Shown piece by piece: positions 1 to 60,304 of a stretch of 60,304 bases of DNA. Position 1 is the stretch's first letter; every line of letters starts with the position of its first letter. The stretch lies in the NCBI RefSeq assembly GCF_900128995.1, contig NZ_FQUE01000013.1:1-60304 (forward strand). The letters run 5' to 3'. Made by a program: the position numbers and the translations under genes. Under the pieces are notes generated by a model. The model was not told the DNA's origin. It worked only from the letters and a program-made list of their open reading frames with translations, and made no database searches. Origin of the DNA: Loktanella atrilutea (GTDB lineage Bacteria > Pseudomonadota > Alphaproteobacteria > Rhodobacterales > Rhodobacteraceae).

Positions 1-465
1 CTGGAAGGCAAAGGACGCATCGACCCCCTCAGGCAAGGTGCCACTGCTCAGACCGACAGATGTCCAGTTCAGCACGCCAGCCACGATATTGCCGATTGCC
101 AGAACCGCCCCGCCAGCCCCGGTACCACCCACCGAAATATCGGGAGAGGAGAATTTCAGGAGTGCCTGGATGCCGAACGTATCGGTACCAGTCCCGCGAC
201 CGGTAAACGTCAGGAAGTCGAACGCTGCAGATCCCGCGTCGCTGAACGAATAGGTATCGCCGGTGTGTAGACCCGACGCCAGGCTTGCGCTGACGCCACA
301 CCGGCTAAAGATGCAAATGCCACCCGTATCCGTCAGGGTCACTGAAGAGCCGCTGCGATCGACCACAAAATCGACGGTCGCTGCAGACGCGGCCCCGGCA
401 AAACCGAGACCCGTGACCAAGGAAAGACCCGCCATTCGAACCGTTTGGAGAATTTCGATACGCAT
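1..465 (-). CDS. Secreted protein of unknown function, truncated by window edge
   Basis: This open frame starts at an ATG whose complement lies at 463-465 and runs off the left edge without a stop, giving 155 residues. An AAGGA ribosome-binding site sits about 9 bases upstream. Residues 1-28 look like a Sec signal peptide: a short N-terminal stretch with Arg, a hydrophobic core (GLSLVTGLGFAGA) and an ASA cleavage motif. The rest is rich in Gly, Thr, Ser and Val, contains two cysteines within a GGICIFSRCG stretch, and is probably beta-rich. Many roseobacter proteins of this style end in a VPLPA-CTERM or PEP-CTERM sorting tail, but the C-terminus is missing here, so that is only a guess. The frame is AT-richer than the polysaccharide genes further right. 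No function is assigned. Confidence 0.7.
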   Translation of the reverse strand, partial: MRIEILQTVRMAGLSLVTGLGFAGAASAATVDFVVDRSGSSVTLTDTGGICIFSRCGVSASLASGLHTGDTYSFSDAGSAAFDFLTFTGRGTGTDTFGIQALLKFSSPDISVGGTGAGGAVLAIGNIVAGVLNWTSVGLSSGTLPEGVDASFAFQ

Positions 466-939
466 TCTAGAAATCCTTATAAAGTTTTAATCACTCAACT
501 TGAACAGGCCGCGCCGTTGGAAAATCTTCAAGTCAGCATGTCGCCACAATTACGACACAATCACATTACCGCGAAATAAATAATGGATTTGGGCGGAATC
601 TTTATCGAAATACCGGCTTTTGTTCGGACTAAGGAAACAATCAAAATTAATTAAGATCATTATAATTGTTTTGGCGTCAAATACCCCGAATGTGATAACG
701 CAAAATGCCACCTCGCAGATTCAGTACCCTGCTTGAGTTACACCAGCTTAACGAGCGCTACCTCTATGGACAGGCACGTCAGCGACGTGGCTCATCAATG
801 TTCGACAAGGGCGACCAAACGACGTTTTGATCCACCAACCAGACCTCGCCGATTGCAGCTTGCGCTCCATCGGATTGGGAACAGCGAAGCAACTCATTCC
901 GTTGAGCCTCAGAACGCTAAAACCTTAGGAGGAACGGCC
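466..939. other. AT-rich intergenic region between divergent genes
   Basis: This stretch separates the leftward secreted-protein gene from the rightward PRC-barrel gene. The part from about 510 to 720 is clearly AT-rich and has no convincing open frame, which fits divergent promoters. A frame upstream of and continuous with the PRC-barrel gene can be read back to 733, but it lacks a ribosome-binding site and has a composition unlike coding DNA. No repeat or RNA gene was recognised. Confidence 0.4.
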
Positions 940-1236
940 ATGGACCATTCCAAGCATACGCCACTGCAGCCGGGTGAAATTTCGACCATGAACCTCGAGG
1001 GGGCCAATATCTACGGCCCCGACGACAGCCACATCGGTGATGTGAGTCATACCCACGGCGCAGGGGCATCGACGCACGTCATCGTCGATGTAGGCGGCTT
1101 TCTGGGCATCGGAGCCAAGCGTGTTTCGCTGCCGGTCTCTAAACTAAACTTTATGCGGGACGAAGACGGCAAAGTGCACGCAACGACATCGATGACCAAA
1201 GACCAGCTCAAGGATCTGCCGGAGCACCACGACTGA
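940..1236 (+). CDS. PRC-barrel domain protein
   Basis: This gene encodes a soluble 98-residue protein with no signal peptide or membrane segment. The ATG at 940 is preceded by a perfect AGGAGG at 927-932, seven bases away, which decides this start over the longer in-frame extension back to 733. Residues from about 18 to 75 have the character of a PRC-barrel: GANIYGPDDSHIGDV, then a beta-rich GIGAKRVSLPV segment and a short acidic turn. PRC-barrel proteins of this size are common in alphaproteobacteria and are usually linked to photosynthetic reaction-centre H-subunit-like folds, RNA maturation or stress. Which of these applies cannot be read from the sequence. The gene stands alone and is followed by a strong hairpin, so it is probably monocistronic. 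Confidence 0.8.
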   Translation: MDHSKHTPLQPGEISTMNLEGANIYGPDDSHIGDVSHTHGAGASTHVIVDVGGFLGIGAKRVSLPVSKLNFMRDEDGKVHATTSMTKDQLKDLPEHHD

Positions 1237-1255
1237 CAGTTTTCTGGAAACCATG

Positions 1256-1282
1256 GTGTCTGCCGCTCCTCGCGGCAGACAC
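1256..1282 (+). terminator. Hairpin downstream of the PRC-barrel gene
   Basis: A perfect 11-bp stem (GTGTCTGCCGC at 1256-1266, GCGGCAGACAC at 1272-1282) with a 5-base loop lies 19 bases after the PRC-barrel stop codon. No T-run follows; the downstream bases are C-rich. It is a likely terminator or mRNA-stabilising stem. Confidence 0.6.
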
Positions 1283-1932
1283 ACACCCCCCTCTACAATG
1301 TACGCACTCCACCAAAACAACTCAGGTTCTGCTTGCTGAAATCGGGCATCTACGCACGAATGGATACCCGACAGCTTCTAAAGCGATGGGCCAGAAACTG
1401 GCGCCCACGGTGTGACGTTAAGGTTGGCACATCACGCAACCACTTGGGGAATCCGGGACAGGACAGTCGTTGCATGATGCGCCATATTCATGCGGCATCG
1501 TAGACAATGCGACTCTGAATATTGCGCACTATGCTGGAAAAATGTGTCGAAATTAGGGGGTCAATCCCCAACGTCTAATTTTAGACAGATGGTTTGGAAG
1601 GCGCTCGTGGAACGATGAGCACACGTCATAGTGGACGCCTAACATGCGGTTGCTTGCATTGCAGTATCGTCAACTAGACCAAATATGGCACCCAGCTTAT
1701 CCGTGCGGACGGTTATCGCTTTATCCATCATGATTTGAAAGGTCATGCGCAATCCGTTGAGGCCGGGAAATCTCCCAAGGCTTACGACGGCAAAGATGCC
1801 CTCGTCATCAACCATAATAGTCAAGGTCGCTAAGTCAGTGTAAATGGGTCATCAGTACGATCTCATTTAAAACAATTTCATGTGGTTCATGACCACAGTT
1901 GATTTCGTTTGCTGTATGAAAGATGAGCTATC
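1283..1932. other. Long intergenic stretch before the histidine kinase
   Basis: About 650 bases lie between the PRC-barrel hairpin and the histidine kinase. The only frame of note is a 61-codon minus-strand ORF (1639-1824) that matches no family I recognise and has no clear ribosome-binding site. The stretch may carry the kinase promoter, since the last 100 bases are AT-rich, but I could not assign -35/-10 boxes with confidence. It may also hold decayed sequence next to the mobile-element zone. Confidence 0.3.
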
Positions 1933-3345
1933 ATGACCACGCAAAGATACGTGGCCTCGCGTCAGGCAGACACAGAACACATCCTTAAAAACCTGCAGGA
2001 CTACGCCCGCGCGGTGAAGCTGCTGACATGGCAGCGGCAGGGCATCATCGCATCGGTGGCCCTACTGACAGGGTGGTTTTTCTCCCCTTGGCGAGCCGAA
2101 CTGTTCTTTGCGGTCGGCATGATCTGTGAGTACGTTGATCTGACTTTGGCCAGAAAAGTCGATCGGATCGCCTCGGACAACAGACAGGCGATGAGGTATG
2201 CTTTTGCCGGCTTCATTGGCAATACGATCGTAAGTGCGTCTGCCATTAGCATCTACGCAATTTGGGTTGGACAGACTGAAGATGGCGTAGGTTTGTTTAC
2301 GGCCTTGTTTTGTCTGTTCTCAGCGGCGCTTTATGCCGCTATAAACAACCATCAGATCGTAATTGCACTCGCGATCAGGCTGGTTGTTTATGGTACATCA
2401 TTCATTGTGATCACCGTTACGGACCTTTTGGTCGACCATCCCCCATTTACACCGGAGCCATGGCTCCAGTTCTTTACGGTCATCTTTGCGATGTATTTCG
2501 TGACCGACTGTTCGCTGTGCTTTCTACGCTTGTACCGACGAGATTTAAAACGACTTGAAGACCTTCAGGTAGAGCATGCGCGTACAAAAGCTGCCCTTGT
2601 TGTGAAGTCTCAGTTTGTTGCCGTCGTCAGTCACGAACTCCGCACTCCTTTGACATCAATCAAGGGGTCGTTGGACTTGGTCAATTCTAGAAAATTTGGC
2701 GATGTGCCACCCAAGGTGGAAAAATTGCTGGAAGTAGCCGGCCGGAACACGCAGCGTCTTGCTGCGCTCGTCAATGATCTTCTGGATATGCAAAAGCTCG
2801 AAGAAGGGCAGATGAAGTTCGAAAAAGAGACGGTCGAATTAGGTGCGTTTATCACGGATGCCATCGAGTCTCATCAGGGTCTTGCAAAAGGGTATAATGT
2901 GCGACTGGTGGCTGATAAGGTGATCGGGAGGCGTGTGTATGCTGATACCGACCGATCCAGACTCATGCAGGTGGTCGGGAATTTGATTTCCAACGCAGCC
3001 AAGTTTTCGCGAGCCGACGGTGATGTCGATATCTGGCTTGTCGCTGACAGGGGACGGGCTCGCATTTCAGTCCGCGACCACGGAATTGGCATTCCTGACG
3101 GCGTAAAGGATCAGGTTTTTGGCCGATTCACGCAAATCGACTCATCAGAACAACGCAAATTTGGCGGAACAGGACTGGGCTTGAACATCTCTCGAGAAAT
3201 TATCGAGGTCCTTGGCGGTACGATCGACTACGAAAGTACACTCAGCGTGGGGACAACGTTCTTCATTGAGGTGCCCTGTCATGAGGTTGATCAGGCCGAT
3301 CAGATCAGTAGCTCAGATTGGCAACGTGCCATCCCAGCGCAATAG
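1933..3345 (+). CDS. Membrane-bound sensor histidine kinase
   Basis: This 470-residue protein is a two-component sensor kinase. The N-terminal 200 residues contain several hydrophobic segments (about 36-60, 93-113, 118-135, 143-165 and 175-195) and act as a multi-span sensor with no recognisable PAS domain. A HisKA dimerisation domain follows, with the phospho-accepting His234 in VVSHELRTPL. The HATPase domain has its N box at 350-354 (NLISN), G1 box DHGIGIP from Asp382, F box FGRF, and G2 box GGTGLGL at 411-417, so it looks catalytically complete. No response regulator is encoded nearby, so it is an orphan kinase whose partner must lie elsewhere. An IS30 remnant begins only a few bases after the stop, and the last residues (from about 450) look unordered, so an original C-terminal extension may have been lost. 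Confidence 0.9.
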   Translation: MTTQRYVASRQADTEHILKNLQDYARAVKLLTWQRQGIIASVALLTGWFFSPWRAELFFAVGMICEYVDLTLARKVDRIASDNRQAMRYAFAGFIGNTIVSASAISIYAIWVGQTEDGVGLFTALFCLFSAALYAAINNHQIVIALAIRLVVYGTSFIVITVTDLLVDHPPFTPEPWLQFFTVIFAMYFVTDCSLCFLRLYRRDLKRLEDLQVEHARTKAALVVKSQFVAVVSHELRTPLTSIKGSLDLVNSRKFGDVPPKVEKLLEVAGRNTQRLAALVNDLLDMQKLEEGQMKFEKETVELGAFITDAIESHQGLAKGYNVRLVADKVIGRRVYADTDRSRLMQVVGNLISNAAKFSRADGDVDIWLVADRGRARISVRDHGIGIPDGVKDQVFGRFTQIDSSEQRKFGGTGLGLNISREIIEVLGGTIDYESTLSVGTTFFIEVPCHEVDQADQISSSDWQRAIPAQ

Positions 3346-3348
3346 GAC

Positions 3349-3537
3349 GATCTCGCGGTCGACTGTCGCGCGATACCGGCCGACTTCAGATGCAATTTTG
3401 CAGAATAGGATCCTCACGCTCAACATGTCCTTGATCCTGCGTCTTTCACGTAAACTTAGCTCAGTGTGGGCCATCTTCCGTTCTCCTTGCTTTCCTACAA
3501 GATAGAGGATTTGTCGCAACCCAGTTTAGAATGTGCC
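3349..3537 (-). pseudogene. IS30-family transposase remnant (5' end only)
   Basis: The minus-strand frame starting at ATG 3474 encodes about 42 residues (MAHTELSLRERRRIKDML and onward) that closely match the first 42 residues of the second IS30 copy at 7241-7837. Matching stops after DREI at 3349, directly beside the histidine kinase stop. The outer end, 3508-3537, is the same terminal sequence as in the second copy. Only the helix-turn-helix start of the transposase remains, with no catalytic DDE domain, so it is inactive. It shows a past insertion, or a recombination between IS30 copies, at the kinase 3' end. Confidence 0.8.
3508..3537 (-). repeat. IS30-type terminal sequence, copy 1
   Basis: This 30-base block is identical to 7871-7900. 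It marks the outer end of the left IS30 remnant, just upstream of its transposase start on the minus strand. Confidence 0.75.
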
Positions 3538-3677
3538 GTTGAAACACGTCATGTTGCAACCAAGTTGAAATGTCCCTCGGTGTGCAAAGTAGAAATGTCT
3601 CAGCTTCGGTGTCGCGGCATGGCTGGGCAGGGCGGAGACCTCAAATATCGCAGCCCTGAACAGCCATGCTGTTTCGG

Positions 3678-4130
3678 TCATTCGGCGGGATGTGATGGGG
3701 CAGCTTCAGCTTTCGCCTTTGCCCGGCGGGCGAGCTTCGAGTTCCAGCCTCCGGTATTGCGTCGGCCGTTCGGGACGTAGAGCGTCGCCTGCTTGCCCGC
3801 ACGACGCGGCTTGGGGGGCGCCTTGTCCTGTTCGGCCTTGATATGCTCCAGCACCGCGCTGAGATGTTTGTTCTCCGTGATCGCCGCATGCGTGACACGC
3901 TGATCTTTGTCAAAGATGGAGTAGGGCAGTGAGACACCCTGCCGGCGGAACTCCAGGCGGTCGTCCGGAAAGGCATAGCTGTCGACGTACTTGCCCACGA
4001 GGCCGCGCGTGATCTCGTTCTCCGCCAGGATGATCCGTTGCCGCTCGAAGGAGAACGCCAGCTGCCTGCCGACGTAGCGTTCATCGCGCAAGCAAAAGAC
4101 ATCGTGCAACCGGCCCGGTGCGATGTTCAC
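3678..4130 (-). pseudogene. ISNCY-like transposase, C-terminal fragment
   Basis: The frame encodes about 150 residues that I recognise as the C-terminal part of ISNCY-type transposases. Recognisable stretches are RYVGRQLAFSFERQRIILAE, a middle VSLPYSIFDKDQRV block, and the Lys/Arg-rich tail GWNSKLARRAKAKAEAA. The N-terminal helix-turn-helix and most of the catalytic core are absent: upstream, at 4131-4140, the frame gives way to the start of an IS3 element. It is therefore a truncated, inactive remnant and part of the mobile-element scrapyard between the histidine kinase and the toxin-antitoxin pair. The family name comes from memory of such proteins and was not searched. Confidence 0.65.
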
Positions 4131-4166
4131 CGTCGATTAGAGTCCGGCCCAACCTGAGGACGGACA

Positions 4167-4750
4167 ATGAAACGAACGAGATTCGCAGACGAACAGATCA
4201 TCGGCATCCTGTGGCCGGCGGTTCCGCATCCTGAACGTGGTTGACGATGTCACCCGGGAATGCCTCGCGGCGATCCCGGACACTTCGATCTCCGGGCGGC
4301 GCGTCGCACGGGAATTGGCAATGCTGATCGAACGGCGTGGGAAGCCGGGAATGATTGTCAGCGACAATGGGACGGAACTTCCCAGTAAACGCGATCCTGC
4401 GGTGGTGTTCCGAGCACCGGATCGATTGGCACTATGTCGCGCCGGGCAGGCCCATGCAGAACGGCTTCGTGGAGAGTTTCAACGGCCGGATGCGCGACGC
4501 ATTGCTCAACGAGACCATGTTCCGCAACCTTGCACATGCGAGGGTCGTGATTGCCGCCTGGGCCGCCGACGACAACACCGAACGCCCGCACTCGGCTTTG
4601 GATTACCAGACCCCGGCCAACTACGCGCGGACCCTGACCACCGCAATCACCCGACCCGCTGCGCGGGATGAAAGCTCCGCAAGTCGGGCGATTGCTCAAC
4701 CTGCGCCAACCGGCGTAAACACCAACCGGGCTCCGGTCGCGGCTGGATGA
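4167..4750 (+). pseudogene. IS3-family transposase, internally deleted and frameshifted
   Basis: ATG 4167 begins a typical IS3 orfA start (MKRTRFADEQIIGIL), but after 15 codons the sequence jumps straight into the integrase part of orfB (RFRILNVVDDVTRECLA). A large internal deletion has therefore removed the rest of orfA and the start of orfB. An extra base near 4387-4389 then shifts the frame. The first frame carries IVSDNGTE (the second catalytic Asp) and the second carries [20 protein letters not shown] (the catalytic Glu) and the C-terminal [15 protein letters not shown]. The element is inactive. Its right end, around 4750, lies just before the DNA that leads into the RES toxin gene. Confidence 0.8.
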
Positions 4751-4966
4751 AAATTCAGTGGCAGGTCAGGATCTGTGGTTCGTTAAATCTCGTCATCTTC
4801 ATCAGATTCTCCTCAGGTATCTTGCTGAGAAAATTCAGCGGCCGCATCCCCTTAGTTTTGGGGAGGATTACCGAGCCTTTCAGTCGAGCAGACGAAGATT
4901 CTGTTGGCGACTTCGAAGGCCAAGTCTGCACATTCGCTTGAAAGGAGCTGGTCGCGATGTGTGCGG

Positions 4967-5632
4967 TCAGATGTCGACGTATTCGATCCCGATCATTTCC
5001 CCGATCGTGCGGATCTCGTCCTCGACCGATGCCGCGCGCACCGGGCGTGCTGGCGCAATCCCATCCAGAACGTCCGGGCAGCGATCTCCGAAGAGCACCA
5101 ACGCGAATTCCGGACCGCACTGATACGAGGTGTAGAATATCCCTTCTGCCCAGCTCACATGAGTGTGGATGGCCTCCGCCCAGGCGCGTGTCGCCGGATA
5201 GTGAAGCGTGCCACCGCTGAGCAGCGCATTGCCCGTCAACCCCACCGCGCGCTGCCCCATTGCGGTCAGGTCTACCAGCTGCAGGTCCCGCTTGGTCCGG
5301 ATTGCGGAGTGCTGGTAGGCCGCGAAGTCCTGCGGGGACACTACCGTCAGCGCGCCGGGATCCGGGGCAGCATCCGGCGCGCGCAGGATGATCTCGCAAC
5401 TCGCACAACGGAAGGACTGGCCGGCATAGATGGTCGGGATGATATCGCCCCACAGATCGCGGATCGGGGAAAAGCGCGCGTTGCCGCGATCCGTCCCGTT
5501 GAACTGACAGGACCCGTAATCGCCATGATGGATCCGGTGCAGCTCGGTGCCGGCGGGCAGCCACTTGGGAAGCGGAGCTCGGAAGTTCTCCGGAGCCGGC
5601 TCTGCAAGCTTAATAACGATCGTCGCCGGCAT
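4967..5632 (-). CDS. RES-domain toxin (NAD+-degrading type)
   Basis: This 221-residue protein has the features of the RES family: an N-terminal LHRIHHGDYG segment, the conserved TDRGNARFSPI region with Arg and Ser, a central RDLQLVDLT segment, and WAEGIFYTSYQCG with conserved Tyr, Ser and Gln. Characterised RES toxins break down NAD+ (phosphorolysis or hydrolysis) and stop growth until neutralised. The gene is the second of a two-gene operon. Its ATG shares one base with the TGA of the upstream gene, so the two are translationally coupled in the usual antitoxin-first order. The protein looks full-length and intact, in contrast to all its decayed mobile-element neighbours. A role in plasmid maintenance by post-segregational killing is an inference from context. 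Confidence 0.85.
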   Translation of the reverse strand: MPATIVIKLAEPAPENFRAPLPKWLPAGTELHRIHHGDYGSCQFNGTDRGNARFSPIRDLWGDIIPTIYAGQSFRCASCEIILRAPDAAPDPGALTVVSPQDFAAYQHSAIRTKRDLQLVDLTAMGQRAVGLTGNALLSGGTLHYPATRAWAEAIHTHVSWAEGIFYTSYQCGPEFALVLFGDRCPDVLDGIAPARPVRAASVEDEIRTIGEMIGIEYVDI

Positions 5633-6333
5633 CAGCCATGCACAACCGGCTCGATAGCCCGCCGGAAAGCGTCAATGATCTCTGCATCCGCCTTCCCCAG
5701 CAGATCCGCGGGCGCGCACCCGAAATCGGCATGCTTGCGGCTCATCCAGTAGCAGAGGCGGAAATTGCTCCATGCCTCCGGGCGAAGGCTATTGATCTCG
5801 CGGATCACCGGATAAAGGCGTCCGTTCTCCACATCGAACTGGAAGAGCGGATAAGAGGGGCGTCCGTCCCGGTCAATGCGGATGATCTCGCCGCGATCTT
5901 CCACGCGCCGCAGTGTCGCTGATGGGTTCGATTTCGACAGCCGCAGCAACTCGCAGGCGTCGACCTGATCGGCCATATCCAGCTCGGCCAGGAACCGCTC
6001 CTGCAACCGGACCCGGTTCAGTGCCGTCTTGACGGCAAGGTTCTGGCCAGAAGGAAGGCTCTCCCGGATCAACCTACGATAGCCGTCGGCGAGCACCTTC
6101 AGCTCGAGGGAGAGTGCCGCTTCCGCCGCCTCTGCAAAATGGCTCGCCTTTCGGCGCTCGGGCACGTGCTCCGGACCCTTGAGATCACCTACGAAAACCA
6201 TCAGCATACCGCTTTTCGTGGCATGGGCCTCAAGCTGCTCGTAGCTCATAACATGGCGAGCGCCACAAGCATCTTCCGCGGGCCCGGCGACAATAGCAGT
6301 AAAGTCTTTATAAGTCTGCAGGAAGAAGTGCAT
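5632..6333 (-). CDS. Xre/MbcA/ParS-type antitoxin partner of the RES toxin
   Basis: This 233-residue protein precedes the RES gene with a one-base overlap. The C-terminal part (about 165-233), with YPLFQFDVENGRLYPVI, an aromatic LCYWMSRKH helix and DLLGKADAEIIDAFRRAI, has the pattern of the toxin-binding domain of Xre/MbcA/ParS antitoxins. The middle (about 118-160, VDACELLRLSKSNPSATLRR) looks like a small helix-turn-helix. At 233 residues it is longer than most antitoxins of the class, and the first 100 residues match nothing I know. An inverted repeat GTATT-N6-AATAC at 6358-6373, about 25 bases upstream of the ATG, is a weak candidate for an autoregulatory operator. Confidence 0.75.
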   Translation of the reverse strand: MHFFLQTYKDFTAIVAGPAEDACGARHVMSYEQLEAHATKSGMLMVFVGDLKGPEHVPERRKASHFAEAAEAALSLELKVLADGYRRLIRESLPSGQNLAVKTALNRVRLQERFLAELDMADQVDACELLRLSKSNPSATLRRVEDRGEIIRIDRDGRPSYPLFQFDVENGRLYPVIREINSLRPEAWSNFRLCYWMSRKHADFGCAPADLLGKADAEIIDAFRRAIEPVVHG

Positions 6334-6480
6334 AAGTTGCTACATCTGATATGAGCGGTATTTCTGGTAATACATATAACACAGCTTGCCCCATTTGCAA
6401 GGATTATGCGTAAGCGCGACGCCGCCCCCCTCCTGCCGCTTCTGTTCTGATCGGGCCTTCTCCGTGCGCATGATCTCACT

Positions 6481-7245
6481 GTGGACGGGCACAGCTGGAC
6501 CGAACCCAGGATCAATGGCTTTTCTGAGACCGATCTGCCCAAGCAGTTCGACAGCGGGCGCTACAACGTCCTCGTCGTCGCCGACAGATATTAGATGGGG
6601 TTCGACCAGCCCAAGCTGGTGGCGATGTATATCGACCGGCGCCTGAGCGGCTTGCAGGCTGTGCAGACGCTGGCGCGCCTGAACCGGATCTATCCGAGCA
6701 AGGAGCGCACCTACATTCTCGATTTCCGCAACACGATCGAGGACATCTAGACAGCCTTCAAGCCCTACTACAACGTGACGCAGCTGGAAGACATCTCCGA
6801 CCCAAACCAGGTCTACAACCTCGAGGCCCGCCTGAAGGCCTCCGGCGTGCTGGACGCGGCGGAGATCGACCGGTTCGTCGATCGCTTCATGACGGCCGCC
6901 CAGCGTGCCGACGAGCGCCTGGTGCTGGAAGGCATCGTCCGCCAGGTGGTGACACACTTCAGCGAGACCCTGAGCGAGGCCGACCAGGAAGAGTTCCGGC
7001 AGGTCCTGGCGTCCTTCTGCGCTTCTACTCGTTCATCGCCCAAGTCGTGAACCTCAACTACACCAGCCTCGAGAAGCTGCATATCTATGGCTCCTGGCTG
7101 AAACGCATCCTGCCATCGCGCCAGGCGCCGCAAGGCGAGGACGTGACGGACGACATGCTCGACATGGCGGCCTATCGTTTGCAGAAGGACGGCGACCCGC
7201 AAAACGCCAGCTTGGGCAAGGACGACACCGCGCCTGTGAGCTCGA
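6481..7245 (+). pseudogene. Type I restriction subunit R (hsdR) fragment, decayed
   Basis: The frame beginning near 6481 encodes the motor and C-terminal part of HsdR: INGFSETDLP, VLVVADRY, MGFDQPKLVAMYIDRRLSGL, LARLNRIYPSKERTYILDF. It is interrupted by two in-frame TAG codons (6592-6594 and 6748-6750), both where a Gln (CAG) is expected. A one-base deletion near 7017 then moves the reading into the next frame, which continues as RFYSFIAQVVNLNYTSLEKL and up to about 7245. The N-terminal nuclease domain, and hsdM and hsdS, are absent. Downstream it runs directly into the truncated IS30 copy. It is a dead relic of a restriction-modification locus. Confidence 0.8.
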
Positions 7246-7900
7246 TCAGAGAAGCCACGTTCGCCTTGCCCTGCGCTCGTTCGAAGATCATCAGATCGCC
7301 TTCCCACTCACCGAATGTCTCGCGCGTTTTGACGTAATCAGGCCGTGCGTGGATCGACCGATCTGGCGGAAATGTAAGGCCACGCGGTGTCCGTCTGCAA
7401 CGCGGCTGCCGTTTCCGGCGACGGTGCGGCAGGTAGCGCGCAAGTTCGTCTGACTGGCCATCGGGGCCATAGACGTAGGCATAGATGGTCTCGTGACTGA
7501 CGCAAAGAGATTGGCCATCATGCCGCAAACGGCCCGCAATCTGCTCGGGTGACCATCCTTCCACAAGCTGCTTGATGACGTGCTGTCGCAAATCCACGAA
7601 CCGCACCAGTTTGCAACGTCGTCTGCGCCAGTTCACGGCCGTCCGCTGCGCAGACATGTCGTAGTAGCCATTCAGCTTGGGCAGCTCGTTGTCGACGAAC
7701 CGGTTCCGTTTGATCTCGCGGTAGACTGTCGCGCGATGCCGACCGATCTCAGCTGCGATCTTGCAGATCGGGATCCTCGCGCTCAACATGTCTTCGATAG
7801 TACGCCGATCACGTAAATTTAGTTCAACGTGGGACATCTTCCGTTCTCCTTGCTTTGCAGCAAGATAGGGGATTTGTCGCAACCCAGTTTAGAATGTGCC
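7241..7900 (-). pseudogene. IS30-family transposase, truncated at the 3' end
   Basis: From ATG 7837 (ribosome-binding site AAGGAG about 9 bases upstream) the frame encodes about 199 residues of an IS30 transposase. It has the N-terminal helix-turn-helix (LRDRRTIEDML, IGRHRATVYREI), the middle WSPEQIAGRL and VSHETIYAYVY segments, and the start of the DDE domain (GEWEGDLMI). IS30 transposases are usually about 320-380 residues; here similarity ends near 7241 and the frame runs into hsdR-derived DNA, so most of the DDE domain is gone. The outer end carries the terminal block 7871-7900, identical to the left copy at 3508-3537. It is inactive. Confidence 0.8.
7871..7900 (-). repeat. IS30-type terminal sequence, copy 2
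   Basis: This 30-base block is identical to 3508-3537 and in the same orientation. The neighbouring 20-25 bases toward the transposase are also nearly identical between copies. Confidence 0.75.
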
Positions 7901-7978
7901 TTGCAACACGCCAAAAACGCCTAATGCGGATTATGTAAAATTTCCGAAAACAATATCTGCATCTCCCCGACACCGGCC

Positions 7979-9241
7979 CTACGGGCCCACCGTGATGCGG
8001 AAACCCGGTAGCCATTTGTGCAGCGTCTTTCCGGGCAAAAGGACGGAATCTTCCCCCCAGGCCTCTCTGATCTGGCCGCCGCCGAAGGCCATGGGGCGCG
8101 CTGTGACCTGCGTGTCGGGAAACCGGTGCCGGAAGGCGTAGTCGATCTCGATCGGCTTCGCGATGTCTGCCTCGAACCGGATGCGGATCTGGCGGGGGCC
8201 CGCCAGATCGACCGCCACGATCCTGTTGCGGATGCGCGGCGCCAGGGAAAACCCGAAGTGATCGTAGGGATGCCGCGTGTCGATCACCAGCGGCGTGTCG
8301 GAGCTGACGGTGATGCAGGCGCTTCTGGCATCCAGCAGGCCCCAGTCCTGCGGCATCGGGCCGTTCCACGGCCGGCCCCGGTCGATCTCGCGGATCGCCG
8401 TCGCGGCAAGCTCTCCGATCAGGGCCTTCGCCTCTGCGTCGTGATGGATGAAATCGTCGAGCGCATAGGGATAGAGCGGCCCCAGGAACGTGAGGTTCGG
8501 GACGCTCCGGACATCCGGATGGATCGCGCCCTTCCGGACCTCCCAGTCGTTCCCGCCGAAGTTGTGATCCGTGCCCGCCGACTGCGTGACCAGCCAGTGG
8601 ACATCGAGGCCCAGCCCCGCCAGATGGGCATCAACGCGGCGCTTCATGTCGAGGAAGTCAGCCCAGTAGTCCTCGAATTTCGTCGACCGGTCGGCCTCGC
8701 CGTGGATGAACAGGATGTAACATCTGGTCATCCCTTCGCCGGACTGCGCCCCGATCTGCACCAGATCCTCTGCAGAGTTCAGAAGATCCTCGAACAGGGG
8801 CGAAATCTCTCCGTCGCTCAAACGGAATATGCCCGAGATCCTGTTTTTCGGCGAGGGCCGGCCGACAAGGCGCATGCCGCCCCGCGCGGCGGCCCGGACA
8901 TAGACCTTTTCGAAAAGGTTGCCGCCGACGAGGACGCTTCCCGCGGCATGCAGGATGGAGCTGTTCTCGATGTTGTGGTCGCTCAGGGGATGGACGCTTC
9001 CGACCTGATGCTCCTCGAGCCGCCTGCCATCGCGATAGAAGTCGCCCCTCCTGCTTCTGCGTGCACCGTCCGCCCCATAGAGATGGCCGCGCAACCCCAT
9101 GCCGGACGCCAACGCGACGACGCGCCTGTCTTCGAGTAACGGCGAGGACGGGCGCGGTCCGGCGACATGCGCTTCCGCATTCGATTGGCCATAACTCAGC
9201 AGCAACAGCGGGTTTCTTACACTTGGAGCAGCGTCGAGCAT
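7979..9241 (-). CDS. Sialate-O-acetylesterase-like SGNH hydrolase
   Basis: This 420-residue protein has no signal peptide that I can see. Residues 13-21 (LLLSYGQSN) hold the GQSN block that carries the nucleophilic Ser of the sialate O-acetylesterase (SASA, carbohydrate esterase 6) group. Further on, CYILFIHGEADRS followed by an aromatic and charged helix resembles the conserved QGEAD block of that family, and a C-terminal beta-rich part (about 310-420) looks like an accessory carbohydrate-binding or jelly-roll region. The expected role is removal of acyl groups from a glycan. It is transcribed away from the hydrolase and glycosyltransferase genes at 9.5-14.6 kb, with which it probably shares a substrate. 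The start is taken at the most upstream ATG because the GQSN motif lies so close to the N-terminus. The exact substrate is unknown. Confidence 0.65.
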   Translation of the reverse strand: MLDAAPSVRNPLLLLSYGQSNAEAHVAGPRPSSPLLEDRRVVALASGMGLRGHLYGADGARRSRRGDFYRDGRRLEEHQVGSVHPLSDHNIENSSILHAAGSVLVGGNLFEKVYVRAAARGGMRLVGRPSPKNRISGIFRLSDGEISPLFEDLLNSAEDLVQIGAQSGEGMTRCYILFIHGEADRSTKFEDYWADFLDMKRRVDAHLAGLGLDVHWLVTQSAGTDHNFGGNDWEVRKGAIHPDVRSVPNLTFLGPLYPYALDDFIHHDAEAKALIGELAATAIREIDRGRPWNGPMPQDWGLLDARSACITVSSDTPLVIDTRHPYDHFGFSLAPRIRNRIVAVDLAGPRQIRIRFEADIAKPIEIDYAFRHRFPDTQVTARPMAFGGGQIREAWGEDSVLLPGKTLHKWLPGFRITVGP

Positions 9242-9523
9242 TTGGATCTCTGTCTTTTCTTCAGGTCACTCAGAAATCCCATGAGGTTGTGGCTATATTA
9301 GGTCATGATGCTGTCGAGATACGCGCGCAGACCAGCCCTTGTTCAGCCACCGGCTGTTCGTCCAGCAACACGATGTCCACCCGTGGCCAGAACACAGAAG
9401 AACATCGCCTTTGAAACATGGCCAATCCGCCCCGCGACTGGTTATTGCCGCGCCTGCGCCATATCATGGGCCCGTATCCGATGGATGATCCCATCGTCGA
9501 CATCGAGCAGGCGGACGGACGGG

Positions 9524-10567
9524 ATGCTGATTTACGAGGGTGCGGACTATGCCGTCCGCAAGGTCTTTCTGACCCAGGCGGACCGTCAGGCCAAGGACAT
9601 CGCACCACCGGCCGGCGCGGCGGAGGGCGGTCCGGTCGTCGTGACCTTCCCCCATGCGGGCCCGCCCACGATGAACGCCGATCTGGCGTTCGGAGAGGTG
9701 TTCCTGCGCCGCAAGGGGATCGACGCCTATCACGTCATCAATGCCAAGGTCGACTGGTTCCAGTCGCCCGATATCATGCGCGCCCTTGCGGCGATCCGGG
9801 CCGATCTGCCGCCGGGGCGTCGGATCGTGACATACGGGTCCAGCATGGGCGGTTACGGCGCATTGCTCGGGTCGGGCCCGCTCGGGGCCGCGGCGGTCCT
9901 CGCGGCCGCACCGCAGTTCTCGATCGACCGGGCCGCTGTTCCGGACGAGGTCCGGTGGAAGGATCATGCGGCGCGGATCGGTCCCTTCATCCACCAGATC
10001 GAGGACCACATCTCTAGCGATGCACGGATCTATACCCTGCACGATCCGCGCAATTACGACGAGCGGCAGATCAACATGTTCGCCCCGCACCCGCACTGGA
10101 CCCAACTGCGCCTGCCCTACAGCGGTCATACGCCGCTGATGGTGCTGCAGCAAAGCGGCGTGCTGACCGAACTGATCCTGGATATCTGTCACGACCGGAT
10201 GGATTCCGCCGCCTGGCGCGCCCGCCTGCACGGCGTCCGCCGCCAGTCCCGGGCCTACTGGCGGGTCATCAGCGTCCATGCAGCCCGGATGGAACGGGCC
10301 GACTTCGCCTGGTACAGCTTTGCCAAGCTCAAGGCCCTTGGCGGGACACCGAAGGAATGCGAAGGCATCCGCATCTCGATCGAGCGCAACCTTGACCTGC
10401 GCCGTCGCCAGGCCGAGAGCCGGGCGCATATGGCCCGCCTGAAGGCCGAACGTGAGGCGCGACAGGCCTTGCGTGCCGAACGCCAGCAACACAAGGCTGT
10501 GTCGAAAGCCACCCCCGAAACACGGGCGCCGGACCGGACGGCTGCCCCGCAGGACCCGACCCCATGA
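9524..10567 (+). CDS. Alpha/beta-hydrolase-like protein, possibly frameshifted at its 5' end
   Basis: From ATG 9524 the protein has 347 residues. It contains TYGSSMGGYGALL, a nucleophile elbow with Ser107 as the likely catalytic Ser, and a later GHTPLMVL segment that could supply the His; the C-terminal 70 residues are Arg/Ala/Gln-rich and helical. The same domain occurs fused to glycosyltransferases in the next two genes (GTSMGAYAATAF). In the +1 frame, 9418-9520 reads as good high-GC coding sequence (MANPPRDWLLPRLRHIMGPY, ending EQADGR) that would join this protein if one G in the CGGG run near 9520 were removed. The real N-terminus may therefore be at 9418, disrupted by a frameshift or sequencing error. 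The stop overlaps the next start by four bases (ATGA). The substrate is unknown; a glycan-modifying role is inferred from the fusions. Confidence 0.65.
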   Translation: MLIYEGADYAVRKVFLTQADRQAKDIAPPAGAAEGGPVVVTFPHAGPPTMNADLAFGEVFLRRKGIDAYHVINAKVDWFQSPDIMRALAAIRADLPPGRRIVTYGSSMGGYGALLGSGPLGAAAVLAAAPQFSIDRAAVPDEVRWKDHAARIGPFIHQIEDHISSDARIYTLHDPRNYDERQINMFAPHPHWTQLRLPYSGHTPLMVLQQSGVLTELILDICHDRMDSAAWRARLHGVRRQSRAYWRVISVHAARMERADFAWYSFAKLKALGGTPKECEGIRISIERNLDLRRRQAESRAHMARLKAEREARQALRAERQQHKAVSKATPETRAPDRTAAPQDPTP

Positions 10568-12648
10568 CCGCAGGCCATCGCACGCTCATCGTCACGACCA
10601 AGAACGAAGGGCCCTTCCTGCTGGAATGGGTCGCCTATCACCGGCTGATCGGCTTCGACAACATCGTGGTCTTCGCCAACGACTGCGAGGACGGCAGCGA
10701 CACCCTGCTGACGGCACTTGATGCGGCGGGCCTGATCCGCTTCCACGACAACTCCGCCGTGACCGAGGGGCTGCCCGCCGATCCGCAGAACCGCGCCTAT
10801 CGCCGCGCCTTCGCGATGGATCACGTCACCGGGTCCGACTGGGTCATGGTGCTGGATGCGGACGAGTTTCTCAACATCCACGCGGGCGACGGCACGCTGG
10901 ATGCGCTCTTCGCCGCCACCGGCCCGGCCGACGTGATCTCCGGCACCTGGTGCATCTACGGCAACTCCGGCCTGATCGACTACGACGCCGGCCTCGTGAC
11001 CGAACGGTTCACCCGCTGCGCGCCCAAGGACGTGCAGGTGTCGTTCCGCCACTTCGGGATGAAGACCATGTTCCGCCCCGGCCCGGTGCACCGGCTGGGC
11101 ATCCACCGCCCCTTCCTGAAGGGCGAGTTCAAGCGCCCGGAGAACCCGCTGGTCTGGCTGAACGGGTCCGGCGCGGACGTGACCCCCTTCTTTCGCGAAA
11201 AGGGCTGGTCCGCCTCCATGGCCAACAAGGGCTACGACCTGTGCCAGATCAACCACTACATGATCAAGTCGAACGCCCTGTTCCTGATGAAGCGCTATCG
11301 CGGCACCGCCAACAGCGGCGATCAGGACCGGATCAACTTCGACTACTACGACAGCTTCAATTCCAACCACACCACCGACGACAGCCTGACGCGCTGGTCG
11401 GACCGGATCCGGGCCGAGCTCGCGCGCATGCGTGACTCGCACCCCGCCGTGGCCGCAGCCCATGACGCCTGCACGGCCTTCTTTCATGGCAAGATCGCAA
11501 GCCTGATGGCCGATCTGCGCGACGCCGATCCGGAGGTCACGGACCGCCTGCTGAACCCCGCCGCGGTCGCGGCCCAGATCGCCGCGGACGAGGCCTGGCT
11601 GGTCACCGCGCGCGCCGCAGCCGCCACCCGGGCCGCCCGCGCCGCCGCGGTTGCCGCCCCGACAACAGACCGGACAACAGACCCTGAACCGGCCCCGAAG
11701 ACCCCGGGGCCCGCCGCCGATGCCCCCGCCGCGCCAGAGACGCCGCGGATCGCGCCGGAGGATGCGGCGCCGCAGTGGCTGGCGGACCTGCGCCGGTCGG
11801 ATCACCGGATCGGATTCTACCGCTCCGACGTGCATTTCGGGGCCCATTTCGCGGAACGCGGGCTGGATCAGCTGGTGATCTCCTTCGACAACCTGTCGAA
11901 CGTGCGCGACCCGTCGCTGGCCCGCGACAGCTGGGGCTACGACTTCTACAAGGCCGAGGGCTGGTCACATCTGGGCGTGCTCAGCGTCGCGGCGAACTGG
12001 TATCGCGACGACGCCCTCTTCGACTACCTCGAGGGGCTGGCGCGGTCAGGCTTCTTCGACCGCTTCGGCCATGTCACCCTGACGGGGACCTCGATGGGGG
12101 CCTATGCGGCCACCGCCTTCGCCCGCCTGATCCCCGGCTGCACGGTGCTCGCCTTCTCTCCGCAGTCGACACTGGACACGGACATCGTGCCTTGGGAGGA
12201 GCGGTTTCCCTCGGGACGCAGGCAGGACTGGTCGGGGCGCTACCGCGACGCCACCACGGATCTGGACGCGGCGGGTCTGGTCTTCATCCTCTACGATCCG
12301 GGGTGCGCGCCGGACCTACAGCACGCGATGCGCTATCAGGGCGACAACGTCGTGCACCTCAGGACCTGGTTCGCGCACCACAAGTCGGCGCTGTTCCTGC
12401 GCCGAGCCGACATCCTCAAGGCGCTGGTGCGGCTGGCGGTGGCCGGCGCGCTCGACAGCGCCGCCTTCTACCGCCTCTACCGGGCGCGGCGGGCCCTGCC
12501 GTGGTACGTGAACGCGCTGGTGGAACGGGCCTGTGCCGGGGGTCATTACACCCTTGCGGGCCGGGTATCGGATGCGGTGGAACGCGACGGGCGGACGAAC
12601 CTCGGCCGGTCGATCCGCAACAAGATTGCACGGGATGCGGCGCAATAG
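10564..12648 (+). CDS. Glycosyltransferase fused to a hydrolase-like domain (copy 1)
   Basis: This 694-residue protein has two parts. Residues 1 to about 300 form a nucleotide-sugar glycosyltransferase of the Glyco_tranf_2_4/GT92-like kind: TTKNEGPFLLEWVAYHRLIG, then MVLDADEFLNIH with the metal-binding Asp98-Ala-Asp100, and a later KMxxRP-type region (FGMKTMFRPG) with HYMIKS. An Ala/Pro-rich linker occupies about 335-395. The C-terminal 300 residues hold an alpha/beta-hydrolase-like domain with LTGTSMGAYAA (Ser510) and conserved stretches such as FDNLSNVRDPSLARDSWGYD, which resemble no enzyme I can name. The gene overlaps the preceding hydrolase gene by four bases and is followed 30 bases later by a paralogue of the same architecture. 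No signal peptide or membrane segment is seen, so it is probably cytoplasmic or membrane-associated. Confidence 0.75.
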   Translation: MTAGHRTLIVTTKNEGPFLLEWVAYHRLIGFDNIVVFANDCEDGSDTLLTALDAAGLIRFHDNSAVTEGLPADPQNRAYRRAFAMDHVTGSDWVMVLDADEFLNIHAGDGTLDALFAATGPADVISGTWCIYGNSGLIDYDAGLVTERFTRCAPKDVQVSFRHFGMKTMFRPGPVHRLGIHRPFLKGEFKRPENPLVWLNGSGADVTPFFREKGWSASMANKGYDLCQINHYMIKSNALFLMKRYRGTANSGDQDRINFDYYDSFNSNHTTDDSLTRWSDRIRAELARMRDSHPAVAAAHDACTAFFHGKIASLMADLRDADPEVTDRLLNPAAVAAQIAADEAWLVTARAAAATRAARAAAVAAPTTDRTTDPEPAPKTPGPAADAPAAPETPRIAPEDAAPQWLADLRRSDHRIGFYRSDVHFGAHFAERGLDQLVISFDNLSNVRDPSLARDSWGYDFYKAEGWSHLGVLSVAANWYRDDALFDYLEGLARSGFFDRFGHVTLTGTSMGAYAATAFARLIPGCTVLAFSPQSTLDTDIVPWEERFPSGRRQDWSGRYRDATTDLDAAGLVFILYDPGCAPDLQHAMRYQGDNVVHLRTWFAHHKSALFLRRADILKALVRLAVAGALDSAAFYRLYRARRALPWYVNALVERACAGGHYTLAGRVSDAVERDGRTNLGRSIRNKIARDAAQ

Positions 12649-12678
12649 GTGTCCGCGGGCGACGGACAGGGGATCACC

Positions 12679-14634
12679 ATGACCGAAACCGCGACCCTGG
12701 TCGCCGCCGTGCGCAACGAGGGGCCCTTCCTGCTGGAATGGATCGCCTATCACCGGGTGATCGGCTTCGATACGATCGTCGTCTATGCGGACCAGACCCT
12801 CGACGGCACCGGGGCGCTGCTGGCGGCCCTGGATGCGGGCGGCGCGGTGATCCACGTGCCGAACCCGGTGGAGGCCGATCCCGCCATCCCCGGCCACCGC
12901 AACCGCGCCTATGCCGCGGCCATCGCCCTGCCGCAGGTCCGTAAGGCAAGCTGGGTCATGGCGCTAGATGCGGACGAGTTCCTGAACATCCACGCAGGCG
13001 ACGGTCATCTGTCCGACCTGCTGGACCGGATGCCGGATGCGGATGCGATCAGCCTGACTTGGCGGCTGTTCGGTCATGCCGGTCAAACCCGGTTCACCGA
13101 TGCCCCGGTGCTGGCCCGCTTCACCCGGGCCGCACCGCCCGACCGGGTCATCGGCAACCGGCAGTTCGGCCTCAAGACCCTGTTCCGCCCGGACCTCGCC
13201 CGCGCCATCGCACCCCACCGCCCCGTGGTGCGCGCCGGGCGCAGGGTGGACAATACCCTGTGGCTGAACGGGGCCGGTGACGACGTCACCGCCGACCTGC
13301 TGCACGGCGGCTGGCGCGCCGGCGCCGACACGGCCGCCTACGACCATGCCCAGATCAACCACTACGTCGTGCGCAGCACCGAGGTCTTTGCCCTGCACAA
13401 CCTGCGCACCCCTGCCCTGGGGTCAGAGCCTGTGCCCCTCACCCCTGCCGATTTCGACAATCTGAACGCCAACCAGACCACCGACCGCAGCATCCAGCGC
13501 CACGCGGATGCGGTCACGGCAGAGATCGCCCGCCTGCGCGCCCTGCCCGACGTGGCCCGCGCCCATGCCGCCTGCGTGCAGATCACGACGGCCCAGATCG
13601 CCGTAATGCAAGAGGCGCATGCCGCCGACCCGGACCACCCGGTGACGCGCCTCTGCGATCCGGCTACGGCGCAGCGGCAGCTGCGCGACCCGGCTGCCGC
13701 CCCTGACACGCCCCCCGGCCCTGACACGCCCGCGATCGCCGAGCCGGACCCCGGGGCCACGGCCCCGGAGGATGCCGCCCCCCGCTGGCTCTCTGACCTG
13801 CACCGGTCCGATCACCGCCGCGGCTGGTACCAGTCGCACCGGGACTTCGCGGTGCAGTTCACCGCCCGCAGCCCCGAGGTGCTGGTGGTCTCCTTCGACA
13901 ATCTCTCCAGCGTCAACGACCCGTCCCTCGCCCGCGATACCTGGGGCTACGGCTTCTATGCTGCCGAGGGCTGGTCCCACATGGGCGTCATGGCCTTCGA
14001 GAAGAACTGGTTCCGCGACACGGCCCTCTTCGACATGATGGAGAAGCTGCGCCACCTCTTCGCGCAGTACCGCACCGTGGTGATGACCGGCACCTCGATG
14101 GGGGCCTATGCGGCGACGGCCTTCGCCGATCTGGCCCCGGGCTGCACCGTGCTCGCCTTTTCGCCGCAGGCCACGCTGGATACGGCCCGCGTCCCGTGGG
14201 AGTCGCGTTTCGGCGCGGGGCGCAAGCGCGACTGGTCGGGCCGCTATGCCTTTGCCCCCGATCACTGCCGGACGGCGGCTGACGTCTTCGTCGTCCACGA
14301 CCCCTATTTCGAACCCGACCGCCTGCATGCGCAGCTCTATCGGGGGCCCAACATCCACCATCTGAAAAGCTGGTATGCCTCGCACAAGTCGGCCCAGTTC
14401 ATGCGTCGGGCCGACATCCTCAAGACCGTGATGCAAGAGGCCGTGGCCGGCACCCTGACGCCCGCGCGCTACTATGCCCTGTTCCGGTCGCGCCGCGATC
14501 TGGTGTGGTACTACATGGGGCTGGCCGATCACCTGCTGGCGCGCGGCCACCGGCGGCTGGCGGCGCAGCTGGCCGACCATCTGGTGACGCTGGACCGCCC
14601 CGGTCTGGCCCGGTCGATCCGCAAGCGGCTGTAG
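12679..14634 (+). CDS. Glycosyltransferase fused to a hydrolase-like domain (copy 2)
   Basis: This is a 651-residue paralogue of the preceding gene with the same order: glycosyltransferase (VRNEGPFLLEWIAYHRVIG; MALDADEFLNIH with Asp97/Asp99; FGLKTLFRPD), a Pro/Ala-rich linker at about 335-365, then the hydrolase-like domain (MTGTSMGAYAATAF, Ser473; FDNLSSVNDPSLARDTWGYG). The conserved features of both domains are present in both copies, so neither looks like a dead duplicate. The ATG at 12679 is chosen; an in-frame GTG at 12649 directly after the previous stop is possible but has no ribosome-binding site. The pair probably adds two related sugars or acts on two positions of the same glycan, with the C-terminal domain doing a coupled ester or acyl reaction. 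That is inference only. Confidence 0.75.
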   Translation: MTETATLVAAVRNEGPFLLEWIAYHRVIGFDTIVVYADQTLDGTGALLAALDAGGAVIHVPNPVEADPAIPGHRNRAYAAAIALPQVRKASWVMALDADEFLNIHAGDGHLSDLLDRMPDADAISLTWRLFGHAGQTRFTDAPVLARFTRAAPPDRVIGNRQFGLKTLFRPDLARAIAPHRPVVRAGRRVDNTLWLNGAGDDVTADLLHGGWRAGADTAAYDHAQINHYVVRSTEVFALHNLRTPALGSEPVPLTPADFDNLNANQTTDRSIQRHADAVTAEIARLRALPDVARAHAACVQITTAQIAVMQEAHAADPDHPVTRLCDPATAQRQLRDPAAAPDTPPGPDTPAIAEPDPGATAPEDAAPRWLSDLHRSDHRRGWYQSHRDFAVQFTARSPEVLVVSFDNLSSVNDPSLARDTWGYGFYAAEGWSHMGVMAFEKNWFRDTALFDMMEKLRHLFAQYRTVVMTGTSMGAYAATAFADLAPGCTVLAFSPQATLDTARVPWESRFGAGRKRDWSGRYAFAPDHCRTAADVFVVHDPYFEPDRLHAQLYRGPNIHHLKSWYASHKSAQFMRRADILKTVMQEAVAGTLTPARYYALFRSRRDLVWYYMGLADHLLARGHRRLAAQLADHLVTLDRPGLARSIRKRL

Positions 14635-14714
14635 CCCGCAGCCCGCAAGGCATCGCCTTTGCCCCCTTTTGCCTGTATCCCGTCGCACAGCAATCCTTGA
14701 AAGTCCCCTGCCCC

Positions 14715-15728
14715 ATGGCCCGCATCTTCGTTACCGGGACCGCCGGGTTCATCGGCTACCACCTCGCCCGGCTGCTGCTGGACGAGGGGCATACCGTGCA
14801 CGGCTACGACGGGATGACGGACTACTACGACGTCACGCTCAAGCGGCGACGCCACGCGATGCTGGCGCAGTCCCCCGCCTTCACCGCGGCGGAAGGGATG
14901 CTGGAGGATGCCGCGACCCTCGATGCCGCCGTCGACGCCTGCGCGCCGCAGGTCATTGTCCACCTCGCGGGCCAGGCCGGGGTGCGCTACAGCCTCGAGG
15001 CACCGCGCGCCTACCTCGACGCCAACGTCATCGGCAGCTTCAACGTGATGGAGGCCGCGCGGCGGCACCGGGTCGACCACCTGATGATGGCCTCGACCTC
15101 CTCGGTCTACGGCGCCAATACCGAGATGCCCTTCGCAGAGACGCAGAGGACCGTGACGCCGCTCACGATCTACGCCGCCTCCAAGCAGGCGACCGAGGCG
15201 ATGGGCCATGCCTATGCCCACCTGCACGACCTGCCGACGACGCTGTTCCGCTTCTTCACGGTCTACGGGCCCTGGGGGCGGCCCGACATGGCGCCGATCA
15301 AGTTCGTGCGGGCGATCCTCGCGGGGGATCCGATCGACGTCTACAACCACGGCAGCATGTCCCGCGACTTCACCTATGTCACCGATCTGGTGCGTGGAAT
15401 CCGCCTGCTGGTGTTCGACGCCATCCCCCGGCGCCCCGCGGACGGCATCGTCCCCGAAGGCGACAGCCTGTCGCCGGTCGCGCCCTTCCGGGTGGTGAAC
15501 ATCGGTAACGGCCACCCCGAGCGCCTGCCCGATTTCATCGCCGCGATCGAGGCCGCGCTGGACATGACCGCCCTGCGCCACGACATGCCGATGCAGCCCG
15601 GCGACGTCCCCGCCACCTGGGCCGACGGGGGCCTGCTGGAGCGTCTCACCGGCTACCGCCCGCAAACCGACATGCGCGACGGCGTCAGGCAGTTCGTGGC
15701 CTGGTACAGGGACTATTACCGGGTCTAG
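14715..15728 (+). CDS. UDP-glucuronate 4-epimerase-like NAD-dependent epimerase
   Basis: This 337-residue short-chain epimerase has an N-terminal NAD-binding GTAGFIGYHLA motif (residues 8-18), the MASTSSVYGAN active-site Ser/Thr segment and a YAASK catalytic pair (Tyr153, Lys157). The segments YDGMTDYYDVTLKRRR and FTVYGPWGRPDMA are typical of bacterial UDP-glucuronate 4-epimerases (the LspL/CapI group), which make UDP-galacturonate from UDP-glucuronate. The product would feed a galacturonate-containing polysaccharide. The gene lies 80 bases after the second fusion gene and before the YjbH/YjbF genes, so it may belong to the same transcript. It is full-length. No UDP-glucose dehydrogenase is present in the window, so UDP-GlcA must come from elsewhere. 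Confidence 0.85.
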   Translation: MARIFVTGTAGFIGYHLARLLLDEGHTVHGYDGMTDYYDVTLKRRRHAMLAQSPAFTAAEGMLEDAATLDAAVDACAPQVIVHLAGQAGVRYSLEAPRAYLDANVIGSFNVMEAARRHRVDHLMMASTSSVYGANTEMPFAETQRTVTPLTIYAASKQATEAMGHAYAHLHDLPTTLFRFFTVYGPWGRPDMAPIKFVRAILAGDPIDVYNHGSMSRDFTYVTDLVRGIRLLVFDAIPRRPADGIVPEGDSLSPVAPFRVVNIGNGHPERLPDFIAAIEAALDMTALRHDMPMQPGDVPATWADGGLLERLTGYRPQTDMRDGVRQFVAWYRDYYRV

Positions 15729-15893
15729 GGTCTGGGTGATACCGCAACGGGTGGGTGCAGGTCGCGGCGAACCTTCCGATTCGGCTGCTGGCCGGGCCGC
15801 ATCTGCGGCGAAACCGTGCCGCACAGGACAATAAGACGTTTCCAATCGACGGGCGGAGTTGGTAAGCAGACCGGGGATGATGCGGGGATCGTG

Positions 15894-18110
15894 ATGTACA
15901 GACGTGTGGGTTATGCGGCGATGCTGGCGATGCTGGCCGGCGGTGCCGCAGCACAGGACAACGGGCCGTCCTACACCAGCTTTGGCACCCCCGGTCTGCT
16001 GGAGATGCCGACCGCCGAAAGCGCCGATCCCAACGACATCGCGGTGACGCTGGCCTATTCGCCGTCTGCCGGCTACCGCACCTCCTTCACTTACCAGCTG
16101 ACCGACCGGCTGTCGGGCAGCTTCCGCTACGGCGTCTTCGATCAGTACGGACGACCGACCGCGACCAACCCCGATCCCGGCACCTTCGAGACCTTCGACC
16201 GCAGCTTCGACATCCAGTACCGCCTGACCAACGAAAGCGGCTACCTGCCCGCCATCGCCGTGGGCCTGAGGGATTTCCTGGGCACCGGGCGCTACAGTTC
16301 CGAATACGTCGTGGCCTCGAAGTCGGTGGGATCGAAGCTCGTCATGACCGCCGGCCTCGGCTGGGGCCGGATGGGGCAGAAGAACGGCTTCGGCAACCCG
16401 CTGGGCGTGGTCAGCGACTATTTCGACGACCGCCCCGTCTATCAGGACCGCGAGTTCAGCGACGATCCCTCCGTGGGCCTCGGCGGCCAGCTGTCGGTCA
16501 AGCAGTGGTTCCGCGGCGACGCGGCGCTGTTCTTCGGCGCCGAATACCAGCTGACGGACAAGCTGGGGATCAAGGCGGAATATTCCTCGATCAGCTACCC
16601 CGAGGACGTGTACAACCCGGCGGTCGACTACAAGTCGCCGATCAACGTGGGCCTGTCCTACCGCTACAAGCCCGGGATCGAGCTCGGCGCCTCCTACATG
16701 TACGGCAGCGAATTCGGTCTGCGCGGCACCTTCATCCTGAACCCGACGGAACGCGGCACCGCCAGCGGCCTCGATCCCGCACCCGCCCCGGTGCGGGTGC
16801 GCACCGCCGACCAGCGCGCCGCCGCCACATGGGACCGGGCGAAGCAGCCCGAACCCGCCGTGCGCGCGGGCCTCGCCAAGCTGCTGGCGGTCGAGGGGAT
16901 CGAGCTCGTCGGGCTGGAACTGACCGACCGCACTGCCCGCCTGCGCTACCAGAACACCCGCTACCGGAGCGAGGCGCAGGCCATGGGCCGTGCCGCACGG
17001 ATGATGACGCAGATCATCCCGCCCTCGGTGCAGACCTTCGTCATGGAACCGGTGCAGGCCGGGATTCCGCTGTCACAGGTCACCCTGCCCCGCGCCCAGA
17101 TCGAGGCGCAGGAGAACATGGTCGGCGGCACCAGTGCGATCTACGATGCGGCCACCTTCGGCCAGGCCGGTGCTGCCACGGGGCTGGAGACGCTGCCGGA
17201 CCCCGATCCGCGGTTCCGCTGGGGCATCGCCCCCTATCTGGCAGTGACCGTTTTCGACGGGTCAGGTCCGATAAACGCCGATGTCGGTTTAGAGGCCACA
17301 GCGGAATACCAAGTCAGCCGCAACCTGATTCTTTCAGGCAGGGTCCAGCAGTCGTTCCGCGGCAAGCGTGACCCGCTGGGCTTTTTCGACAATCCCAACG
17401 ACTACGCCAACGTGCGCAGCGACCAAGCCTATTTCGGACGTTCGGGCGATCCGATCCTCAGCAAGCTGACGGCGGCCTACTACACGCGCCTGACACCGGA
17501 CATCTATGGCCGCGTCACCGTGGGTTATCTGGAAAAGATGTACGGCGGCATCTCGACAGAAGTGCTTTGGGCGCCGGTCGCCAGCCGCCTGGCCCTGGGG
17601 GCCGAGGTGAACTACGTCAGCATGCGCGACCAGGACGTCAATTTCGACTTCGCCGAATACAAGACCGTCGTGGATCCGGTGACCCGCGAACGCACGCGCG
17701 TCAAGACCGGCACCTTCGACGCCGTCACCGCCCATGTCTCGGCCTATTACGACATCGGCCGTGGCTATCAGGCGCAGGTCGACGTGGGCCGCTACCTCGC
17801 GGGCGACTACGGTGCCACCTTCGCGCTGGACCGCGAATACGCCAACGGCTGGAAGGTCGGGGGCTACTTCTCGCTGACCGACATGCCGTTCGACCAGTTC
17901 GGCGAAGGCTCCTTCGACAAGGGCATCCGCATCACGATCCCCTACGACTACTTCCTCGGCACGCCGACACAGAAGACGACCAGCACGGTGCTGCAGTCGC
18001 TCGCCCGCGACGGCGGCGCGCGCGTGCAGGTCGACGGTCGCCTGTACGAGACGATCCGCAGCGGCCAGCTGGGCGATCTGACCACAACATGGGGACGGTT
18101 CTGGCGATGA
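15894..18110 (+). CDS. yjbH: YjbH-family outer-membrane exopolysaccharide protein
   Basis: This 738-residue protein has a signal peptide (MYRRVGYAAMLAML, cleavage after AAAQ near residue 21). The start of the mature protein, SFGTPGLLEMPTAESADPND, is characteristic of YjbH (also called GfcD), an outer-membrane beta-barrel lipoprotein-like factor of exopolysaccharide and group 4 capsule loci. The barrel-like C-terminal half has alternating aromatic strands, and a soluble middle part (about 310-420, RVRTADQRAAATWDRAKQ) separates the two barrel-like regions. ATG 15894 is preferred to the adjacent GTG 15891 and to the longer frame. The last four bases overlap the start of the YjbF gene, so the two are coupled. 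It probably helps secrete or shape an exopolysaccharide at the outer membrane. Confidence 0.85.
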   Translation: MYRRVGYAAMLAMLAGGAAAQDNGPSYTSFGTPGLLEMPTAESADPNDIAVTLAYSPSAGYRTSFTYQLTDRLSGSFRYGVFDQYGRPTATNPDPGTFETFDRSFDIQYRLTNESGYLPAIAVGLRDFLGTGRYSSEYVVASKSVGSKLVMTAGLGWGRMGQKNGFGNPLGVVSDYFDDRPVYQDREFSDDPSVGLGGQLSVKQWFRGDAALFFGAEYQLTDKLGIKAEYSSISYPEDVYNPAVDYKSPINVGLSYRYKPGIELGASYMYGSEFGLRGTFILNPTERGTASGLDPAPAPVRVRTADQRAAATWDRAKQPEPAVRAGLAKLLAVEGIELVGLELTDRTARLRYQNTRYRSEAQAMGRAARMMTQIIPPSVQTFVMEPVQAGIPLSQVTLPRAQIEAQENMVGGTSAIYDAATFGQAGAATGLETLPDPDPRFRWGIAPYLAVTVFDGSGPINADVGLEATAEYQVSRNLILSGRVQQSFRGKRDPLGFFDNPNDYANVRSDQAYFGRSGDPILSKLTAAYYTRLTPDIYGRVTVGYLEKMYGGISTEVLWAPVASRLALGAEVNYVSMRDQDVNFDFAEYKTVVDPVTRERTRVKTGTFDAVTAHVSAYYDIGRGYQAQVDVGRYLAGDYGATFALDREYANGWKVGGYFSLTDMPFDQFGEGSFDKGIRITIPYDYFLGTPTQKTTSTVLQSLARDGGARVQVDGRLYETIRSGQLGDLTTTWGRFWR

Positions 18111-18784
18111 GCATGCGTAGGATGACGAAGCGCGCGGCGGCAGTCTGGACAATGGCGGCCCTTGCGGCCTTGGTGGGTTGCGGCCCCATGAACGAGGGCA
18201 ACCTGGCGGGCACCGCCCTGACCGCGGTCCGCGCCCGCTTCGACGGCACGCCGGCCACGCCAGCCCCCACCGCCCCGGTGCTGACCCGCGCGCAGGTCGA
18301 CGCCAATCCGGGCGGTTTCCTTGTGATGAACGCCTACGGCGGCAGCCTCGTGGCGGCCCTGGCGGCGGGCGGATCGAACGGCAGCCGGATCACTTGGATC
18401 TCGGCCGAGGGGCTGTCGGTGACGACGCAGAACGGCCTGATGGTGGCCACCCGCGGCTTTCCCCGCGACCTGATGGCGGCGGATGTCAGCGGCGTGATGC
18501 GCGCCCTCGTGGCCAGCGGCGGCGGCGCCACCCGCAGGCAGGAGGTGCTGTCGGACACCGACCAGATCGAGACGGTGACCTACGCCTGCAACGTGACGTC
18601 CAAAGGGCGCGAGACGATCGGCATCCTCGGCCGCCAGATCGGCACCGAGCGGTTCGAGGAGGCCTGCGCCTCTGACCGGCTGGCCTTCACCAACCAGTAC
18701 TGGATCGACGATTCCGGCACCATGGTGCGCAGCCTGCAGGCCATCGCGCCGGAATCGGGCTACATCCAGCTCGACCGGCCCTGA
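18107..18784 (+). CDS. yjbF: YjbF-family lipoprotein
   Basis: This 225-residue lipoprotein has a basic N-terminus (MSMRRMTKRAAA), a hydrophobic stretch and a lipobox ending in LVGCG near residue 25. The body, with NAYGGSLVAALAAGG, TWISAEGLSVTTQNGLMVATRG and FTNQYWIDDSG, matches YjbF/GfcB-type lipoproteins encoded next to YjbH in exopolysaccharide loci. The gene overlaps yjbH by four bases (ATGA). It is expected to be anchored in a periplasm-facing membrane leaflet and to work with YjbH. A short GC hairpin (stem CCGAC/GTCGG, 18793-18806) follows the stop and may end the transcript. Confidence 0.85.
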   Translation: MSMRRMTKRAAAVWTMAALAALVGCGPMNEGNLAGTALTAVRARFDGTPATPAPTAPVLTRAQVDANPGGFLVMNAYGGSLVAALAAGGSNGSRITWISAEGLSVTTQNGLMVATRGFPRDLMAADVSGVMRALVASGGGATRRQEVLSDTDQIETVTYACNVTSKGRETIGILGRQIGTERFEEACASDRLAFTNQYWIDDSGTMVRSLQAIAPESGYIQLDRP

Positions 18785-19146
18785 GGACCATACCGACTGG
18801 GGTCGGTGGGTGAGGGTGTATCAGCCCCTGATTACGGGCTCAAAATCTGCCCGCGGAGTGCCAGACGGACCCGAAATACCGACAGAGCTGCTCCAAAATG
18901 ATGCACGGCGGCATGAAATCCGCGGTGCCGCCGCTGTCGGCCTGATTGCGCTGGTCGCCAGCGACAACAACGACGACGGCGCTTCTGGTACCTCCGGCAC
19001 GAACTAAGACATCTGCGTTACCGCGATCCACGGATCGCTGAAAGGCTGTCCTACGGGGTGGCTGTTTTCGTTTATGCAGCGCCCCATTCCCTAGAACCAG
19101 CGCCCATGCCGCGGCATCGAAGTCCCGACGCCGCAGCCCCGCGTTC
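18785..19146. other. Intergenic stretch with a small YjbE-like fragment
   Basis: Between yjbF and the convergent manC there is one short plus-strand frame (18810-19007, 65 codons). Its end, AAAVGLIALVASDNNDDGAS followed by GTSGTN, resembles the C-terminus of tiny alanine-rich exopolysaccharide proteins (YjbE/GfcA style) that accompany yjbFGH. It lacks a signal peptide and a good ribosome-binding site, and its first 35 codons look non-coding, so it is probably a degraded remnant or has a start I cannot place. Nothing else is seen. Confidence 0.3.
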
Positions 19147-20559
19147 TTACTCCCGGGCGTAGACGTCTTCGTAACGGATGATGTCATCCTCTCCCAGATA
19201 GCTGCCGGTCTGCACCTCGATCAGGACCATCGGCACCTTGCCGGGGTTTTCCATCCGGTGCACGGCGCCCAGCGGGATGTAGACCGACTGGTTTTCCGAG
19301 ATCAGCTTCACGCTGTCATCGACCGTCACCTTGGCGGTGCCCTGCACCACGATCCAGTGCTCGGACCGGTGGTGGTGACTTTGCAGGCTCAGCGCGGCCC
19401 CCGGATGCACCACGATCCGCTTCACCTGGAACCGGTCGCCCACGACGAGGCTCTCGAACCAGCCCCAGGGGCGGTGGTCCTTGGGAAAGCTCTCCGCCTG
19501 CGGGGCCTTCTGGCCCTTCAGCGCGGCGACCGCCTGCTTGACCTCCTGCGTGCGGCCCTTGTGGGACACCAGCACCGCGTCAGGCATGGCGATGGCCACG
19601 ATGTCATCCAGACCGATGCCCACGATCGCCTGCCCCGGCACTTCCGACCGCAGGAGGGTATTGGTGCAGTCGATGGCGGTGGCGGGGCCGGACAGGGACA
19701 CGCCGCCCTTTTCCGTCTCGCGCCAGACCGCGGCCCAGTCGCCCAGATCCGACCAGCGCCCGGTGAAGGGCACGACGCTGAGGTTGTCCGCCTTCTCCAT
19801 CACCGCGTAGTCGATGGAGATCGCCTGCGCCCGCTCCCACTGCGTCGCCGACAGACGGGTAAAGCCAAGGTCCGATTTCGCATGATCGAGCGCGGCCTGT
19901 ACCGCCGTCACCATTTCGGGCGTAAATAATTCGTATGCCGCCTTGATCGTTGTCACGGAAAACAGGAAGATCCCCGCGTTCCACAGATATCGACCGTCCT
20001 CGACCATGGCCGCCGCCGTCGCCGCGTCGGGTTTCTCCACGAAAGCGCGCAGCGTCTGCGGTGTCACCTCGCCCGTGGGCGCCGCCGCCATCTCAAGGTA
20101 GCCGTAACCAGTCTCGGGCCGGTCGGGGCTGATGCCGAAGGTCACCAGCTGTCCCGCCTGCGCCGCGGGCACGGCGGCGGCGACGGTGGCGTTGAAGGCC
20201 TCGGCATCGGGGATCACGTGGTCCGAGGGCGCCACCAGCATCAGCGCGTCCGGATCCCGCGCATGCAGGTAAAGCGCCGCCGCCAGTACCGCGGGGGCGG
20301 TATCGCGCCCGGCGGGTTCGATCAGCACCGCCCCGGGGACGATGCCGGCGCTCGCCAATTGCTCGGTCACGATGAAGCGGAAGGCATCCGCTGTGACGAC
20401 AATGGGGGCAGAATAGCCCTCGCCCGCCAGACGCGTGGCACTGGCCTGGAACAGGCTGGTGTCGCCCATGAGGGCTGAGAACTGCTTGGGATAGCTCTTG
20501 CGCGACAGCGGCCAGAGCCGCGTGCCGGATCCGCCGCACAGAAGAACCGGAGTGATCAT
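19147..20559 (-). CDS. manC: Mannose-1-phosphate guanylyltransferase / mannose-6-phosphate isomerase
   Basis: This bifunctional 470-residue enzyme makes GDP-mannose. The N-terminal nucleotidyltransferase domain begins MITPVLLCGGSGTRLWPLSR (the GGxGTRLWP signature), with VAPSDHVI, FVEKPDA and WNAGIFLF further on. The C-terminal cupin domain (about 345-470) has RPWGWFESL, HPGAALSLQSHHHRSEHWIV and a typical type II phosphomannose isomerase metal site. ATG 20559 is chosen because the signature begins 8 residues later, as in the family; the in-frame extension upstream is not supported. It is the third gene of the minus-strand gmd-fcl-manC group, 126 bases after fcl. Together with the phosphomannomutase at 39.7 kb it supplies GDP-mannose. 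Confidence 0.93.
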   Translation of the reverse strand: MITPVLLCGGSGTRLWPLSRKSYPKQFSALMGDTSLFQASATRLAGEGYSAPIVVTADAFRFIVTEQLASAGIVPGAVLIEPAGRDTAPAVLAAALYLHARDPDALMLVAPSDHVIPDAEAFNATVAAAVPAAQAGQLVTFGISPDRPETGYGYLEMAAAPTGEVTPQTLRAFVEKPDAATAAAMVEDGRYLWNAGIFLFSVTTIKAAYELFTPEMVTAVQAALDHAKSDLGFTRLSATQWERAQAISIDYAVMEKADNLSVVPFTGRWSDLGDWAAVWRETEKGGVSLSGPATAIDCTNTLLRSEVPGQAIVGIGLDDIVAIAMPDAVLVSHKGRTQEVKQAVAALKGQKAPQAESFPKDHRPWGWFESLVVGDRFQVKRIVVHPGAALSLQSHHHRSEHWIVVQGTAKVTVDDSVKLISENQSVYIPLGAVHRMENPGKVPMVLIEVQTGSYLGEDDIIRYEDVYARE

Positions 20560-20685
20560 GTCAAATATGCCTTCATGTTTCCTTGGCATCCGCCCTGTCG
20601 TCAATCAGGATGCCATGATATCTAAAAATCCGATCCCGCGGGGGCTTCATTTGGCCAGATAAGCTTCCCGCGGAGCGTCCTGGGT

Positions 20686-21669
20686 CTATTTCGTGCGCAC
20701 TGCCGCGCCCTTATCCAACTGGTCCAGATACCACGCATAGGTCTGCGCCACCCCCTCCTCCAGCTCAATGCCCGCCGTCCAGCCCATCCGGGCCAGCCGA
20801 CTCACGTCCATCAGCTTGCGCGGCGCGCCGTCGGGCTTGCCGGGGTCGGTCACGATCCGGCCCGCGAAGCCGGTGACGCGGGCCACCAGCTGCGCCAGCT
20901 CCAGGATCGTCACGTCCTGCCCGGTGCCCACGTTGATATGGGACAGCATCGGTTCGGTTTCCGCGTCATAGGTCGCGCGGTCGAGGTCCATGACGAAGAG
21001 CGAGGCCGCTGCCATGTCGTCGACATGCAGGAACTCCCGCATCGGCTTGCCCGAACCCCAGATCACGACCTCCTCTGCCCCGTCCCGCGCCGCGGTGTGG
21101 AACCGCTGGATCATCGCGGGCATGACGTGGGAGTTCTCGGGGTGGAAGTTGTCGCCGGGGCCATACAAATTCGTCGGCATGACCGAGCGGTAGTCACGGC
21201 CATACTGCCGGTTGTAGCTCTCGCAGAGCTTGATGCCGGCGATCTTGGCCACGGCATAGGGCTCGTTGGTCGGCTCCAGCGGGCCGGTTAGCAGTGCGTC
21301 CTCGGCCATCGGCTGCGGCGCTTCGCGGGGGTAGATGCAGGAGGACCCCAGCTGCAGCAGGCGCTGGACGCCCGCCGCATGGGCTTGGTGGATGACATTG
21401 CAGGCCATCATCAGGTTCTCGTAGATGAACTGCGCCGGATAGGTGTTGTTGGCGACGATCCCGCCCACCTTCGCCGCCGCCAGGATCACGACGTCGGGTT
21501 TTTCGGCAGCCATGAAGTCGCGCACCGCCACCTGATCGGTCAGGTCGAGCTCCGCACTGCTGCGGGTGACCAGCGCCAGATCTGCGCCCGCGGCGCACCG
21601 CGCCATGAGCTGCCGCAGAATCGCGCGCCCCACCATGCCCCGGTGGCCCGCGATGTAGATCTTCGTCAT
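20686..21669 (-). CDS. fcl: GDP-L-fucose synthase
   Basis: This 327-residue bifunctional epimerase/reductase converts GDP-4-keto-6-deoxymannose to GDP-L-fucose. It has the NADP-binding [10 protein letters not shown] near the N-terminus, the [15 protein letters not shown] segment specific to this family, the catalytic YAVAK motif, and [20 protein letters not shown]. The gene starts two bases after the gmd stop, so translation is coupled. The length is that of typical Fcl/WcaG proteins (about 310-325). With gmd and manC it completes GDP-L-fucose synthesis from mannose-1-phosphate. Confidence 0.93.
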
Positions 21670-21671
21670 GA

Positions 21672-22793
21672 TCAGCCTTCCAGGCTCACGGGCATCTCCA
21701 GCCCGTGTGCCTTCAGCAGGGCGTGGCGCTGCGCGGCCTTCAGGTCGTTCGCCACCATCTCGGCGCACATCTCCTGCGCGGTGATCTCGGGCACCCAGCC
21801 AAGCTTCTCCTTGGCCTTGGCCGGATTGCCGAGCAGCGTCTCGACCTCCGCCGGGCGGAAGTAGCGCGGATCGATGCGCATGATGACGTCGCCCACGGCG
21901 ATGTGCGGCGCGAGGTTGCCGTTCACGCCCGTCACCGTCGCGATCTCCGCGACACCGGTGCCGGTGAAGGCCAGCGTGACCCCCAACTCCGCCGCCGCCC
22001 ATGTGATGAACTCGCGCACGGAATACTGCACGCCGGTGGCGATGACGTAGTCCTCGGGGCTGTCCTGCTGCAGCATCATCCACTGCATCCGGACGTAGTC
22101 CCTGGCATGGCCCCAGTCGCGCAGGGAATCGATGTTGCCCATGTAGAGGCAATCCTCCAGCCCCATCGCGATATTGGCGAGGCCGCGGGTGATCTTGCGG
22201 GTGACGAAGGTCTCGCCCCGCCGCGGGCTCTCGTGGTTGAAGAGGATGCCGTTGCTGGCATGGATGTCATAGGCCTCGCGGTAGTTCACGCAGATCCAGT
22301 AGGCATACATCTTGGCCACCGCATAGGGGCTGCGCGGGTGGAACGGCGTGGTCTCGGTCTGCGGCGTCTCCTGCACCAGACCGTAAAGCTCCGAAGTCGA
22401 GGCCTGATAGAACCGAGTCTTCTTCTCCAGCCCCAGAAAGCGGATCGCCTCCAGCAGGCGCAGGGTGCCCATGGCGTCCACGTCGGCAGTGTATTCCGGC
22501 GCCTCGAAGCTGACGGCGACATGGGACTGGGCGCCGAGGTTGTAGACCTCGTCGGGCTGCACTTCCGAGATGATGCGCGTGAGGTTCGAGCTGTCGGTCA
22601 GGTCGCCGTAGTGCAGCTGGAAGCGCTGGCCGTGGGTGTGGGGGTCTTCGTAGATGTGGTCGATCCGGGCGGTGTTGAACAGCGACGCCCGGCGCTTGAT
22701 GCCATGCACCTCGTAGCCCTTGTCCAGCAGGAGCTCTGCCAGATAGGACCCGTCCTGCCCGGTGACACCGGTGATGAGTGCACGCTTCGTCAT
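21672..22793 (-). CDS. gmd: GDP-mannose 4,6-dehydratase
   Basis: This 373-residue enzyme catalyses the first step from GDP-mannose toward GDP-L-fucose or GDP-rhamnose. It shows [20 protein letters not shown] (NADP binding), [14 protein letters not shown], the STSELYG active-site segment, YAVAK, and [16 protein letters not shown], all hallmarks of Gmd. It is the first gene of the minus-strand group and lies about 190 bases from the divergent DUF2793 gene, so the promoter should be in 22794-22984. The protein is full-length with no disruptions. Confidence 0.95.
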
Positions 22794-22984
22794 CTGAAAT
22801 CCAATCCCGTCCGGTTCAGCGCCATGTCTGTGACAAGGATGTGATTCTCACAACCTCCTGACACGCGGGCGGTGACGAATTGCGTTGCGCCGCCACGCCC
22901 CCCGGCGTGCGGTCCTGTCGGACCCCGTTCACCCTGTCAGGCTCACAACCCTGCGCATCCCACCGGTTTGCAGGAGCACGCGCC

Positions 22985-23752
22985 ATGACCACCTTTTCCC
23001 CCCGTCTCGACCTGCCCTTCATCGAGGCGGCGCAGGCCCAGAAGCATGTCACCCACAATGCCGCCCTCGAACGGCTCGACGCCATCGTGCAGCTTTGCGT
23101 GCAGCGCTTCGGTGCGGTGACGCCGCCCGCGAGCCCCCTCAAGGGGCAGTGCTGGGCGCTGGGGACCGCGCCCACCGGCGCCTGGGCCGGGCAGGACGAC
23201 CGGATCGCCGTCTTCGCCGGCGGCGGCTGGCTCTTCGTCGTGCCGGGGACCGGCTGGCGCGCCTGGGGGCTGGCCGAGGGCGCGCTGCGGGTGCGCGTGG
23301 GCACCGGCTGGACCGGCGTGGGGCTCGCCCCGGCGGACCTGCAGAACCTGCCCGGCGTCGGCGTCAACGCCAGCTCGGACGCCACCAACCGGCTAACCGT
23401 GGCGGCAGAGGCGACGCTCTTCACCCATGAAGGCACTGACCACCGGATCAAGGTCAACAAGGCCACCGCCACCGACACCGCCAGCCTGCTCTACCAGACC
23501 GGCTATGGCGGCCGGGCCGAGATGGGGCTGGCGGGCAGCGACGACTTCAGCCTCAAGGTCCGCGCCGACGGCGGCACCTGGACCGCGGCGCTGACGGCGG
23601 AGGCGGCGACCGGGGGCGTCACCCTGCACCGCTTCGCCACGCTGGCGCCGGGCAGCGCCCCCGCCGCCCCCGCCCGCGGCACAATCTATTACGACGACGC
23701 GGGCGATGTGCTGCGCTGCTGGGACGGGACCGGCTGGCGCGACCTGTTCTGA
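22985..23752 (+). CDS. DUF2793 domain protein (phage/GTA-type)
   Basis: This is a 255-residue protein without a signal peptide. The N-terminus LDLPFIEAAQAQKHVTHNAA is the hallmark of DUF2793, a domain found in Rhodobacterales prophage and gene-transfer-agent tail-region proteins. The middle (LFVVPGTGWRAWGL) and the C-terminal RGTIYYDDAGDVLRCWDGTG resemble tail-fibre-like repeats that bind surfaces. It stands alone: no capsid, tail or integrase gene is nearby, so it is either a domesticated surface or adhesion factor or a remnant of a phage module. ATG 22985 is chosen because the signature begins within 10 residues. Function unknown. Confidence 0.75.
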   Translation: MTTFSPRLDLPFIEAAQAQKHVTHNAALERLDAIVQLCVQRFGAVTPPASPLKGQCWALGTAPTGAWAGQDDRIAVFAGGGWLFVVPGTGWRAWGLAEGALRVRVGTGWTGVGLAPADLQNLPGVGVNASSDATNRLTVAAEATLFTHEGTDHRIKVNKATATDTASLLYQTGYGGRAEMGLAGSDDFSLKVRADGGTWTAALTAEAATGGVTLHRFATLAPGSAPAAPARGTIYYDDAGDVLRCWDGTGWRDLF

Positions 23753-23907
23753 CCCCGGATCGCCCCCGCCACGGGCCCTCTCGCCGGACGGCAGGGGGGA
23801 AATCTCGGAACACGCTTCCGTGATGTTGCGTTGCCCCTCAGGAACAGCCGCCCGGACGGGCGGACCAGTGCCGGTCAACGGCACGGGACGAGAGGGAAGG
23901 ACACGAC

Positions 23908-25524
23908 ATGCACGGACTTGCGAAACGCCTGGGGCTGCGGACGGACCCGGTGATCTTCTTCGTCTCGGCGGGGATCATGGTGGCCTTCGTCCTGGCCCTC
24001 GTCGTCGCGCCGGGACCGATCGGCGACCTCTTCGCCGCGGGGCGGGAATGGATCGTGACCAACCTCGGCTGGTTCTTCATCCTCGGCGTGAACCTCTGGC
24101 TGGGGTTCCTGATCTGGGTCGCGGCCTCGCGCTTCGGGCACATCCGGCTGGGGCCGCGGGACTCGCGCCCCGAATATTCCAACCTGTCGTGGTTCACGAT
24201 GCTCTTTGCCGGCGGCATCGGCACGGTGCTGATGTTCTGGGGCGTGGCGGAACCGATCTCGCATTTCTCGGAACCGCCCCTGCCGGGGGTGGAGGCCTAT
24301 AGTGCCGAAGCCGCCCGCGACGCCATGTCGATCGCGATCTACCACCTCGGCCTGCACACCTGGACGATCTTCACCCTGCCGGGGCTGGCCTTCGCCTATT
24401 TCATCTACCGCTACGACCTGCCGATCCGCGTGAGCTCGGTCTTCTATCCGCTGCTGCACGAGGGCATCCACGGCCCCATCGGCAAGACCATCGACATCTT
24501 CGCGGTGCTGGGCACGCTCTTCGGCGTCGCCGTCTCGCTGGGGCTGGGGTCGGCGCAGATCGCCGCCGGCCTGTCGGAGCTCTTTGGCTGGCAGGACGGC
24601 GTCACGCTGAAGGTCTTCATCCTCGCGGCCCTCACGGCCGTCGCCGTGGCCTCCATCGTGGCGGGCCTCGACAGCGGGGTGAAGCTTCTGTCGAACATCA
24701 ACATCGGCCTCGCGGTGGCGCTGATGATCTTCGTGCTGCTGGCGGGCTCGACGCTCTTCCTGCTGCGCGGCATCGTGGAAACCTTCGGGCTTTACCTCTC
24801 GAACCTGCCGCGGCTCGCGTTCTGGAACGACATGCTGGCGGACGTGAACCCCGCGACCGACGACTGGGGCTGGCAAGGGTCGTGGACCGTCTTCTACTGG
24901 GCCTGGACGGTGACCTGGTCGCCCTTCATCGGGCTTTTCGTCGCCCGCATCTCCAAGGGGCGGACGATCCGGGAATTCGTGCTGGGTGTGCTGCTGGCCC
25001 CCTCGCTCTTCACCCTGATCTGGTTCGCCATCTTCGGCTGGCAGGCGATGGAGATCGACGGCATCGGTGCCGCCGCCCGCGCCGCCATGGGCGAGGGTGC
25101 GGGGCAGATCAGCGATGCGGTGGCAGAGTCCATCCCGCTCGCGATGTTCGCCTTCTTCGAACACTTCCCCTTCGTGCATCTGGTGCAGGGGCTGGCGGTG
25201 GTGATCGTCGCGATCTTCTTCGCCACCTCCTCGGATTCCGCCTCCCTCGTGGTCGACATGCTCTGCACCGGAGAGCCCGAGGCCGGCCCCGTGCCGCAGC
25301 GCGTGTTCTGGGGCGTGTCCGAAGGGCTGGTCGCCGCCATGCTGATCGTGCTGGCGGGCGACACGGGCATCACCGCGCTGCAGCAGGTCATCACCGTCGT
25401 CGGCCTGCCGATCTTCGCGCTGGTCTGCCTGATGATCCCCTCGATCATCCTCGGCCTGAAGCAGGAGGAGATCGACCACATCACGCTGGGCAGCCGGCCG
25501 ACCGTAGACGACTTCAGCAGCTGA
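23908..25524 (+). CDS. BCCT-family betaine/choline/carnitine transporter
   Basis: This 538-residue inner-membrane transporter has about 12 hydrophobic segments. The family signature WTVFYWAWTVTWSPFIGLF followed by ARISKGRTIREF is present near residues 330-360, as is the N-terminal GGIGTVLMFWGVAEP segment of BCCT proteins. Members take up quaternary ammonium osmolytes (glycine betaine, choline, carnitine, DMSP in marine species) driven by Na+ or H+. It converges with repA, and a GC hairpin lies between the two genes. It is a typical accessory gene for a marine bacterium; the substrate cannot be deduced from the sequence. Confidence 0.9.
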   Translation: MHGLAKRLGLRTDPVIFFVSAGIMVAFVLALVVAPGPIGDLFAAGREWIVTNLGWFFILGVNLWLGFLIWVAASRFGHIRLGPRDSRPEYSNLSWFTMLFAGGIGTVLMFWGVAEPISHFSEPPLPGVEAYSAEAARDAMSIAIYHLGLHTWTIFTLPGLAFAYFIYRYDLPIRVSSVFYPLLHEGIHGPIGKTIDIFAVLGTLFGVAVSLGLGSAQIAAGLSELFGWQDGVTLKVFILAALTAVAVASIVAGLDSGVKLLSNINIGLAVALMIFVLLAGSTLFLLRGIVETFGLYLSNLPRLAFWNDMLADVNPATDDWGWQGSWTVFYWAWTVTWSPFIGLFVARISKGRTIREFVLGVLLAPSLFTLIWFAIFGWQAMEIDGIGAAARAAMGEGAGQISDAVAESIPLAMFAFFEHFPFVHLVQGLAVVIVAIFFATSSDSASLVVDMLCTGEPEAGPVPQRVFWGVSEGLVAAMLIVLAGDTGITALQQVITVVGLPIFALVCLMIPSIILGLKQEEIDHITLGSRPTVDDFSS

Positions 25525-25564
25525 CGAGGCAGATGTCGGGGCAGCGCCGGGGGCGGGCGTCAGA

Positions 25565-25579
25565 GGGGGCTCTGCCCCC
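25565..25579. terminator. GC hairpin between convergent BCCT and repA genes
   Basis: GGGGGC (25565-25570), loop TCT, GCCCCC (25574-25579) forms a tight stem between two convergent genes and could terminate either. It is followed by a GAGGTATTTTCGACGAGAAG stretch of a kind I recall from intergenic regions of other Rhodobacterales; that recollection was not searched. Confidence 0.55.
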
Positions 25580-25621
25580 GGCTACGCCTCCCGAGGTATT
25601 TTCGACGAGAAGAAGAACCGG

Positions 25622-26614
25622 TCAGCGCGTCACGCGGCCCTTGAGCCAGCCAAGGAAGGCGGCATCGGGGCTGCGCAGGGCGGGGCGGCCAGTGGCGGCC
25701 CAGAAGCCGCGCCATTCGGATTCCAGCGCATGCACGTCGAAGCCCGGGGCCATGCGGCGGGTGGCGTCGAGGGTCTCCGCCCCTAAGGGGCGCAGGCCGG
25801 CCTGATCGGCCGAGAGGCCGCGGCGGGTGACGCAGATGATGTCGCCGCTCTCCTCGGCCAAGGCATAGTCGGGCAGGCCGTCGGCCGCGATCATCCGGCG
25901 GAGGGCGGCGCGGAAGACGCGCAGCGGCGCATCCGATCCCGCCTTCTCGTGCAGGGTGGCGACGGAGGCGCGCCAGAGCCGCTGCTGGCCGCAGTGCTTG
26001 CGGGCGATCTCGTAGATCCGCCGCTCCAGCGGCTTGCGCAGGCCGAAGTAGTCGCGGGACAGCGTCAGCACCGATTTCGCCTGCACCGCCCGGAACAGCC
26101 ATTCGGACAGCGTCACGGTCACGCTGACCATGCGGCCGCCGCGGGACTTGCGCACGATCTCCCAGGCCTCGATCAGGCCGAAGCCCGACGTCGTCTCCTC
26201 CTCGCCCGTGGTGATGTTGGTGGTGATCCGGGTGCCCGCCAGCCGCTCGAAGGCCTCGCAGAGGCGGGCGTAGCTGTCGCCGCCCGTGTCGCGGCGCGTG
26301 GCGATCAGCAGGTCGTGGGCGGTCAGCGTCAGCTTGCGCGCGATCTGGCGTCCGGCGTTCACGGCCGCCATCAGCTGGCTGATGCAGTAGATCAGGATGT
26401 CCTTGTCGTGGATCGTGGCGCGGCCCCGGACCGACGGCGTCACCGTGATCGTCGTATCGCCGCGGGCGTAGTGGCGGATCGTGCGGTCGGGCCGGGTCGA
26501 GAGCGAGAACATCGGATGTTCCATCCCGCCCATGTCGGTCTTGGGCGCGGCATCGAAGATGTCGCAGACGAAGAAATCCGCAGGTCCCCCCTGCCCCGTT
26601 GCCAGTGCTGTCAT
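25622..26614 (-). CDS. repA: Plasmid replication initiator RepA
   Basis: This protein of about 330 residues is of the RepA (RPA family) initiator type used by one of the main roseobacter plasmid classes. Recognisable features are FFVCDIFDAAPKTDMGGMEH, a winged-helix-like SLSTRPDRTIRHY segment, KDILIYCISQLMAA, SGFGLIEAWEIVRKSRGGRM and RDYFGLRKPLERRIYEIARK. It binds origin repeats and starts replication. It is encoded divergently from parA-parB, and the origin features (DnaA box, iterons, AT-rich tract) lie directly upstream. ATG 26614 is preferred to an in-frame GTG at 26623. The presence of this gene is the main evidence that the window is a plasmid. Confidence 0.9.
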   Translation of the reverse strand: MTALATGQGGPADFFVCDIFDAAPKTDMGGMEHPMFSLSTRPDRTIRHYARGDTTITVTPSVRGRATIHDKDILIYCISQLMAAVNAGRQIARKLTLTAHDLLIATRRDTGGDSYARLCEAFERLAGTRITTNITTGEEETTSGFGLIEAWEIVRKSRGGRMVSVTVTLSEWLFRAVQAKSVLTLSRDYFGLRKPLERRIYEIARKHCGQQRLWRASVATLHEKAGSDAPLRVFRAALRRMIAADGLPDYALAEESGDIICVTRRGLSADQAGLRPLGAETLDATRRMAPGFDVHALESEWRGFWAATGRPALRSPDAAFLGWLKGRVTR

Positions 26615-26723
26615 TGCCCGCACCTGTCCGTCTGTGGCCCCGGTTGTTGTGGGGTCCTGCTGCTCTGCCGGTCGTTGCCGGAATCACCCGAAGTCTCTTC
26701 GTGGTTTCAGTGACACTCTAGAG

Positions 26724-26732
26724 TTATCCACA
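26724..26732 (+). promoter_or_regulatory. DnaA box in the plasmid origin
   Basis: TTATCCACA matches the consensus DnaA box exactly. It lies 110 bases upstream of the repA start, beside the iteron-like repeats, so host DnaA probably helps open the origin. Confidence 0.75.
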
Positions 26733-26761
26733 GCCGTCTGTAAACCGCATGTGATCGGCGG

Positions 26762-26841
26762 ATCGGAGTCGCCGCTTTGGGGTATCAGAGTCGCCGCTTC
26801 GGGGGATCGGAATCGCAACGGTGTTTCGGAGTCGCCCGAAG
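26762..26841 (+). repeat. Iteron-like direct repeats
   Basis: Three units beginning ATCGGAGTCG, ATCAGAGTCG and ATCGGAATCG start at 26762, 26784 and 26806, exactly 22 bases (two helical turns) apart. A fourth, TTCGGAGTCG, starts at 26825. The first two share GCCGCTT and a G-run after the core. They are the likely RepA binding sites; a divergent copy lies at 26679-26693. Confidence 0.7.
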
Positions 26842-26985
26842 CCCAGCGACAACAGGGGTTTGCAGAAAAGGCAGGACATCGTAACAATGAACTAACGAAT
26901 TTTAACACCGCTTTTTTTTTTGCGCCCCGGTGACGGCCGGTCGCCCTGCGATGAAAACCCCCTGATTTGCGAAGAAAAAGAAGGT

Positions 26986-27048
26986 CATGTGCAACCTTTT
27001 CTTTCATGTGCGATGTTTTGTGGTATCTTGCCCAAAAGGCCGCACATA
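26986..27048 (+). promoter_or_regulatory. Repeated CATGTGC sites upstream of parA
   Basis: CATGTGC occurs at 26986-26992 and 27005-27011, 19 bases apart, and an inverted partial copy (GCACATA) lies at 27042-27048. This is 45-110 bases before the parA start, a position suited to an autoregulatory operator for the partition operon. Role inferred from position only. Confidence 0.35.
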
Positions 27049-27094
27049 AGGCCCCCGCAGACCACAGGCACTATCAGGACAAGGGTTTCCGACC

Positions 27095-28504
27095 ATGAGC
27101 AGCAGCACCCCCCTCCCCCCCTATTTCCGCATCAACCCCGATGCGGCCATGGCGGACCTCGACGATCCGGTGACGACCGCGGGCTTCGCCGCCATCGCCT
27201 CCTCCGCCCGCGACGGGCGCGACGATCTGGCGGGGCGCGGTCTGGCAGAGGACGGCAAGCGGCACCTGCGCCTCTTCTCGACCTGGGAGATCACCCGTTA
27301 TCTGATCCCCGTCGCCCAGGCCCATTTCCGCCGCGTGCTGAAGCAGCATCCGGACTGGCCGCAGGGCCGCAGCGAGACGGAGGCCGGCGCCAAGTGGTTT
27401 ACCTTGGACGAGGTGCTCACCTTGCGCGCCCACTTCGGCAAGGAGGGGTCGAAGGCCAAGGAATACCAGCCCTACCGGCCCAAGGACCTGCCCGCCAAGA
27501 TGGTCGCCGTCGCCAACTTCAAGGGCGGCGTCGGCAAGACCTCCACCGCGGCGCATCTGGCCATGTCGGCGGCGCTCGACGGCTACCGGGTGCTGGTGAT
27601 CGACCTCGACAGCCAGGCCTCGATGACCTCCGTCTTCGGCGGCACCGTGGCGGACGAATGGCAGACGGTCTTCCCGCTGTTGGCGCGTCACTATGCGAAA
27701 CATCTGCAAAGCGACAACCAGCGCCGGATGGACCGGGGCGACAACCCGATCCCGCTCGACGACACCCTGACCGAGGCGCTGGGGATGACCGCGCAGAGCC
27801 TCGTGCAGAATACGCACTGGCCCAACATCGACCTGATCGGCGCGCAGCTGAACCTCTACTGGGCGGAATTCCAGGTGCCCGTTTGGCGGATGCAAGGCCG
27901 CGGCTGGAAGCTCTGGGATGCGTTGACCGACACGCTGGAGGCGGACGGGATCCTCGACGCCTATGACGTCGTCTTCATCGATACGCCTCCTGCCCTCGGC
28001 TACCTCACGATCAACGGACTGGCGGCCGCCGACATCCTGCTAGTGCCGGTCGGAGCAAGCTTTCTGGAGTTCGACTCCACGGGCCGCTTCTTCGACATGC
28101 TGCACACCACCTTCCAGTCGATCGAGGAGGGCGAGAACCTCGCCGCCCGCGCGCTGGGGCGCCCCGAGATGGCGTTTCAATGGGACGCGGTGCGCGCCGT
28201 CGTCACCCGCTACGACGGCAACCAGCAGGCGGAACTGGCGGGGCTGATGCAGGCCTATCTGGGCAAGACGCTCTCGCCGCACCGGCAGGACTTCACCGCG
28301 CTGATCGGCCAGGCCGGCGAGCAGGTGCAGGGCATTTACGAGGCCGACTACCGCGACTTCAACCGCGAGACCTATGCCCGCGGGCGCGAGACCTTCGACG
28401 CCACCTACGCCGCCTTCAAGACCCTGCTACTGGGGGCTTGGCGCAAGGACGAGATCGCGCTGCGGGACGCCGAAAAGGCGGCCACCGGGACGGCGGCGGA
28501 GTGA
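27095..28504 (+). CDS. parA: Partition ATPase ParA
   Basis: This 469-residue protein is a type Ia partition ATPase. The long N-terminal part (about 1-130) includes an ITRYLIPVAQAHFRRVLKQH helix-turn-helix-like region, as in plasmid ParA proteins that repress their own operon. The deviant Walker A motif KGGVGKT lies at 143-149, followed by VLVIDLDSQASMTSVFGG (Walker A') and VVFIDTPPALG (Walker B region). It binds DNA non-specifically with ATP and moves plasmid copies apart together with ParB and a centromere. It is the first gene of the parA-parB operon, 147 bases ahead of parB; that gap carries one copy of a 38-bp repeat. Confidence 0.92.
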   Translation: MSSSTPLPPYFRINPDAAMADLDDPVTTAGFAAIASSARDGRDDLAGRGLAEDGKRHLRLFSTWEITRYLIPVAQAHFRRVLKQHPDWPQGRSETEAGAKWFTLDEVLTLRAHFGKEGSKAKEYQPYRPKDLPAKMVAVANFKGGVGKTSTAAHLAMSAALDGYRVLVIDLDSQASMTSVFGGTVADEWQTVFPLLARHYAKHLQSDNQRRMDRGDNPIPLDDTLTEALGMTAQSLVQNTHWPNIDLIGAQLNLYWAEFQVPVWRMQGRGWKLWDALTDTLEADGILDAYDVVFIDTPPALGYLTINGLAAADILLVPVGASFLEFDSTGRFFDMLHTTFQSIEEGENLAARALGRPEMAFQWDAVRAVVTRYDGNQQAELAGLMQAYLGKTLSPHRQDFTALIGQAGEQVQGIYEADYRDFNRETYARGRETFDATYAAFKTLLLGAWRKDEIALRDAEKAATGTAAE

Positions 28505-28506
28505 TG

Positions 28507-28544
28507 GCTATTTTACATAATATGTATCGCATGCGAAACATTTG
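28507..28544 (+). repeat. 38-bp repeat, copy 1 (candidate centromere parS)
   Basis: This block starts three bases after the parA stop and is identical over 38 bases to 29815-29852 downstream of parB. It contains the perfect 10-bp palindrome TCGCATGCGA and is AT-rich on both sides. Its position on both sides of parB points to a ParB binding site. Confidence 0.7.
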
Positions 28545-28651
28545 CTTTTTGCAATGTATTTTCGGGGTCCGAAGTCACCCCACCGCACGGCCCGGTCACG
28601 GGGCGTTTACCACGCCTGACCACCCTGCCCTTTTCGCGAAAGGTGTCCCCC

Positions 28652-29707
28652 ATGGCCAAACGTAAACGCCTCACCCCCCTGCCGAGCGCCACCTCCGGCG
28701 CCCCCCGCCCTGCCCCGCAGGCCGCTCCCGAAACCAAGTCCGCAACGACACTGGCCCGGGGATTGGGCTCTGTCCGTCCTCCGATCGCAGAGGTCGCCCA
28801 CGACGCCGCCTCTGCCAATGCGCTAGCCGAGGTCGCCCAGACCCTGACCGCCGCCCGTGCCGAGGGGCGGCTGATTCAGCGCCTGCCGTTGCACCTGATA
28901 GATGCAGAGCATCTGGTGCGCGACCGTCTGGTGTCCGACCCCGAGGAGATGAACGTTCTCAAGGAGAGCATCCGCCATCGCGGTCAGCAGACCGCGATCG
29001 AGGTCGTGGCGCTGGAGGATGGTCGTTACGGCCTGATCTCCGGCTGGCGGCGTCTGGGCGCGCTGCGCGATCTGCTGGTCGAGACAAAAGCACCTGCGTT
29101 CGAGACGGTTCTGGCGCTGGTCCGCACACCTGCGGATGCGGCGGAATCTTACGTCGCCATGGTCGAGGAAAACGAGATCCGCGTCGGGCTCTCGTTCTAC
29201 GAACGCGCCCGCATCGTAGTGCGTGCCGTCGACCGCGACGTGTTTCGCAGCGATCGCGTGGCACTGGCCCAGCTCTTCGCCGCCGTGTCCCGGTCGAAGC
29301 GGTCCAAGATCAACCAGTTCATCACCATCGTGCGGCAGTTGGATCAGGGTCTGAAATACCCCACGGAAATCACTGAACGCAGCGGCCTCGCCCTTGTACA
29401 GGCTCTGGACGCGGACGAAACCCTTGCCCAGAGACTGCTGAAGGCCCTCGCTGCTCAACCTGATCGGAATGCCGAGGAAGAAGGCCAGATCATTACCGAC
29501 ACCTTGACCGCAACGGGACCGGTGCCGATGGCCCCGCTGATCACCGGCGAACGCCCACGCAAGCATTCAGAGCCTGAACCCCTGTGCGAGGGTCTGATGC
29601 TGCGGGTAGAAAGGGACGGCGCCTATCGCCTGACCGGCCCCGCACTGGAAAACCGGTTCTTCGTCAGCCGCCTGATCGCCGCGCTGCGTGACCTCGACAA
29701 GGCCTGA
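28652..29707 (+). CDS. parB: Partition protein ParB
   Basis: This 351-residue centromere-binding protein begins with a basic, Pro/Ala-rich region (about 1-75) that would contact ParA. The ParB/Srx-type N domain follows (about 75-170), with LIDAEHLVRDRL, HRGQQTAIEVVAL, YGLISGWRRLGAL and VEENEIRVGLSFYERARIVV; a helix-turn-helix domain lies at about 180-260 (SRSKRSKINQFITIVRQL). ATG 28652 is preceded by AAAGG; an in-frame GTG at 28643 lies inside that site and is less likely. A strong terminator hairpin follows at 29784. It works with ParA and the 38-bp repeats on either side to ensure plasmid inheritance. Confidence 0.92.
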   Translation: MAKRKRLTPLPSATSGAPRPAPQAAPETKSATTLARGLGSVRPPIAEVAHDAASANALAEVAQTLTAARAEGRLIQRLPLHLIDAEHLVRDRLVSDPEEMNVLKESIRHRGQQTAIEVVALEDGRYGLISGWRRLGALRDLLVETKAPAFETVLALVRTPADAAESYVAMVEENEIRVGLSFYERARIVVRAVDRDVFRSDRVALAQLFAAVSRSKRSKINQFITIVRQLDQGLKYPTEITERSGLALVQALDADETLAQRLLKALAAQPDRNAEEEGQIITDTLTATGPVPMAPLITGERPRKHSEPEPLCEGLMLRVERDGAYRLTGPALENRFFVSRLIAALRDLDKA

Positions 29708-29783
29708 TCAGGGTCTATTAAAAGGTTTTCAGGCTCTAAACGCAGATTTTCCAGAGTCTGTTTTGCAGCGTGACAGCATGCAA

Positions 29784-29813
29784 AAGGCCCGCATCGGCGA
29801 CGATGCAGGCCTT
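29784..29813 (+). terminator. Terminator hairpin of the parA-parB operon
   Basis: AAGGCC-C-GCATCG (29784-29796), loop GCGA, CGATGC-A-GGCCTT (29801-29813) forms a 13-bp stem with one mismatch. It lies 77 bases after the parB stop and runs straight into the second 38-bp repeat, whose TATTTTA follows the stem. Confidence 0.75.
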
Positions 29814-29814
29814 C

Positions 29815-29852
29815 GCTATTTTACATAATATGTATCGCATGCGAAACATTTG
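29815..29852 (+). repeat. 38-bp repeat, copy 2 (candidate centromere parS)
   Basis: This block is identical to 28507-28544, in the same orientation, and carries the same TCGCATGCGA palindrome. After the perfect match both copies continue with a short AT-rich stretch that again contains AATGTATTTT. Confidence 0.7.
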
Positions 29853-29912
29853 GATTTAGAAATGTATTTTTAAAGTTCCCTAGTCAATATCTGCAGATTG
29901 TTGTCGTTTAAT

Positions 29913-30878
29913 TCACGTATTGACCATTCGATGAACTTTAGCGCAACGCCCACGTTGTCCTAGGATGCCGTCGCGCAGGCCCATGCGCATCATCTTGTAG
30001 TAAAGGCGGCGTTCGGTGCCTTTACAGTGCCGTCCGCGGCGCCACCAGATCAGAGTGTAATAAACCAAAGCGGCGGGGAATATCAGCGGGCCAGCGGCCT
30101 GGCGGGCGATGTCGACGCCGTTGCGGCAGTGATAGTAGATCTTCCACAATGGGCGATAGACGAAGCCGTCGCCCATGGTGCCGCAGTCGTGGGTGAAGCG
30201 GACCTTGGGAACGAAGGCCATGGCGAAGCCCGCCCGGCGCAGGCGCAGGGAATAGAGCACGTCGTCGCCGTAGATGAAGAGTCCGCCCTCTGGCAGACCC
30301 GCCCGTTCCCAAGCGGAGGCCTTGACGAAGTAGCCGACGAAGGAGGCGACGTCGATCGGTAGGGCAGGGGCGTCCGGGGCGAATTGCGCATCGGTCAGGT
30401 GAAAGCCAGAGCGGGTGCCGCGCAGCAGGGTCCTTGCGAAGAGGCCAAGGTTCCAGAACGGATTGCGCGAGGGGCGGTTCATCTCGCAGAGCGTGCCGTT
30501 GGGGTAGAAGACCGCGGCGACCACGATGCCGAGGTTGGGGAAGCCCGCCTCGAGCGTCGGTGTCTCGCTGCGAAACGTGTCCAGCGCGCCGGGCTGGGGC
30601 CGGGCGTCGTCGTCCATCAGCACGACCCAGTCGGGGGAGAGGTGGTCGCGGGCATAGGCCATGCCCGCCTCGAACCCGCCGGCGCCGCCGGTGTTGGTGG
30701 GCAGGGTCACGACGTGGACGCGGTCGTCACCTTGGCTCGCCAGCCAGTCGGGCGTGGCATCGGTGCTGGCGTTGTCGACAACGACGATGGCATCGACGGC
30801 TTCATCGCGCAGGGCGGGCAGGGTGATCTGCAGCTGGTGCAGCCGGTTGAAGGTGACGACGATCGCGATGAGCCTCAC
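29913..30878 (-). CDS. GT2-family glycosyltransferase, galactofuranosyltransferase-like
   Basis: This 321-residue GT-A glycosyltransferase begins IAIVVTFNRLHQLQITLPAL, has VVVDNASTD for nucleotide binding and the metal-binding VVLMDDDARPQPG. The later GGLFIYGDDVLYSLRLRRAG and MGDGFVYRPLWKIYYHCRNG are typical of the GlfT-like group that transfers galactofuranose. The start is a GTG that overlaps the UDP-galactopyranose mutase stop by four bases (GTGA), so the two are translated together; the pairing with the enzyme that makes UDP-Galf supports the proposed donor. It is cytoplasmic or membrane-associated and intact. Confidence 0.8.
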   Translation of the reverse strand: MRLIAIVVTFNRLHQLQITLPALRDEAVDAIVVVDNASTDATPDWLASQGDDRVHVVTLPTNTGGAGGFEAGMAYARDHLSPDWVVLMDDDARPQPGALDTFRSETPTLEAGFPNLGIVVAAVFYPNGTLCEMNRPSRNPFWNLGLFARTLLRGTRSGFHLTDAQFAPDAPALPIDVASFVGYFVKASAWERAGLPEGGLFIYGDDVLYSLRLRRAGFAMAFVPKVRFTHDCGTMGDGFVYRPLWKIYYHCRNGVDIARQAAGPLIFPAALVYYTLIWWRRGRHCKGTERRLYYKMMRMGLRDGILGQRGRCAKVHRMVNT

Positions 30879-32023
30879 AGCGGGGCCCCCGAGAAGCGCG
30901 GGGCAGGGGTGCCGGTGCTGCGGGCAGCGAGGAAGGCCGCAGCGAGATCCAGCGCCTCGCGGATCGTCACGTCCATGTCGAGGTAGCGGTAGGTGCCGAG
31001 GCGGCCGACGAAGGTGACGTTGGGAGCCTCCTTTGCGAGAGCCACGTAATCGGCGAGCAGGGATTTCTCCTGTGCGAGGCGGATCGGGTAGTAGGGGATG
31101 TCGTCGGGCCCGCAGGCCCGGGGGTATTCGCGGTAAAGCACTGATTCGGCGTGGCTTTCCCAAGGGGCGAAGTGCTTGTGTTCGCTGATGCGCGTGAAAG
31201 GTACATCGGCACCGGGATGGTTCATCACCGCACAGCCCTGCCAGTCGCCCGTCGCGCGGAAGGTCTCGAAATCCAGTGTTCGGTAGCCGAGGCGCCCGAG
31301 ACGGTAATTAAAGAATCCATCAAGGGGGCCGGACCAGAAGACGTGGTTCCAGTCGGCGGCCTCGGACGGATCAAAGACAGTCTCTAACCGGACGGAAATG
31401 CCGGGATGATCGAGGATCGCCGCGACCATGGCAGTATAGCCATTCTCCGGTATACCCTGGTGGCGGTGGAAGAAGTAGTTGTCGTCATAGGTGAAGCGCA
31501 GCGGCAGGCGCTTCAGGATCGAGGCAGGCAGGTTGGCGGGCGAGGTGCCCCACTGCTTTTCCGTATAGCCCTTGAAGAAGGCAGCGTAGAGGTCTGGACC
31601 CACGAAGGCCAGAGCCTGCTCCTCGAAGGTCTGGGGATCGGGAATGTCGGCGGTCCGGGCGGCTACGAAGGCGCGCGCCTCCTCCGGCCGCATGGCCCGC
31701 CCGAAGAACTGGTTGATCGTGTGCAAGTTCACGGGGAGCGAATAAACCTGACCGGCGACGGTGGTCTTGACTTGGTTCTTATAGGATCTGAACCGGGCGA
31801 AACGCTGGACGTAGTCCCAGACTCTGTCGTCGTCGGTGTGAAAGATGTGCGGGCCGTAGACATGCACCATGACGCCAGTCTGCGGATCACGCGCCGTGTG
31901 GCAGTTGCCGGCCACATGGGAGCGGGCATCGACCACGGTGATCGCGTGACCGGCCTCGGCCAGTTGCCGCGCCAGAACGGCCCCCGACAGGCCGGCCCCC
32001 ACCATCATCAGCCGTTCGGTCAT
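30875..32023 (-). CDS. glf: UDP-galactopyranose mutase
   Basis: This 382-residue flavoenzyme interconverts UDP-galactopyranose and UDP-galactofuranose. The N-terminal FAD-binding MMVGAGLSGAVLARQLAEAG, then VYGPHIFHTDDDRVWDYVQ, KGYTEKQWGTSP and the C-terminal VTFVGRLGTYRYLDMDVTIR are diagnostic of Glf. ATG 32023 has a good AGGGAGA ribosome-binding site; the longer in-frame extension upstream is not supported. It is the first of a two-gene minus-strand operon with a galactofuranosyltransferase-like gene and is divergent from the Wza-like export gene. Confidence 0.93.
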   Translation of the reverse strand: MTERLMMVGAGLSGAVLARQLAEAGHAITVVDARSHVAGNCHTARDPQTGVMVHVYGPHIFHTDDDRVWDYVQRFARFRSYKNQVKTTVAGQVYSLPVNLHTINQFFGRAMRPEEARAFVAARTADIPDPQTFEEQALAFVGPDLYAAFFKGYTEKQWGTSPANLPASILKRLPLRFTYDDNYFFHRHQGIPENGYTAMVAAILDHPGISVRLETVFDPSEAADWNHVFWSGPLDGFFNYRLGRLGYRTLDFETFRATGDWQGCAVMNHPGADVPFTRISEHKHFAPWESHAESVLYREYPRACGPDDIPYYPIRLAQEKSLLADYVALAKEAPNVTFVGRLGTYRYLDMDVTIREALDLAAAFLAARSTGTPAPRFSGAPL

Positions 32024-32220
32024 TCTGTCTCCCTCTCGCGGTGCATGGCGCGACTTAGCGGAAAACCCGAGCCACGGCAAAGGGGCGCGCATCGCGGGGC
32101 GGTAACCGGGCGTGGCGGGTCTTGTGGCTTGCGTGACAGGGGGCACAAAGGGTATGCGCAAGGCAGAGATTACAAGGTCAAAGGCACCGGTTTCCCGGTG
32201 CGGACATTCCGGGGGACTTC

Positions 32221-33381
32221 TTGAGGGTCACGTTTCGCCGCATCTTCATGCTGGGCCTGTGCCTGAGCCTGGGTTTCGTGTTGTCGGCCTGCAACCTGCC
32301 TCGCGGCGCGGGGTTCCGGAACGAGGTGCTGTCGGCCAAGGCGGGCGTCGACGAGAACGGTAAGCCGGCCTATGATTTTGCGGTCTTCTCGGTCACACGC
32401 GCCAGCCTGCCGCTGCTGGCGGGATGGCCCGGCAATGTCACCGGCACGCTGCCGTGGATCGGACAGGTCGACCAGCCCGCCAGTATGATCATCGGCCCCG
32501 GCGACATGCTGAAGATCAGCATCTGGGATGCCGAGGAGAATTCCCTACTGACCAACCCCGGCCAGCGCGTGGCGCAGTTGCAGGACGTGCAGGTTGGATT
32601 CGATGGGCGGATCTTTTTGCCCTTCGTCGGCAACATGAAGGTATCCGGCATGTCCCCGGCTACGGCGCGGGAACGTATCCAGGACATGCTACTGAACACG
32701 GTGCCATCGGCACAGGTGCAGCTCAGCGTGGCACCGGGACGGTCTAATACAGTGACGCTGGCGTCGGGCGTGCGCAATCCGGGCGTCTATCCGCTGGCCG
32801 ACCGCAATGTAAGCCTCTTATCGGTGATCGCCCAGGGCGGCGGCGTGCCGGACCAGTTGGTGAATCCGCGGGTCAAGTTGTTCCGGGGCGGCAAAGCCTA
32901 CGGCGTGTCGATGGACCGGCTTTTCGCGGAACCGAACCTCGACACCACGCTGCAAGGTGGCGACCGGATCCTGGTGGAGGCGGACGACCGCTACTTCCTG
33001 TCATTGGGGGCGGTGACGCGGGAATCCCTCTATCCCTTCCCCAAGGATCAGGTCAGCGCGCTGGACGCGCTGTCGATCATGGGTGGCGTGTCGGCCCTGC
33101 GGGCCAACCCGCAGGGCATCCTGATCCTGCGCGACTATCCATTGTCCACGGTGCGGCCTGTGGCGTCGCCCAATGCGTCCCCCAGCCCCGAGGGCCCGCC
33201 TCGTGACCGCGTGGTCTTTACCATCGACCTGACCAAGGCCGACGGGCTGTTCAGCGCCGGCAAATTTCAGATTCAGTCCGGCGACCTGATCTATGTCACC
33301 GAAAGCCCGCTGGGCACAGCGACCAATCTTCTCAGCCTCTTTACCAATGTCGCCCGAGCCCGAGAGCGGTTGCAGCAGTAA
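32221..33381 (+). CDS. Wza-like polysaccharide export lipoprotein
   Basis: This 386-residue outer-membrane lipoprotein has a signal sequence (FMLGLCLSLGFVLSAC) ending in an LSAC lipobox near residue 24. It has the polysaccharide biosynthesis/export domain (MIIGPGDMLKISIWDAEEN, VGFDGRIFLPFVGNMKVSGM) and two SLBB-type segments (about 175-300: VTLASGVRNPGVYPLADRNV; FLSLGAVTRESLYPFPKD). Proteins of this family form the outer-membrane tunnel for capsule export. A TTG start at 32221 with a G-rich ribosome-binding site is taken; the ATG at 32248 would shorten the basic leader but is possible. No Wzc-like tyrosine kinase is adjacent, so it may serve the KpsMTE system at 47.8-54 kb. Confidence 0.85.
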   Translation: MRVTFRRIFMLGLCLSLGFVLSACNLPRGAGFRNEVLSAKAGVDENGKPAYDFAVFSVTRASLPLLAGWPGNVTGTLPWIGQVDQPASMIIGPGDMLKISIWDAEENSLLTNPGQRVAQLQDVQVGFDGRIFLPFVGNMKVSGMSPATARERIQDMLLNTVPSAQVQLSVAPGRSNTVTLASGVRNPGVYPLADRNVSLLSVIAQGGGVPDQLVNPRVKLFRGGKAYGVSMDRLFAEPNLDTTLQGGDRILVEADDRYFLSLGAVTRESLYPFPKDQVSALDALSIMGGVSALRANPQGILILRDYPLSTVRPVASPNASPSPEGPPRDRVVFTIDLTKADGLFSAGKFQIQSGDLIYVTESPLGTATNLLSLFTNVARARERLQQ

Positions 33382-33659
33382 TCCGCGTAGCTGTCCGCGA
33401 TGTAGGCAGCCTTCTGCCGGTTCCACAAAACCCCGGCGGGCCGCAGTTGTTTTCGCACAGGCGAGTGTCCTAAACTTCACATTGTTTCCGTTACGGCAAC
33501 GCAGAGTTGTTGGATTCGACAGATCTGCCCCTTCCGAGGCATATCCTTGCCCCGCCCATGACCCATTTGGTAACTCTTGTCGGCCTATATTTCCAAGGAC
33601 TGCCTGCCGGATCTGCCCCGGCCTGCGCCCTTGTCTTGATGTAGAAAACGAGGCTGCCT

Positions 33660-35126
33660 ATGTCGCTGAGCGCAGGTGAACAATACCTGATCGAACTGAT
33701 CAACAGGGGTCGACTGGATCCCGCCGCAGAAGCGGCACGTTACAACCTGAGCCTGAATGCCAGCCTGTCGCAGGGCACCATCAACACCAATGCCAAGCAG
33801 GTCCTAGCCCCCAACGATCGGATGGAAGCCGCTGCCACCCAGCATAGCCACTGGATGCTGGCCAATGACAGCTTCACGCACGCGGGCGCTGGAGGGGCCA
33901 ACGCCGGCGACCGGATGCAGGACAACGGATATACCTTTACCGGCAGCTGGGGCTGGCGCGAGAACTTGGCTTGGCTGGGCAGCACCAGCGACATCAACCT
34001 TCAGAAATCCATCGCCCAGCATCACGAGGGCCTTTACCGGTCGGAATCCCACCGGGTAAACACCTTCGCCGAGGGCATGCGCGAGATTGGCGTCGGCCAA
34101 GTCGGCGGTGACTTTACCTATCAGGGCAGAACCTACCAGTCCTCCATGGTAACTGAGAAATTCGCCGTGTCAGGGACCGATGTCTTCGTCACCGGTGTCG
34201 CCTATCGTGACGCGGATCGTGACAATTTCTATTCCATTGGCGAAGGTCGGCAGGGTGTGCATATTTCGGGCGGAGGCTCCTCTGACACGACCGCGAGCGC
34301 GGGAGGTTACGCCGTCAGCATGGCGGCGCAGGACGATGTCACCATGACCGTCGCAGTGGGCAGCAAGATCATAGGGCATTTGGTCGTTGATGCATCGGAT
34401 GGAAACGTCAAGATGGACGTAGTCACCGACGTCCAGGGACGCGAGGTTGCGCATGTCTCGTCCTCAGCCACGCTGCTGGACGGAATCCGGCACGCTACCT
34501 TGCTGGGCAGCGCCGACCTTGACCTGAACGGACAGGGTGCGCGGAACCGTCTGAACGGTAACGGGGGTGACAACGATATTAGGGGAGGGGGCAGTGGCGA
34601 CTGGATCCATGGCGAAGAAGGGAACGATATGCTTCTTGGAAATCGTGGCAACGACAGGCTTTATGGCGAAGAGGGCAGAGATCTGCTTAAGGGTCATAGC
34701 GGTCGGGATCGGCTCTGGGGCGGCACCGGCGATGACCACCTCTACGGTGGCAACGGCAAGGATGTGTTGAAAGGGGGCGGTGGCGACGACATGATCCTTG
34801 GCGGGCGGCATCGGGACATCCTGAAAGGCGGCGCGGGCGACGATGTCCTGAACGGTGGCGACGGCAACGATGTTCTGCGCGGGAATGCAGGGGCCGATAC
34901 CTTTGTCTTCGACCAGGGGCGCGACAGGATCAGAGACTTCCGCGACAACGTCGATACGATCGCAATTGATGCCGACCTGGCCCGCGGCCGGAGTGTGGCG
35001 GATATTCTAGATGACGCATCCATCTCTCATGGTCGCGCGATCCTAGATTTCGGCCACGGCGATGTGCTGACAATTGACCACGTCGACAACCTGAATATTC
35101 TGGCCAACGACCTGATTATCAACTAG
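33660..35126 (+). CDS. CAP-domain protein with RTX calcium-binding repeats
   Basis: This 488-residue secreted protein has a CAP/SCP (cysteine-rich secretory protein-like) domain at its N-terminus (about 5-160): LIELINRGRLDP, HSHWMLANDSFTHAG, WRENLAWLG, GMREIGVGQVGG. A beta-rich spacer follows, then at about 300-425 a run of RTX nonapeptides (GGxGxDxLx, for example GGNGKDVLKGGGGDDMILGG) ending in ADTFVFDQG. There is no Sec signal peptide, which together with the RTX region indicates type I secretion through a C-terminal signal. No type I exporter genes are in the window, so an exporter elsewhere must serve it. The protein probably acts at the cell surface or in the biofilm matrix; its enzymatic activity is unknown. 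Confidence 0.88.
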   Translation: MSLSAGEQYLIELINRGRLDPAAEAARYNLSLNASLSQGTINTNAKQVLAPNDRMEAAATQHSHWMLANDSFTHAGAGGANAGDRMQDNGYTFTGSWGWRENLAWLGSTSDINLQKSIAQHHEGLYRSESHRVNTFAEGMREIGVGQVGGDFTYQGRTYQSSMVTEKFAVSGTDVFVTGVAYRDADRDNFYSIGEGRQGVHISGGGSSDTTASAGGYAVSMAAQDDVTMTVAVGSKIIGHLVVDASDGNVKMDVVTDVQGREVAHVSSSATLLDGIRHATLLGSADLDLNGQGARNRLNGNGGDNDIRGGGSGDWIHGEEGNDMLLGNRGNDRLYGEEGRDLLKGHSGRDRLWGGTGDDHLYGGNGKDVLKGGGGDDMILGGRHRDILKGGAGDDVLNGGDGNDVLRGNAGADTFVFDQGRDRIRDFRDNVDTIAIDADLARGRSVADILDDASISHGRAILDFGHGDVLTIDHVDNLNILANDLIIN

Positions 35127-35169
35127 GCCTGTGCACCGCCCGTATCCGGGCGATCTGTACGAGGCGCCG

Positions 35170-35961
35170 ATGACCAAATTCACACAGACGGGCCCCTTGA
35201 TCTTGGGGGCCTCGGGACGCGTGGGACGCGCGCTGGCCAGGGCTTGGCCTGCGGGCGCGCCCGCCCCCCTGCGCCAGAGCCGCGATGGGGCAGGGGGCAT
35301 GCTGGCCTGGGATATCCTGAACGCCCCCGCGCCGGATCTGCCGCCCATCGACAGCGTCGTCGTGCTGGCCGGGATTGCCCGAGGCACGGACAAAGCTTTG
35401 ACGCTGAACACCTCGTTGGCGCAGACGGGTGCGGACCTAGGGGAAAGGCTGGGCGTACCGGTACTTGTCGCGTCGTCACAGGCGGTCTATGGCTCACAGC
35501 CGGGTCTGCTGCGAGAAGATCAGACCCTGAAACCCACCAGCGCCTATGGTCGTGCCAAGGCCGCAATGGAGGCCGCCGTCACCGGCCCCCATGTTACCCA
35601 CCTGCGGATCGGCAACGTGGCGGGCTGCGACGCACTGGCTGCGGGGATCGCGCAGGGGGGGGTGGTCCTGGACCGCTTCGCGGACGGGCAGGGACCGCGC
35701 CGGGCCTATTGCACGCCACACGACCTGGCGCGAGTGCTGATCGGTTTGGCGGCTGCGCCGGCCCGGCCACCGGTGGTGAATATCGCGCGCCCGGGCATTG
35801 TTGCGATGGCGGATGTGCTGGATGCGGCGGGCGTTGCCTTCAACTGGACCCCGGCTCCGGCCGAGGCGCTGCCCGAAATGGCACTGGATGTGACCCTGTT
35901 ACAAGGCATCTGCCCCCTGCCCCCCGCCGATGCGGCGGCCGTGGCAGGGGCGCTGGCATGA
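35170..35961 (+). CDS. NAD(P)-dependent epimerase/reductase-like protein
   Basis: This 263-residue short-chain Rossmann protein has an N-terminal GPLILGASGRVGRALARAW nucleotide-binding motif, VLVASSQAVYGSQPG and YGRAK (a Tyr-x-x-x-Lys catalytic pair), which places it in the extended short-chain epimerase/dehydratase group. It is smaller than full sugar epimerases (about 310-350), as is common for capsule-locus reductases that set the stereochemistry of a deoxysugar. ATG 35170 is preferred to an upstream GTG. The stop overlaps the start of the sugar transferase gene by four bases, so it probably prepares the sugar transferred by that enzyme. Substrate unknown. Confidence 0.7.
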   Translation: MTKFTQTGPLILGASGRVGRALARAWPAGAPAPLRQSRDGAGGMLAWDILNAPAPDLPPIDSVVVLAGIARGTDKALTLNTSLAQTGADLGERLGVPVLVASSQAVYGSQPGLLREDQTLKPTSAYGRAKAAMEAAVTGPHVTHLRIGNVAGCDALAAGIAQGGVVLDRFADGQGPRRAYCTPHDLARVLIGLAAAPARPPVVNIARPGIVAMADVLDAAGVAFNWTPAPAEALPEMALDVTLLQGICPLPPADAAAVAGALA

Positions 35962-36572
35962 CGCCGGGAAAGCGTGCGCTAGACCTGACTCTCGCGATTC
36001 TGCTGGGGGTGGTGCTGCTGCCGGTGCTGGCGGTGCTGCTGGTCGTACTAGCGGTGAGCGAAGGGCGCCCGCTGTTCTATGTCTCCGAGCGGATGCGCGC
36101 ACCAGGGCGGCCCTTCGGCCTGATCAAGCTGCGCACCATGCCGACGGGGGCCGACCAGGCCGGCGGCGTGACGGGGGGCGACAAGCAACGCCAGCTGAGC
36201 CGGATGCACCGCCTGCTGCGGCACACCCGCGCGGACGAGATCCCGCAGCTTGTGAACGTGATCCGCGGCGACATGAGCCTCGTGGGCCCGCGCCCGCCCC
36301 TGCGCCGCTATGTGGAGGACTATCCAAAGCTTTACTGTGTCGTCCTGCAAAGCCGGCCGGGGATCACCGGTCTGGCGAGCCTCGTCTACCACAGCTACGA
36401 GGAGCGTCTGCTCGCCGCCTGCACCACACCCGCCGAGACCGATGCGGTCTATCGCCGCCGCTGCGTGCCCGCCAAAGCGCGTTTGGACCTGATCTATGCA
36501 CGGCACCGGTCCCTATGCTGGGATCTAGTCCTGATCGGGCGGACGGCACTAAAACCATTTTGCAGAGATTAG
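35958..36572 (+). CDS. Bacterial sugar transferase (initiating, PglC/WbaP type)
   Basis: This 204-residue protein of the undecaprenyl-phosphate sugar transferase family has one N-terminal membrane helix (about 6-32), then FYVSERMRAPGRPFGLIKLR with the conserved KLRTM, RADEIPQLVNVIRGDMSLVG followed by PRP, and RPGITGLASL. These are the hallmarks of the catalytic domain that moves a sugar-1-phosphate onto the lipid carrier, the first step of repeat-unit or O-glycan synthesis. It is the minimal PglC-sized form without an extra N-terminal sensor region. It overlaps the preceding reductase gene by four bases and converges with the RTX pseudogene, whose stop overlaps it. Confidence 0.9.
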   Translation: MTPGKRALDLTLAILLGVVLLPVLAVLLVVLAVSEGRPLFYVSERMRAPGRPFGLIKLRTMPTGADQAGGVTGGDKQRQLSRMHRLLRHTRADEIPQLVNVIRGDMSLVGPRPPLRRYVEDYPKLYCVVLQSRPGITGLASLVYHSYEERLLAACTTPAETDAVYRRRCVPAKARLDLIYARHRSLCWDLVLIGRTALKPFCRD

Positions 36573-37352
36573 ATGTAGTCGATCTGCGCGGCGAGCATGG
36601 CCCAATCGGAGATATGGTCCAGCGCCAGGCGGTTGCCCCGCTGAAGTCCAGCACCGTATCACCGCCAACCACGGTCGCATGCAAATAGCACGTCGGACCG
36701 CATCAGGTTACCGTTCCACAGGTCGGATCCCAGTGATAGGCGATCCAGCCCGCTGTTGAAATCGGTAATCCGGTCGGCACCGGTGATGAAGACGAAGGTG
36801 CTGGACCTAGGCCCGCCGGTCCTCACGTCGATCCCGCCGCCGTCTCACGGGATGTCGTCGCCCACGCCGCCTATGACGATTTCGGTGCCTGGGGTGCGGG
36901 CCAGGGTCTGTTCCCTTGGGGCCACGACGAGGGCCTGCCCTTTGGGACCCGCGTAGTAGCGCAGGCGGGGTAATGCCGTGCTCGGAGCTTGAGGTCACGA
37001 AAATATCGAGTCCGTTGCTGTTACCTCGCACCGCGATAGCGGAGACGTTGTTGAGGGTCATGGCCGAAGTGTCGGCGCGGGTCAGCCGCTGCCCGTTCGG
37101 CAGTAGCTTCAGCAACGTGATGCCATCGTCGCCGCTGCCCGCAATGACGAAGACGTCGCCCCGGTAACTCATCACCTCGAATGCCGCGACATCGCGGAAG
37201 CGGGTGTCGCAGGTATCGAGCAGGTGATCGGTGATGGTCAGTGAGCCGGTCGTGGCATAGAGTTGTCCGCTTTGAAGCGCGAGGTCGGTGAGGTGAGAGA
37301 TATTGGTGGCGCGGGCGCACATGACTCTGGTGACCCGTGTCAGTTCTCCCAC
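36569..37352 (-). pseudogene. Decayed RTX/calcium-binding secreted protein gene
   Basis: On the minus strand, 37352 to about 36970 reads as coding sequence with regular beta-propeller-like strands (GQLYATTGSLTITDHLL, VMSYRGDVFVIAGSGDDGIT, NGLDIFVTSSSEHGIT). After a frameshift at about 36962-36975 the reading continues in another frame with IVIGGVGDD, STFVFITGADRITDFNSG and a typical RTX-protein C-terminus down to a TAA at 36569. That frame carries two TGA stops (36845-36847 and 36659-36661). No intact start with a ribosome-binding site is present. It is therefore a dead gene for a large secreted RTX protein that has lost its N-terminus. Confidence 0.7.
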
Positions 37353-37483
37353 GTCGCGCTGCGCAGCCCGACCGGTGCAGCAGTGCCGCGGCCTTTCGCC
37401 AAAAACGGCCTGCGCGCTTGGGGATGCTTGAAAAATGCGGGCCGTGCGCCCAGAAGAACAGGGCAGTAAAGATAACGGAACCG

Positions 37484-39379
37484 ATGATGTACAGATGGAT
37501 CAGCGCCATGTCGCGCCGTGCCAAGCGGGCGCTGCTACTGAGCGTTGACGTGGCCCTGATCCCCGTAGCACTGCTGGCTGCGGCGGCCCTGCAGGGGACG
37601 CCGGGCCTTGATGAGGTGGCGCCTGGTGGCAGTATCGTCGCGCACTGGCTGGCGCTGCCTCTGCTGATGGCGATCGGCGGGCTGCTGTCATCCGTGCTGG
37701 GCTTGCCGCTGATCCAGCTAAAATCCTATGAGAGCCATGCCATCGTCCTGACCGGTGTCCATGCGGTGCTGCTGGGGCTGGCGGCGGCGGTGCTGGACGA
37801 CATGGCGGGCTTCGCCACGCCCGTTGCGAATTTCATCAACTTTGCGCTTGTCTACTTCCTGCTGGCCGTCGCCACACGGATGGGGATGCTGCAGATCCTG
37901 CTGGGCATCTACCGGCGTGGACAGGACCAGTCCCGCCTGCTGATCTATGGCGCCGGCGCCACCGGGCGGCAGCTGGCCGCGGCCCTGCGCACGGACGAGA
38001 CCGTGTTTCCCATCGCCTTCATCGACGACAATATCCATTCGCAGGGTACCATCATCCAAGGGCTGACGGTCCACGGGCCGATGGCCATCCCGAACCTGAT
38101 CAAGACCCATGCCATCGACCGAGTGCTGCTGGCGATGCCTTCCGCCCCGCGGCCAAAGCAGGCGCAGCTGTCGCGCAAGCTTGAGGACATGGGCTTGGAG
38201 GTGCAGGCGGTGCCCTCCTTCGCGCAGCTGACGGGGCGGGTGCCGCTCCTCGACCAGTTGCAGCCGGTGGTGCCGGGCCGGTTCCTAGGGCGCGCCGCGC
38301 TGGACGCGGCTCTGCCCGACGGCGGCACCACCTATGCGAACCGCGTCATCCTGATCACCGGCGCCGGCGGGTCGATCGGGTCGGAGCTCTGTCGTCAGCT
38401 GCTGGGGCGGCGCCCGGCAAAGTTGGTGCTGTTTGAGATCAGCGAGCTGGCGCTCTACACCATCGACATAGAATTGCGCGCCCTGCTGCGCCGCCATAAA
38501 ACTGAGATTGTGCCTGTGCTCGGGTCGATCACCGATGCGGGCCTAATGGCGCGGGTGATGGCGGAACACCGCATCCAGGTCGTCCTTCACGCCGCCGCCT
38601 ACAAGCACGTGCCGCTGGTCGAGCGCAATCCGCTGGTGGGCATGTCCAACAACGTGCTGGGCACCCAGGTGCTGGCGCAGGCCGCGGCCACGGCGGGGGT
38701 CGAACGCTTCATCCTGATCTCTTCGGACAAAGCGGTGCGGCCGCAGAACATGATGGGCGCCTCCAAGCGCATGGCGGAACTTGTGGTGCAGGACCTAGCC
38801 AGTCGCAGTAAGGGGCGCACGGTCTTCACCATGGTGCGCTTCGGCAATGTCATGGGATCCTCGGGGTCGGTCATTCCACTGTTCCAGGATCAGATCGCCA
38901 AAGGCGGCCCGGTGACGTTGACCCACCGCGAGGTCACGCGCTTTTTTATGACGATTCCGGAGGCCGCAAAGCTGGTACTGGTGGCGGGATCCTTTGCCAA
39001 CGGCGGCGACGTCTTCGTGCTGGACATGGGCGATCCCATTCCGATCTACGATCTGGCGCGGCAGATGATCGTGGCCGCGGGCTATACCTTGCGCGACGCG
39101 GCTAATCCCAACGGTGACATCGAGATCGAGATCACCGGCCTGCGCCCCGGCGAGAAGATCCACGAGGAGCTGCTGATTGGCGAGGGCCAGTTGACCACGC
39201 CGCACCCTAAGATCCTGCAGGCCAACGAGGCCGCCCTGTCCGAGATCGAGGTAGCCTCTGCCCTGAGATCGCTGCGCAAGGCGATAGATGCCGCTGACGA
39301 GGCCGCCCTGCGCACCGTCGTCGCCCGCTGGGTCGAGGGCGGGTCGCATTTCACGGGCGGCGCCGAGGGGCGAAGCTGA
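37484..39379 (+). CDS. WbpM/CapD-type UDP-sugar 4,6-dehydratase
   Basis: This 631-residue inner-membrane protein has about four N-terminal membrane helices (first 160 residues), a Rossmann-like CoA/NAD-binding domain (LLIYGAGATGRQLAAALR) and a C-terminal short-chain dehydratase domain with NRVILITGAGGSIGSELCRQ and LISSDKAVRPQNMMGASKRM. The usual catalytic Tyr is Met in this segment, as is normal for WbpM/PglF/CapD enzymes. These convert a UDP-N-acetylhexosamine to its 4-keto-6-deoxy form, giving amino-deoxysugars such as QuiNAc, FucNAc or bacillosamine. ATG 37484 is taken, with ATG 37487 and 37508 as alternatives. It fits with the PglC-like sugar transferase 900 bases upstream as the supplier of its substrate. 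Confidence 0.88.
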   Translation: MMYRWISAMSRRAKRALLLSVDVALIPVALLAAAALQGTPGLDEVAPGGSIVAHWLALPLLMAIGGLLSSVLGLPLIQLKSYESHAIVLTGVHAVLLGLAAAVLDDMAGFATPVANFINFALVYFLLAVATRMGMLQILLGIYRRGQDQSRLLIYGAGATGRQLAAALRTDETVFPIAFIDDNIHSQGTIIQGLTVHGPMAIPNLIKTHAIDRVLLAMPSAPRPKQAQLSRKLEDMGLEVQAVPSFAQLTGRVPLLDQLQPVVPGRFLGRAALDAALPDGGTTYANRVILITGAGGSIGSELCRQLLGRRPAKLVLFEISELALYTIDIELRALLRRHKTEIVPVLGSITDAGLMARVMAEHRIQVVLHAAAYKHVPLVERNPLVGMSNNVLGTQVLAQAAATAGVERFILISSDKAVRPQNMMGASKRMAELVVQDLASRSKGRTVFTMVRFGNVMGSSGSVIPLFQDQIAKGGPVTLTHREVTRFFMTIPEAAKLVLVAGSFANGGDVFVLDMGDPIPIYDLARQMIVAAGYTLRDAANPNGDIEIEITGLRPGEKIHEELLIGEGQLTTPHPKILQANEAALSEIEVASALRSLRKAIDAADEAALRTVVARWVEGGSHFTGGAEGRS

Positions 39380-39709
39380 AGAACTTGCCGCGACTGAAAT
39401 CGTGTTACAGGTCAATTGCAATGATCCGTCAGAGCGGACTCAGGCCGGAACCCCGCTTTTACGACATGTCTCGCGGCACTAGGTCAGAGGTATGGGGCAA
39501 AAAATATTCATAAAATGACCACCTATTTCCACGTTCAAGAAAATCCGACCGTGATGCGCTGTAACTAGTCGGGAAAAGCAGAAGTGGCGTTGCCGTTGCG
39601 ACGCTTTGAGGAAACGGGTCGCACAGGGTTTTGCAGGTGATCGCACCAGGGTTTGCCGGGGCCGCGGGGCTCCGTTAAGACGGGCCGACGTTACTGAAAG
39701 GACACCCCC
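39380..39709. other. Intergenic stretch before the phosphomannomutase gene
   Basis: About 330 bases hold no convincing open frame, repeat or hairpin. It is AT-richer around 39490-39560 and so is the likely promoter region for the phosphomannomutase gene; no clear -35/-10 pair was assigned. A GAAAGGA ribosome-binding site lies just upstream of the ATG at 39710. Confidence 0.35.
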
Positions 39710-41071
39710 ATGCCCCCAAAGTTCGGCACATCCGGCCTGCGCGGCCTTGTCACGGAATTAACCTCCGATCTAGTGGCGGATCATGTACGGGCATTTGTTC
39801 ATGCCTGCCCAGTGGGTACCGGCCTGTTCGTAGCGCGGGACCTGCGGCCGTCCTCACCCGCGATCGCGGAGATGGTGATCGAGGCGGCCTGTGCCGAAGG
39901 ATTGCGCGTGACCGACTGTGGCACGGTGCCGACGCCCGCGCTGGCGCTGGCCTCTATAAGGGCTGCGGCTGCGGCCATCATGGTGACGGGTAGCCATGTT
40001 CCCGCCGACCGCAACGGGCTGAAGTTCTATGTCCCCCACGGCGAGATCGATAAGGCGGACGAGACGGTGATCTTGGCGGGGCTGGGGCGTGCATCCGCCG
40101 GAAAAGTCGGAACGGTGACTGAAAACATGACCGCCGGGGCTAATTACGTGGCGCGCAACGTTGGCGCCTATGGCTCGGCGCTGACCGGGCGCAGGATTGG
40201 GGTCTACAGCCACTCTGCCGTAGGCCGCGACCTGCTGTTGGAGATCGTCGCAGGTCTGGGGGCCGAGGTGGTGGAACTAGGGCGGTCGGAGAGCTTCATT
40301 CCCGTCGATACGGAGGCCGTCGATCCAGACATCCGGGCGCAGTTGCAGTACTGGGCGAAGAAACATGCCCTCGATGCCATCGTCTCGACCGACGGGGACG
40401 GGGACCGGCCGCTGCTGGCGGACGAGACCGGAGAAATCATTGTCGGCGACATCCTCGGCCAGATCACTGGGCAGAGCTTGGAGGCCGAAATCGCAGTGAC
40501 GCCGGTGTCATCGAACACTGGAGCGGAGCGTCTGTTCGGGCGGGTGGTCCGCACGAAGATCGGCTCGCCCTTCGTCATCGCTGGTATGGCGGAGGCGGGC
40601 GGCCGCGTCGTGGGTTACGAGGCGAACGGCGGCTTCCTGCTAGGCTTTAATGCGCAAGGCCCAGAAGGACCGCTGCCCGCACTTGCAACACGTGATGCGG
40701 TGTTGCCCTTTGTCGCGCCACTGGTGGCGGCCACGGGAGGGCTGCGCGCGCTGGTGGCGGCGCAGCCTGCTCGATTCACCGCTGCGGACCGCTTGCAGGA
40801 GGTGCCAACGGAGAAATCACATGCTTTGGTGTCGTCCTTCGATACCGATGCGGGGCGTCGCGCGGAATTCTTAAAGCTCTTAGGCGGGCAGGAGGCGGCG
40901 GTGGACCGCACCGACGGCCTGCGGATGACGCTGCGTGATGGGCGAATCGTGCACTTGCGCCCTTCGGGTAATGCGCCGGAACTACGGTTCTACGTAGAAG
41001 CCGACAGCCGGGAGACGGCACAGGCGACGCTAGCGAGGGTGCTGGCGATGCTGGCAAACGTTTTAAGTTGA
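39710..41071 (+). CDS. manB: Phosphomannomutase/phosphoglucomutase
   Basis: This 453-residue alpha-D-phosphohexomutase has the four family loops in order: the active serine loop IMVTGSHVPADRNGLKFY (Ser at the usual place; TGSHVP instead of the commoner TASHNP), the metal loop VSTDGDGDRPLLAD, the sugar-binding GYEANGGFLLG, and the phosphate-binding RPSGNAPELR near the C-terminus. It converts mannose-6-phosphate to mannose-1-phosphate, the substrate for ManC. The symbol follows its likely role; phosphoglucomutase activity is possible. It stands alone, followed by a change to AT-rich DNA. Confidence 0.88.
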   Translation: MPPKFGTSGLRGLVTELTSDLVADHVRAFVHACPVGTGLFVARDLRPSSPAIAEMVIEAACAEGLRVTDCGTVPTPALALASIRAAAAAIMVTGSHVPADRNGLKFYVPHGEIDKADETVILAGLGRASAGKVGTVTENMTAGANYVARNVGAYGSALTGRRIGVYSHSAVGRDLLLEIVAGLGAEVVELGRSESFIPVDTEAVDPDIRAQLQYWAKKHALDAIVSTDGDGDRPLLADETGEIIVGDILGQITGQSLEAEIAVTPVSSNTGAERLFGRVVRTKIGSPFVIAGMAEAGGRVVGYEANGGFLLGFNAQGPEGPLPALATRDAVLPFVAPLVAATGGLRALVAAQPARFTAADRLQEVPTEKSHALVSSFDTDAGRRAEFLKLLGGQEAAVDRTDGLRMTLRDGRIVHLRPSGNAPELRFYVEADSRETAQATLARVLAMLANVLS

Positions 41072-41512
41072 TAGCTTCGACTGAATGCAAATCATGAGCC
41101 GTCGGGAATCGTAGCGGAAAATTCCGTATTCAAACGGTCTAGTTTCTGAGGATCAGATCAACCGGTTCAGAGGTGAGGCGTAGGGTCAGCGCGTGGCTCA
41201 CGCTACTACAATAAAAAAGCCCGCAATCATCGCATGGCCTGCTGACCCCGGCAGACGCCTATGATACTCATGACTCGAACATGAAAGCTCCCTCCCAACA
41301 TGAAACTAATGCGAGAAGCTAAGGTGAGAGCTTATTGTGGCAGAAAAATGGTCGAAAAACTAAGGCTACTTCTGTATTCGTTAGCAGTCAATAAAAAGAC
41401 AGTGCTATGCAAAGCGTGGGGAAACGTTTTTGGATCACTCAGATTTCCTGTGCTATAATAGCTAGGAATTAGTATAGATTTAAGAACTTACTGAAGGAAA
41501 ATTAGTTTTAAT
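41072..41512. other. Intergenic boundary of the AT-rich island
   Basis: This 440-base gap marks a sharp drop in GC content between manB and the large glycosyltransferase gene. It has no open frame of interest. Near the right end (41430-41459) lies a promoter-like pair, listed separately. The low-GC state continues through 47.3 kb, so this is a likely junction of imported DNA; no direct repeat or attachment site was found. Confidence 0.45.
41430..41459 (+). promoter_or_regulatory. Candidate sigma70-type promoter for the large glycosyltransferase gene
   Basis: TTGGAT (41430-41435), an 18-base spacer and a consensus TATAAT (41454-41459) lie 54 bases upstream of ATG 41513. The -35 box is weak (three of six consensus bases). 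Confidence 0.45.
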
Positions 41513-44500
41513 ATGTCGTCAAATAAAGAGATGCTAGCTACTTCAAACAAGCGCCTGCGAAATGCACTTCGCAGTCACGATGGAGTGGAAAAAATTAGAA
41601 TTATAAAAATCGATAGTTTTATTACTTTTGCAATTGGCCTGATTCCTAAAAGTGGAAGTTTGGTAATTTACGCCATTTCTAGGCAAGCGGATTCGATTAA
41701 CGTTGTCATCGTTCGTGATGGAAAGGCCCATGAGACCATGACTTTGATGGCCGTAAATGGTCTTAAAAAACTTTCGGAGCCTATGCTTTTCGGAAGCTTT
41801 ACATGTTTCAGTCATGACATTCCGCACTCTGATCGCATTCACATAGTTTACGATGATAAGGTTCTTTTTGATGCCGATGTTGCTTGTATCGCGCCTTACG
41901 CGGGCCATGTCGATAAGATTCAGAATGGACGTATTTACGGCTGGGCAGTCGATTTCGGCCGTTCGCCTAGCGACACCAAGGTTGAACTTTTGATTGACGG
42001 TATTCCCTACGCAACCCGTTCGACGATAATTTTAAGGCCCGATGTTAATAAAACTTTTCCTGGCCGCGCCCTTAGCGGGTTTGAATTCAACGTGATTTTG
42101 GACGATTTGCCTTGGCATAAGGTAAATATCAGCGTACGCATTTCTGAAAGTTCATATATTTTAGATTCCCGAGAGCCTTATTATGAACCTAAAAGAGGTT
42201 CAGCCCATATCCTTGCGCCCTTGCAGCTTCAAAGCAGCGGAAAATCAGTCTCAGTTATTGTGCCGATTTACAACGCACCGCAAGAGCTACGTGAATGCAT
42301 TAATTCTCTATTAATTCATACAAATTTTGGTGCTGGCAGACATCGCCTTATTCTTTCTGATGATGCAAGCCCTGATCCTGAGGTCGGTCAAGTTTTAAAT
42401 GACTACGAAAACTACGATGGGTTCATTATTCTGCGCAATAGTATTAATAAAGGATATACTGGCAACATTAACTATGCGATTAGCGTTGCTAAATCTCTTG
42501 ATCCTGAAGGAGATGTCATTCTCCTAAACAGTGATACGCGCGTCACCCCTCAATGGCTGGAACTGTTGCAACGCTGTGCGATGCAGCGTCCGTCTATTGG
42601 AACGGTTTCAGCCGTCTCGGACAATGCAGGCGCTTTCTCGATGCCACAAAAAAATAGTTCCAATCCTGTTCCTGCTTGGATGAATGAAGATGATTACGCA
42701 CGCCTTGTGACACATGTAAGTGCGCTGACACACTTACGCGTCCCGACCACAAGCGGCTTTTGTATGTATATTCGGCAGAAAGTTTTTGCTGATATTGGTC
42801 TATTTGACGCAGAGAACTTTTCTCGTGGTTATGGCGAGGAAAACGATTTCTGCATGCGTGCCGGACATATTGGATGGGAGCATGTTATTGCAGATAATGT
42901 GATCGTTTATCACGAACGATCTGCCAGTTTTTTGGGTAGTAAAAATGCTTTAATGGATCGGGCGTCAAATTTGATTCCGGAGATGTATCCAGAATATAGC
43001 CAGGCTGTCTATCAGGCCTTCAGCCAGAGCCCCGATATCAATCTCATTCGTTTTAAGATTCAACATGGACAGTTGCGTCATACGAGGCTGCCGCGTCCAC
43101 GGGTCGCCTTCGTAATTGGCGTTGAAAGCGGTGGTACCCCTCAAACCAACATGGACCTGATGTCGTCCATCCAGACAGACTATGAGCCTTATTTAATTCT
43201 ATCCACTACAGGAACACTGCGCATTTTTCGCATTGTTGGAGAGGAACGGATAGAGGTTGAAAAAATTAACCTAGGCCATCGGGTTATGCCGATCGCTCAT
43301 GATTCCGATAGCTATCGTACGGCTATTGCAGATATTCTGCAACGATATGCTTTTGAGCTTGTTCATATTAGACATATAGGCCGCCACGGTTTGAGCCTAA
43401 TTCGTATTGCGCGTGACCTATCAATACCTGTTCTATTTTCGCTGCACGATTTTTATACTGTCTGCCCTAACGTTAAATTACTAGATGCAGAGAACCGTTA
43501 TTGCGCTGGTCGATGCACAGAAGGGGGTTCCGATTGCAATATCGAATTATGGGATGGTCGCTATACGCCACCTCTAAAACGTGCATGGGTTTATAGTTGG
43601 CAGACAATATTTCGCCAAATCTTACCTTTGTGCAATGGGCTTATCACTACCTCTCCGTATGCCAGAGATCTAATTCGTAGTATTTATGGCCTAGAGGATA
43701 CGCGTTTTGATGTAATTCCGCATGCCCGTGATTTCGATAACTTCAGTCATGAAGCTGCGCCTTTAGCTGCAAATGAACCATTGCGCGTCTTTGTGCCTGG
43801 TAACATTGTTCCTGCCAAGGGCCTCGATCTTATCCATGCAATAAAAGAACTAGACATTGATAATAAGATAGAATTCCATTTCGCCGGAACCTGCAAAGTC
43901 GATCTTTCCCGCTATGGTGTTTATCACGGTCCCTATGAACGAGCGAATTTTGGGGATGTTGTTAAATCGATTCAACCCCATGTCGGAGCCGTTCTTTCCA
44001 TATGGCCAGAAACATACAGCCATACTTTGACAGAGCTATGGTCTTGCGGTGTCCCCGTAGTGACCAGTTCGTACGGGGCAACAGGTGAGCGTGTTGCTGA
44101 ACATGGCGGGGGGTGGGCACTGACCAATATGGACCCGGCTCTTGTCTTTGCGTTTTTTGTCGGCCTGAGCGGAAATTCGGATGAGATTGAGACACGCCAA
44201 ACAGAGGTGATGGAGTGGCAACTCGGTTATGGTAGAGACTATAGCATCGCTATCATGGCTGAACGTTACAAGCGCTTGTATCGCCAGACCCTGCGCCGTG
44301 CGCCTGGCCGCGAGCTTGAAGCGGTTGTCCTACCTTTTGGGGGCCAGCTAGGTGCTTCTCAGCCTACGACGCATTTAAACGAACTTCTGGACGGAACAGG
44401 GGCGGGCATACATGTCATGGTCTGGCCAACGCCGACGTTACATATGCTGGACAAGATTGGTGTGCCGGATCATCTGGTCATCCGATATCATGATGAACCT

Positions 44501-45814
44501 TCTGAACTAGCCGACCCGTGCAAGGATCTTGCAGATGCACAAACCACTGCGCCGGGGATGAAGCTAGTGTTAGAAATGGCCGCCGATGCCATCGCCTTAC
44601 CCATGGCAGAGGACTATTTGACGGTCCGACCCGCCCTCGTTTGGCTACTTGCAAATGCTGATCTAATCATTGGTCCAGCAGAATTGATAGCGAAGTCGGA
44701 CATGCTGCGCGATATCGATCTTGCGTCGATGGTACCTCAATTAGAAAATATGAAGCACCTGCCAAATCTTGCGCTGCCAGCACCTGCATCGTTGCTGCCA
44801 GCAGGCAGCAGTGACGCCTCAGCTATTTTCGCGCAACGCTTGGAAGCAGAAGTGGTTGATGGAGGCTCTGCCTGCATCTTCCGTCACAATGAAGCCTTGG
44901 TCGCCGCGAACTTTACATTAATCGACTGGAACGCAATGCTTGGAACGCCACGTATTCCAGGAATGGTATCCCTAATTATGCCGACATTTAATCGCGTGGG
45001 CCTTACCGAAAAATTTCTGCGCTCGATCTTGTCCATCACCCAAGAAACAACAGAGTATGAAATTATCATTGTCGACAACGGTTCTGTCTCGGAAGCGCGA
45101 GATCAAATCAAGATGCTGGCAGGGATAGACCCGCGTGTACGTGTAGTATGCGCAAATACACCGCTTATGTTTTCTGTAGGCTGCAACTATGGTGCCTCAT
45201 TTGCGCGAGGCGAGTATATTCTATTTGTCAACAACGATATGGAGGCGATAGAGGCCGATTGGCTGGATGCTTTGATCAAACCCCTTCGAGAGCAGCCGAA
45301 AATTGGTATTACGGGGGGGCGACTTCTTTTCAGCGACCGCACTATACAACATGCTGGCTTGGTATTTTCAAATCAAACAAATATGGCCTATCATGCCTAT
45401 CTTGGTGAACCGCATGACGCCCCACATGTCTGCAAGCAACGTATCATGCAAGCGGTTACAGGAGCTTGCATGGCACTCAGGGCTACCGACTGGGCCAAAC
45501 TGCGCGGCTTCAATCCACTCTTTCTCAACGGTTGTGAAGACGTCGATTTGTGCCTGAGGATGAAACGCGTGCTTCAGCGCGACACATTATATGTTCCTGA
45601 ATGTCTGCTATTACACCTTGAAGGAAAAAGCCCTGGGCGTGGTCGGTTCATCCTGCCTAACCGATTGATTTTTAGCCGACTTTGGGGTGAATTTATTAAG
45701 CCCGACGATCAGTCGCTTTACAGCCAAGACGGCTTTAAATCAGTTCACTATACTGCTGGAAGCCCTTGGCTCGCTAAAGAATATCAAACCGTATCCGTGT
45801 CCTTAAGCAGCTAG
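41513..45814 (+). CDS. Giant multidomain glycosyltransferase (GT2-GT4-GT2)
   Basis: This 1433-residue protein has at least three transferase modules. Residues 1-240 are a beta-rich start without a signal peptide. At about 245-500 is a GT2 domain (SVSVIVPIYNAPQELRECIN, LSDDASPDPEV, VILLNSDTRVTP). At about 525-910 is a GT4-type domain (VAFVIGVESGGTPQTNMDL, LFSLHDFYTVCPNVKLLDA, LITTSPYARDLI). At about 1150-1400 is a second GT2 domain (VSLIMPTFNRVGLTEKFL, IIIVDNGSVS, ILFVNNDMEA, TGACMALRATDW and NGCEDVDLCLRMKR). Such chained enzymes assemble several linkages of one polymer. The gene is visibly AT-richer than the rest of the window, uses codons ending in A/T freely, and forms a pair with the sulfotransferase that follows, so both were probably acquired together. 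The donor sugars are unknown. Confidence 0.85.
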   Translation: MSSNKEMLATSNKRLRNALRSHDGVEKIRIIKIDSFITFAIGLIPKSGSLVIYAISRQADSINVVIVRDGKAHETMTLMAVNGLKKLSEPMLFGSFTCFSHDIPHSDRIHIVYDDKVLFDADVACIAPYAGHVDKIQNGRIYGWAVDFGRSPSDTKVELLIDGIPYATRSTIILRPDVNKTFPGRALSGFEFNVILDDLPWHKVNISVRISESSYILDSREPYYEPKRGSAHILAPLQLQSSGKSVSVIVPIYNAPQELRECINSLLIHTNFGAGRHRLILSDDASPDPEVGQVLNDYENYDGFIILRNSINKGYTGNINYAISVAKSLDPEGDVILLNSDTRVTPQWLELLQRCAMQRPSIGTVSAVSDNAGAFSMPQKNSSNPVPAWMNEDDYARLVTHVSALTHLRVPTTSGFCMYIRQKVFADIGLFDAENFSRGYGEENDFCMRAGHIGWEHVIADNVIVYHERSASFLGSKNALMDRASNLIPEMYPEYSQAVYQAFSQSPDINLIRFKIQHGQLRHTRLPRPRVAFVIGVESGGTPQTNMDLMSSIQTDYEPYLILSTTGTLRIFRIVGEERIEVEKINLGHRVMPIAHDSDSYRTAIADILQRYAFELVHIRHIGRHGLSLIRIARDLSIPVLFSLHDFYTVCPNVKLLDAENRYCAGRCTEGGSDCNIELWDGRYTPPLKRAWVYSWQTIFRQILPLCNGLITTSPYARDLIRSIYGLEDTRFDVIPHARDFDNFSHEAAPLAANEPLRVFVPGNIVPAKGLDLIHAIKELDIDNKIEFHFAGTCKVDLSRYGVYHGPYERANFGDVVKSIQPHVGAVLSIWPETYSHTLTELWSCGVPVVTSSYGATGERVAEHGGGWALTNMDPALVFAFFVGLSGNSDEIETRQTEVMEWQLGYGRDYSIAIMAERYKRLYRQTLRRAPGRELEAVVLPFGGQLGASQPTTHLNELLDGTGAGIHVMVWPTPTLHMLDKIGVPDHLVIRYHDEPSELADPCKDLADAQTTAPGMKLVLEMAADAIALPMAEDYLTVRPALVWLLANADLIIGPAELIAKSDMLRDIDLASMVPQLENMKHLPNLALPAPASLLPAGSSDASAIFAQRLEAEVVDGGSACIFRHNEALVAANFTLIDWNAMLGTPRIPGMVSLIMPTFNRVGLTEKFLRSILSITQETTEYEIIIVDNGSVSEARDQIKMLAGIDPRVRVVCANTPLMFSVGCNYGASFARGEYILFVNNDMEAIEADWLDALIKPLREQPKIGITGGRLLFSDRTIQHAGLVFSNQTNMAYHAYLGEPHDAPHVCKQRIMQAVTGACMALRATDWAKLRGFNPLFLNGCEDVDLCLRMKRVLQRDTLYVPECLLLHLEGKSPGRGRFILPNRLIFSRLWGEFIKPDDQSLYSQDGFKSVHYTAGSPWLAKEYQTVSVSLSS

Positions 45815-45955
45815 CTTTCAATCATTTTTCATATTAATTCTTGCTGATAAACTGGACTTGAGCTGATCCGTTGGGCTGTGGCAGATTGAAGACGGACATC
45901 TTATAGACTCGATCACACAAACTGCATTTGCTAACCCTGAAAAGTAAAAGTTATC

Positions 45956-47326
45956 ATGAGCAACAATGGACAAGAAAAACGAACGTGTATTCTAGTGCTT
46001 GGGATGCACCGTTCAGGAACATCTGCGCTTACGGGAGCTTTAACTCGGGTTGGTATAGATGGGCCTGCCACTCCAATGGATAGCCACGACACAAACTCTA
46101 AAGGTTTCTTCGAGTCTAAAGATATATGGAGATTTCATGAAAATTTGCTCTCATCGGCGGGCTCGTCTTGGGATGATTGGCGAGCCGTAGATCCAGTGTG
46201 GATAGAATCTTCACAAGGTGTGGAGTTTAGTAATAAAGCTCTTGAGCTGATAGATAAGGAATTTAACAATTCTAGTTATTTTGTACTAAAGGACCCTCGT
46301 GTCTGTCGTCTTGTGCCGTTTTGGATTAATGTCTTTAAGTTGGCAGAGGTTTCGCCGGTTGCATTTCATATTCATCGCCATCCTGTTGAGGTAGCTGCAT
46401 CTCTTCAAAGCCGGGACGGCTTTGCTTTTGAATATTCTTATCTTTTATGGCTGCGCCATATCCTAGATGCTGAGTTGGGTAGCCGACAGATACCTCGTAT
46501 CTTTACAAGTTTCTCGCGATTTCTTAAGGATTGGCCTCAAGTGCTAAACCAAGCACAGGATGTATTCGGGATCCCTTGGCCAAATTATTCATCTCCAGTG
46601 TTCGATGAGATAAATAGATTTATTACCTTAGACATGAAGCATCATAATGATGATAAAAAATTTGAGAAGAGTGACTCTAATATATCAATTTTGCTGTGTG
46701 ATAGCTTGTTGATTATGGAGCGATGGGTGCAGGGGGAGGGTGAACGAGGGGACCAAGATAAGCTTGATGAAATCCGGCAAGAGCTTAACGCAGCGGCTGA
46801 TGTGTTCGGATCGGTATTGTACAACACCCATGGTGCGGTGCGAAAAATGAAAAAGAGTAATGAAGTATTAGTTTCTCAGAAGGATGAAATATTGGAACGA
46901 GAAATAAAAATGCAACTTGAGATAATTGAAATTCAGAAATCAGAGCTCTCTAAGTTACGCATTAGTTTCGAAAATAGTCTCAATGAACTTAAATTGGAAT
47001 TGGATTTGATACGTAAAGAACGGGCAGCTGAACGTCTTGCTCAAAATGTGGAGATTGAGCGCGTAAAGAAGTTAGAAAGTGATTTATTTGAAGAAAAGTC
47101 AAAAAATGAAAAATTGATAACTTCGAATAGAGCTGAGCTAGTTGTTTATCGGAGTGAAGCAAAGCGATACGAAGAAAGTGAAAGAAATCTCGCTCTACTC
47201 CGGTCGGCTTTGGCAAAAGAAAAAGCAGCACGTCAGGACATATATAATTCAAATTCATGGAAGGTCACTGTGCCTTTACGATGGGCGTCTTTGTACTTGC
47301 GAAGGTACCCTCGTAGGCGCGATTGA
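45956..47326 (+). CDS. Sulfotransferase with long coiled-coil tail
   Basis: In this 456-residue protein, residues 10-230 form a PAPS-dependent sulfotransferase fold: the 5'-phosphosulfate loop LGMHRSGTSALTGAL (about 16-30) and the 3'-phosphate segment HIHRHPVEVAASLQSRDG (about 140-157). Residues from about 265 to 430 are Glu/Lys/Leu-rich heptads, a long coiled coil (EILEREIKMQLEIIEIQKSE and onward). The very end, SNSWKVTVPLRWASLYLRR, is the short Trp/Pro-containing tail seen at the end of coiled coils in capsule glycosyltransferases. It probably sulfates a glycan made by the preceding triple glycosyltransferase. It shares that gene's AT-rich composition and ends just before an IS3 remnant. 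Confidence 0.85.
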   Translation: MSNNGQEKRTCILVLGMHRSGTSALTGALTRVGIDGPATPMDSHDTNSKGFFESKDIWRFHENLLSSAGSSWDDWRAVDPVWIESSQGVEFSNKALELIDKEFNNSSYFVLKDPRVCRLVPFWINVFKLAEVSPVAFHIHRHPVEVAASLQSRDGFAFEYSYLLWLRHILDAELGSRQIPRIFTSFSRFLKDWPQVLNQAQDVFGIPWPNYSSPVFDEINRFITLDMKHHNDDKKFEKSDSNISILLCDSLLIMERWVQGEGERGDQDKLDEIRQELNAAADVFGSVLYNTHGAVRKMKKSNEVLVSQKDEILEREIKMQLEIIEIQKSELSKLRISFENSLNELKLELDLIRKERAAERLAQNVEIERVKKLESDLFEEKSKNEKLITSNRAELVVYRSEAKRYEESERNLALLRSALAKEKAARQDIYNSNSWKVTVPLRWASLYLRRYPRRRD

Positions 47327-47432
47327 ACTGACTCCTGCTTTGACCGGACACTCTTGCATTGAGCAACTGCCCGAAGATCGGACAGTGACTGAAGCTACGG
47401 TCTGACGTCTGCTGGTCTCCAAGAGCGAGAAG

Positions 47433-47636
47433 ATGAGCATAAAGAAATGCAGGAACCATGACGCGTGGTTCAAGGTCGGCGTTGCGCTGGAAGCCTTGAA
47501 GGGTGAGCGCACGGTGCCGGAGTTGGCGGCCAAATGTGGCGTGCATCCGACGATGATCTATCAGTGGAAAAGGGCGCTGCTTGATGGTGCGTTTAACACC
47601 ATCGAAACAGATTCGCAGGTGCAGGCAGTAGCTTAA
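47433..47636 (+). pseudogene. IS3-family transposase orfA, truncated
   Basis: This 67-residue frame contains CRNHDAWFKVGVALEALKGE, RTVPELAAKCGVHPTMIYQW and KRALLDGA, the helix-turn-helix start of an IS3-family orfA. It stops early at 47636 with an unrelated tail, and no orfB (integrase) sequence follows. It belongs to a different IS3 subgroup from the remnant at 4167. It lies exactly where composition returns from AT-rich to GC-rich, so it probably marks an insertion-sequence scar at the right border of the imported segment. The 100 bases before it (47327-47432) may be the element's outer end. Confidence 0.7.
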
Positions 47637-47775
47637 ATCAGCCGGGCATCTGTCTAAAGATCGGGGAGTAGCTCAGCCCATGACGTTTAAGGACCGCGCA
47701 ATGCAAACCTAACCCTGTGTCCACGAAACCGGCAGAAGCTCAATGCCTGATCACGAGGAATCTCCGAGTTCAAAA

Positions 47776-48444
47776 TTACTCGTCCTCGTCAGTACCCATG
47801 TTCTCGTGATGTTGGGCGATCGCCTCCTCGACATCATCGTAGTAGGTGAGCTTGCCGTTCTCGAGCACCGCGCCCGCAGTGCAGAACTTGCGCAACTGGG
47901 TCATGGAATGCGTGACAAAGACCGCCCCCGCGCCCTTCATTCGATTGATGAAGGCGATCCTGCTCTTGCGCTTGAAGGCCGCGTCGCCGACGGCCGTCAC
48001 CTCGTCCACGAGATAGGTGTCGAACGGGATCCCGATCGAGATCCCGAAGGCCAGCCGGGATTTCATGCCAGACGAATAGGTGCGCACCGGCGCGTGGAAA
48101 TGGCCTCCGAGTTCCGCAAAATCTTTGACGAAGTCCTGCAGTTCCCCTGTATCGACGCCGTAGATTCGGGCCACAAACTTGGTGTTTTGCGCGCCAGTCA
48201 TCTGCCGGTTGAAGCTGCCGGCGAAGCCGACAGGCCATGACACGGTTCCCGTCGTCTCGATCGTGCCGCTATCGGGCTTGGCGGTACCGCCGATCATGTC
48301 CATCAGTGTGGACTTGCCCGCACCGTTACGCCCTAGCAGGCCCACCGCCTTGCCAGGCGGAAAGGTTGTCGAGACATCGTCGAGGATGATCTTGCGTCCC
48401 TCTGGCGTTGCGAATGTCTTGGTGACGTTCCGAAACCGGATCAT
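47776..48444 (-). CDS. kpsT: Capsule ABC exporter ATPase, KpsT type
   Basis: This 222-residue ATP-binding protein of the polysaccharide (ABC-2 type) exporter has Walker A GLLGRNGAGKST, the KpsT-like GSFNRQMTGAQNTKFVARIY segment, ABC signature YSSGMKSRLAF, Walker B FDTYLVDEV and the H-loop FVTHSM. It energises export of a finished glycan chain across the inner membrane with KpsM (53.2-54.0 kb). It is the last gene of the long minus-strand capsule operon, three bases after kpsE. It lacks a C-terminal glycan-recognition extension, so it is the KpsT form rather than the Wzt form. Confidence 0.9.
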   Translation of the reverse strand: MIRFRNVTKTFATPEGRKIILDDVSTTFPPGKAVGLLGRNGAGKSTLMDMIGGTAKPDSGTIETTGTVSWPVGFAGSFNRQMTGAQNTKFVARIYGVDTGELQDFVKDFAELGGHFHAPVRTYSSGMKSRLAFGISIGIPFDTYLVDEVTAVGDAAFKRKSRIAFINRMKGAGAVFVTHSMTQLRKFCTAGAVLENGKLTYYDDVEEAIAQHHENMGTDEDE

Positions 48445-48447
48445 CCG

Positions 48448-49638
48448 CTATCTCCGGTCCCGCAGGGCATAGTAGATTAGGCAGGCGATGGACCAGATAA
48501 GGAGACTGAACAGGACGAGCAGACCCAGGATCAGGCCGCGTTGAGGGTATTCCGACTTCTCGGCCAGGGTGGGGGTGATGTAGGCCGCCAGATAGAGGCT
48601 TTGCCGGCTGGCTGCGGCACGGGCTCCATCCAATGCGGCCAACGCCGCCGCATAGGTGGTTTCCGCATATTCGCGTTCCACCGTCAATCGTTCGAAATCC
48701 GAGATGGTCCGGGCGTATTCCACGCCATCCTCGCCGCCGCCGCCCTTGCCGAACTTCTGCCGCTCAGCGGCGATCAGCTGCTCGATGACCGCGAGCTTGC
48801 GGCGGGCCTGATCGAGGCGCGGATCAGTGCTGCTAGCGGTCTCACGCAGCTGCTCGAATTCGATGAGCGCGTTGGCCTGCTGGGTCTGCAGAGTGCTGAG
48901 CAGGCCCATCTGGGTCTGGATATCGGCATTAGGGTCGACGATCTGGTTAGCCAGCCGAAACGCGGTCAGCGCCTCTCGCGCTGTCTTGAGCCGTTCCAGC
49001 GCAAGATCGAGATCCTGCTGGGCGTAGCGGGTTGCATCGTCGCGGACGACATCGGACAGTGCGTTGATCATGCGCGAGCTTTCAGCGTAGATCGCCTCTG
49101 CGATCTGCCGCGCGTCGGCGGGGTCGAAGGCCAGCACCGTCAGTTCCGTCAGGCCCGTGGTATTGTCGTAGGAGATTCGGACCATGCGCTGCCAGTAGTC
49201 GGTCAAATCCTCGATGGTGCCATTCGTACTGTAGCTCAGCAGCGGATCGGTGTCGGCATGGCGGGTGTACATTTGCTCCAAATCGAGCGTCGCACCGACC
49301 TTGCGCACGATCTCCTGCGAACGGATGAACTCGTAGAGGATATTGGCGTCGCTGGCACTGCCGCCGCCGCCCAGGCTCGCGCTCAGGCCACCGAGAAGGT
49401 CGCTTGCACTGGTTCCATCCTCGGAGCGGACGGTGAATCCCAAGGTAGAGGCATATTGATCGGCTGCGCGGGTATAGAGGTAGAACCCCGAGGCCAGGAT
49501 CGGCAGGAGGACCATCACGACGAAGCTGAGGGCCAGCACCCTGTGACGCCGCCGGCCGCGGGCAGGACCGGCAAAGGGGGCGGCCTCGCGCAAGGCGCGG
49601 CGCCGGGGCGTGCTGTCGTCGGTGGTGGTGTCAGTCAT
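48448..49638 (-). CDS. kpsE: Capsule export periplasmic adaptor, KpsE type
   Basis: This 396-residue protein has one N-terminal membrane helix (about 32-55, VLALSFVVMVLLPILASGFY), a large periplasmic region with coiled-coil character (about 190-310, LDLALERLKTAREALTAFRL and onward), and a C-terminal helix (about 365-388, RGLILGLLVLFSLLIWSIAC). This is the layout of polysaccharide co-polymerase/KpsE proteins that link the ABC exporter to the outer-membrane porin. Motifs such as YASTLGFTVRSEDG and QSLYLAAYITPTLAEKSEYP followed by QR are typical. Its outer-membrane partner is probably the Wza-like lipoprotein at 32.2 kb. It is three bases upstream of kpsT. Confidence 0.9.
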   Translation of the reverse strand: MTDTTTDDSTPRRRALREAAPFAGPARGRRRHRVLALSFVVMVLLPILASGFYLYTRAADQYASTLGFTVRSEDGTSASDLLGGLSASLGGGGSASDANILYEFIRSQEIVRKVGATLDLEQMYTRHADTDPLLSYSTNGTIEDLTDYWQRMVRISYDNTTGLTELTVLAFDPADARQIAEAIYAESSRMINALSDVVRDDATRYAQQDLDLALERLKTAREALTAFRLANQIVDPNADIQTQMGLLSTLQTQQANALIEFEQLRETASSTDPRLDQARRKLAVIEQLIAAERQKFGKGGGGEDGVEYARTISDFERLTVEREYAETTYAAALAALDGARAAASRQSLYLAAYITPTLAEKSEYPQRGLILGLLVLFSLLIWSIACLIYYALRDRR

Positions 49639-49908
49639 CGCAGTGTCTTTCCGTGCCGTGGCTGCCCTTCTCTACCGCGTCGCCTGCGATGGTGCCATGC
49701 GGATCGCACCGAGTGACATCCGGCCCGCGCCGCCCCTAGGTGCCTCGGCGCCGGGAAGGTGTTCAAAATCGGGTCCGGCACCAGCGGAGCCTGCGTGAGA
49801 CGCTTGATGCGGTGCAGTTGGCCCGGGGCCGGCGATCGAACTGGGCGAGGGACTGCGCTGCACGGCAGCGTGGTGGTCGATGCCGCGCGGCTGACCGCCG
49901 GGACGATA

Positions 49909-50202
49909 TCATCGGGATGAAGGCTGAGGCCGCAGGCGCCGCCGCAGTGCGCGCAGGGGGGCGGCAAGACGCCAGGGCAGGCTGGTCCTGATCTCGTCCA
50001 GCCGGCGCTCCGCCAGGGCCCTGTCGCGGGTAGCCTTCTGTTCGCGGACCTGTGCGGCCCCCACGTCGGCCTCGAGTGCGAGGACCATGCGCTGCAGGGT
50101 GGCCAGTTCCGCGTGGCACCGCGCCAGATCCGCGCGCAACCGTTCGATCTGCGCGGTCTGGCCCGTCTCGATGGTCCGGATTGGCTGGGTGTCATCCGAC
50201 AT
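49909..50202 (-). CDS. Small coiled-coil protein with glycosyltransferase-type tail
   Basis: This 97-residue protein is made almost entirely of a coiled coil (about 15-70: IERLRADLARCHAELATLQR and EADVGAAQVREQKATRDRAL). It closes with TSLPWRLAAPLRALRRRL, the short Trp/Pro/Arg tail that ends many capsule glycosyltransferases and, here, the sulfotransferase at 47.3 kb. It has no enzymatic domain. The gene overlaps the large RgpF-like gene upstream by 11 bases and is followed by a 270-base gap to kpsE with no gene. It may be a free-standing tether between the transferases and the exporter. Coding is supported by the overlap, the codon use and the motif. Confidence 0.65.
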   Translation of the reverse strand: MSDDTQPIRTIETGQTAQIERLRADLARCHAELATLQRMVLALEADVGAAQVREQKATRDRALAERRLDEIRTSLPWRLAAPLRALRRRLRPQPSSR

Positions 50203-53200
50203 TGCGGGTCTCCTTCAGCAAGGCATCGAAAATGTCAGAGAGCTGCGCCGCCGTCCGGTCCGGGTCGTGGGCCGCGGTGATAGCTTGCTGCGCGGCCGCA
50301 CCGATCCGGCGCAGTGCCGCCGGATCCCGCAAGAGGTCCCGCAGACGGTCGGCCCAGTCCTGCGGGTCGGGAACCAGATACCCTGTCACGCCGTCGTCGA
50401 TCATAACGCGCAGGGCGGACAGGTCGGTGCCCAGTGTCGGGACACCTTGGCAGGCCGCCTCGAGGATGGGGGTTGCGGGGCAGGCCGCGTTGTAGGCCGT
50501 CGCCTCCAGCGGCATGAGGTTCAGATCCATGCCAGCCAGAAATGTCTGACGTGCACGATCAGGCATCGGTCTGTAGCAGCGCACCCGGTCGGCGGGCAGA
50601 TCCAGTGCCGTTTCCTTTGCGTCCACAAGATGCAGGACCGCGTCCGGGTGATCCGCCAGCGCCGCCCCCAGGCCGGGCAGGCAGACCGCAAGATCGCGCG
50701 CGGCGAGGGCGGTGCCCGCTGCGCAGCACAGGTGCAGCCTTGATCGCGCCGGCCGCGGCCGGACTGTCATAGCGTCCGCGGGCAGGCTGCCCGGCAGGAC
50801 ATGGATGGACTGCGACGGGTGCAGCAGCCCCGCCATGATCCGCGCGAGCTCCGGCGTGGCGACCGTTACCGCATCGGTCAGGTCCAGCAGCGCCGCCGTC
50901 TCGGCGCTGTGCCAGGCCAGTGCATTGGCCCTGAGCGGATCGTCCTGCACCTGCGGGCTGCCGGCGAAAACCGGCCAGACGGCCACCGGGCTATCAATAT
51001 CGCAGACCACGAGGCCACCGGTGCCGCGCACGGCCTCGATCAGGTCGCGCCGGTGCAGGGTCGCCGCGGCCGCTTCGGCGGGCGGGCGGTCCAGTGGTGC
51101 CGACAGGCCGATGAAGCAGACCGCCTCGACGCGGGTCAGCACGTCACGGGCCACATGGTCGATGTCCATCGCGACGCAGGTCCAGCCGCGCCGCTGCAGG
51201 CCATCCAGTCGTGCGAAAAGTCGTGCGCGGTTGCGTGCCATGGCGCGCGGGTCGTAAAGGAAGACCACCGACCGGGGTGTCTTCGTGTCTGGCCTGACGT
51301 ATCCCGCCAGCAGGGCGGACCCCGTTGCGCGTGCGGCGATCTCTGCCAGCAGCGTGCGGGGGGCTGGCCGGGAGGGCGCACCAGGTCGTGGCACCTGCGC
51401 GATGACGTCGTGAAGGCCCGGATCGAGAGGCCAACCCAGATCCGCCCCGTTGGCCCCCCTCACGAAGACGGTCCGGCAGCGCGCCAGCATCTGCTGCCCG
51501 GCCAGCGACCGAAGCGGCAGGCTGACGATGGCATGGCCGTCCTGCGGGATCGCCCGTCCGCGGGTCAGGATCACCTTGACGCGCTGCGGATCGTCGGCCA
51601 CCGCCGCCAGAACCCGCGCAGCGTCGTCGGTCAGACGCCCGTCGCCCGCGGCGGCGACGAAGGCCCAGTAGTGATCGTAGGTCGGCGTTCCGGCATCGAG
51701 CGCCACGAAATCCGCCTCCGACAGCGGCAGCCGGGGGGCTGCGCCATGCTCCATGATCTGGCGGTTCAGGACCAGCGTCTCGGGCGGGACGACCCGCATC
51801 AGATGCGCCGCGATCTCGGCCACCGGTGTGACACTGCCCAGCCGCGGCAACTGCGCCTCCCAATAGGCGGTCGCCGTGATCCCGAAGGGATTGGCGGCCA
51901 TCAGGAAGCGTTTGAGGAGGGGAAAACCGTTCTCGAGCAGATCGAAGGCCACAGCACTGTAGACAGGGTGGTCCCGCGTGACATGGTCCACGGCGGTGTC
52001 GAAGGCATAGCCCAGCCCGATCAGGAAACGGGTCAGCCCGACCTCGTAGCGGCGCACGATCACGCGCTTGTTGCGGACCGGGCGCACGGCATCCAGCACC
52101 CGGCGGAAGCGCGGATCGGCGATGATGTCCCGGCGCAGGGCGAGGAAGTAGCTGCCGATGTGAAAGTCGTAGGTCGGATCGTCCTCGAAGTGGTCGATCA
52201 GCCCGCCGCGGATTTCGGCCATGGACAGGCGTTCGGACGCAGGAAAGGGTTGCAGCGCGCGCGCCCCGGCCATGCCCTTGGTCGCTTGCATCCCCCACCA
52301 GGCGCAAGGTCGGTCCCGCATCATGGCCAGGGTCGCGTCCAGGGGTTGCACCAAGTAGCAGCTGTCGTTGACCAGCAGCACCTCATCATATGTGGAGAGC
52401 CGGTCCCAACCGATAAGATCGCGCGCAAGCAGGCTGTAGGAGCCCATGTCGTAGGCCCCGTGACGCCGTGCCCAGGCTCCCTGCACGATGCCGTCAAGTT
52501 GGGCCAGTTCTGCCGGAATCATGTCGCAGTCGGCCAGGTAGAAGACATCCGCATGGCGCGCGAGCTCTGTCAGATAGCGTAGCACCGTGGCGTCGATCCG
52601 GCCGGCGGGGTCCCATCCGGCGAAGAGGCAGGCGCGGCGCGGCGTGGGCGGCAGGGGCCGGGCGGTCGCGGGATCGAGGCGGACCGGGCGTGGCGGCATC
52701 GTGGCCAAGCCCAGGGCGGCGCCCGTCTTGCGGTAGTGGAGCAGCGGGTTGACGGTCGCGGCGTCATAGGTGTGGCCGTGGGTCTGTTCGTACCAGACCA
52801 CGTCGAAATCGGGGTTGGGACGGCGACCATCCTTCCAGCCGACCTGCATGAAGTGGTCGCAGGGTCGCCAGTTGCGGTGGTCGATGTGCGGGTTGGCCTG
52901 CAGGTAGAAGGCCGTGTCAAAACCGGCCGGTCCCTGCTGCGACCCCTGCTTCGACTCGTCCCGCAGGGTCGCGGCGGGCGGGGTGTCGAGGCCGTAGGCC
53001 TTTGCCAGCCGCGCGTGCAGGTCGCCATCGAGGCCGGCCAAGCGCGTCGGCAGGTCGGGGCAGGGCCAGCGTCCCAGAGGCAGGCCGAAGCGGGCGAAAT
53101 GCGCCTCCGGGGCGAGACCGGTCAGCGTGACGTCCGGATGCCCGGCCGCATACCAGCGCGCATCGAACAGGCCCGCCTGCGCGATCGCTTCAGGTAGCGG

Positions 53201-53218
53201 TGTCACGCGATCCGTCAC
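50192..53218 (-). CDS. Rhamnan-synthesis-F-like / GT4 multidomain protein
   Basis: In this 1008-residue protein, residues 1-170 are a region of repeated FDARWYAAGHPDV-like and FDTAFYLQANPHID segments found in roseobacter capsule proteins. The part from about 180 to 460 resembles the rhamnan synthesis protein F (RgpF) domain: ACLFAGWDPAGRIDATVLRY, FYLADCDMIPAELAQL, YDEVLLVNDSCYLVQPLDA and CAWWGMQATKG. The C-terminal 400 residues hold a GT4-like glycosyltransferase (ARQTFLAGMDLNLMPLEATA, ILEAACQGVPTLGTDLSALR). RgpF-type proteins add or elongate rhamnose on glycans, which would fit the rml genes at the right edge. The gene overlaps kpsM by four bases upstream and the coiled-coil gene by 11 bases downstream. 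Confidence 0.8.
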   Translation of the reverse strand: MTDRVTPLPEAIAQAGLFDARWYAAGHPDVTLTGLAPEAHFARFGLPLGRWPCPDLPTRLAGLDGDLHARLAKAYGLDTPPAATLRDESKQGSQQGPAGFDTAFYLQANPHIDHRNWRPCDHFMQVGWKDGRRPNPDFDVVWYEQTHGHTYDAATVNPLLHYRKTGAALGLATMPPRPVRLDPATARPLPPTPRRACLFAGWDPAGRIDATVLRYLTELARHADVFYLADCDMIPAELAQLDGIVQGAWARRHGAYDMGSYSLLARDLIGWDRLSTYDEVLLVNDSCYLVQPLDATLAMMRDRPCAWWGMQATKGMAGARALQPFPASERLSMAEIRGGLIDHFEDDPTYDFHIGSYFLALRRDIIADPRFRRVLDAVRPVRNKRVIVRRYEVGLTRFLIGLGYAFDTAVDHVTRDHPVYSAVAFDLLENGFPLLKRFLMAANPFGITATAYWEAQLPRLGSVTPVAEIAAHLMRVVPPETLVLNRQIMEHGAAPRLPLSEADFVALDAGTPTYDHYWAFVAAAGDGRLTDDAARVLAAVADDPQRVKVILTRGRAIPQDGHAIVSLPLRSLAGQQMLARCRTVFVRGANGADLGWPLDPGLHDVIAQVPRPGAPSRPAPRTLLAEIAARATGSALLAGYVRPDTKTPRSVVFLYDPRAMARNRARLFARLDGLQRRGWTCVAMDIDHVARDVLTRVEAVCFIGLSAPLDRPPAEAAAATLHRRDLIEAVRGTGGLVVCDIDSPVAVWPVFAGSPQVQDDPLRANALAWHSAETAALLDLTDAVTVATPELARIMAGLLHPSQSIHVLPGSLPADAMTVRPRPARSRLHLCCAAGTALAARDLAVCLPGLGAALADHPDAVLHLVDAKETALDLPADRVRCYRPMPDRARQTFLAGMDLNLMPLEATAYNAACPATPILEAACQGVPTLGTDLSALRVMIDDGVTGYLVPDPQDWADRLRDLLRDPAALRRIGAAAQQAITAAHDPDRTAAQLSDIFDALLKETRNVG

Positions 53219-54048
53219 CGTTCGAGCACACGCTTATAATGGGCTCGCATGAAAATCAGGCCCAGCAGGATCAGGACCAGCGCTACACCGTAGCCGTAGG
53301 TCATCGAGATGTAGGTACCATCGTAGGTGGAATAGAAGCCGCGGCGGACTAGGCCTGTGACATGGATCAGCGGGTTCCACCACAGGATGTCCTGGACGAA
53401 CCGCGGCAGGCTTTCGTAGAGGAAGAAGACCCCCGAGGCGAGGAAAAGTGGGCGCGACAGGATCGACCAGATCATCGACCAGACCGGGAACAGCCCGCCC
53501 AGCACGCCGTTGCACAACCCGACCCCGAGCCCCAGCAGTGCTGACATCACGAGGCCTTGGATCACCGGTACCATGTGGATCGTGGTATGCGTGTCGTCAG
53601 TCAGCAGGATGCCCGTGATCACGATGCAGAACACCATCAGAAGCGTCAGGAAGTTCAAAAGCAGCCGGGCCAGAATCGTGTCGATCCACGAGACCCGCGG
53701 ATAGGAGAGCAGTGCGCGAGAATAGTTCAGCGCTCCTGCGATCTTGCCTGCAATGTCGCCGTACATATCGAAGGGCAAGAAGCCAGTAGCATAGAACAGG
53801 ATGAAGCTCGTTCCTAGCGCCGGCGCGCGCACCAGTAGTGAGAAGGCTACCGAAAGCAAAAGCAGCATCCCCACCGGCTGCAGGATCGCCCAGAGATAGC
53901 CGCCGGGCGAATTGCCGTAGGTGCTTGCCATCTCGCGCAGCATGAGTGCCACGATGGATCGGACCGCGACGAAGCGCGGCTGTAGGGGCGGCCCCTGCAG
54001 GGGGGCCGGCCTTGTCGGGGCGGTGTCCATCTTAACGGCTGTGGTCAT
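53215..54048 (-). CDS. kpsM: Capsule ABC exporter permease, KpsM type
   Basis: This 277-residue membrane protein has about six hydrophobic segments and an ABC-2 permease fold. Typical segments are VALMLREMASTYGNSPGGYL, ILQPVGMLLLLSVAFSLL and SRPLFLASGVFFLYESLPRF followed by VQDILWWNPLIHVTGLVR. It forms the inner-membrane channel through which KpsT pushes the capsule chain. It overlaps the following RgpF-like gene by four bases and lies 179 bases after the sulfotransferase gene. That gap has no gene and may hold an internal promoter. kpsM and kpsT are split by three genes here, an uncommon but known arrangement. Confidence 0.9.
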   Translation of the reverse strand: MTTAVKMDTAPTRPAPLQGPPLQPRFVAVRSIVALMLREMASTYGNSPGGYLWAILQPVGMLLLLSVAFSLLVRAPALGTSFILFYATGFLPFDMYGDIAGKIAGALNYSRALLSYPRVSWIDTILARLLLNFLTLLMVFCIVITGILLTDDTHTTIHMVPVIQGLVMSALLGLGVGLCNGVLGGLFPVWSMIWSILSRPLFLASGVFFLYESLPRFVQDILWWNPLIHVTGLVRRGFYSTYDGTYISMTYGYGVALVLILLGLIFMRAHYKRVLER

Positions 54049-54227
54049 GGCGCCGCGCGCATCGCGGCGGGGTGCGCCGCCGGGATTGGCTGAAACGGTG
54101 TAGGCTGCATCCGCGATCTTTCCTGTGGTGTCTCAGCCGGCCTCGGAAGGGCCAGGCCATCCTGCATTGTGACCCTATTCTGCGGGCGTCCTGGCGGCGA
54201 GACCAAATGCGGCCCATCGGCACCGCA

Positions 54228-54848
54228 TCAACGGTCTACGCTCAGGGACGGGATTTCCGTATCATAGTTATAGCCCAGTGGAGCGAAGTCGGCGTTGTAG
54301 AAGTGCAACGCCAGCGCGCGGGTCTCAGGCGACCAGGTCAGCGGTTCCTTGATGCTGGGCTGGCGGACATGGGTCTCGGGGTTAAGGGCGAGGCCCGTCA
54401 TGACCGACAGCTGGCCGAAGATGACGTCCATGCCGTCCTCGAAGCGGAAAACCTTGATCTTCTTGCCGACGAATTCGTGCTGCGGGCGCATGTGATTGTC
54501 CAGCACATAGGGGTTCTTGGCGTAGGCTGCGATCTGGCGGCGCACCCAGGAATCGAAGGGCAGGCTCGCCTGCTCGAGGGTCTGCCGCCAGCGATACTCG
54601 CTCACCAGACGCGCGATTGGATGGCGGATCACGCAAAATCCCTTGTCGTAGAACTTTGGTGGCACGAAGGTGTCGAAGAGTTCTGCATGCATATGCTGCA
54701 GGTTGCAACGGACGAAATCCAGCCGCTTGTGGAAATGCAGCGCCCGCCGGGCCCCCGCCTTGCGCATCGCCGTCTCGACGCTGCTGCCACCGGTCTTGGG
54801 AATATGGGCGAAATAGAAGAGTTTTCCATTGGCGCTGAGCAAGGTCAC
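54228..54848 (-). CDS. Sulfotransferase family 2-type protein
   Basis: This 206-residue protein of the sulfotransferase-2 group begins VTLLSANGKLFYFAHIPKTG with the 5'-phosphosulfate loop HIPKTGGSSVETAM and has the 3'-phosphate segment FCVIRHPIARLVSEYRW (about 70-86). It would transfer sulfate from PAPS to a glycan hydroxyl. The GTG start overlaps the TGA of the TagF-like gene by four bases (GTGA), so the two are coupled; the longer frame upstream is the shadow of that gene. It is shorter than usual (about 220-260) but contains both PAPS motifs. It is one of three sulfotransferases in the window. Confidence 0.85.
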   Translation of the reverse strand: MTLLSANGKLFYFAHIPKTGGSSVETAMRKAGARRALHFHKRLDFVRCNLQHMHAELFDTFVPPKFYDKGFCVIRHPIARLVSEYRWRQTLEQASLPFDSWVRRQIAAYAKNPYVLDNHMRPQHEFVGKKIKVFRFEDGMDVIFGQLSVMTGLALNPETHVRQPSIKEPLTWSPETRALALHFYNADFAPLGYNYDTEIPSLSVDR

Positions 54849-57298
54849 GCGATGTCCCCCCCCATGGGAAGCAGCGCATCGAATTCGGCCAGCGCTGCCG
54901 TGTTGTAGGCTACGGGATCGAATGACTTGAAGCGGATCCGGCCCGCGACAAAATCCATCATTGCTTCGGAAAAGGCCAATGCATCCTTGCCACCAGCGAT
55001 GAAGCCGTATCCGCCGCGCAGGGCCCCGCGCGATCCGGGGATGTCCGTCACGATGACCGGCTTGCCAAGCGCCAGCGCCTCGAGGATGACCATTGGCTGG
55101 CCTTCGTAGCGCGAGGGCAGCACAAAGCAGTCGGACCGGTCGAGCCAAGCTAGGGCGCGGTCCGAGAAACCCGGCATCTGCACCACGGCCGCCAGGCCGA
55201 GTTCATCGCGCCGGGTGCGTGTCTCCTCCAGCAGCGGGCCTTCGCCCAGAATCGTCAGGCGGGTATGCGGATGCCGGGCGTAAACGATGGCAAAGGCGTC
55301 CAGCAGCATCGCGTGGTTCTTCTCGGCCGAACAGCGGCCGATGGTAATGAAATTGATCGTGTCGGGCGATATCGGTTCCGGCAACGCGGCGCTGCGGCCT
55401 TCTGCGATACGCGCAAGGTTGATCATGTTGCGCACGGTGACCGGTGTCGCCGTAGCGTAGTAGGCCGAGAGGTTTGCGGTGTTCAGGTCCCGGGTCTCAT
55501 CCGAGACCGCGACAATGCGGTCGAAGTAGCGATAGGTGAAGAACACGCCTTCCAGCAGCGGGAAGCGCAGGTCCCGTTCCGAGACCATGTCGTTGTGCTG
55601 ATAGATGATGTGGCGGCGCGCATCGGCCATTGCCATGATCCAGGCCCACATCCGGCGGTAGCCGGAGAACTCGATGGCGGCCTCCAGCGCGACAGGGCCG
55701 ATGATCCGGCGCGCCTCGCGGGTCATCGCGCGTTCCATCAGCGCGATCTGGGTGGGATCCTGCAGCCGGTTCTTGTCATAGAAAGCCCATTTGGCCGCCC
55801 GTTCGGCAGCTGTGTAGCCTTCGCGCCCGGTCCGGTGGACGACCATGATCGGGTCAGGCACCTGATCCATCAGGTCCCAGGCGTCCGGGTGCAGGGCCGC
55901 CCCGTCGGTCAGCACCATGACGTCGTGACGGTCCGTGTCGATGTGCGACAGCAGGTTGAGCGCCGAGGTGGTGATCCCGTTGCGCAGGAAGCCGCCCATC
56001 ATGAAGGCGAGCACCGGCTTGTCGCTGGCGCTGACCGGTGCGGGAAGCGGGTCCGCATCATGCCCGCCGGCCCGCAGGATCAGATCCAGCGCGCGTGTGC
56101 TGGCCCGACCGTCCTCCTGCGCGACATAGGCCGCGCGGGCCGCGGCGACGATGTCGGCGGGAAAGGCGGAAGGCGCGCGCGGCGCGGCGCAGGCGCGGCG
56201 CAGCTCCTCGGGCGTTAGGCACAGGGTCGCGGGCAGGGTATCCAGCGCGATGTAAAGCCCGCGCGTGGCGCGGTAGGTTTCGAGATCCGGTACGAAGAGG
56301 ACGGTGGGAATGTCGGCGGCCAGTGCGTCGAACAGCAGGCTGGAGTAATCGGTGACGATCACGTCCATGTCGGCCATGACCGCGTTGATATCAGCGTCGG
56401 GCGGCACCGGGCGGGTGGTGATCCCCCCGGTTCCGGTGGGAAGGGCGGACAAATCGTCCCGGTTGAAGTTGTGCGCCTTCACGTGCAGCGTCACCAGCGT
56501 CTCGCCGTCATGTGACAGGGCCGCGATCACGGCCGCGATCTCGGGAATCTGGGTCTCCGGCTCGCCCACGACGCCCTTCCAGGTGGGGGCGAAGAGGATG
56601 TGGCGATGCGCCGGGTCGGCCGTCCAGGCGGCGCGCAGGGCCAGTGTGCGGTCGATGCGCGGCGTGCCGATGTGGTAGGTCTTGCGCCGCCCCAGTGGCG
56701 CGATGCCCGCCGGTCCCAGCAGGTGGTCCGTCGCGTAGTCGCCCGCCAGCACGATGTGGCTGGCCTGCAGGAAGTTGCGCTGGCTGTTGGCATAGCGCGC
56801 GGGCGCGCCCTTCTCGTCGCGGAACATCGTCTTCAGCGGGATGCCGTGCCAGGTGTTGAGATAGATCTGGCCGTCGCGGCGCAAATACCAGGGTGGAAAG
56901 GTGGAGTTGTTGACCAGATATTTGGCGCTGGCCAGAAGACGGGGATAATCGTCACTGGCCCGGGGGATGATGCGCACGTCGGCCTGCCCGCGCAGATGCG
57001 CGGGCACCGCCGCGGGGACATCGACGACCCAGACGTGGGTGAATCCCGCGCAGCGCGGATCGCGTCGCGCCGCCTCGCAGATCGCGGCGGGACTGCAGGC
57101 GACGCTCGCGGCATGGAAGCTTTCGTAGAGGATTACCGAAGGGTCGAGGGGTGTGTCGATGTAATGGGTGCAGAACAGCCGTTCGGCCCGCGTGTTGCGG
57201 TTCAGAAGCTGCATCACGCGGGATTTGGCCCTTTCGTAGCTCGACCGGTAGCGGTCGAACCGGCGCAGCCTCAGGTGCAGCCTGACAAGGGAGTGCAT
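54845..57298 (-). CDS. TagF-like glycerophosphotransferase fused to a GT4 glycosyltransferase
   Basis: This protein of about 817 residues has two enzymatic parts. The first half matches CDP-glycerol glycerophosphotransferases: YLVNNSTFPPWYLRRDGQIY, YLNTWHGIPLKTMFRDEKG, HILFAPTWKGVVG, VIVTDYSSLLFDALAADIP. The second half (about 430-817) is a GT4 glycosyltransferase with INFITIGRCSAEKNHAMLLD, RLTILGEGPLLEETR and FVLPSRYEGQPMVILEALAL. In Gram-positive bacteria the first activity builds poly(glycerol-phosphate) teichoic acid; here it probably builds a glycerol-phosphate capsule in which the attached GT4 unit adds sugar. Start uncertain: ATG 57298 is taken; an in-frame GTG at 57322 is possible. 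A sulfotransferase gene follows with a four-base overlap. Confidence 0.85.
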   Translation of the reverse strand: MHSLVRLHLRLRRFDRYRSSYERAKSRVMQLLNRNTRAERLFCTHYIDTPLDPSVILYESFHAASVACSPAAICEAARRDPRCAGFTHVWVVDVPAAVPAHLRGQADVRIIPRASDDYPRLLASAKYLVNNSTFPPWYLRRDGQIYLNTWHGIPLKTMFRDEKGAPARYANSQRNFLQASHIVLAGDYATDHLLGPAGIAPLGRRKTYHIGTPRIDRTLALRAAWTADPAHRHILFAPTWKGVVGEPETQIPEIAAVIAALSHDGETLVTLHVKAHNFNRDDLSALPTGTGGITTRPVPPDADINAVMADMDVIVTDYSSLLFDALAADIPTVLFVPDLETYRATRGLYIALDTLPATLCLTPEELRRACAAPRAPSAFPADIVAAARAAYVAQEDGRASTRALDLILRAGGHDADPLPAPVSASDKPVLAFMMGGFLRNGITTSALNLLSHIDTDRHDVMVLTDGAALHPDAWDLMDQVPDPIMVVHRTGREGYTAAERAAKWAFYDKNRLQDPTQIALMERAMTREARRIIGPVALEAAIEFSGYRRMWAWIMAMADARRHIIYQHNDMVSERDLRFPLLEGVFFTYRYFDRIVAVSDETRDLNTANLSAYYATATPVTVRNMINLARIAEGRSAALPEPISPDTINFITIGRCSAEKNHAMLLDAFAIVYARHPHTRLTILGEGPLLEETRTRRDELGLAAVVQMPGFSDRALAWLDRSDCFVLPSRYEGQPMVILEALALGKPVIVTDIPGSRGALRGGYGFIAGGKDALAFSEAMMDFVAGRIRFKSFDPVAYNTAALAEFDALLPMGGDIA

Positions 57299-57378
57299 GA
57301 TCCTGGCGGGAGGTCGTGGCACGGGGTTGCGAACCTTTCTGGGAACCGGGCACGACAGGCGGTCCGGTCAATCAGCGT

Positions 57379-58611
57379 CTACCTACCGGGGTCGGTGGGC
57401 GCAGGGCAATCCCGATCCGCCGTCTGCCCCGCGCCCTGCGGCACGACGGCCAGCCTGGTGCCCTCCGCGCCACGGTGATGCAGATGACCTTCCTGCCACA
57501 GGACCAGCCGGGCGATCTGCGCTTCGCGTGCGGGGTGGGGGCGCAGGGCGATGCGCAGATGCTCGACCAGGGCCGCGGGATTGAACGGGAACCGCACGTT
57601 CGGGGTGCCGGTGGAACAGTTGAACCGGGTCACAGGGGTGCGCCAGTCGCCGTAGTTCTCGGTCAGGTAGCGGTCGGCGTCGGCGGGGCCGCGCACTGGC
57701 AGGCCGGCGATGGTGTAGTCGGCCAGGGCGAAGTCGTGATTGTCCCAGCGGTGCTTAGCCGATCCATGCCAGCGCAGGTCACCGTCCGGATGATGCACGA
57801 AGACATCGACGCCGATCCCGCTGGCGTGCAGCAGCCGGTAGAGTGCGGGCCGCGGCGTGTCGCGCCACAGCCCGTCCGGTTGCAGGGCAAGGTCGCGGTG
57901 GGGGCTGGTGTTTACCAGCACTAGGTCCTTCGTCGTCCCGATCTGCGCGCGAAAGGCTGCGTCGTCGAAATCCTCGGCGTGGATCCCGATGTCGATATCG
58001 TAGTCGTGGGCCAAAAAGGTGCCCTCGCGCACCGCGCCGAGGAAGGTGCCGGAGATGACATACCACGGCATCCTGATCTGGCGCAGTGCGATCAGGGCCG
58101 CGCGGGCCTCTGACAGGCCGAAAGCCGGGGCGGGACCGGCGGGCGCGGCGGCGGCCTCCAGGTCTGCGACCGGCATATCGTGGACAAGGGGGGCGGCGAC
58201 GTCCTCGAAGGCCGCGATCGCCGTCGCCTGCGTGGTGGCGTCGGGCGCGGTGACGATCCGGTGCGCCAGCACGTTCAGCCGCGCCAGGCGGTCACGCGGA
58301 TCGCAGCCCTTGCCCAGCCAGCCCTGCAGCGCATCGACAGTGGCGGGGGGCATTCCGGTCACGGGATCGAACAGCGGGGCCTGCAGTCCCGCCAGGCGGC
58401 CGATCGTGCTGTGGCGCAGATACCAGTTGAGCCGGTGGCTGCCGGTCACCCAGCGATCCTGCCGGAACAGTCCCGCCACCTCGCGGGCGAGGTCGGCGTG
58501 ACCGGTCAGCGCCGCCACGGCAAGGCCCGCGAGACCGGCCATGGCGATACGTGACAATCGCCCGTGCGGACCGCGCAGCGCGTGCAGGGTGTCAAAGCGG
58601 CGCGTGTCCAC
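57379..58611 (-). CDS. LicD-family transferase
   Basis: In this 410-residue protein the nucleotidyltransferase-like LicD core lies at about 180-330: WYVISGTFLGAVREGTFLAH, the catalytic acidic pair in HDYDIDIGIHAEDFDDAAF, and RYLTENYGDWRTP near its end. LicD proteins attach phosphorylated groups such as phosphocholine or polyol phosphates to cell-surface glycans. The first 170 residues are helical with no membrane helix of certain kind (AMAGLAGLAVAALTG is weakly hydrophobic) and match nothing I know. The gene lies 7 bases after the tagD-like gene and 80 bases before the TagF-like gene, so a role in transferring glycerol phosphate is likely by context. Confidence 0.8.
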   Translation of the reverse strand: MDTRRFDTLHALRGPHGRLSRIAMAGLAGLAVAALTGHADLAREVAGLFRQDRWVTGSHRLNWYLRHSTIGRLAGLQAPLFDPVTGMPPATVDALQGWLGKGCDPRDRLARLNVLAHRIVTAPDATTQATAIAAFEDVAAPLVHDMPVADLEAAAAPAGPAPAFGLSEARAALIALRQIRMPWYVISGTFLGAVREGTFLAHDYDIDIGIHAEDFDDAAFRAQIGTTKDLVLVNTSPHRDLALQPDGLWRDTPRPALYRLLHASGIGVDVFVHHPDGDLRWHGSAKHRWDNHDFALADYTIAGLPVRGPADADRYLTENYGDWRTPVTRFNCSTGTPNVRFPFNPAALVEHLRIALRPHPAREAQIARLVLWQEGHLHHRGAEGTRLAVVPQGAGQTADRDCPAPTDPGR

Positions 58612-58618
58612 CCTTGGC

Positions 58619-59014
58619 CTACCGGGCCGGGGCGCTGTGGATCAGCTTGATCGCGGTCGAGGAGATGCTGGGCGTGCGGGGCAGATAAGTCACCTCGCAC
58701 AGGTCCGACAGGAAGTCGAACTTGCCGGCCCAATCGTCGCCCATGGTAAAGACATGGATGCCGTGGGTTGTCACGTCGTCGCGCTTCTGGTCCCAGTGAT
58801 CCTCCGGGATGATCGCATCGACGTAGCGGATCGCCTCGAGCATGGCATGGCGCTGCGCGTAGTCGAAATGCGAGGCCTTGCCCTTGATCCGGTTGAAGGC
58901 GTCGCTGGACAGGGCCACGGTCAGGTGGTCACCAAGCGCACGGGCGCGCTGCAGCAGCAGGATGTGCCCGTAGTGCAACGTGTCGAATGTGCCGTAGGTG
59001 ATGACCTTCTTCAC
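58619..59014 (-). CDS. tagD: Glycerol-3-phosphate cytidylyltransferase
   Basis: The GTG at 59014 gives a 131-residue protein beginning VKKVITYGTFDTLHYGHILL, the standard start of TagD-type enzymes with the HxGH nucleotide motif. It ends with LPRTPSISSTAIKLIHSA, containing the ISST motif. It makes CDP-glycerol from CTP and glycerol-3-phosphate, the donor for the TagF-like protein two genes downstream. An in-frame ATG at 59062 would add 16 residues without family support. The length matches the family (about 129-132). The pairing of TagD and TagF-like enzymes is what defines the glycerol-phosphate polymer locus. Confidence 0.87.
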   Translation of the reverse strand: MKKVITYGTFDTLHYGHILLLQRARALGDHLTVALSSDAFNRIKGKASHFDYAQRHAMLEAIRYVDAIIPEDHWDQKRDDVTTHGIHVFTMGDDWAGKFDFLSDLCEVTYLPRTPSISSTAIKLIHSAPAR

Positions 59015-59084
59015 GTCCTGCCCCGCACCTTTATCCCGGTCGCCATGCCCCTTGACGATCATGTCGGCGTTAGCACGTGGCAGG

Positions 59085-59900
59085 TCACGAGTTCAAGCGG
59101 GACGCCCGCGGGCGGCGGCTCGGTCTGGGGGGGGGCGAGTCGAGCCAGGTGGCGCACATTTCGTAGAAATGGATGTCTTGCACGTACCAGGTTGTCAAGT
59201 TGGCGCGCGCCTTCGCGCTCAGCGGCGGCACGTCACTATAGTCGTTGCGGTGCGATTTCGCATCGTCTCGGGTCGGGGTGAACTTGCCTGTCAGCCCCAG
59301 ACGGCGCACGAGGCTGGCCCAGTCCGCCTCGAACCGTTCTTGGCGAAGGATCCAGACCGGCGGCTGCACTGTGAGCAGCGCGCCCCGGCTCTCAAACCAG
59401 TCGACCTGATTCTTCGAGGTGTGCCGGATCGACTTGATCGCGGCTATGGCGTCAAGGCCCCGTGCGCCGGGGGCGAACAGTGCTTCGGCCAGATCGTTGG
59501 CATGGGGAAATCGCTTGAAAGCCTGCCGTTCGTCCATGGTCCAAGGCACGTTCAACCGGGGCTGCCCCTTGCGCTTGCGGCTGTAGAAGCCGGAGACGAA
59601 GCGGGTCAGCGGATCGCGGATCGAGAAGAAGTAGGCATCCTCGCGGGTCAAGTCGCGCAGGTTCGTGTTGTGATCGTGCTTGACGATCCGCCAGCGGTCC
59701 TGAGCGGCGTTAACCTGCCGTGCAAGATGCCGGACCTGGGTTCCGGCCGCCTTGCCGATGTGTAGGAAATGCAGCACGCGGGCATTGCTGGCGGCGTCGG
59801 ACGGATCGCCTGCGGCGACGCTGGGCAGAGTCTCTGGCACAATGGTTCTCTGGACTATAATGACGGTCCCACTAATGGCGATCTGGCCGCGGTGCATCAA
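59085..59900 (-). CDS. Sulfotransferase-like protein, first gene of the capsule operon
   Basis: This protein of up to 271 residues has the 5'-phosphosulfate loop LHFLHIGKAAGTQVRHLARQ (about 43-62) and the 3'-phosphate segment YFFSIRDPLTRFVSGFYSRK (about 89-108), as in sulfotransferase-2 proteins, though with Lys-Ala-Ala in the loop where Lys-Thr-Gly is common. The C-terminal region is Arg/Pro-rich. The start is uncertain: ATG 59900 has a weak ribosome-binding site and a plus-strand promoter-like TATAAT lies inside the first 15 codons, so GTG 59840 may be the true start. It opens the long minus-strand operon (59.9 to 47.8 kb) and is divergent from rmlC. Confidence 0.78.
   Translation of the reverse strand: MMHRGQIAISGTVIIVQRTIVPETLPSVAAGDPSDAASNARVLHFLHIGKAAGTQVRHLARQVNAAQDRWRIVKHDHNTNLRDLTREDAYFFSIRDPLTRFVSGFYSRKRKGQPRLNVPWTMDERQAFKRFPHANDLAEALFAPGARGLDAIAAIKSIRHTSKNQVDWFESRGALLTVQPPVWILRQERFEADWASLVRRLGLTGKFTPTRDDAKSHRNDYSDVPPLSAKARANLTTWYVQDIHFYEMCATWLDSPPPRPSRRPRASRLNS
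59834..59861 (+). promoter_or_regulatory. Candidate promoter between the divergent capsule operon and rmlC
   Basis: CTGGCA (59834-59839, four of six consensus bases), a 16-base spacer and a consensus TATAAT (59856-59861) point right toward rmlC (ATG 60042). The same AT-rich core reads as TATAGT on the minus strand, so it may serve both directions. Confidence 0.4.
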
Positions 59901-60041
59901 GTCCGTATGTGGCGAACGGGCCCCTTCCTAGGCGCGACCCATCCCCGGTCCCGGTGGACATCACCGGGGAAGGAGCCGAAGGATGGATTTGGCCGCCGTC
60001 TTCGCCTATAGGCGGCGCAACGCTACGAAAGCAGACAACGG

Positions 60042-60304
60042 ATGATGGAAACGACAGATCTGGACGGGGTAATAATCCTGACACCGCGTGTCTTTTCGGA
60101 TGCGCGTGGCTCTTTCCAAGAGACCTACAACCGGCACACGTTGGCGGGTCTGGGGATCGACACGGTCTTCGTGCAGGACAACCAGAGCTGGAGCCGCGAG
60201 GCCGGTACCGTGCGCGGCCTGCATTTCCAGGCGCCACCCCATGCACAGGCCAAGATTGTGCGGGTGCTGGTGGGTGAGATCTTCGATGTCGCCGTCGACA
60301 TCCG
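60042..60304 (+). CDS. rmlC: dTDP-4-dehydrorhamnose 3,5-epimerase, truncated by window edge
   Basis: The first 87 residues of RmlC (RfbC) are present: LTPRVFSDARGSFQETYNRH, VFVQDNQSWSREAGTVRGLH and FQAPPHAQAKIVRVLVGEIF, including the conserved QDN and the RGLHFQ segment with the catalytic His. The frame is still open at the last base. The two consecutive ATG codons at 60042 and 60045 are equivalent start choices. RmlC makes dTDP-4-keto-L-rhamnose, so the genes following beyond the edge are probably rmlA, rmlB and rmlD. Its presence on a RepA-type replicon is the hallmark of roseobacter biofilm plasmids. Confidence 0.93.
   Translation, partial: MMETTDLDGVIILTPRVFSDARGSFQETYNRHTLAGLGIDTVFVQDNQSWSREAGTVRGLHFQAPPHAQAKIVRVLVGEIFDVAVDI

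Follow-up and report, generated by a model that had tools for sequence, protein, structure and literature searches.

CsaC (also SacC or MynC), the O-acetyltransferase of the Neisseria meningitidis serogroup A capsule, takes part in polysaccharide assembly, and its substrate is a phosphodiester-linked capsule; the replacement of a single glutamine (Q138A) removes ca. 97% of the activity (PMC7501274). The same paper notes high conservation of this unusual Gln among several uncharacterized proteins that have a nucleophile elbow, and leaves the function of those proteins open (PMC7501274). ORF5 of the K15 capsule cluster of Escherichia coli 536 is a putative O-acetyltransferase with an alpha/beta-hydrolase-like (ABH) domain, encoded as a stand-alone protein in a cluster that also has a glycosyltransferase gene; its activity is itself only predicted (PMC7387560). 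Asp2, the GlcNAc O-acetyltransferase of the accessory Sec system, is a Ser-Asp-His enzyme that works in concert with glycosyltransferases, its substrate being a glycoprotein, and that also serves protein export.

The window analyzed here (60,304 nucleotides of Loktanella atrilutea, contig NZ_FQUE01000013.1) carries on its forward strand a cassette of three genes with such domains. The first encodes a free-standing ABH protein of 347 aa (9524..10567, from ATG 9524) that belongs to a separate subfamily. It is followed by fusion 1 (10564..12648, 694 aa) and fusion 2 (12649..14634; 661 aa from GTG 12649, or 651 aa from the alternative start ATG 12679). In both, a glycosyltransferase half is connected through a linker, Ala/Pro-rich in fusion 1, to a C-terminal ABH domain (residues 397-694 of fusion 1, 11752..12645, and residues 371-661 of fusion 2 in GTG numbering, 13759..14631). 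The initial annotation had described them as two adjacent paralogues, and indeed both ORFs are real tandem paralogues (46% identity over 684 columns, E 0.0), each with a PF13704 N terminus and the motifs LDADEF and GTSMGAYAA. The nucleophile positions given there also hold, i.e., Ser510 in fusion 1 and, in ATG 12679 numbering, Ser473 in fusion 2 (Ser483 from the GTG). The preceding gene was rightly seen to code for a related domain alone (GSSMGGYG), with 23% identity to the C terminus of fusion 2 (E 4e-12), and it was recovered in a whole-genome search with fusion 1 as the query (E 9.9e-7). Its motif residues, counted from the translation as those of fusion 2 were, are Ser107 (the proposed nucleophile, within GSSMGG), Gln131 in a Pro-Gln motif, Asp174, and His202. 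The cassette start had been placed at 9418; however, the ATG at that position opens a different frame of 199 aa, and the gene most likely begins at ATG 9524, as indicated by codon scoring and by the family domain, which starts near there. A frameshift was rejected on the same codon scoring and family alignment, and we therefore do not call this gene broken. Its stop overlaps the start of fusion 1 as ATGA, and the proposed translational coupling of the two is thus plausible.

The glycosyltransferase halves are clear members of PF13704 (Glyco_tranf_2_4, hereafter GT2_4), with 75.8 bits for fusion 1 (E 3.8e-21, residues 13-115, 10600..10908 on the forward strand, LDADEF within) and 63.4 bits for fusion 2 (E 3e-17), both above the curated cutoff of 27.5. 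The DxD-type metal motif, LDADEF in both fusions, is kept as DxDE in 70 of 72 rows of an alignment from which near-duplicates and gappy rows had been dropped (76 rows before; one truncated copy of fusion 1 is counted among the rows with a glycosyltransferase alone). The two fusions with a degenerate glycosyltransferase motif still retain the GxSxG and Asp/His motifs. What sets the window proteins apart from other members of PF13704 is that this domain is joined to an ABH domain. The literature searched did not contradict the earlier statement that no characterized enzyme has this architecture, yet each half is of a known kind.

The C-terminal half is less easily placed. The Pfam search that had been suggested for it was run, and the C-terminal domains of the window proteins gave no family match in the region at E ≤ 1, so that they fall short of the PF00756 cutoff. 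Their relatives reach E 4e-5 against PF00756, and some may pass its curated cutoff; among the 34 domains of our profile A1, 18 match PF00756 and 13 match Abhydrolase_6, weakly (E ≤ 0.1). Profile-profile comparison with esterases of the S-formylglutathione hydrolase type gave 95.7% over 48 columns at the nucleophile, and the best PDB sequence matches of the family profiles are esterases, lipases, and other hydrolases. From these likenesses we infer an alpha/beta-hydrolase relative, probably of the same fold class as the S-formylglutathione hydrolase/PF00756 esterases. After the removal of short and duplicate rows from 91, 80 family domains were left, and Ser, Asp, and His (columns 114, 182, and 210) are jointly kept in 42 of them, all three window copies included; the profile used for this count was built from A1, which includes the window's own domains and many of whose members are among the 80. 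The initial annotation would have given up its reading had His and Asp not been conserved around the Ser; by alignment columns, they are found together in those 42 domains. In fusion 1 the proposed triad is Ser510-Asp578-His606, to which Gln534 and Arg547 may be added. The Asp2 model (TIGR03712) gave very weak matches, at best 15.0 bits against a cutoff of 210.75, and from distant family members only. XcbB/CpsF (NF033892) was considered as the family and rejected: the free copy scored 10.7 bits and the best relative 27.2, against a cutoff of 125, one relative reached E 2.2e-6 yet stayed far under that cutoff, and the comparison with a protein above it gave a probability of 4.6 to 12%.

The best functional clue in the sequence of the ABH domain is the Pro-Gln motif located 24 residues after the Ser, present in 34/34 domains of A1 and in 40 of the 42 triad-bearing ones. 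The motifs NPQTSL of K15 ORF5 and APQAKL of CsaC/SacC have the same spacing and align with it. CsaC shares with the family the succession of GxSxG, Asp, and His, the Gln at exactly +24, which is catalytic in CsaC, an Arg in the next segment (R148 at +34, versus +37 for Arg547), and a role in polysaccharide assembly. It differs in that no glycosyltransferase fusion is reported for it in the portion of its description available, and in that the residues of its Gln-positioning network (H201/Y79) have no clear counterparts in the family, where a conserved Trp (column 83) and His (column 191), at differing positions, might play these parts. No match to CsaC appeared at E ≤ 10 with profiles A1, A4, and A5; the affinity is proposed from shared motifs and spacing. 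K15 ORF5, with 14 to 20% identity to the family, aligns GGSMGGYAAL and NPQTSL with GTSMGAYAA and SPQSTL and has the Asp-to-His spacing of +28 found in fusion 1 (PMC7387560 for the K15 spacing). In a set of 346 ORFs, profile A4, built without K15, gives it 38.6 bits (E 1.5e-11), compared with 25.2 bits for A1 and 21.2 bits for an esterase profile, which likewise ranks it first of the 346.

These comparisons bear on whether the domain is instead a hydrolase, removing esters from glycan intermediates in the cytoplasm or proofreading mis-acylated precursors while the glycosyltransferase extends the chain. The top-scoring solved sequences, mostly esterases and lipases, and the weak PF00756 matches within the family point that way, as does the median pairwise score of K15 ORF5, higher with esterases (12.9 bits, n = 30) than with this family (6.7 bits, n = 79), the two best single scores (26.6 and 21.1 bits) being those of family members. 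However, the position of the Gln, after the Pro, is taken by Ile (29) or Leu (1), and never by Gln, in the 30 esterase controls, which are close relatives of one another and not 30 independent cases, whereas CsaC and the putative K15 enzyme match the family there. Besides, a cytoplasmic deacylase fused to a glycosyltransferase needs a prior acylating enzyme, and a scan of 30 other window proteins, which represent part of the genes of the window, identified none. We consider hydrolysis rather unlikely.

The pairing of glycosyltransferase and ABH domains is not a peculiarity of this locus but recurs in a large and poorly described protein family of the Rhodobacteraceae. Homologues of the ABH domain were found in 234/295 genomes of the family, some of them fused to glycosyltransferases, in both orders (in the searches at class and phylum level at most seven to eight candidates per genome were scored, and those counts are lower bounds). 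A survey of gene order had been recommended; what recurs is the pairing with GT2_4, within a widespread domain. Of 20 loci picked by similarity to the window, a choice biased towards fusions, 17 have GT2_4 either in the ORF itself or no more than 2 kb away; of 20 others, picked among weaker matches of ca. 300 to 360 aa, 14 have it within 400 bp, while genome sizes and PF13704 counts give a chance expectation within 2 kb of 0.4 in 40.

The 38 domains (of 80) without the full triad consist of one fork of 34 (support 100/100) and four outliers. This clade, mostly linked to pyrC and often next to GT2_4 genes, persists without the nucleophile, as would be expected if the main task of the ABH domain were to bind glycan or to form a complex with the glycosyltransferase, with catalysis secondary or lost. 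This reading seems unlikely: Ser, Asp, and His occur together in all window copies and in 42/80 domains, and the losses are confined to that single fork and the outliers. The tree was midpoint rooted, and the readings that place the fork inside the family, or have the nucleophile lost once, need a root outside it. The clade retains Pro-Gln in 30 of its 34 rows, and therefore the Gln may have a structural role.

The surroundings of the cassette are those of exopolysaccharide synthesis. The next gene downstream encodes an NAD-dependent epimerase (14697..15728, forward; PF01370, E 7.3e-52), followed by the exopolysaccharide protein YjbH (15891..18110, forward; PF06082, E 9.3e-186) and YjbF (18089-18784; PF11102, E 1.5e-31). 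A RepA replication initiator (25622..26623, reverse; PF10134) and the start of rfbC at the very end of the contig (60042..60304, forward; 87 aa, 73.6% identity to the rfbC of a Loktanella salsilacus plasmid) indicate that the contig is probably a RepA-I type "biofilm" plasmid, ending inside the rhamnose operon. In the L. salsilacus plasmid, an ABH/glycosyltransferase fusion adjoins rfbA. The window also encodes a CDP-glycerol glycerophosphotransferase, LicD, and cytidylyltransferase-like genes which, like the phosphodiester-linked substrate of CsaC (PMC7501274), would fit a phosphodiester polymer as the acceptor; a nonacetyl acyl group or a donor other than acyl-CoA (e.g., acyl carrier protein or a glycolipid) belongs to the same set of variants. 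We regard this set as quite improbable, the best-studied precedent using acetyl-CoA.

On the other side of the cassette, a divergent gene (7979..9241, reverse) codes for a 420-aa protein that had been called sialate-O-acetylesterase-like and thought to trim the glycan. Neither claim gained support: the protein has no Pfam or NCBIfam match at E ≤ 1, and a GQSN block, SGNH-like by eye, is what can be seen. Its C-terminal half weakly resembles the tails of two distinct ABH fusions from other genomes (E 1e-7 to 3e-6; three rows, two of them identical in sequence), in which GQS was looked for and not found; with no family match and this weak likeness, esterase trimming was discarded. None of the four proteins, this one and the three of the cassette, has an obvious membrane stretch (maximum 19-residue Kyte-Doolittle mean ≤ 1.51), which fits a cytoplasmic location.

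Our preferred reading, to which we give a probability of about 60%, is that the fusions are cytoplasmic bifunctional enzymes of exopolysaccharide assembly, glycosyltransferases with a CsaC-like O-acyltransferase attached. CsaC, K15 ORF5 as predicted, and Asp2 serve as precedents. The GT2_4 half would extend the glycan by a sugar taken from a nucleotide-sugar donor. Ser510, activated by His606 and Asp578, would take the acyl group as a covalent ester, in the simplest case acetyl from acetyl-CoA, and a glycan hydroxyl, rather than water, would attack the acyl-Ser, which Gln534 would position; Arg547 may bind the acceptor or the donor. As to the free-standing protein, it would provide a third acyltransferase activity, with a specificity different from theirs. 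The two domains, the conserved residues, the linkage to glycosyltransferase genes, and the plasmid-like context are observed here; the fold, the acyl donor, the acceptor, and transfer instead of hydrolysis are the inferred parts of this reading. In this respect, the coupling of glycosylation with acyl chemistry on a surface glycan, put forward by the initial annotation, gains support from the conserved Ser-Asp-His columns, the exopolysaccharide and glycosyltransferase neighbors, and the Pro-Gln motif; the trimming step does not.

At the scale of the Rhodobacteraceae, we tentatively extend this to a possible family-wide mode of glycan decoration, in which GT2_4 enzymes paired with Gln-extended ABH O-acyltransferases, whether fused (in one order or the other) or encoded side by side, would add sugar and acyl group in one pass, setting acyl groups where chains can still be extended. 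The dead sister next to pyrC, often by GT2_4 or sulfotransferase genes, would then be a noncatalytic partner of the same glycosyltransferases. For the question of what the uncharacterized proteins with a CsaC-type Gln do, the ABH family provides a large set of candidates, and its physical tie to glycosyltransferases makes the question testable. If our reading is true, it would give a candidate handle on the acylation of roseobacter polysaccharides, with the acylation genes sitting on a contig similar to plasmids that take part in attachment, and the family would offer a natural experiment on the conversion of an enzyme into a dead partner.

Two adjacent genes on the forward strand, 10564-12648 (fusion 1, 694 aa) and 12649-14634 (fusion 2, 661 aa), encode paralogues with 46% identity across 684 columns. 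In both, Pfam identifies an N-terminal PF13704 glycosyltransferase domain (GT2_4) with the motif LDADEF, followed by an Ala/Pro-rich linker and ca. 295 C-terminal residues (here called ABH) for which no Pfam match at E ≤ 1 was found. A free ABH-related domain is encoded directly upstream (9524-10567, forward strand), and its stop codon overlaps the start of fusion 1 as ATGA. The GTG at 12649 immediately follows the fusion 1 stop, and we consider the alternative ATG at 12679 the likelier start of fusion 2. The genome carrying this contig, of which the window is the entire 60,304 bases, is ca. 4.2 Mb, and its relatives place it in the Rhodobacteraceae. Among the invariant or near-invariant columns of an alignment of 34 ABH domains (A1) are Phe45, Trp83, Gly112, Ser114, Gly116, Pro137, Gln138, Arg151, Asp182, Asp188 and His210 (adding 396 gives the fusion 1 residue). 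Pfam PF00756 was weakly matched by 18 of the 34 members (best E, 4e-5) and Abhydrolase_6, also weakly, by 13. Profile-profile comparison with 30 esterases, which we label S-formylglutathione-hydrolase-like from their GHSMGGHG motif and PF00756, gave 95.7% over 48 columns around the nucleophile. From these sequence similarities we infer an alpha/beta-hydrolase-type fold for ABH. The initial annotation had asked whether the serine of the nucleophile elbow sits in an Asp-His-Ser triad; the Ser, Asp and His columns are jointly kept in 42 of the 80 ABH domains of the fetched loci; Gln138 and Arg151 are each present in 40 of those 42.

The association with glycosyltransferases goes well beyond the window. 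GT2_4 was fused to ABH or within 2 kb of it in 17 of 20 loci chosen by similarity, and 14 of 20 other loci had one at a distance of no more than 400 bp; with 2 to 11 PF13704 matches per genome (41 genomes), chance would place one within 2 kb in ca. 0.4 of 40 loci. The glycosyltransferase comes first in the window, Loktanella and one Paracoccus, and ABH comes first in six loci (L019-L024). A Paracoccus liaowanqingii plasmid (L167, 8938-13361) has a tandem pair like that of the window, the second copy with a degenerate glycosyltransferase motif and intact GTSMGGY, Asp and His motifs. Other partners of ABH are a Gb3-synthase-like part (E 0.0018, below the cut-off), a marginal sulfotransferase match (E 0.047) and a tail similar to the product of the divergent gene at 7979-9241 (reverse strand), which carries a GQSN block. 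Of 72 glycosyltransferase rows, 70 retain the DxDE motif; both exceptions, from Loktanella sp. IMCC34160 and the P. liaowanqingii tandem, keep the GxSxG, Asp and His motifs, and therefore the ABH half seems to be constrained independently of the glycosyltransferase half. Of 295 Rhodobacteraceae genomes, 234 encode ABH, with or without the triad (E ≤ 0.001). At E ≤ 1e-10 it was present in at least 9 of 289 class and at least 24 of 299 phylum genomes; some Rhodobacteraceae are in both samples. Proteins of the free-copy subfamily are less common (10 of 290 genomes at E ≤ 1e-20). Two small records labelled as Bacillus velezensis plasmids, NZ_CP061939.1 with a GT-ABH fusion and NZ_CP061940.1 with a RepA 78% identical to that of the window, seem to be plasmids of roseobacters, either mislabelled or present as contamination.

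Weaker matches (group 2, ca. 300 to 360 aa) showed a recurrent gene order: GT2_4, sulfotransferase, GT2_4, GT2_4, ABH and what, from the look of the sequences, are presumably pyrC, pyrE and dnaB. Ten of 20 loci had all of these genes and 2 more had all but the sulfotransferase, with small extra genes in places; in 6 of the 20, no GT2_4 was found in the examined stretch. Here GxSxG is mostly replaced by GxGxC and His210 is mostly missing. In the mostly pyrC-linked ABH genes of L012 and L065-L084 the nucleophile is lost and the His mostly so, with Pro-Gln and Arg mostly kept; L012 is a copy in the window's own genome. In the tree, a single fork of 34 rows (100/100) unites them with similar sequences and adjoins triad-bearing ones. 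The pattern fits one loss of the nucleophile with the remaining pocket kept, provided the root lies outside the fork. The sister clade, often neighboured by GT2_4 and sulfotransferase genes, is probably a pseudo-enzyme and, as a guess, a non-catalytic partner of glycosyltransferases.

The contig encodes a PF10134 replication initiator and a ParA-like protein, and it has YjbH/YjbF, mannose-1-phosphate guanylyltransferase-type, GDP-mannose dehydratase-type, polysaccharide export, ABC-2 transport, glycosyltransferase, sulfotransferase, LicD and CDP-glycerol-type transferase genes. A RepA-I plasmid with many polysaccharide genes is described in PMC3910692. Plasmid plas1 of Loktanella salsilacus encodes a RepA and a ParA with 89.7% and 96.0% identity to those of the contig; on plas1, rfbC, rfbB, rfbD and rfbA are consecutive and adjoin a GT-ABH gene (59.9% identity to fusion 2). 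The contig ends within rfbC (60042-60304), so the rest of the rhamnose operon probably lies beyond it; the two window ends do not overlap, giving no sign of circularity. In P. inhibens, attachment falls upon deletion of a plasmid-borne rhamnose operon (PMC11481893). The reverse-strand genes at 54231-59840 (CDP-glycerol glycerophosphotransferase/GT4 fusion, LicD, cytidylyltransferase and two sulfotransferases) possibly serve a glycerol-phosphate or sulfated polymer. An IS30-like transposase recognized by eye (7172-7882, reverse strand) adjoins the 3' end of the divergent gene, and a RES-domain gene (PF08808; 4967-6333, reverse strand) with an overlapping 233-aa partner lacking a Pfam match is likely a RES/Xre-type toxin-antitoxin pair.

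Whether ABH transfers or hydrolyzes acyl groups was approached through capsule O-acetyltransferases. As K15 sequence we used the alpha/beta-hydrolase gene in the capsule gene cluster of the K15 strain E. coli 536. It appears to be the counterpart of the putative K15 O-acetyltransferase in PMC7387560. Meningococcal CsaC, which O-acetylates the serogroup A capsule, folds as an alpha/beta-hydrolase; Gln138 extends its Ser114-Asp198-His228 triad, the Q138A substitution removes ca. 97% of the activity, and R148 places the acceptor (PMC7501274). Its Ser-to-Gln distance, 24 residues, is the same in the ABH family. K15 aligns with the CsaC PDB sequence through GSSKGG...APQAKL (E 0.0072) and with ABH through GGSMGGYAAL...NPQTSL. 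In contrast to the Gln after Pro in ABH, the 30 esterase controls, close relatives of one another, have Ile (29) or Leu (1) and never Gln. K15 ranked first among 346 ORFs with each profile (38.6 bits with ABH profile A4, made without K15; 25.2 with A1; 21.2 with the esterases). However, CsaC is absent from the matches at E ≤ 10 of the ABH-family profiles; among PDB entries these profiles match hydrolases best, esterases and lipases included, and one-to-one K15 scores favor esterases (median, 12.9 bits versus 6.7 for the ABH family). The likeness to CsaC is therefore an argument from motif and spacing, joined by a profile match of moderate strength to an enzyme whose activity is itself predicted, and falls short of proving membership. 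Asp2, a Ser-Asp-His O-acetyltransferase acting with glycosyltransferases (PMC5578698 and PMC7948813), was matched very weakly, by distant ABH members only.

Alpha/beta-hydrolase-fold glycan O-acetyltransferases and GT2 enzymes are both known; searches of open-access papers turned up no account of the two being fused. Beyond the observed domains, conserved residues and glycosyltransferase linkage, we infer the donor, the acceptor and transfer rather than hydrolysis. No evident membrane stretch was found in the fusions, the free copy or the 7979-9241 product, so an acyl-CoA donor would suit. The glycosyltransferase half would add a sugar to a cytoplasmic polymer and the ABH half would acylate a hydroxyl on the same chain through a Ser-acyl intermediate, and the two fusions and the free copy may each serve a different position or acceptor.
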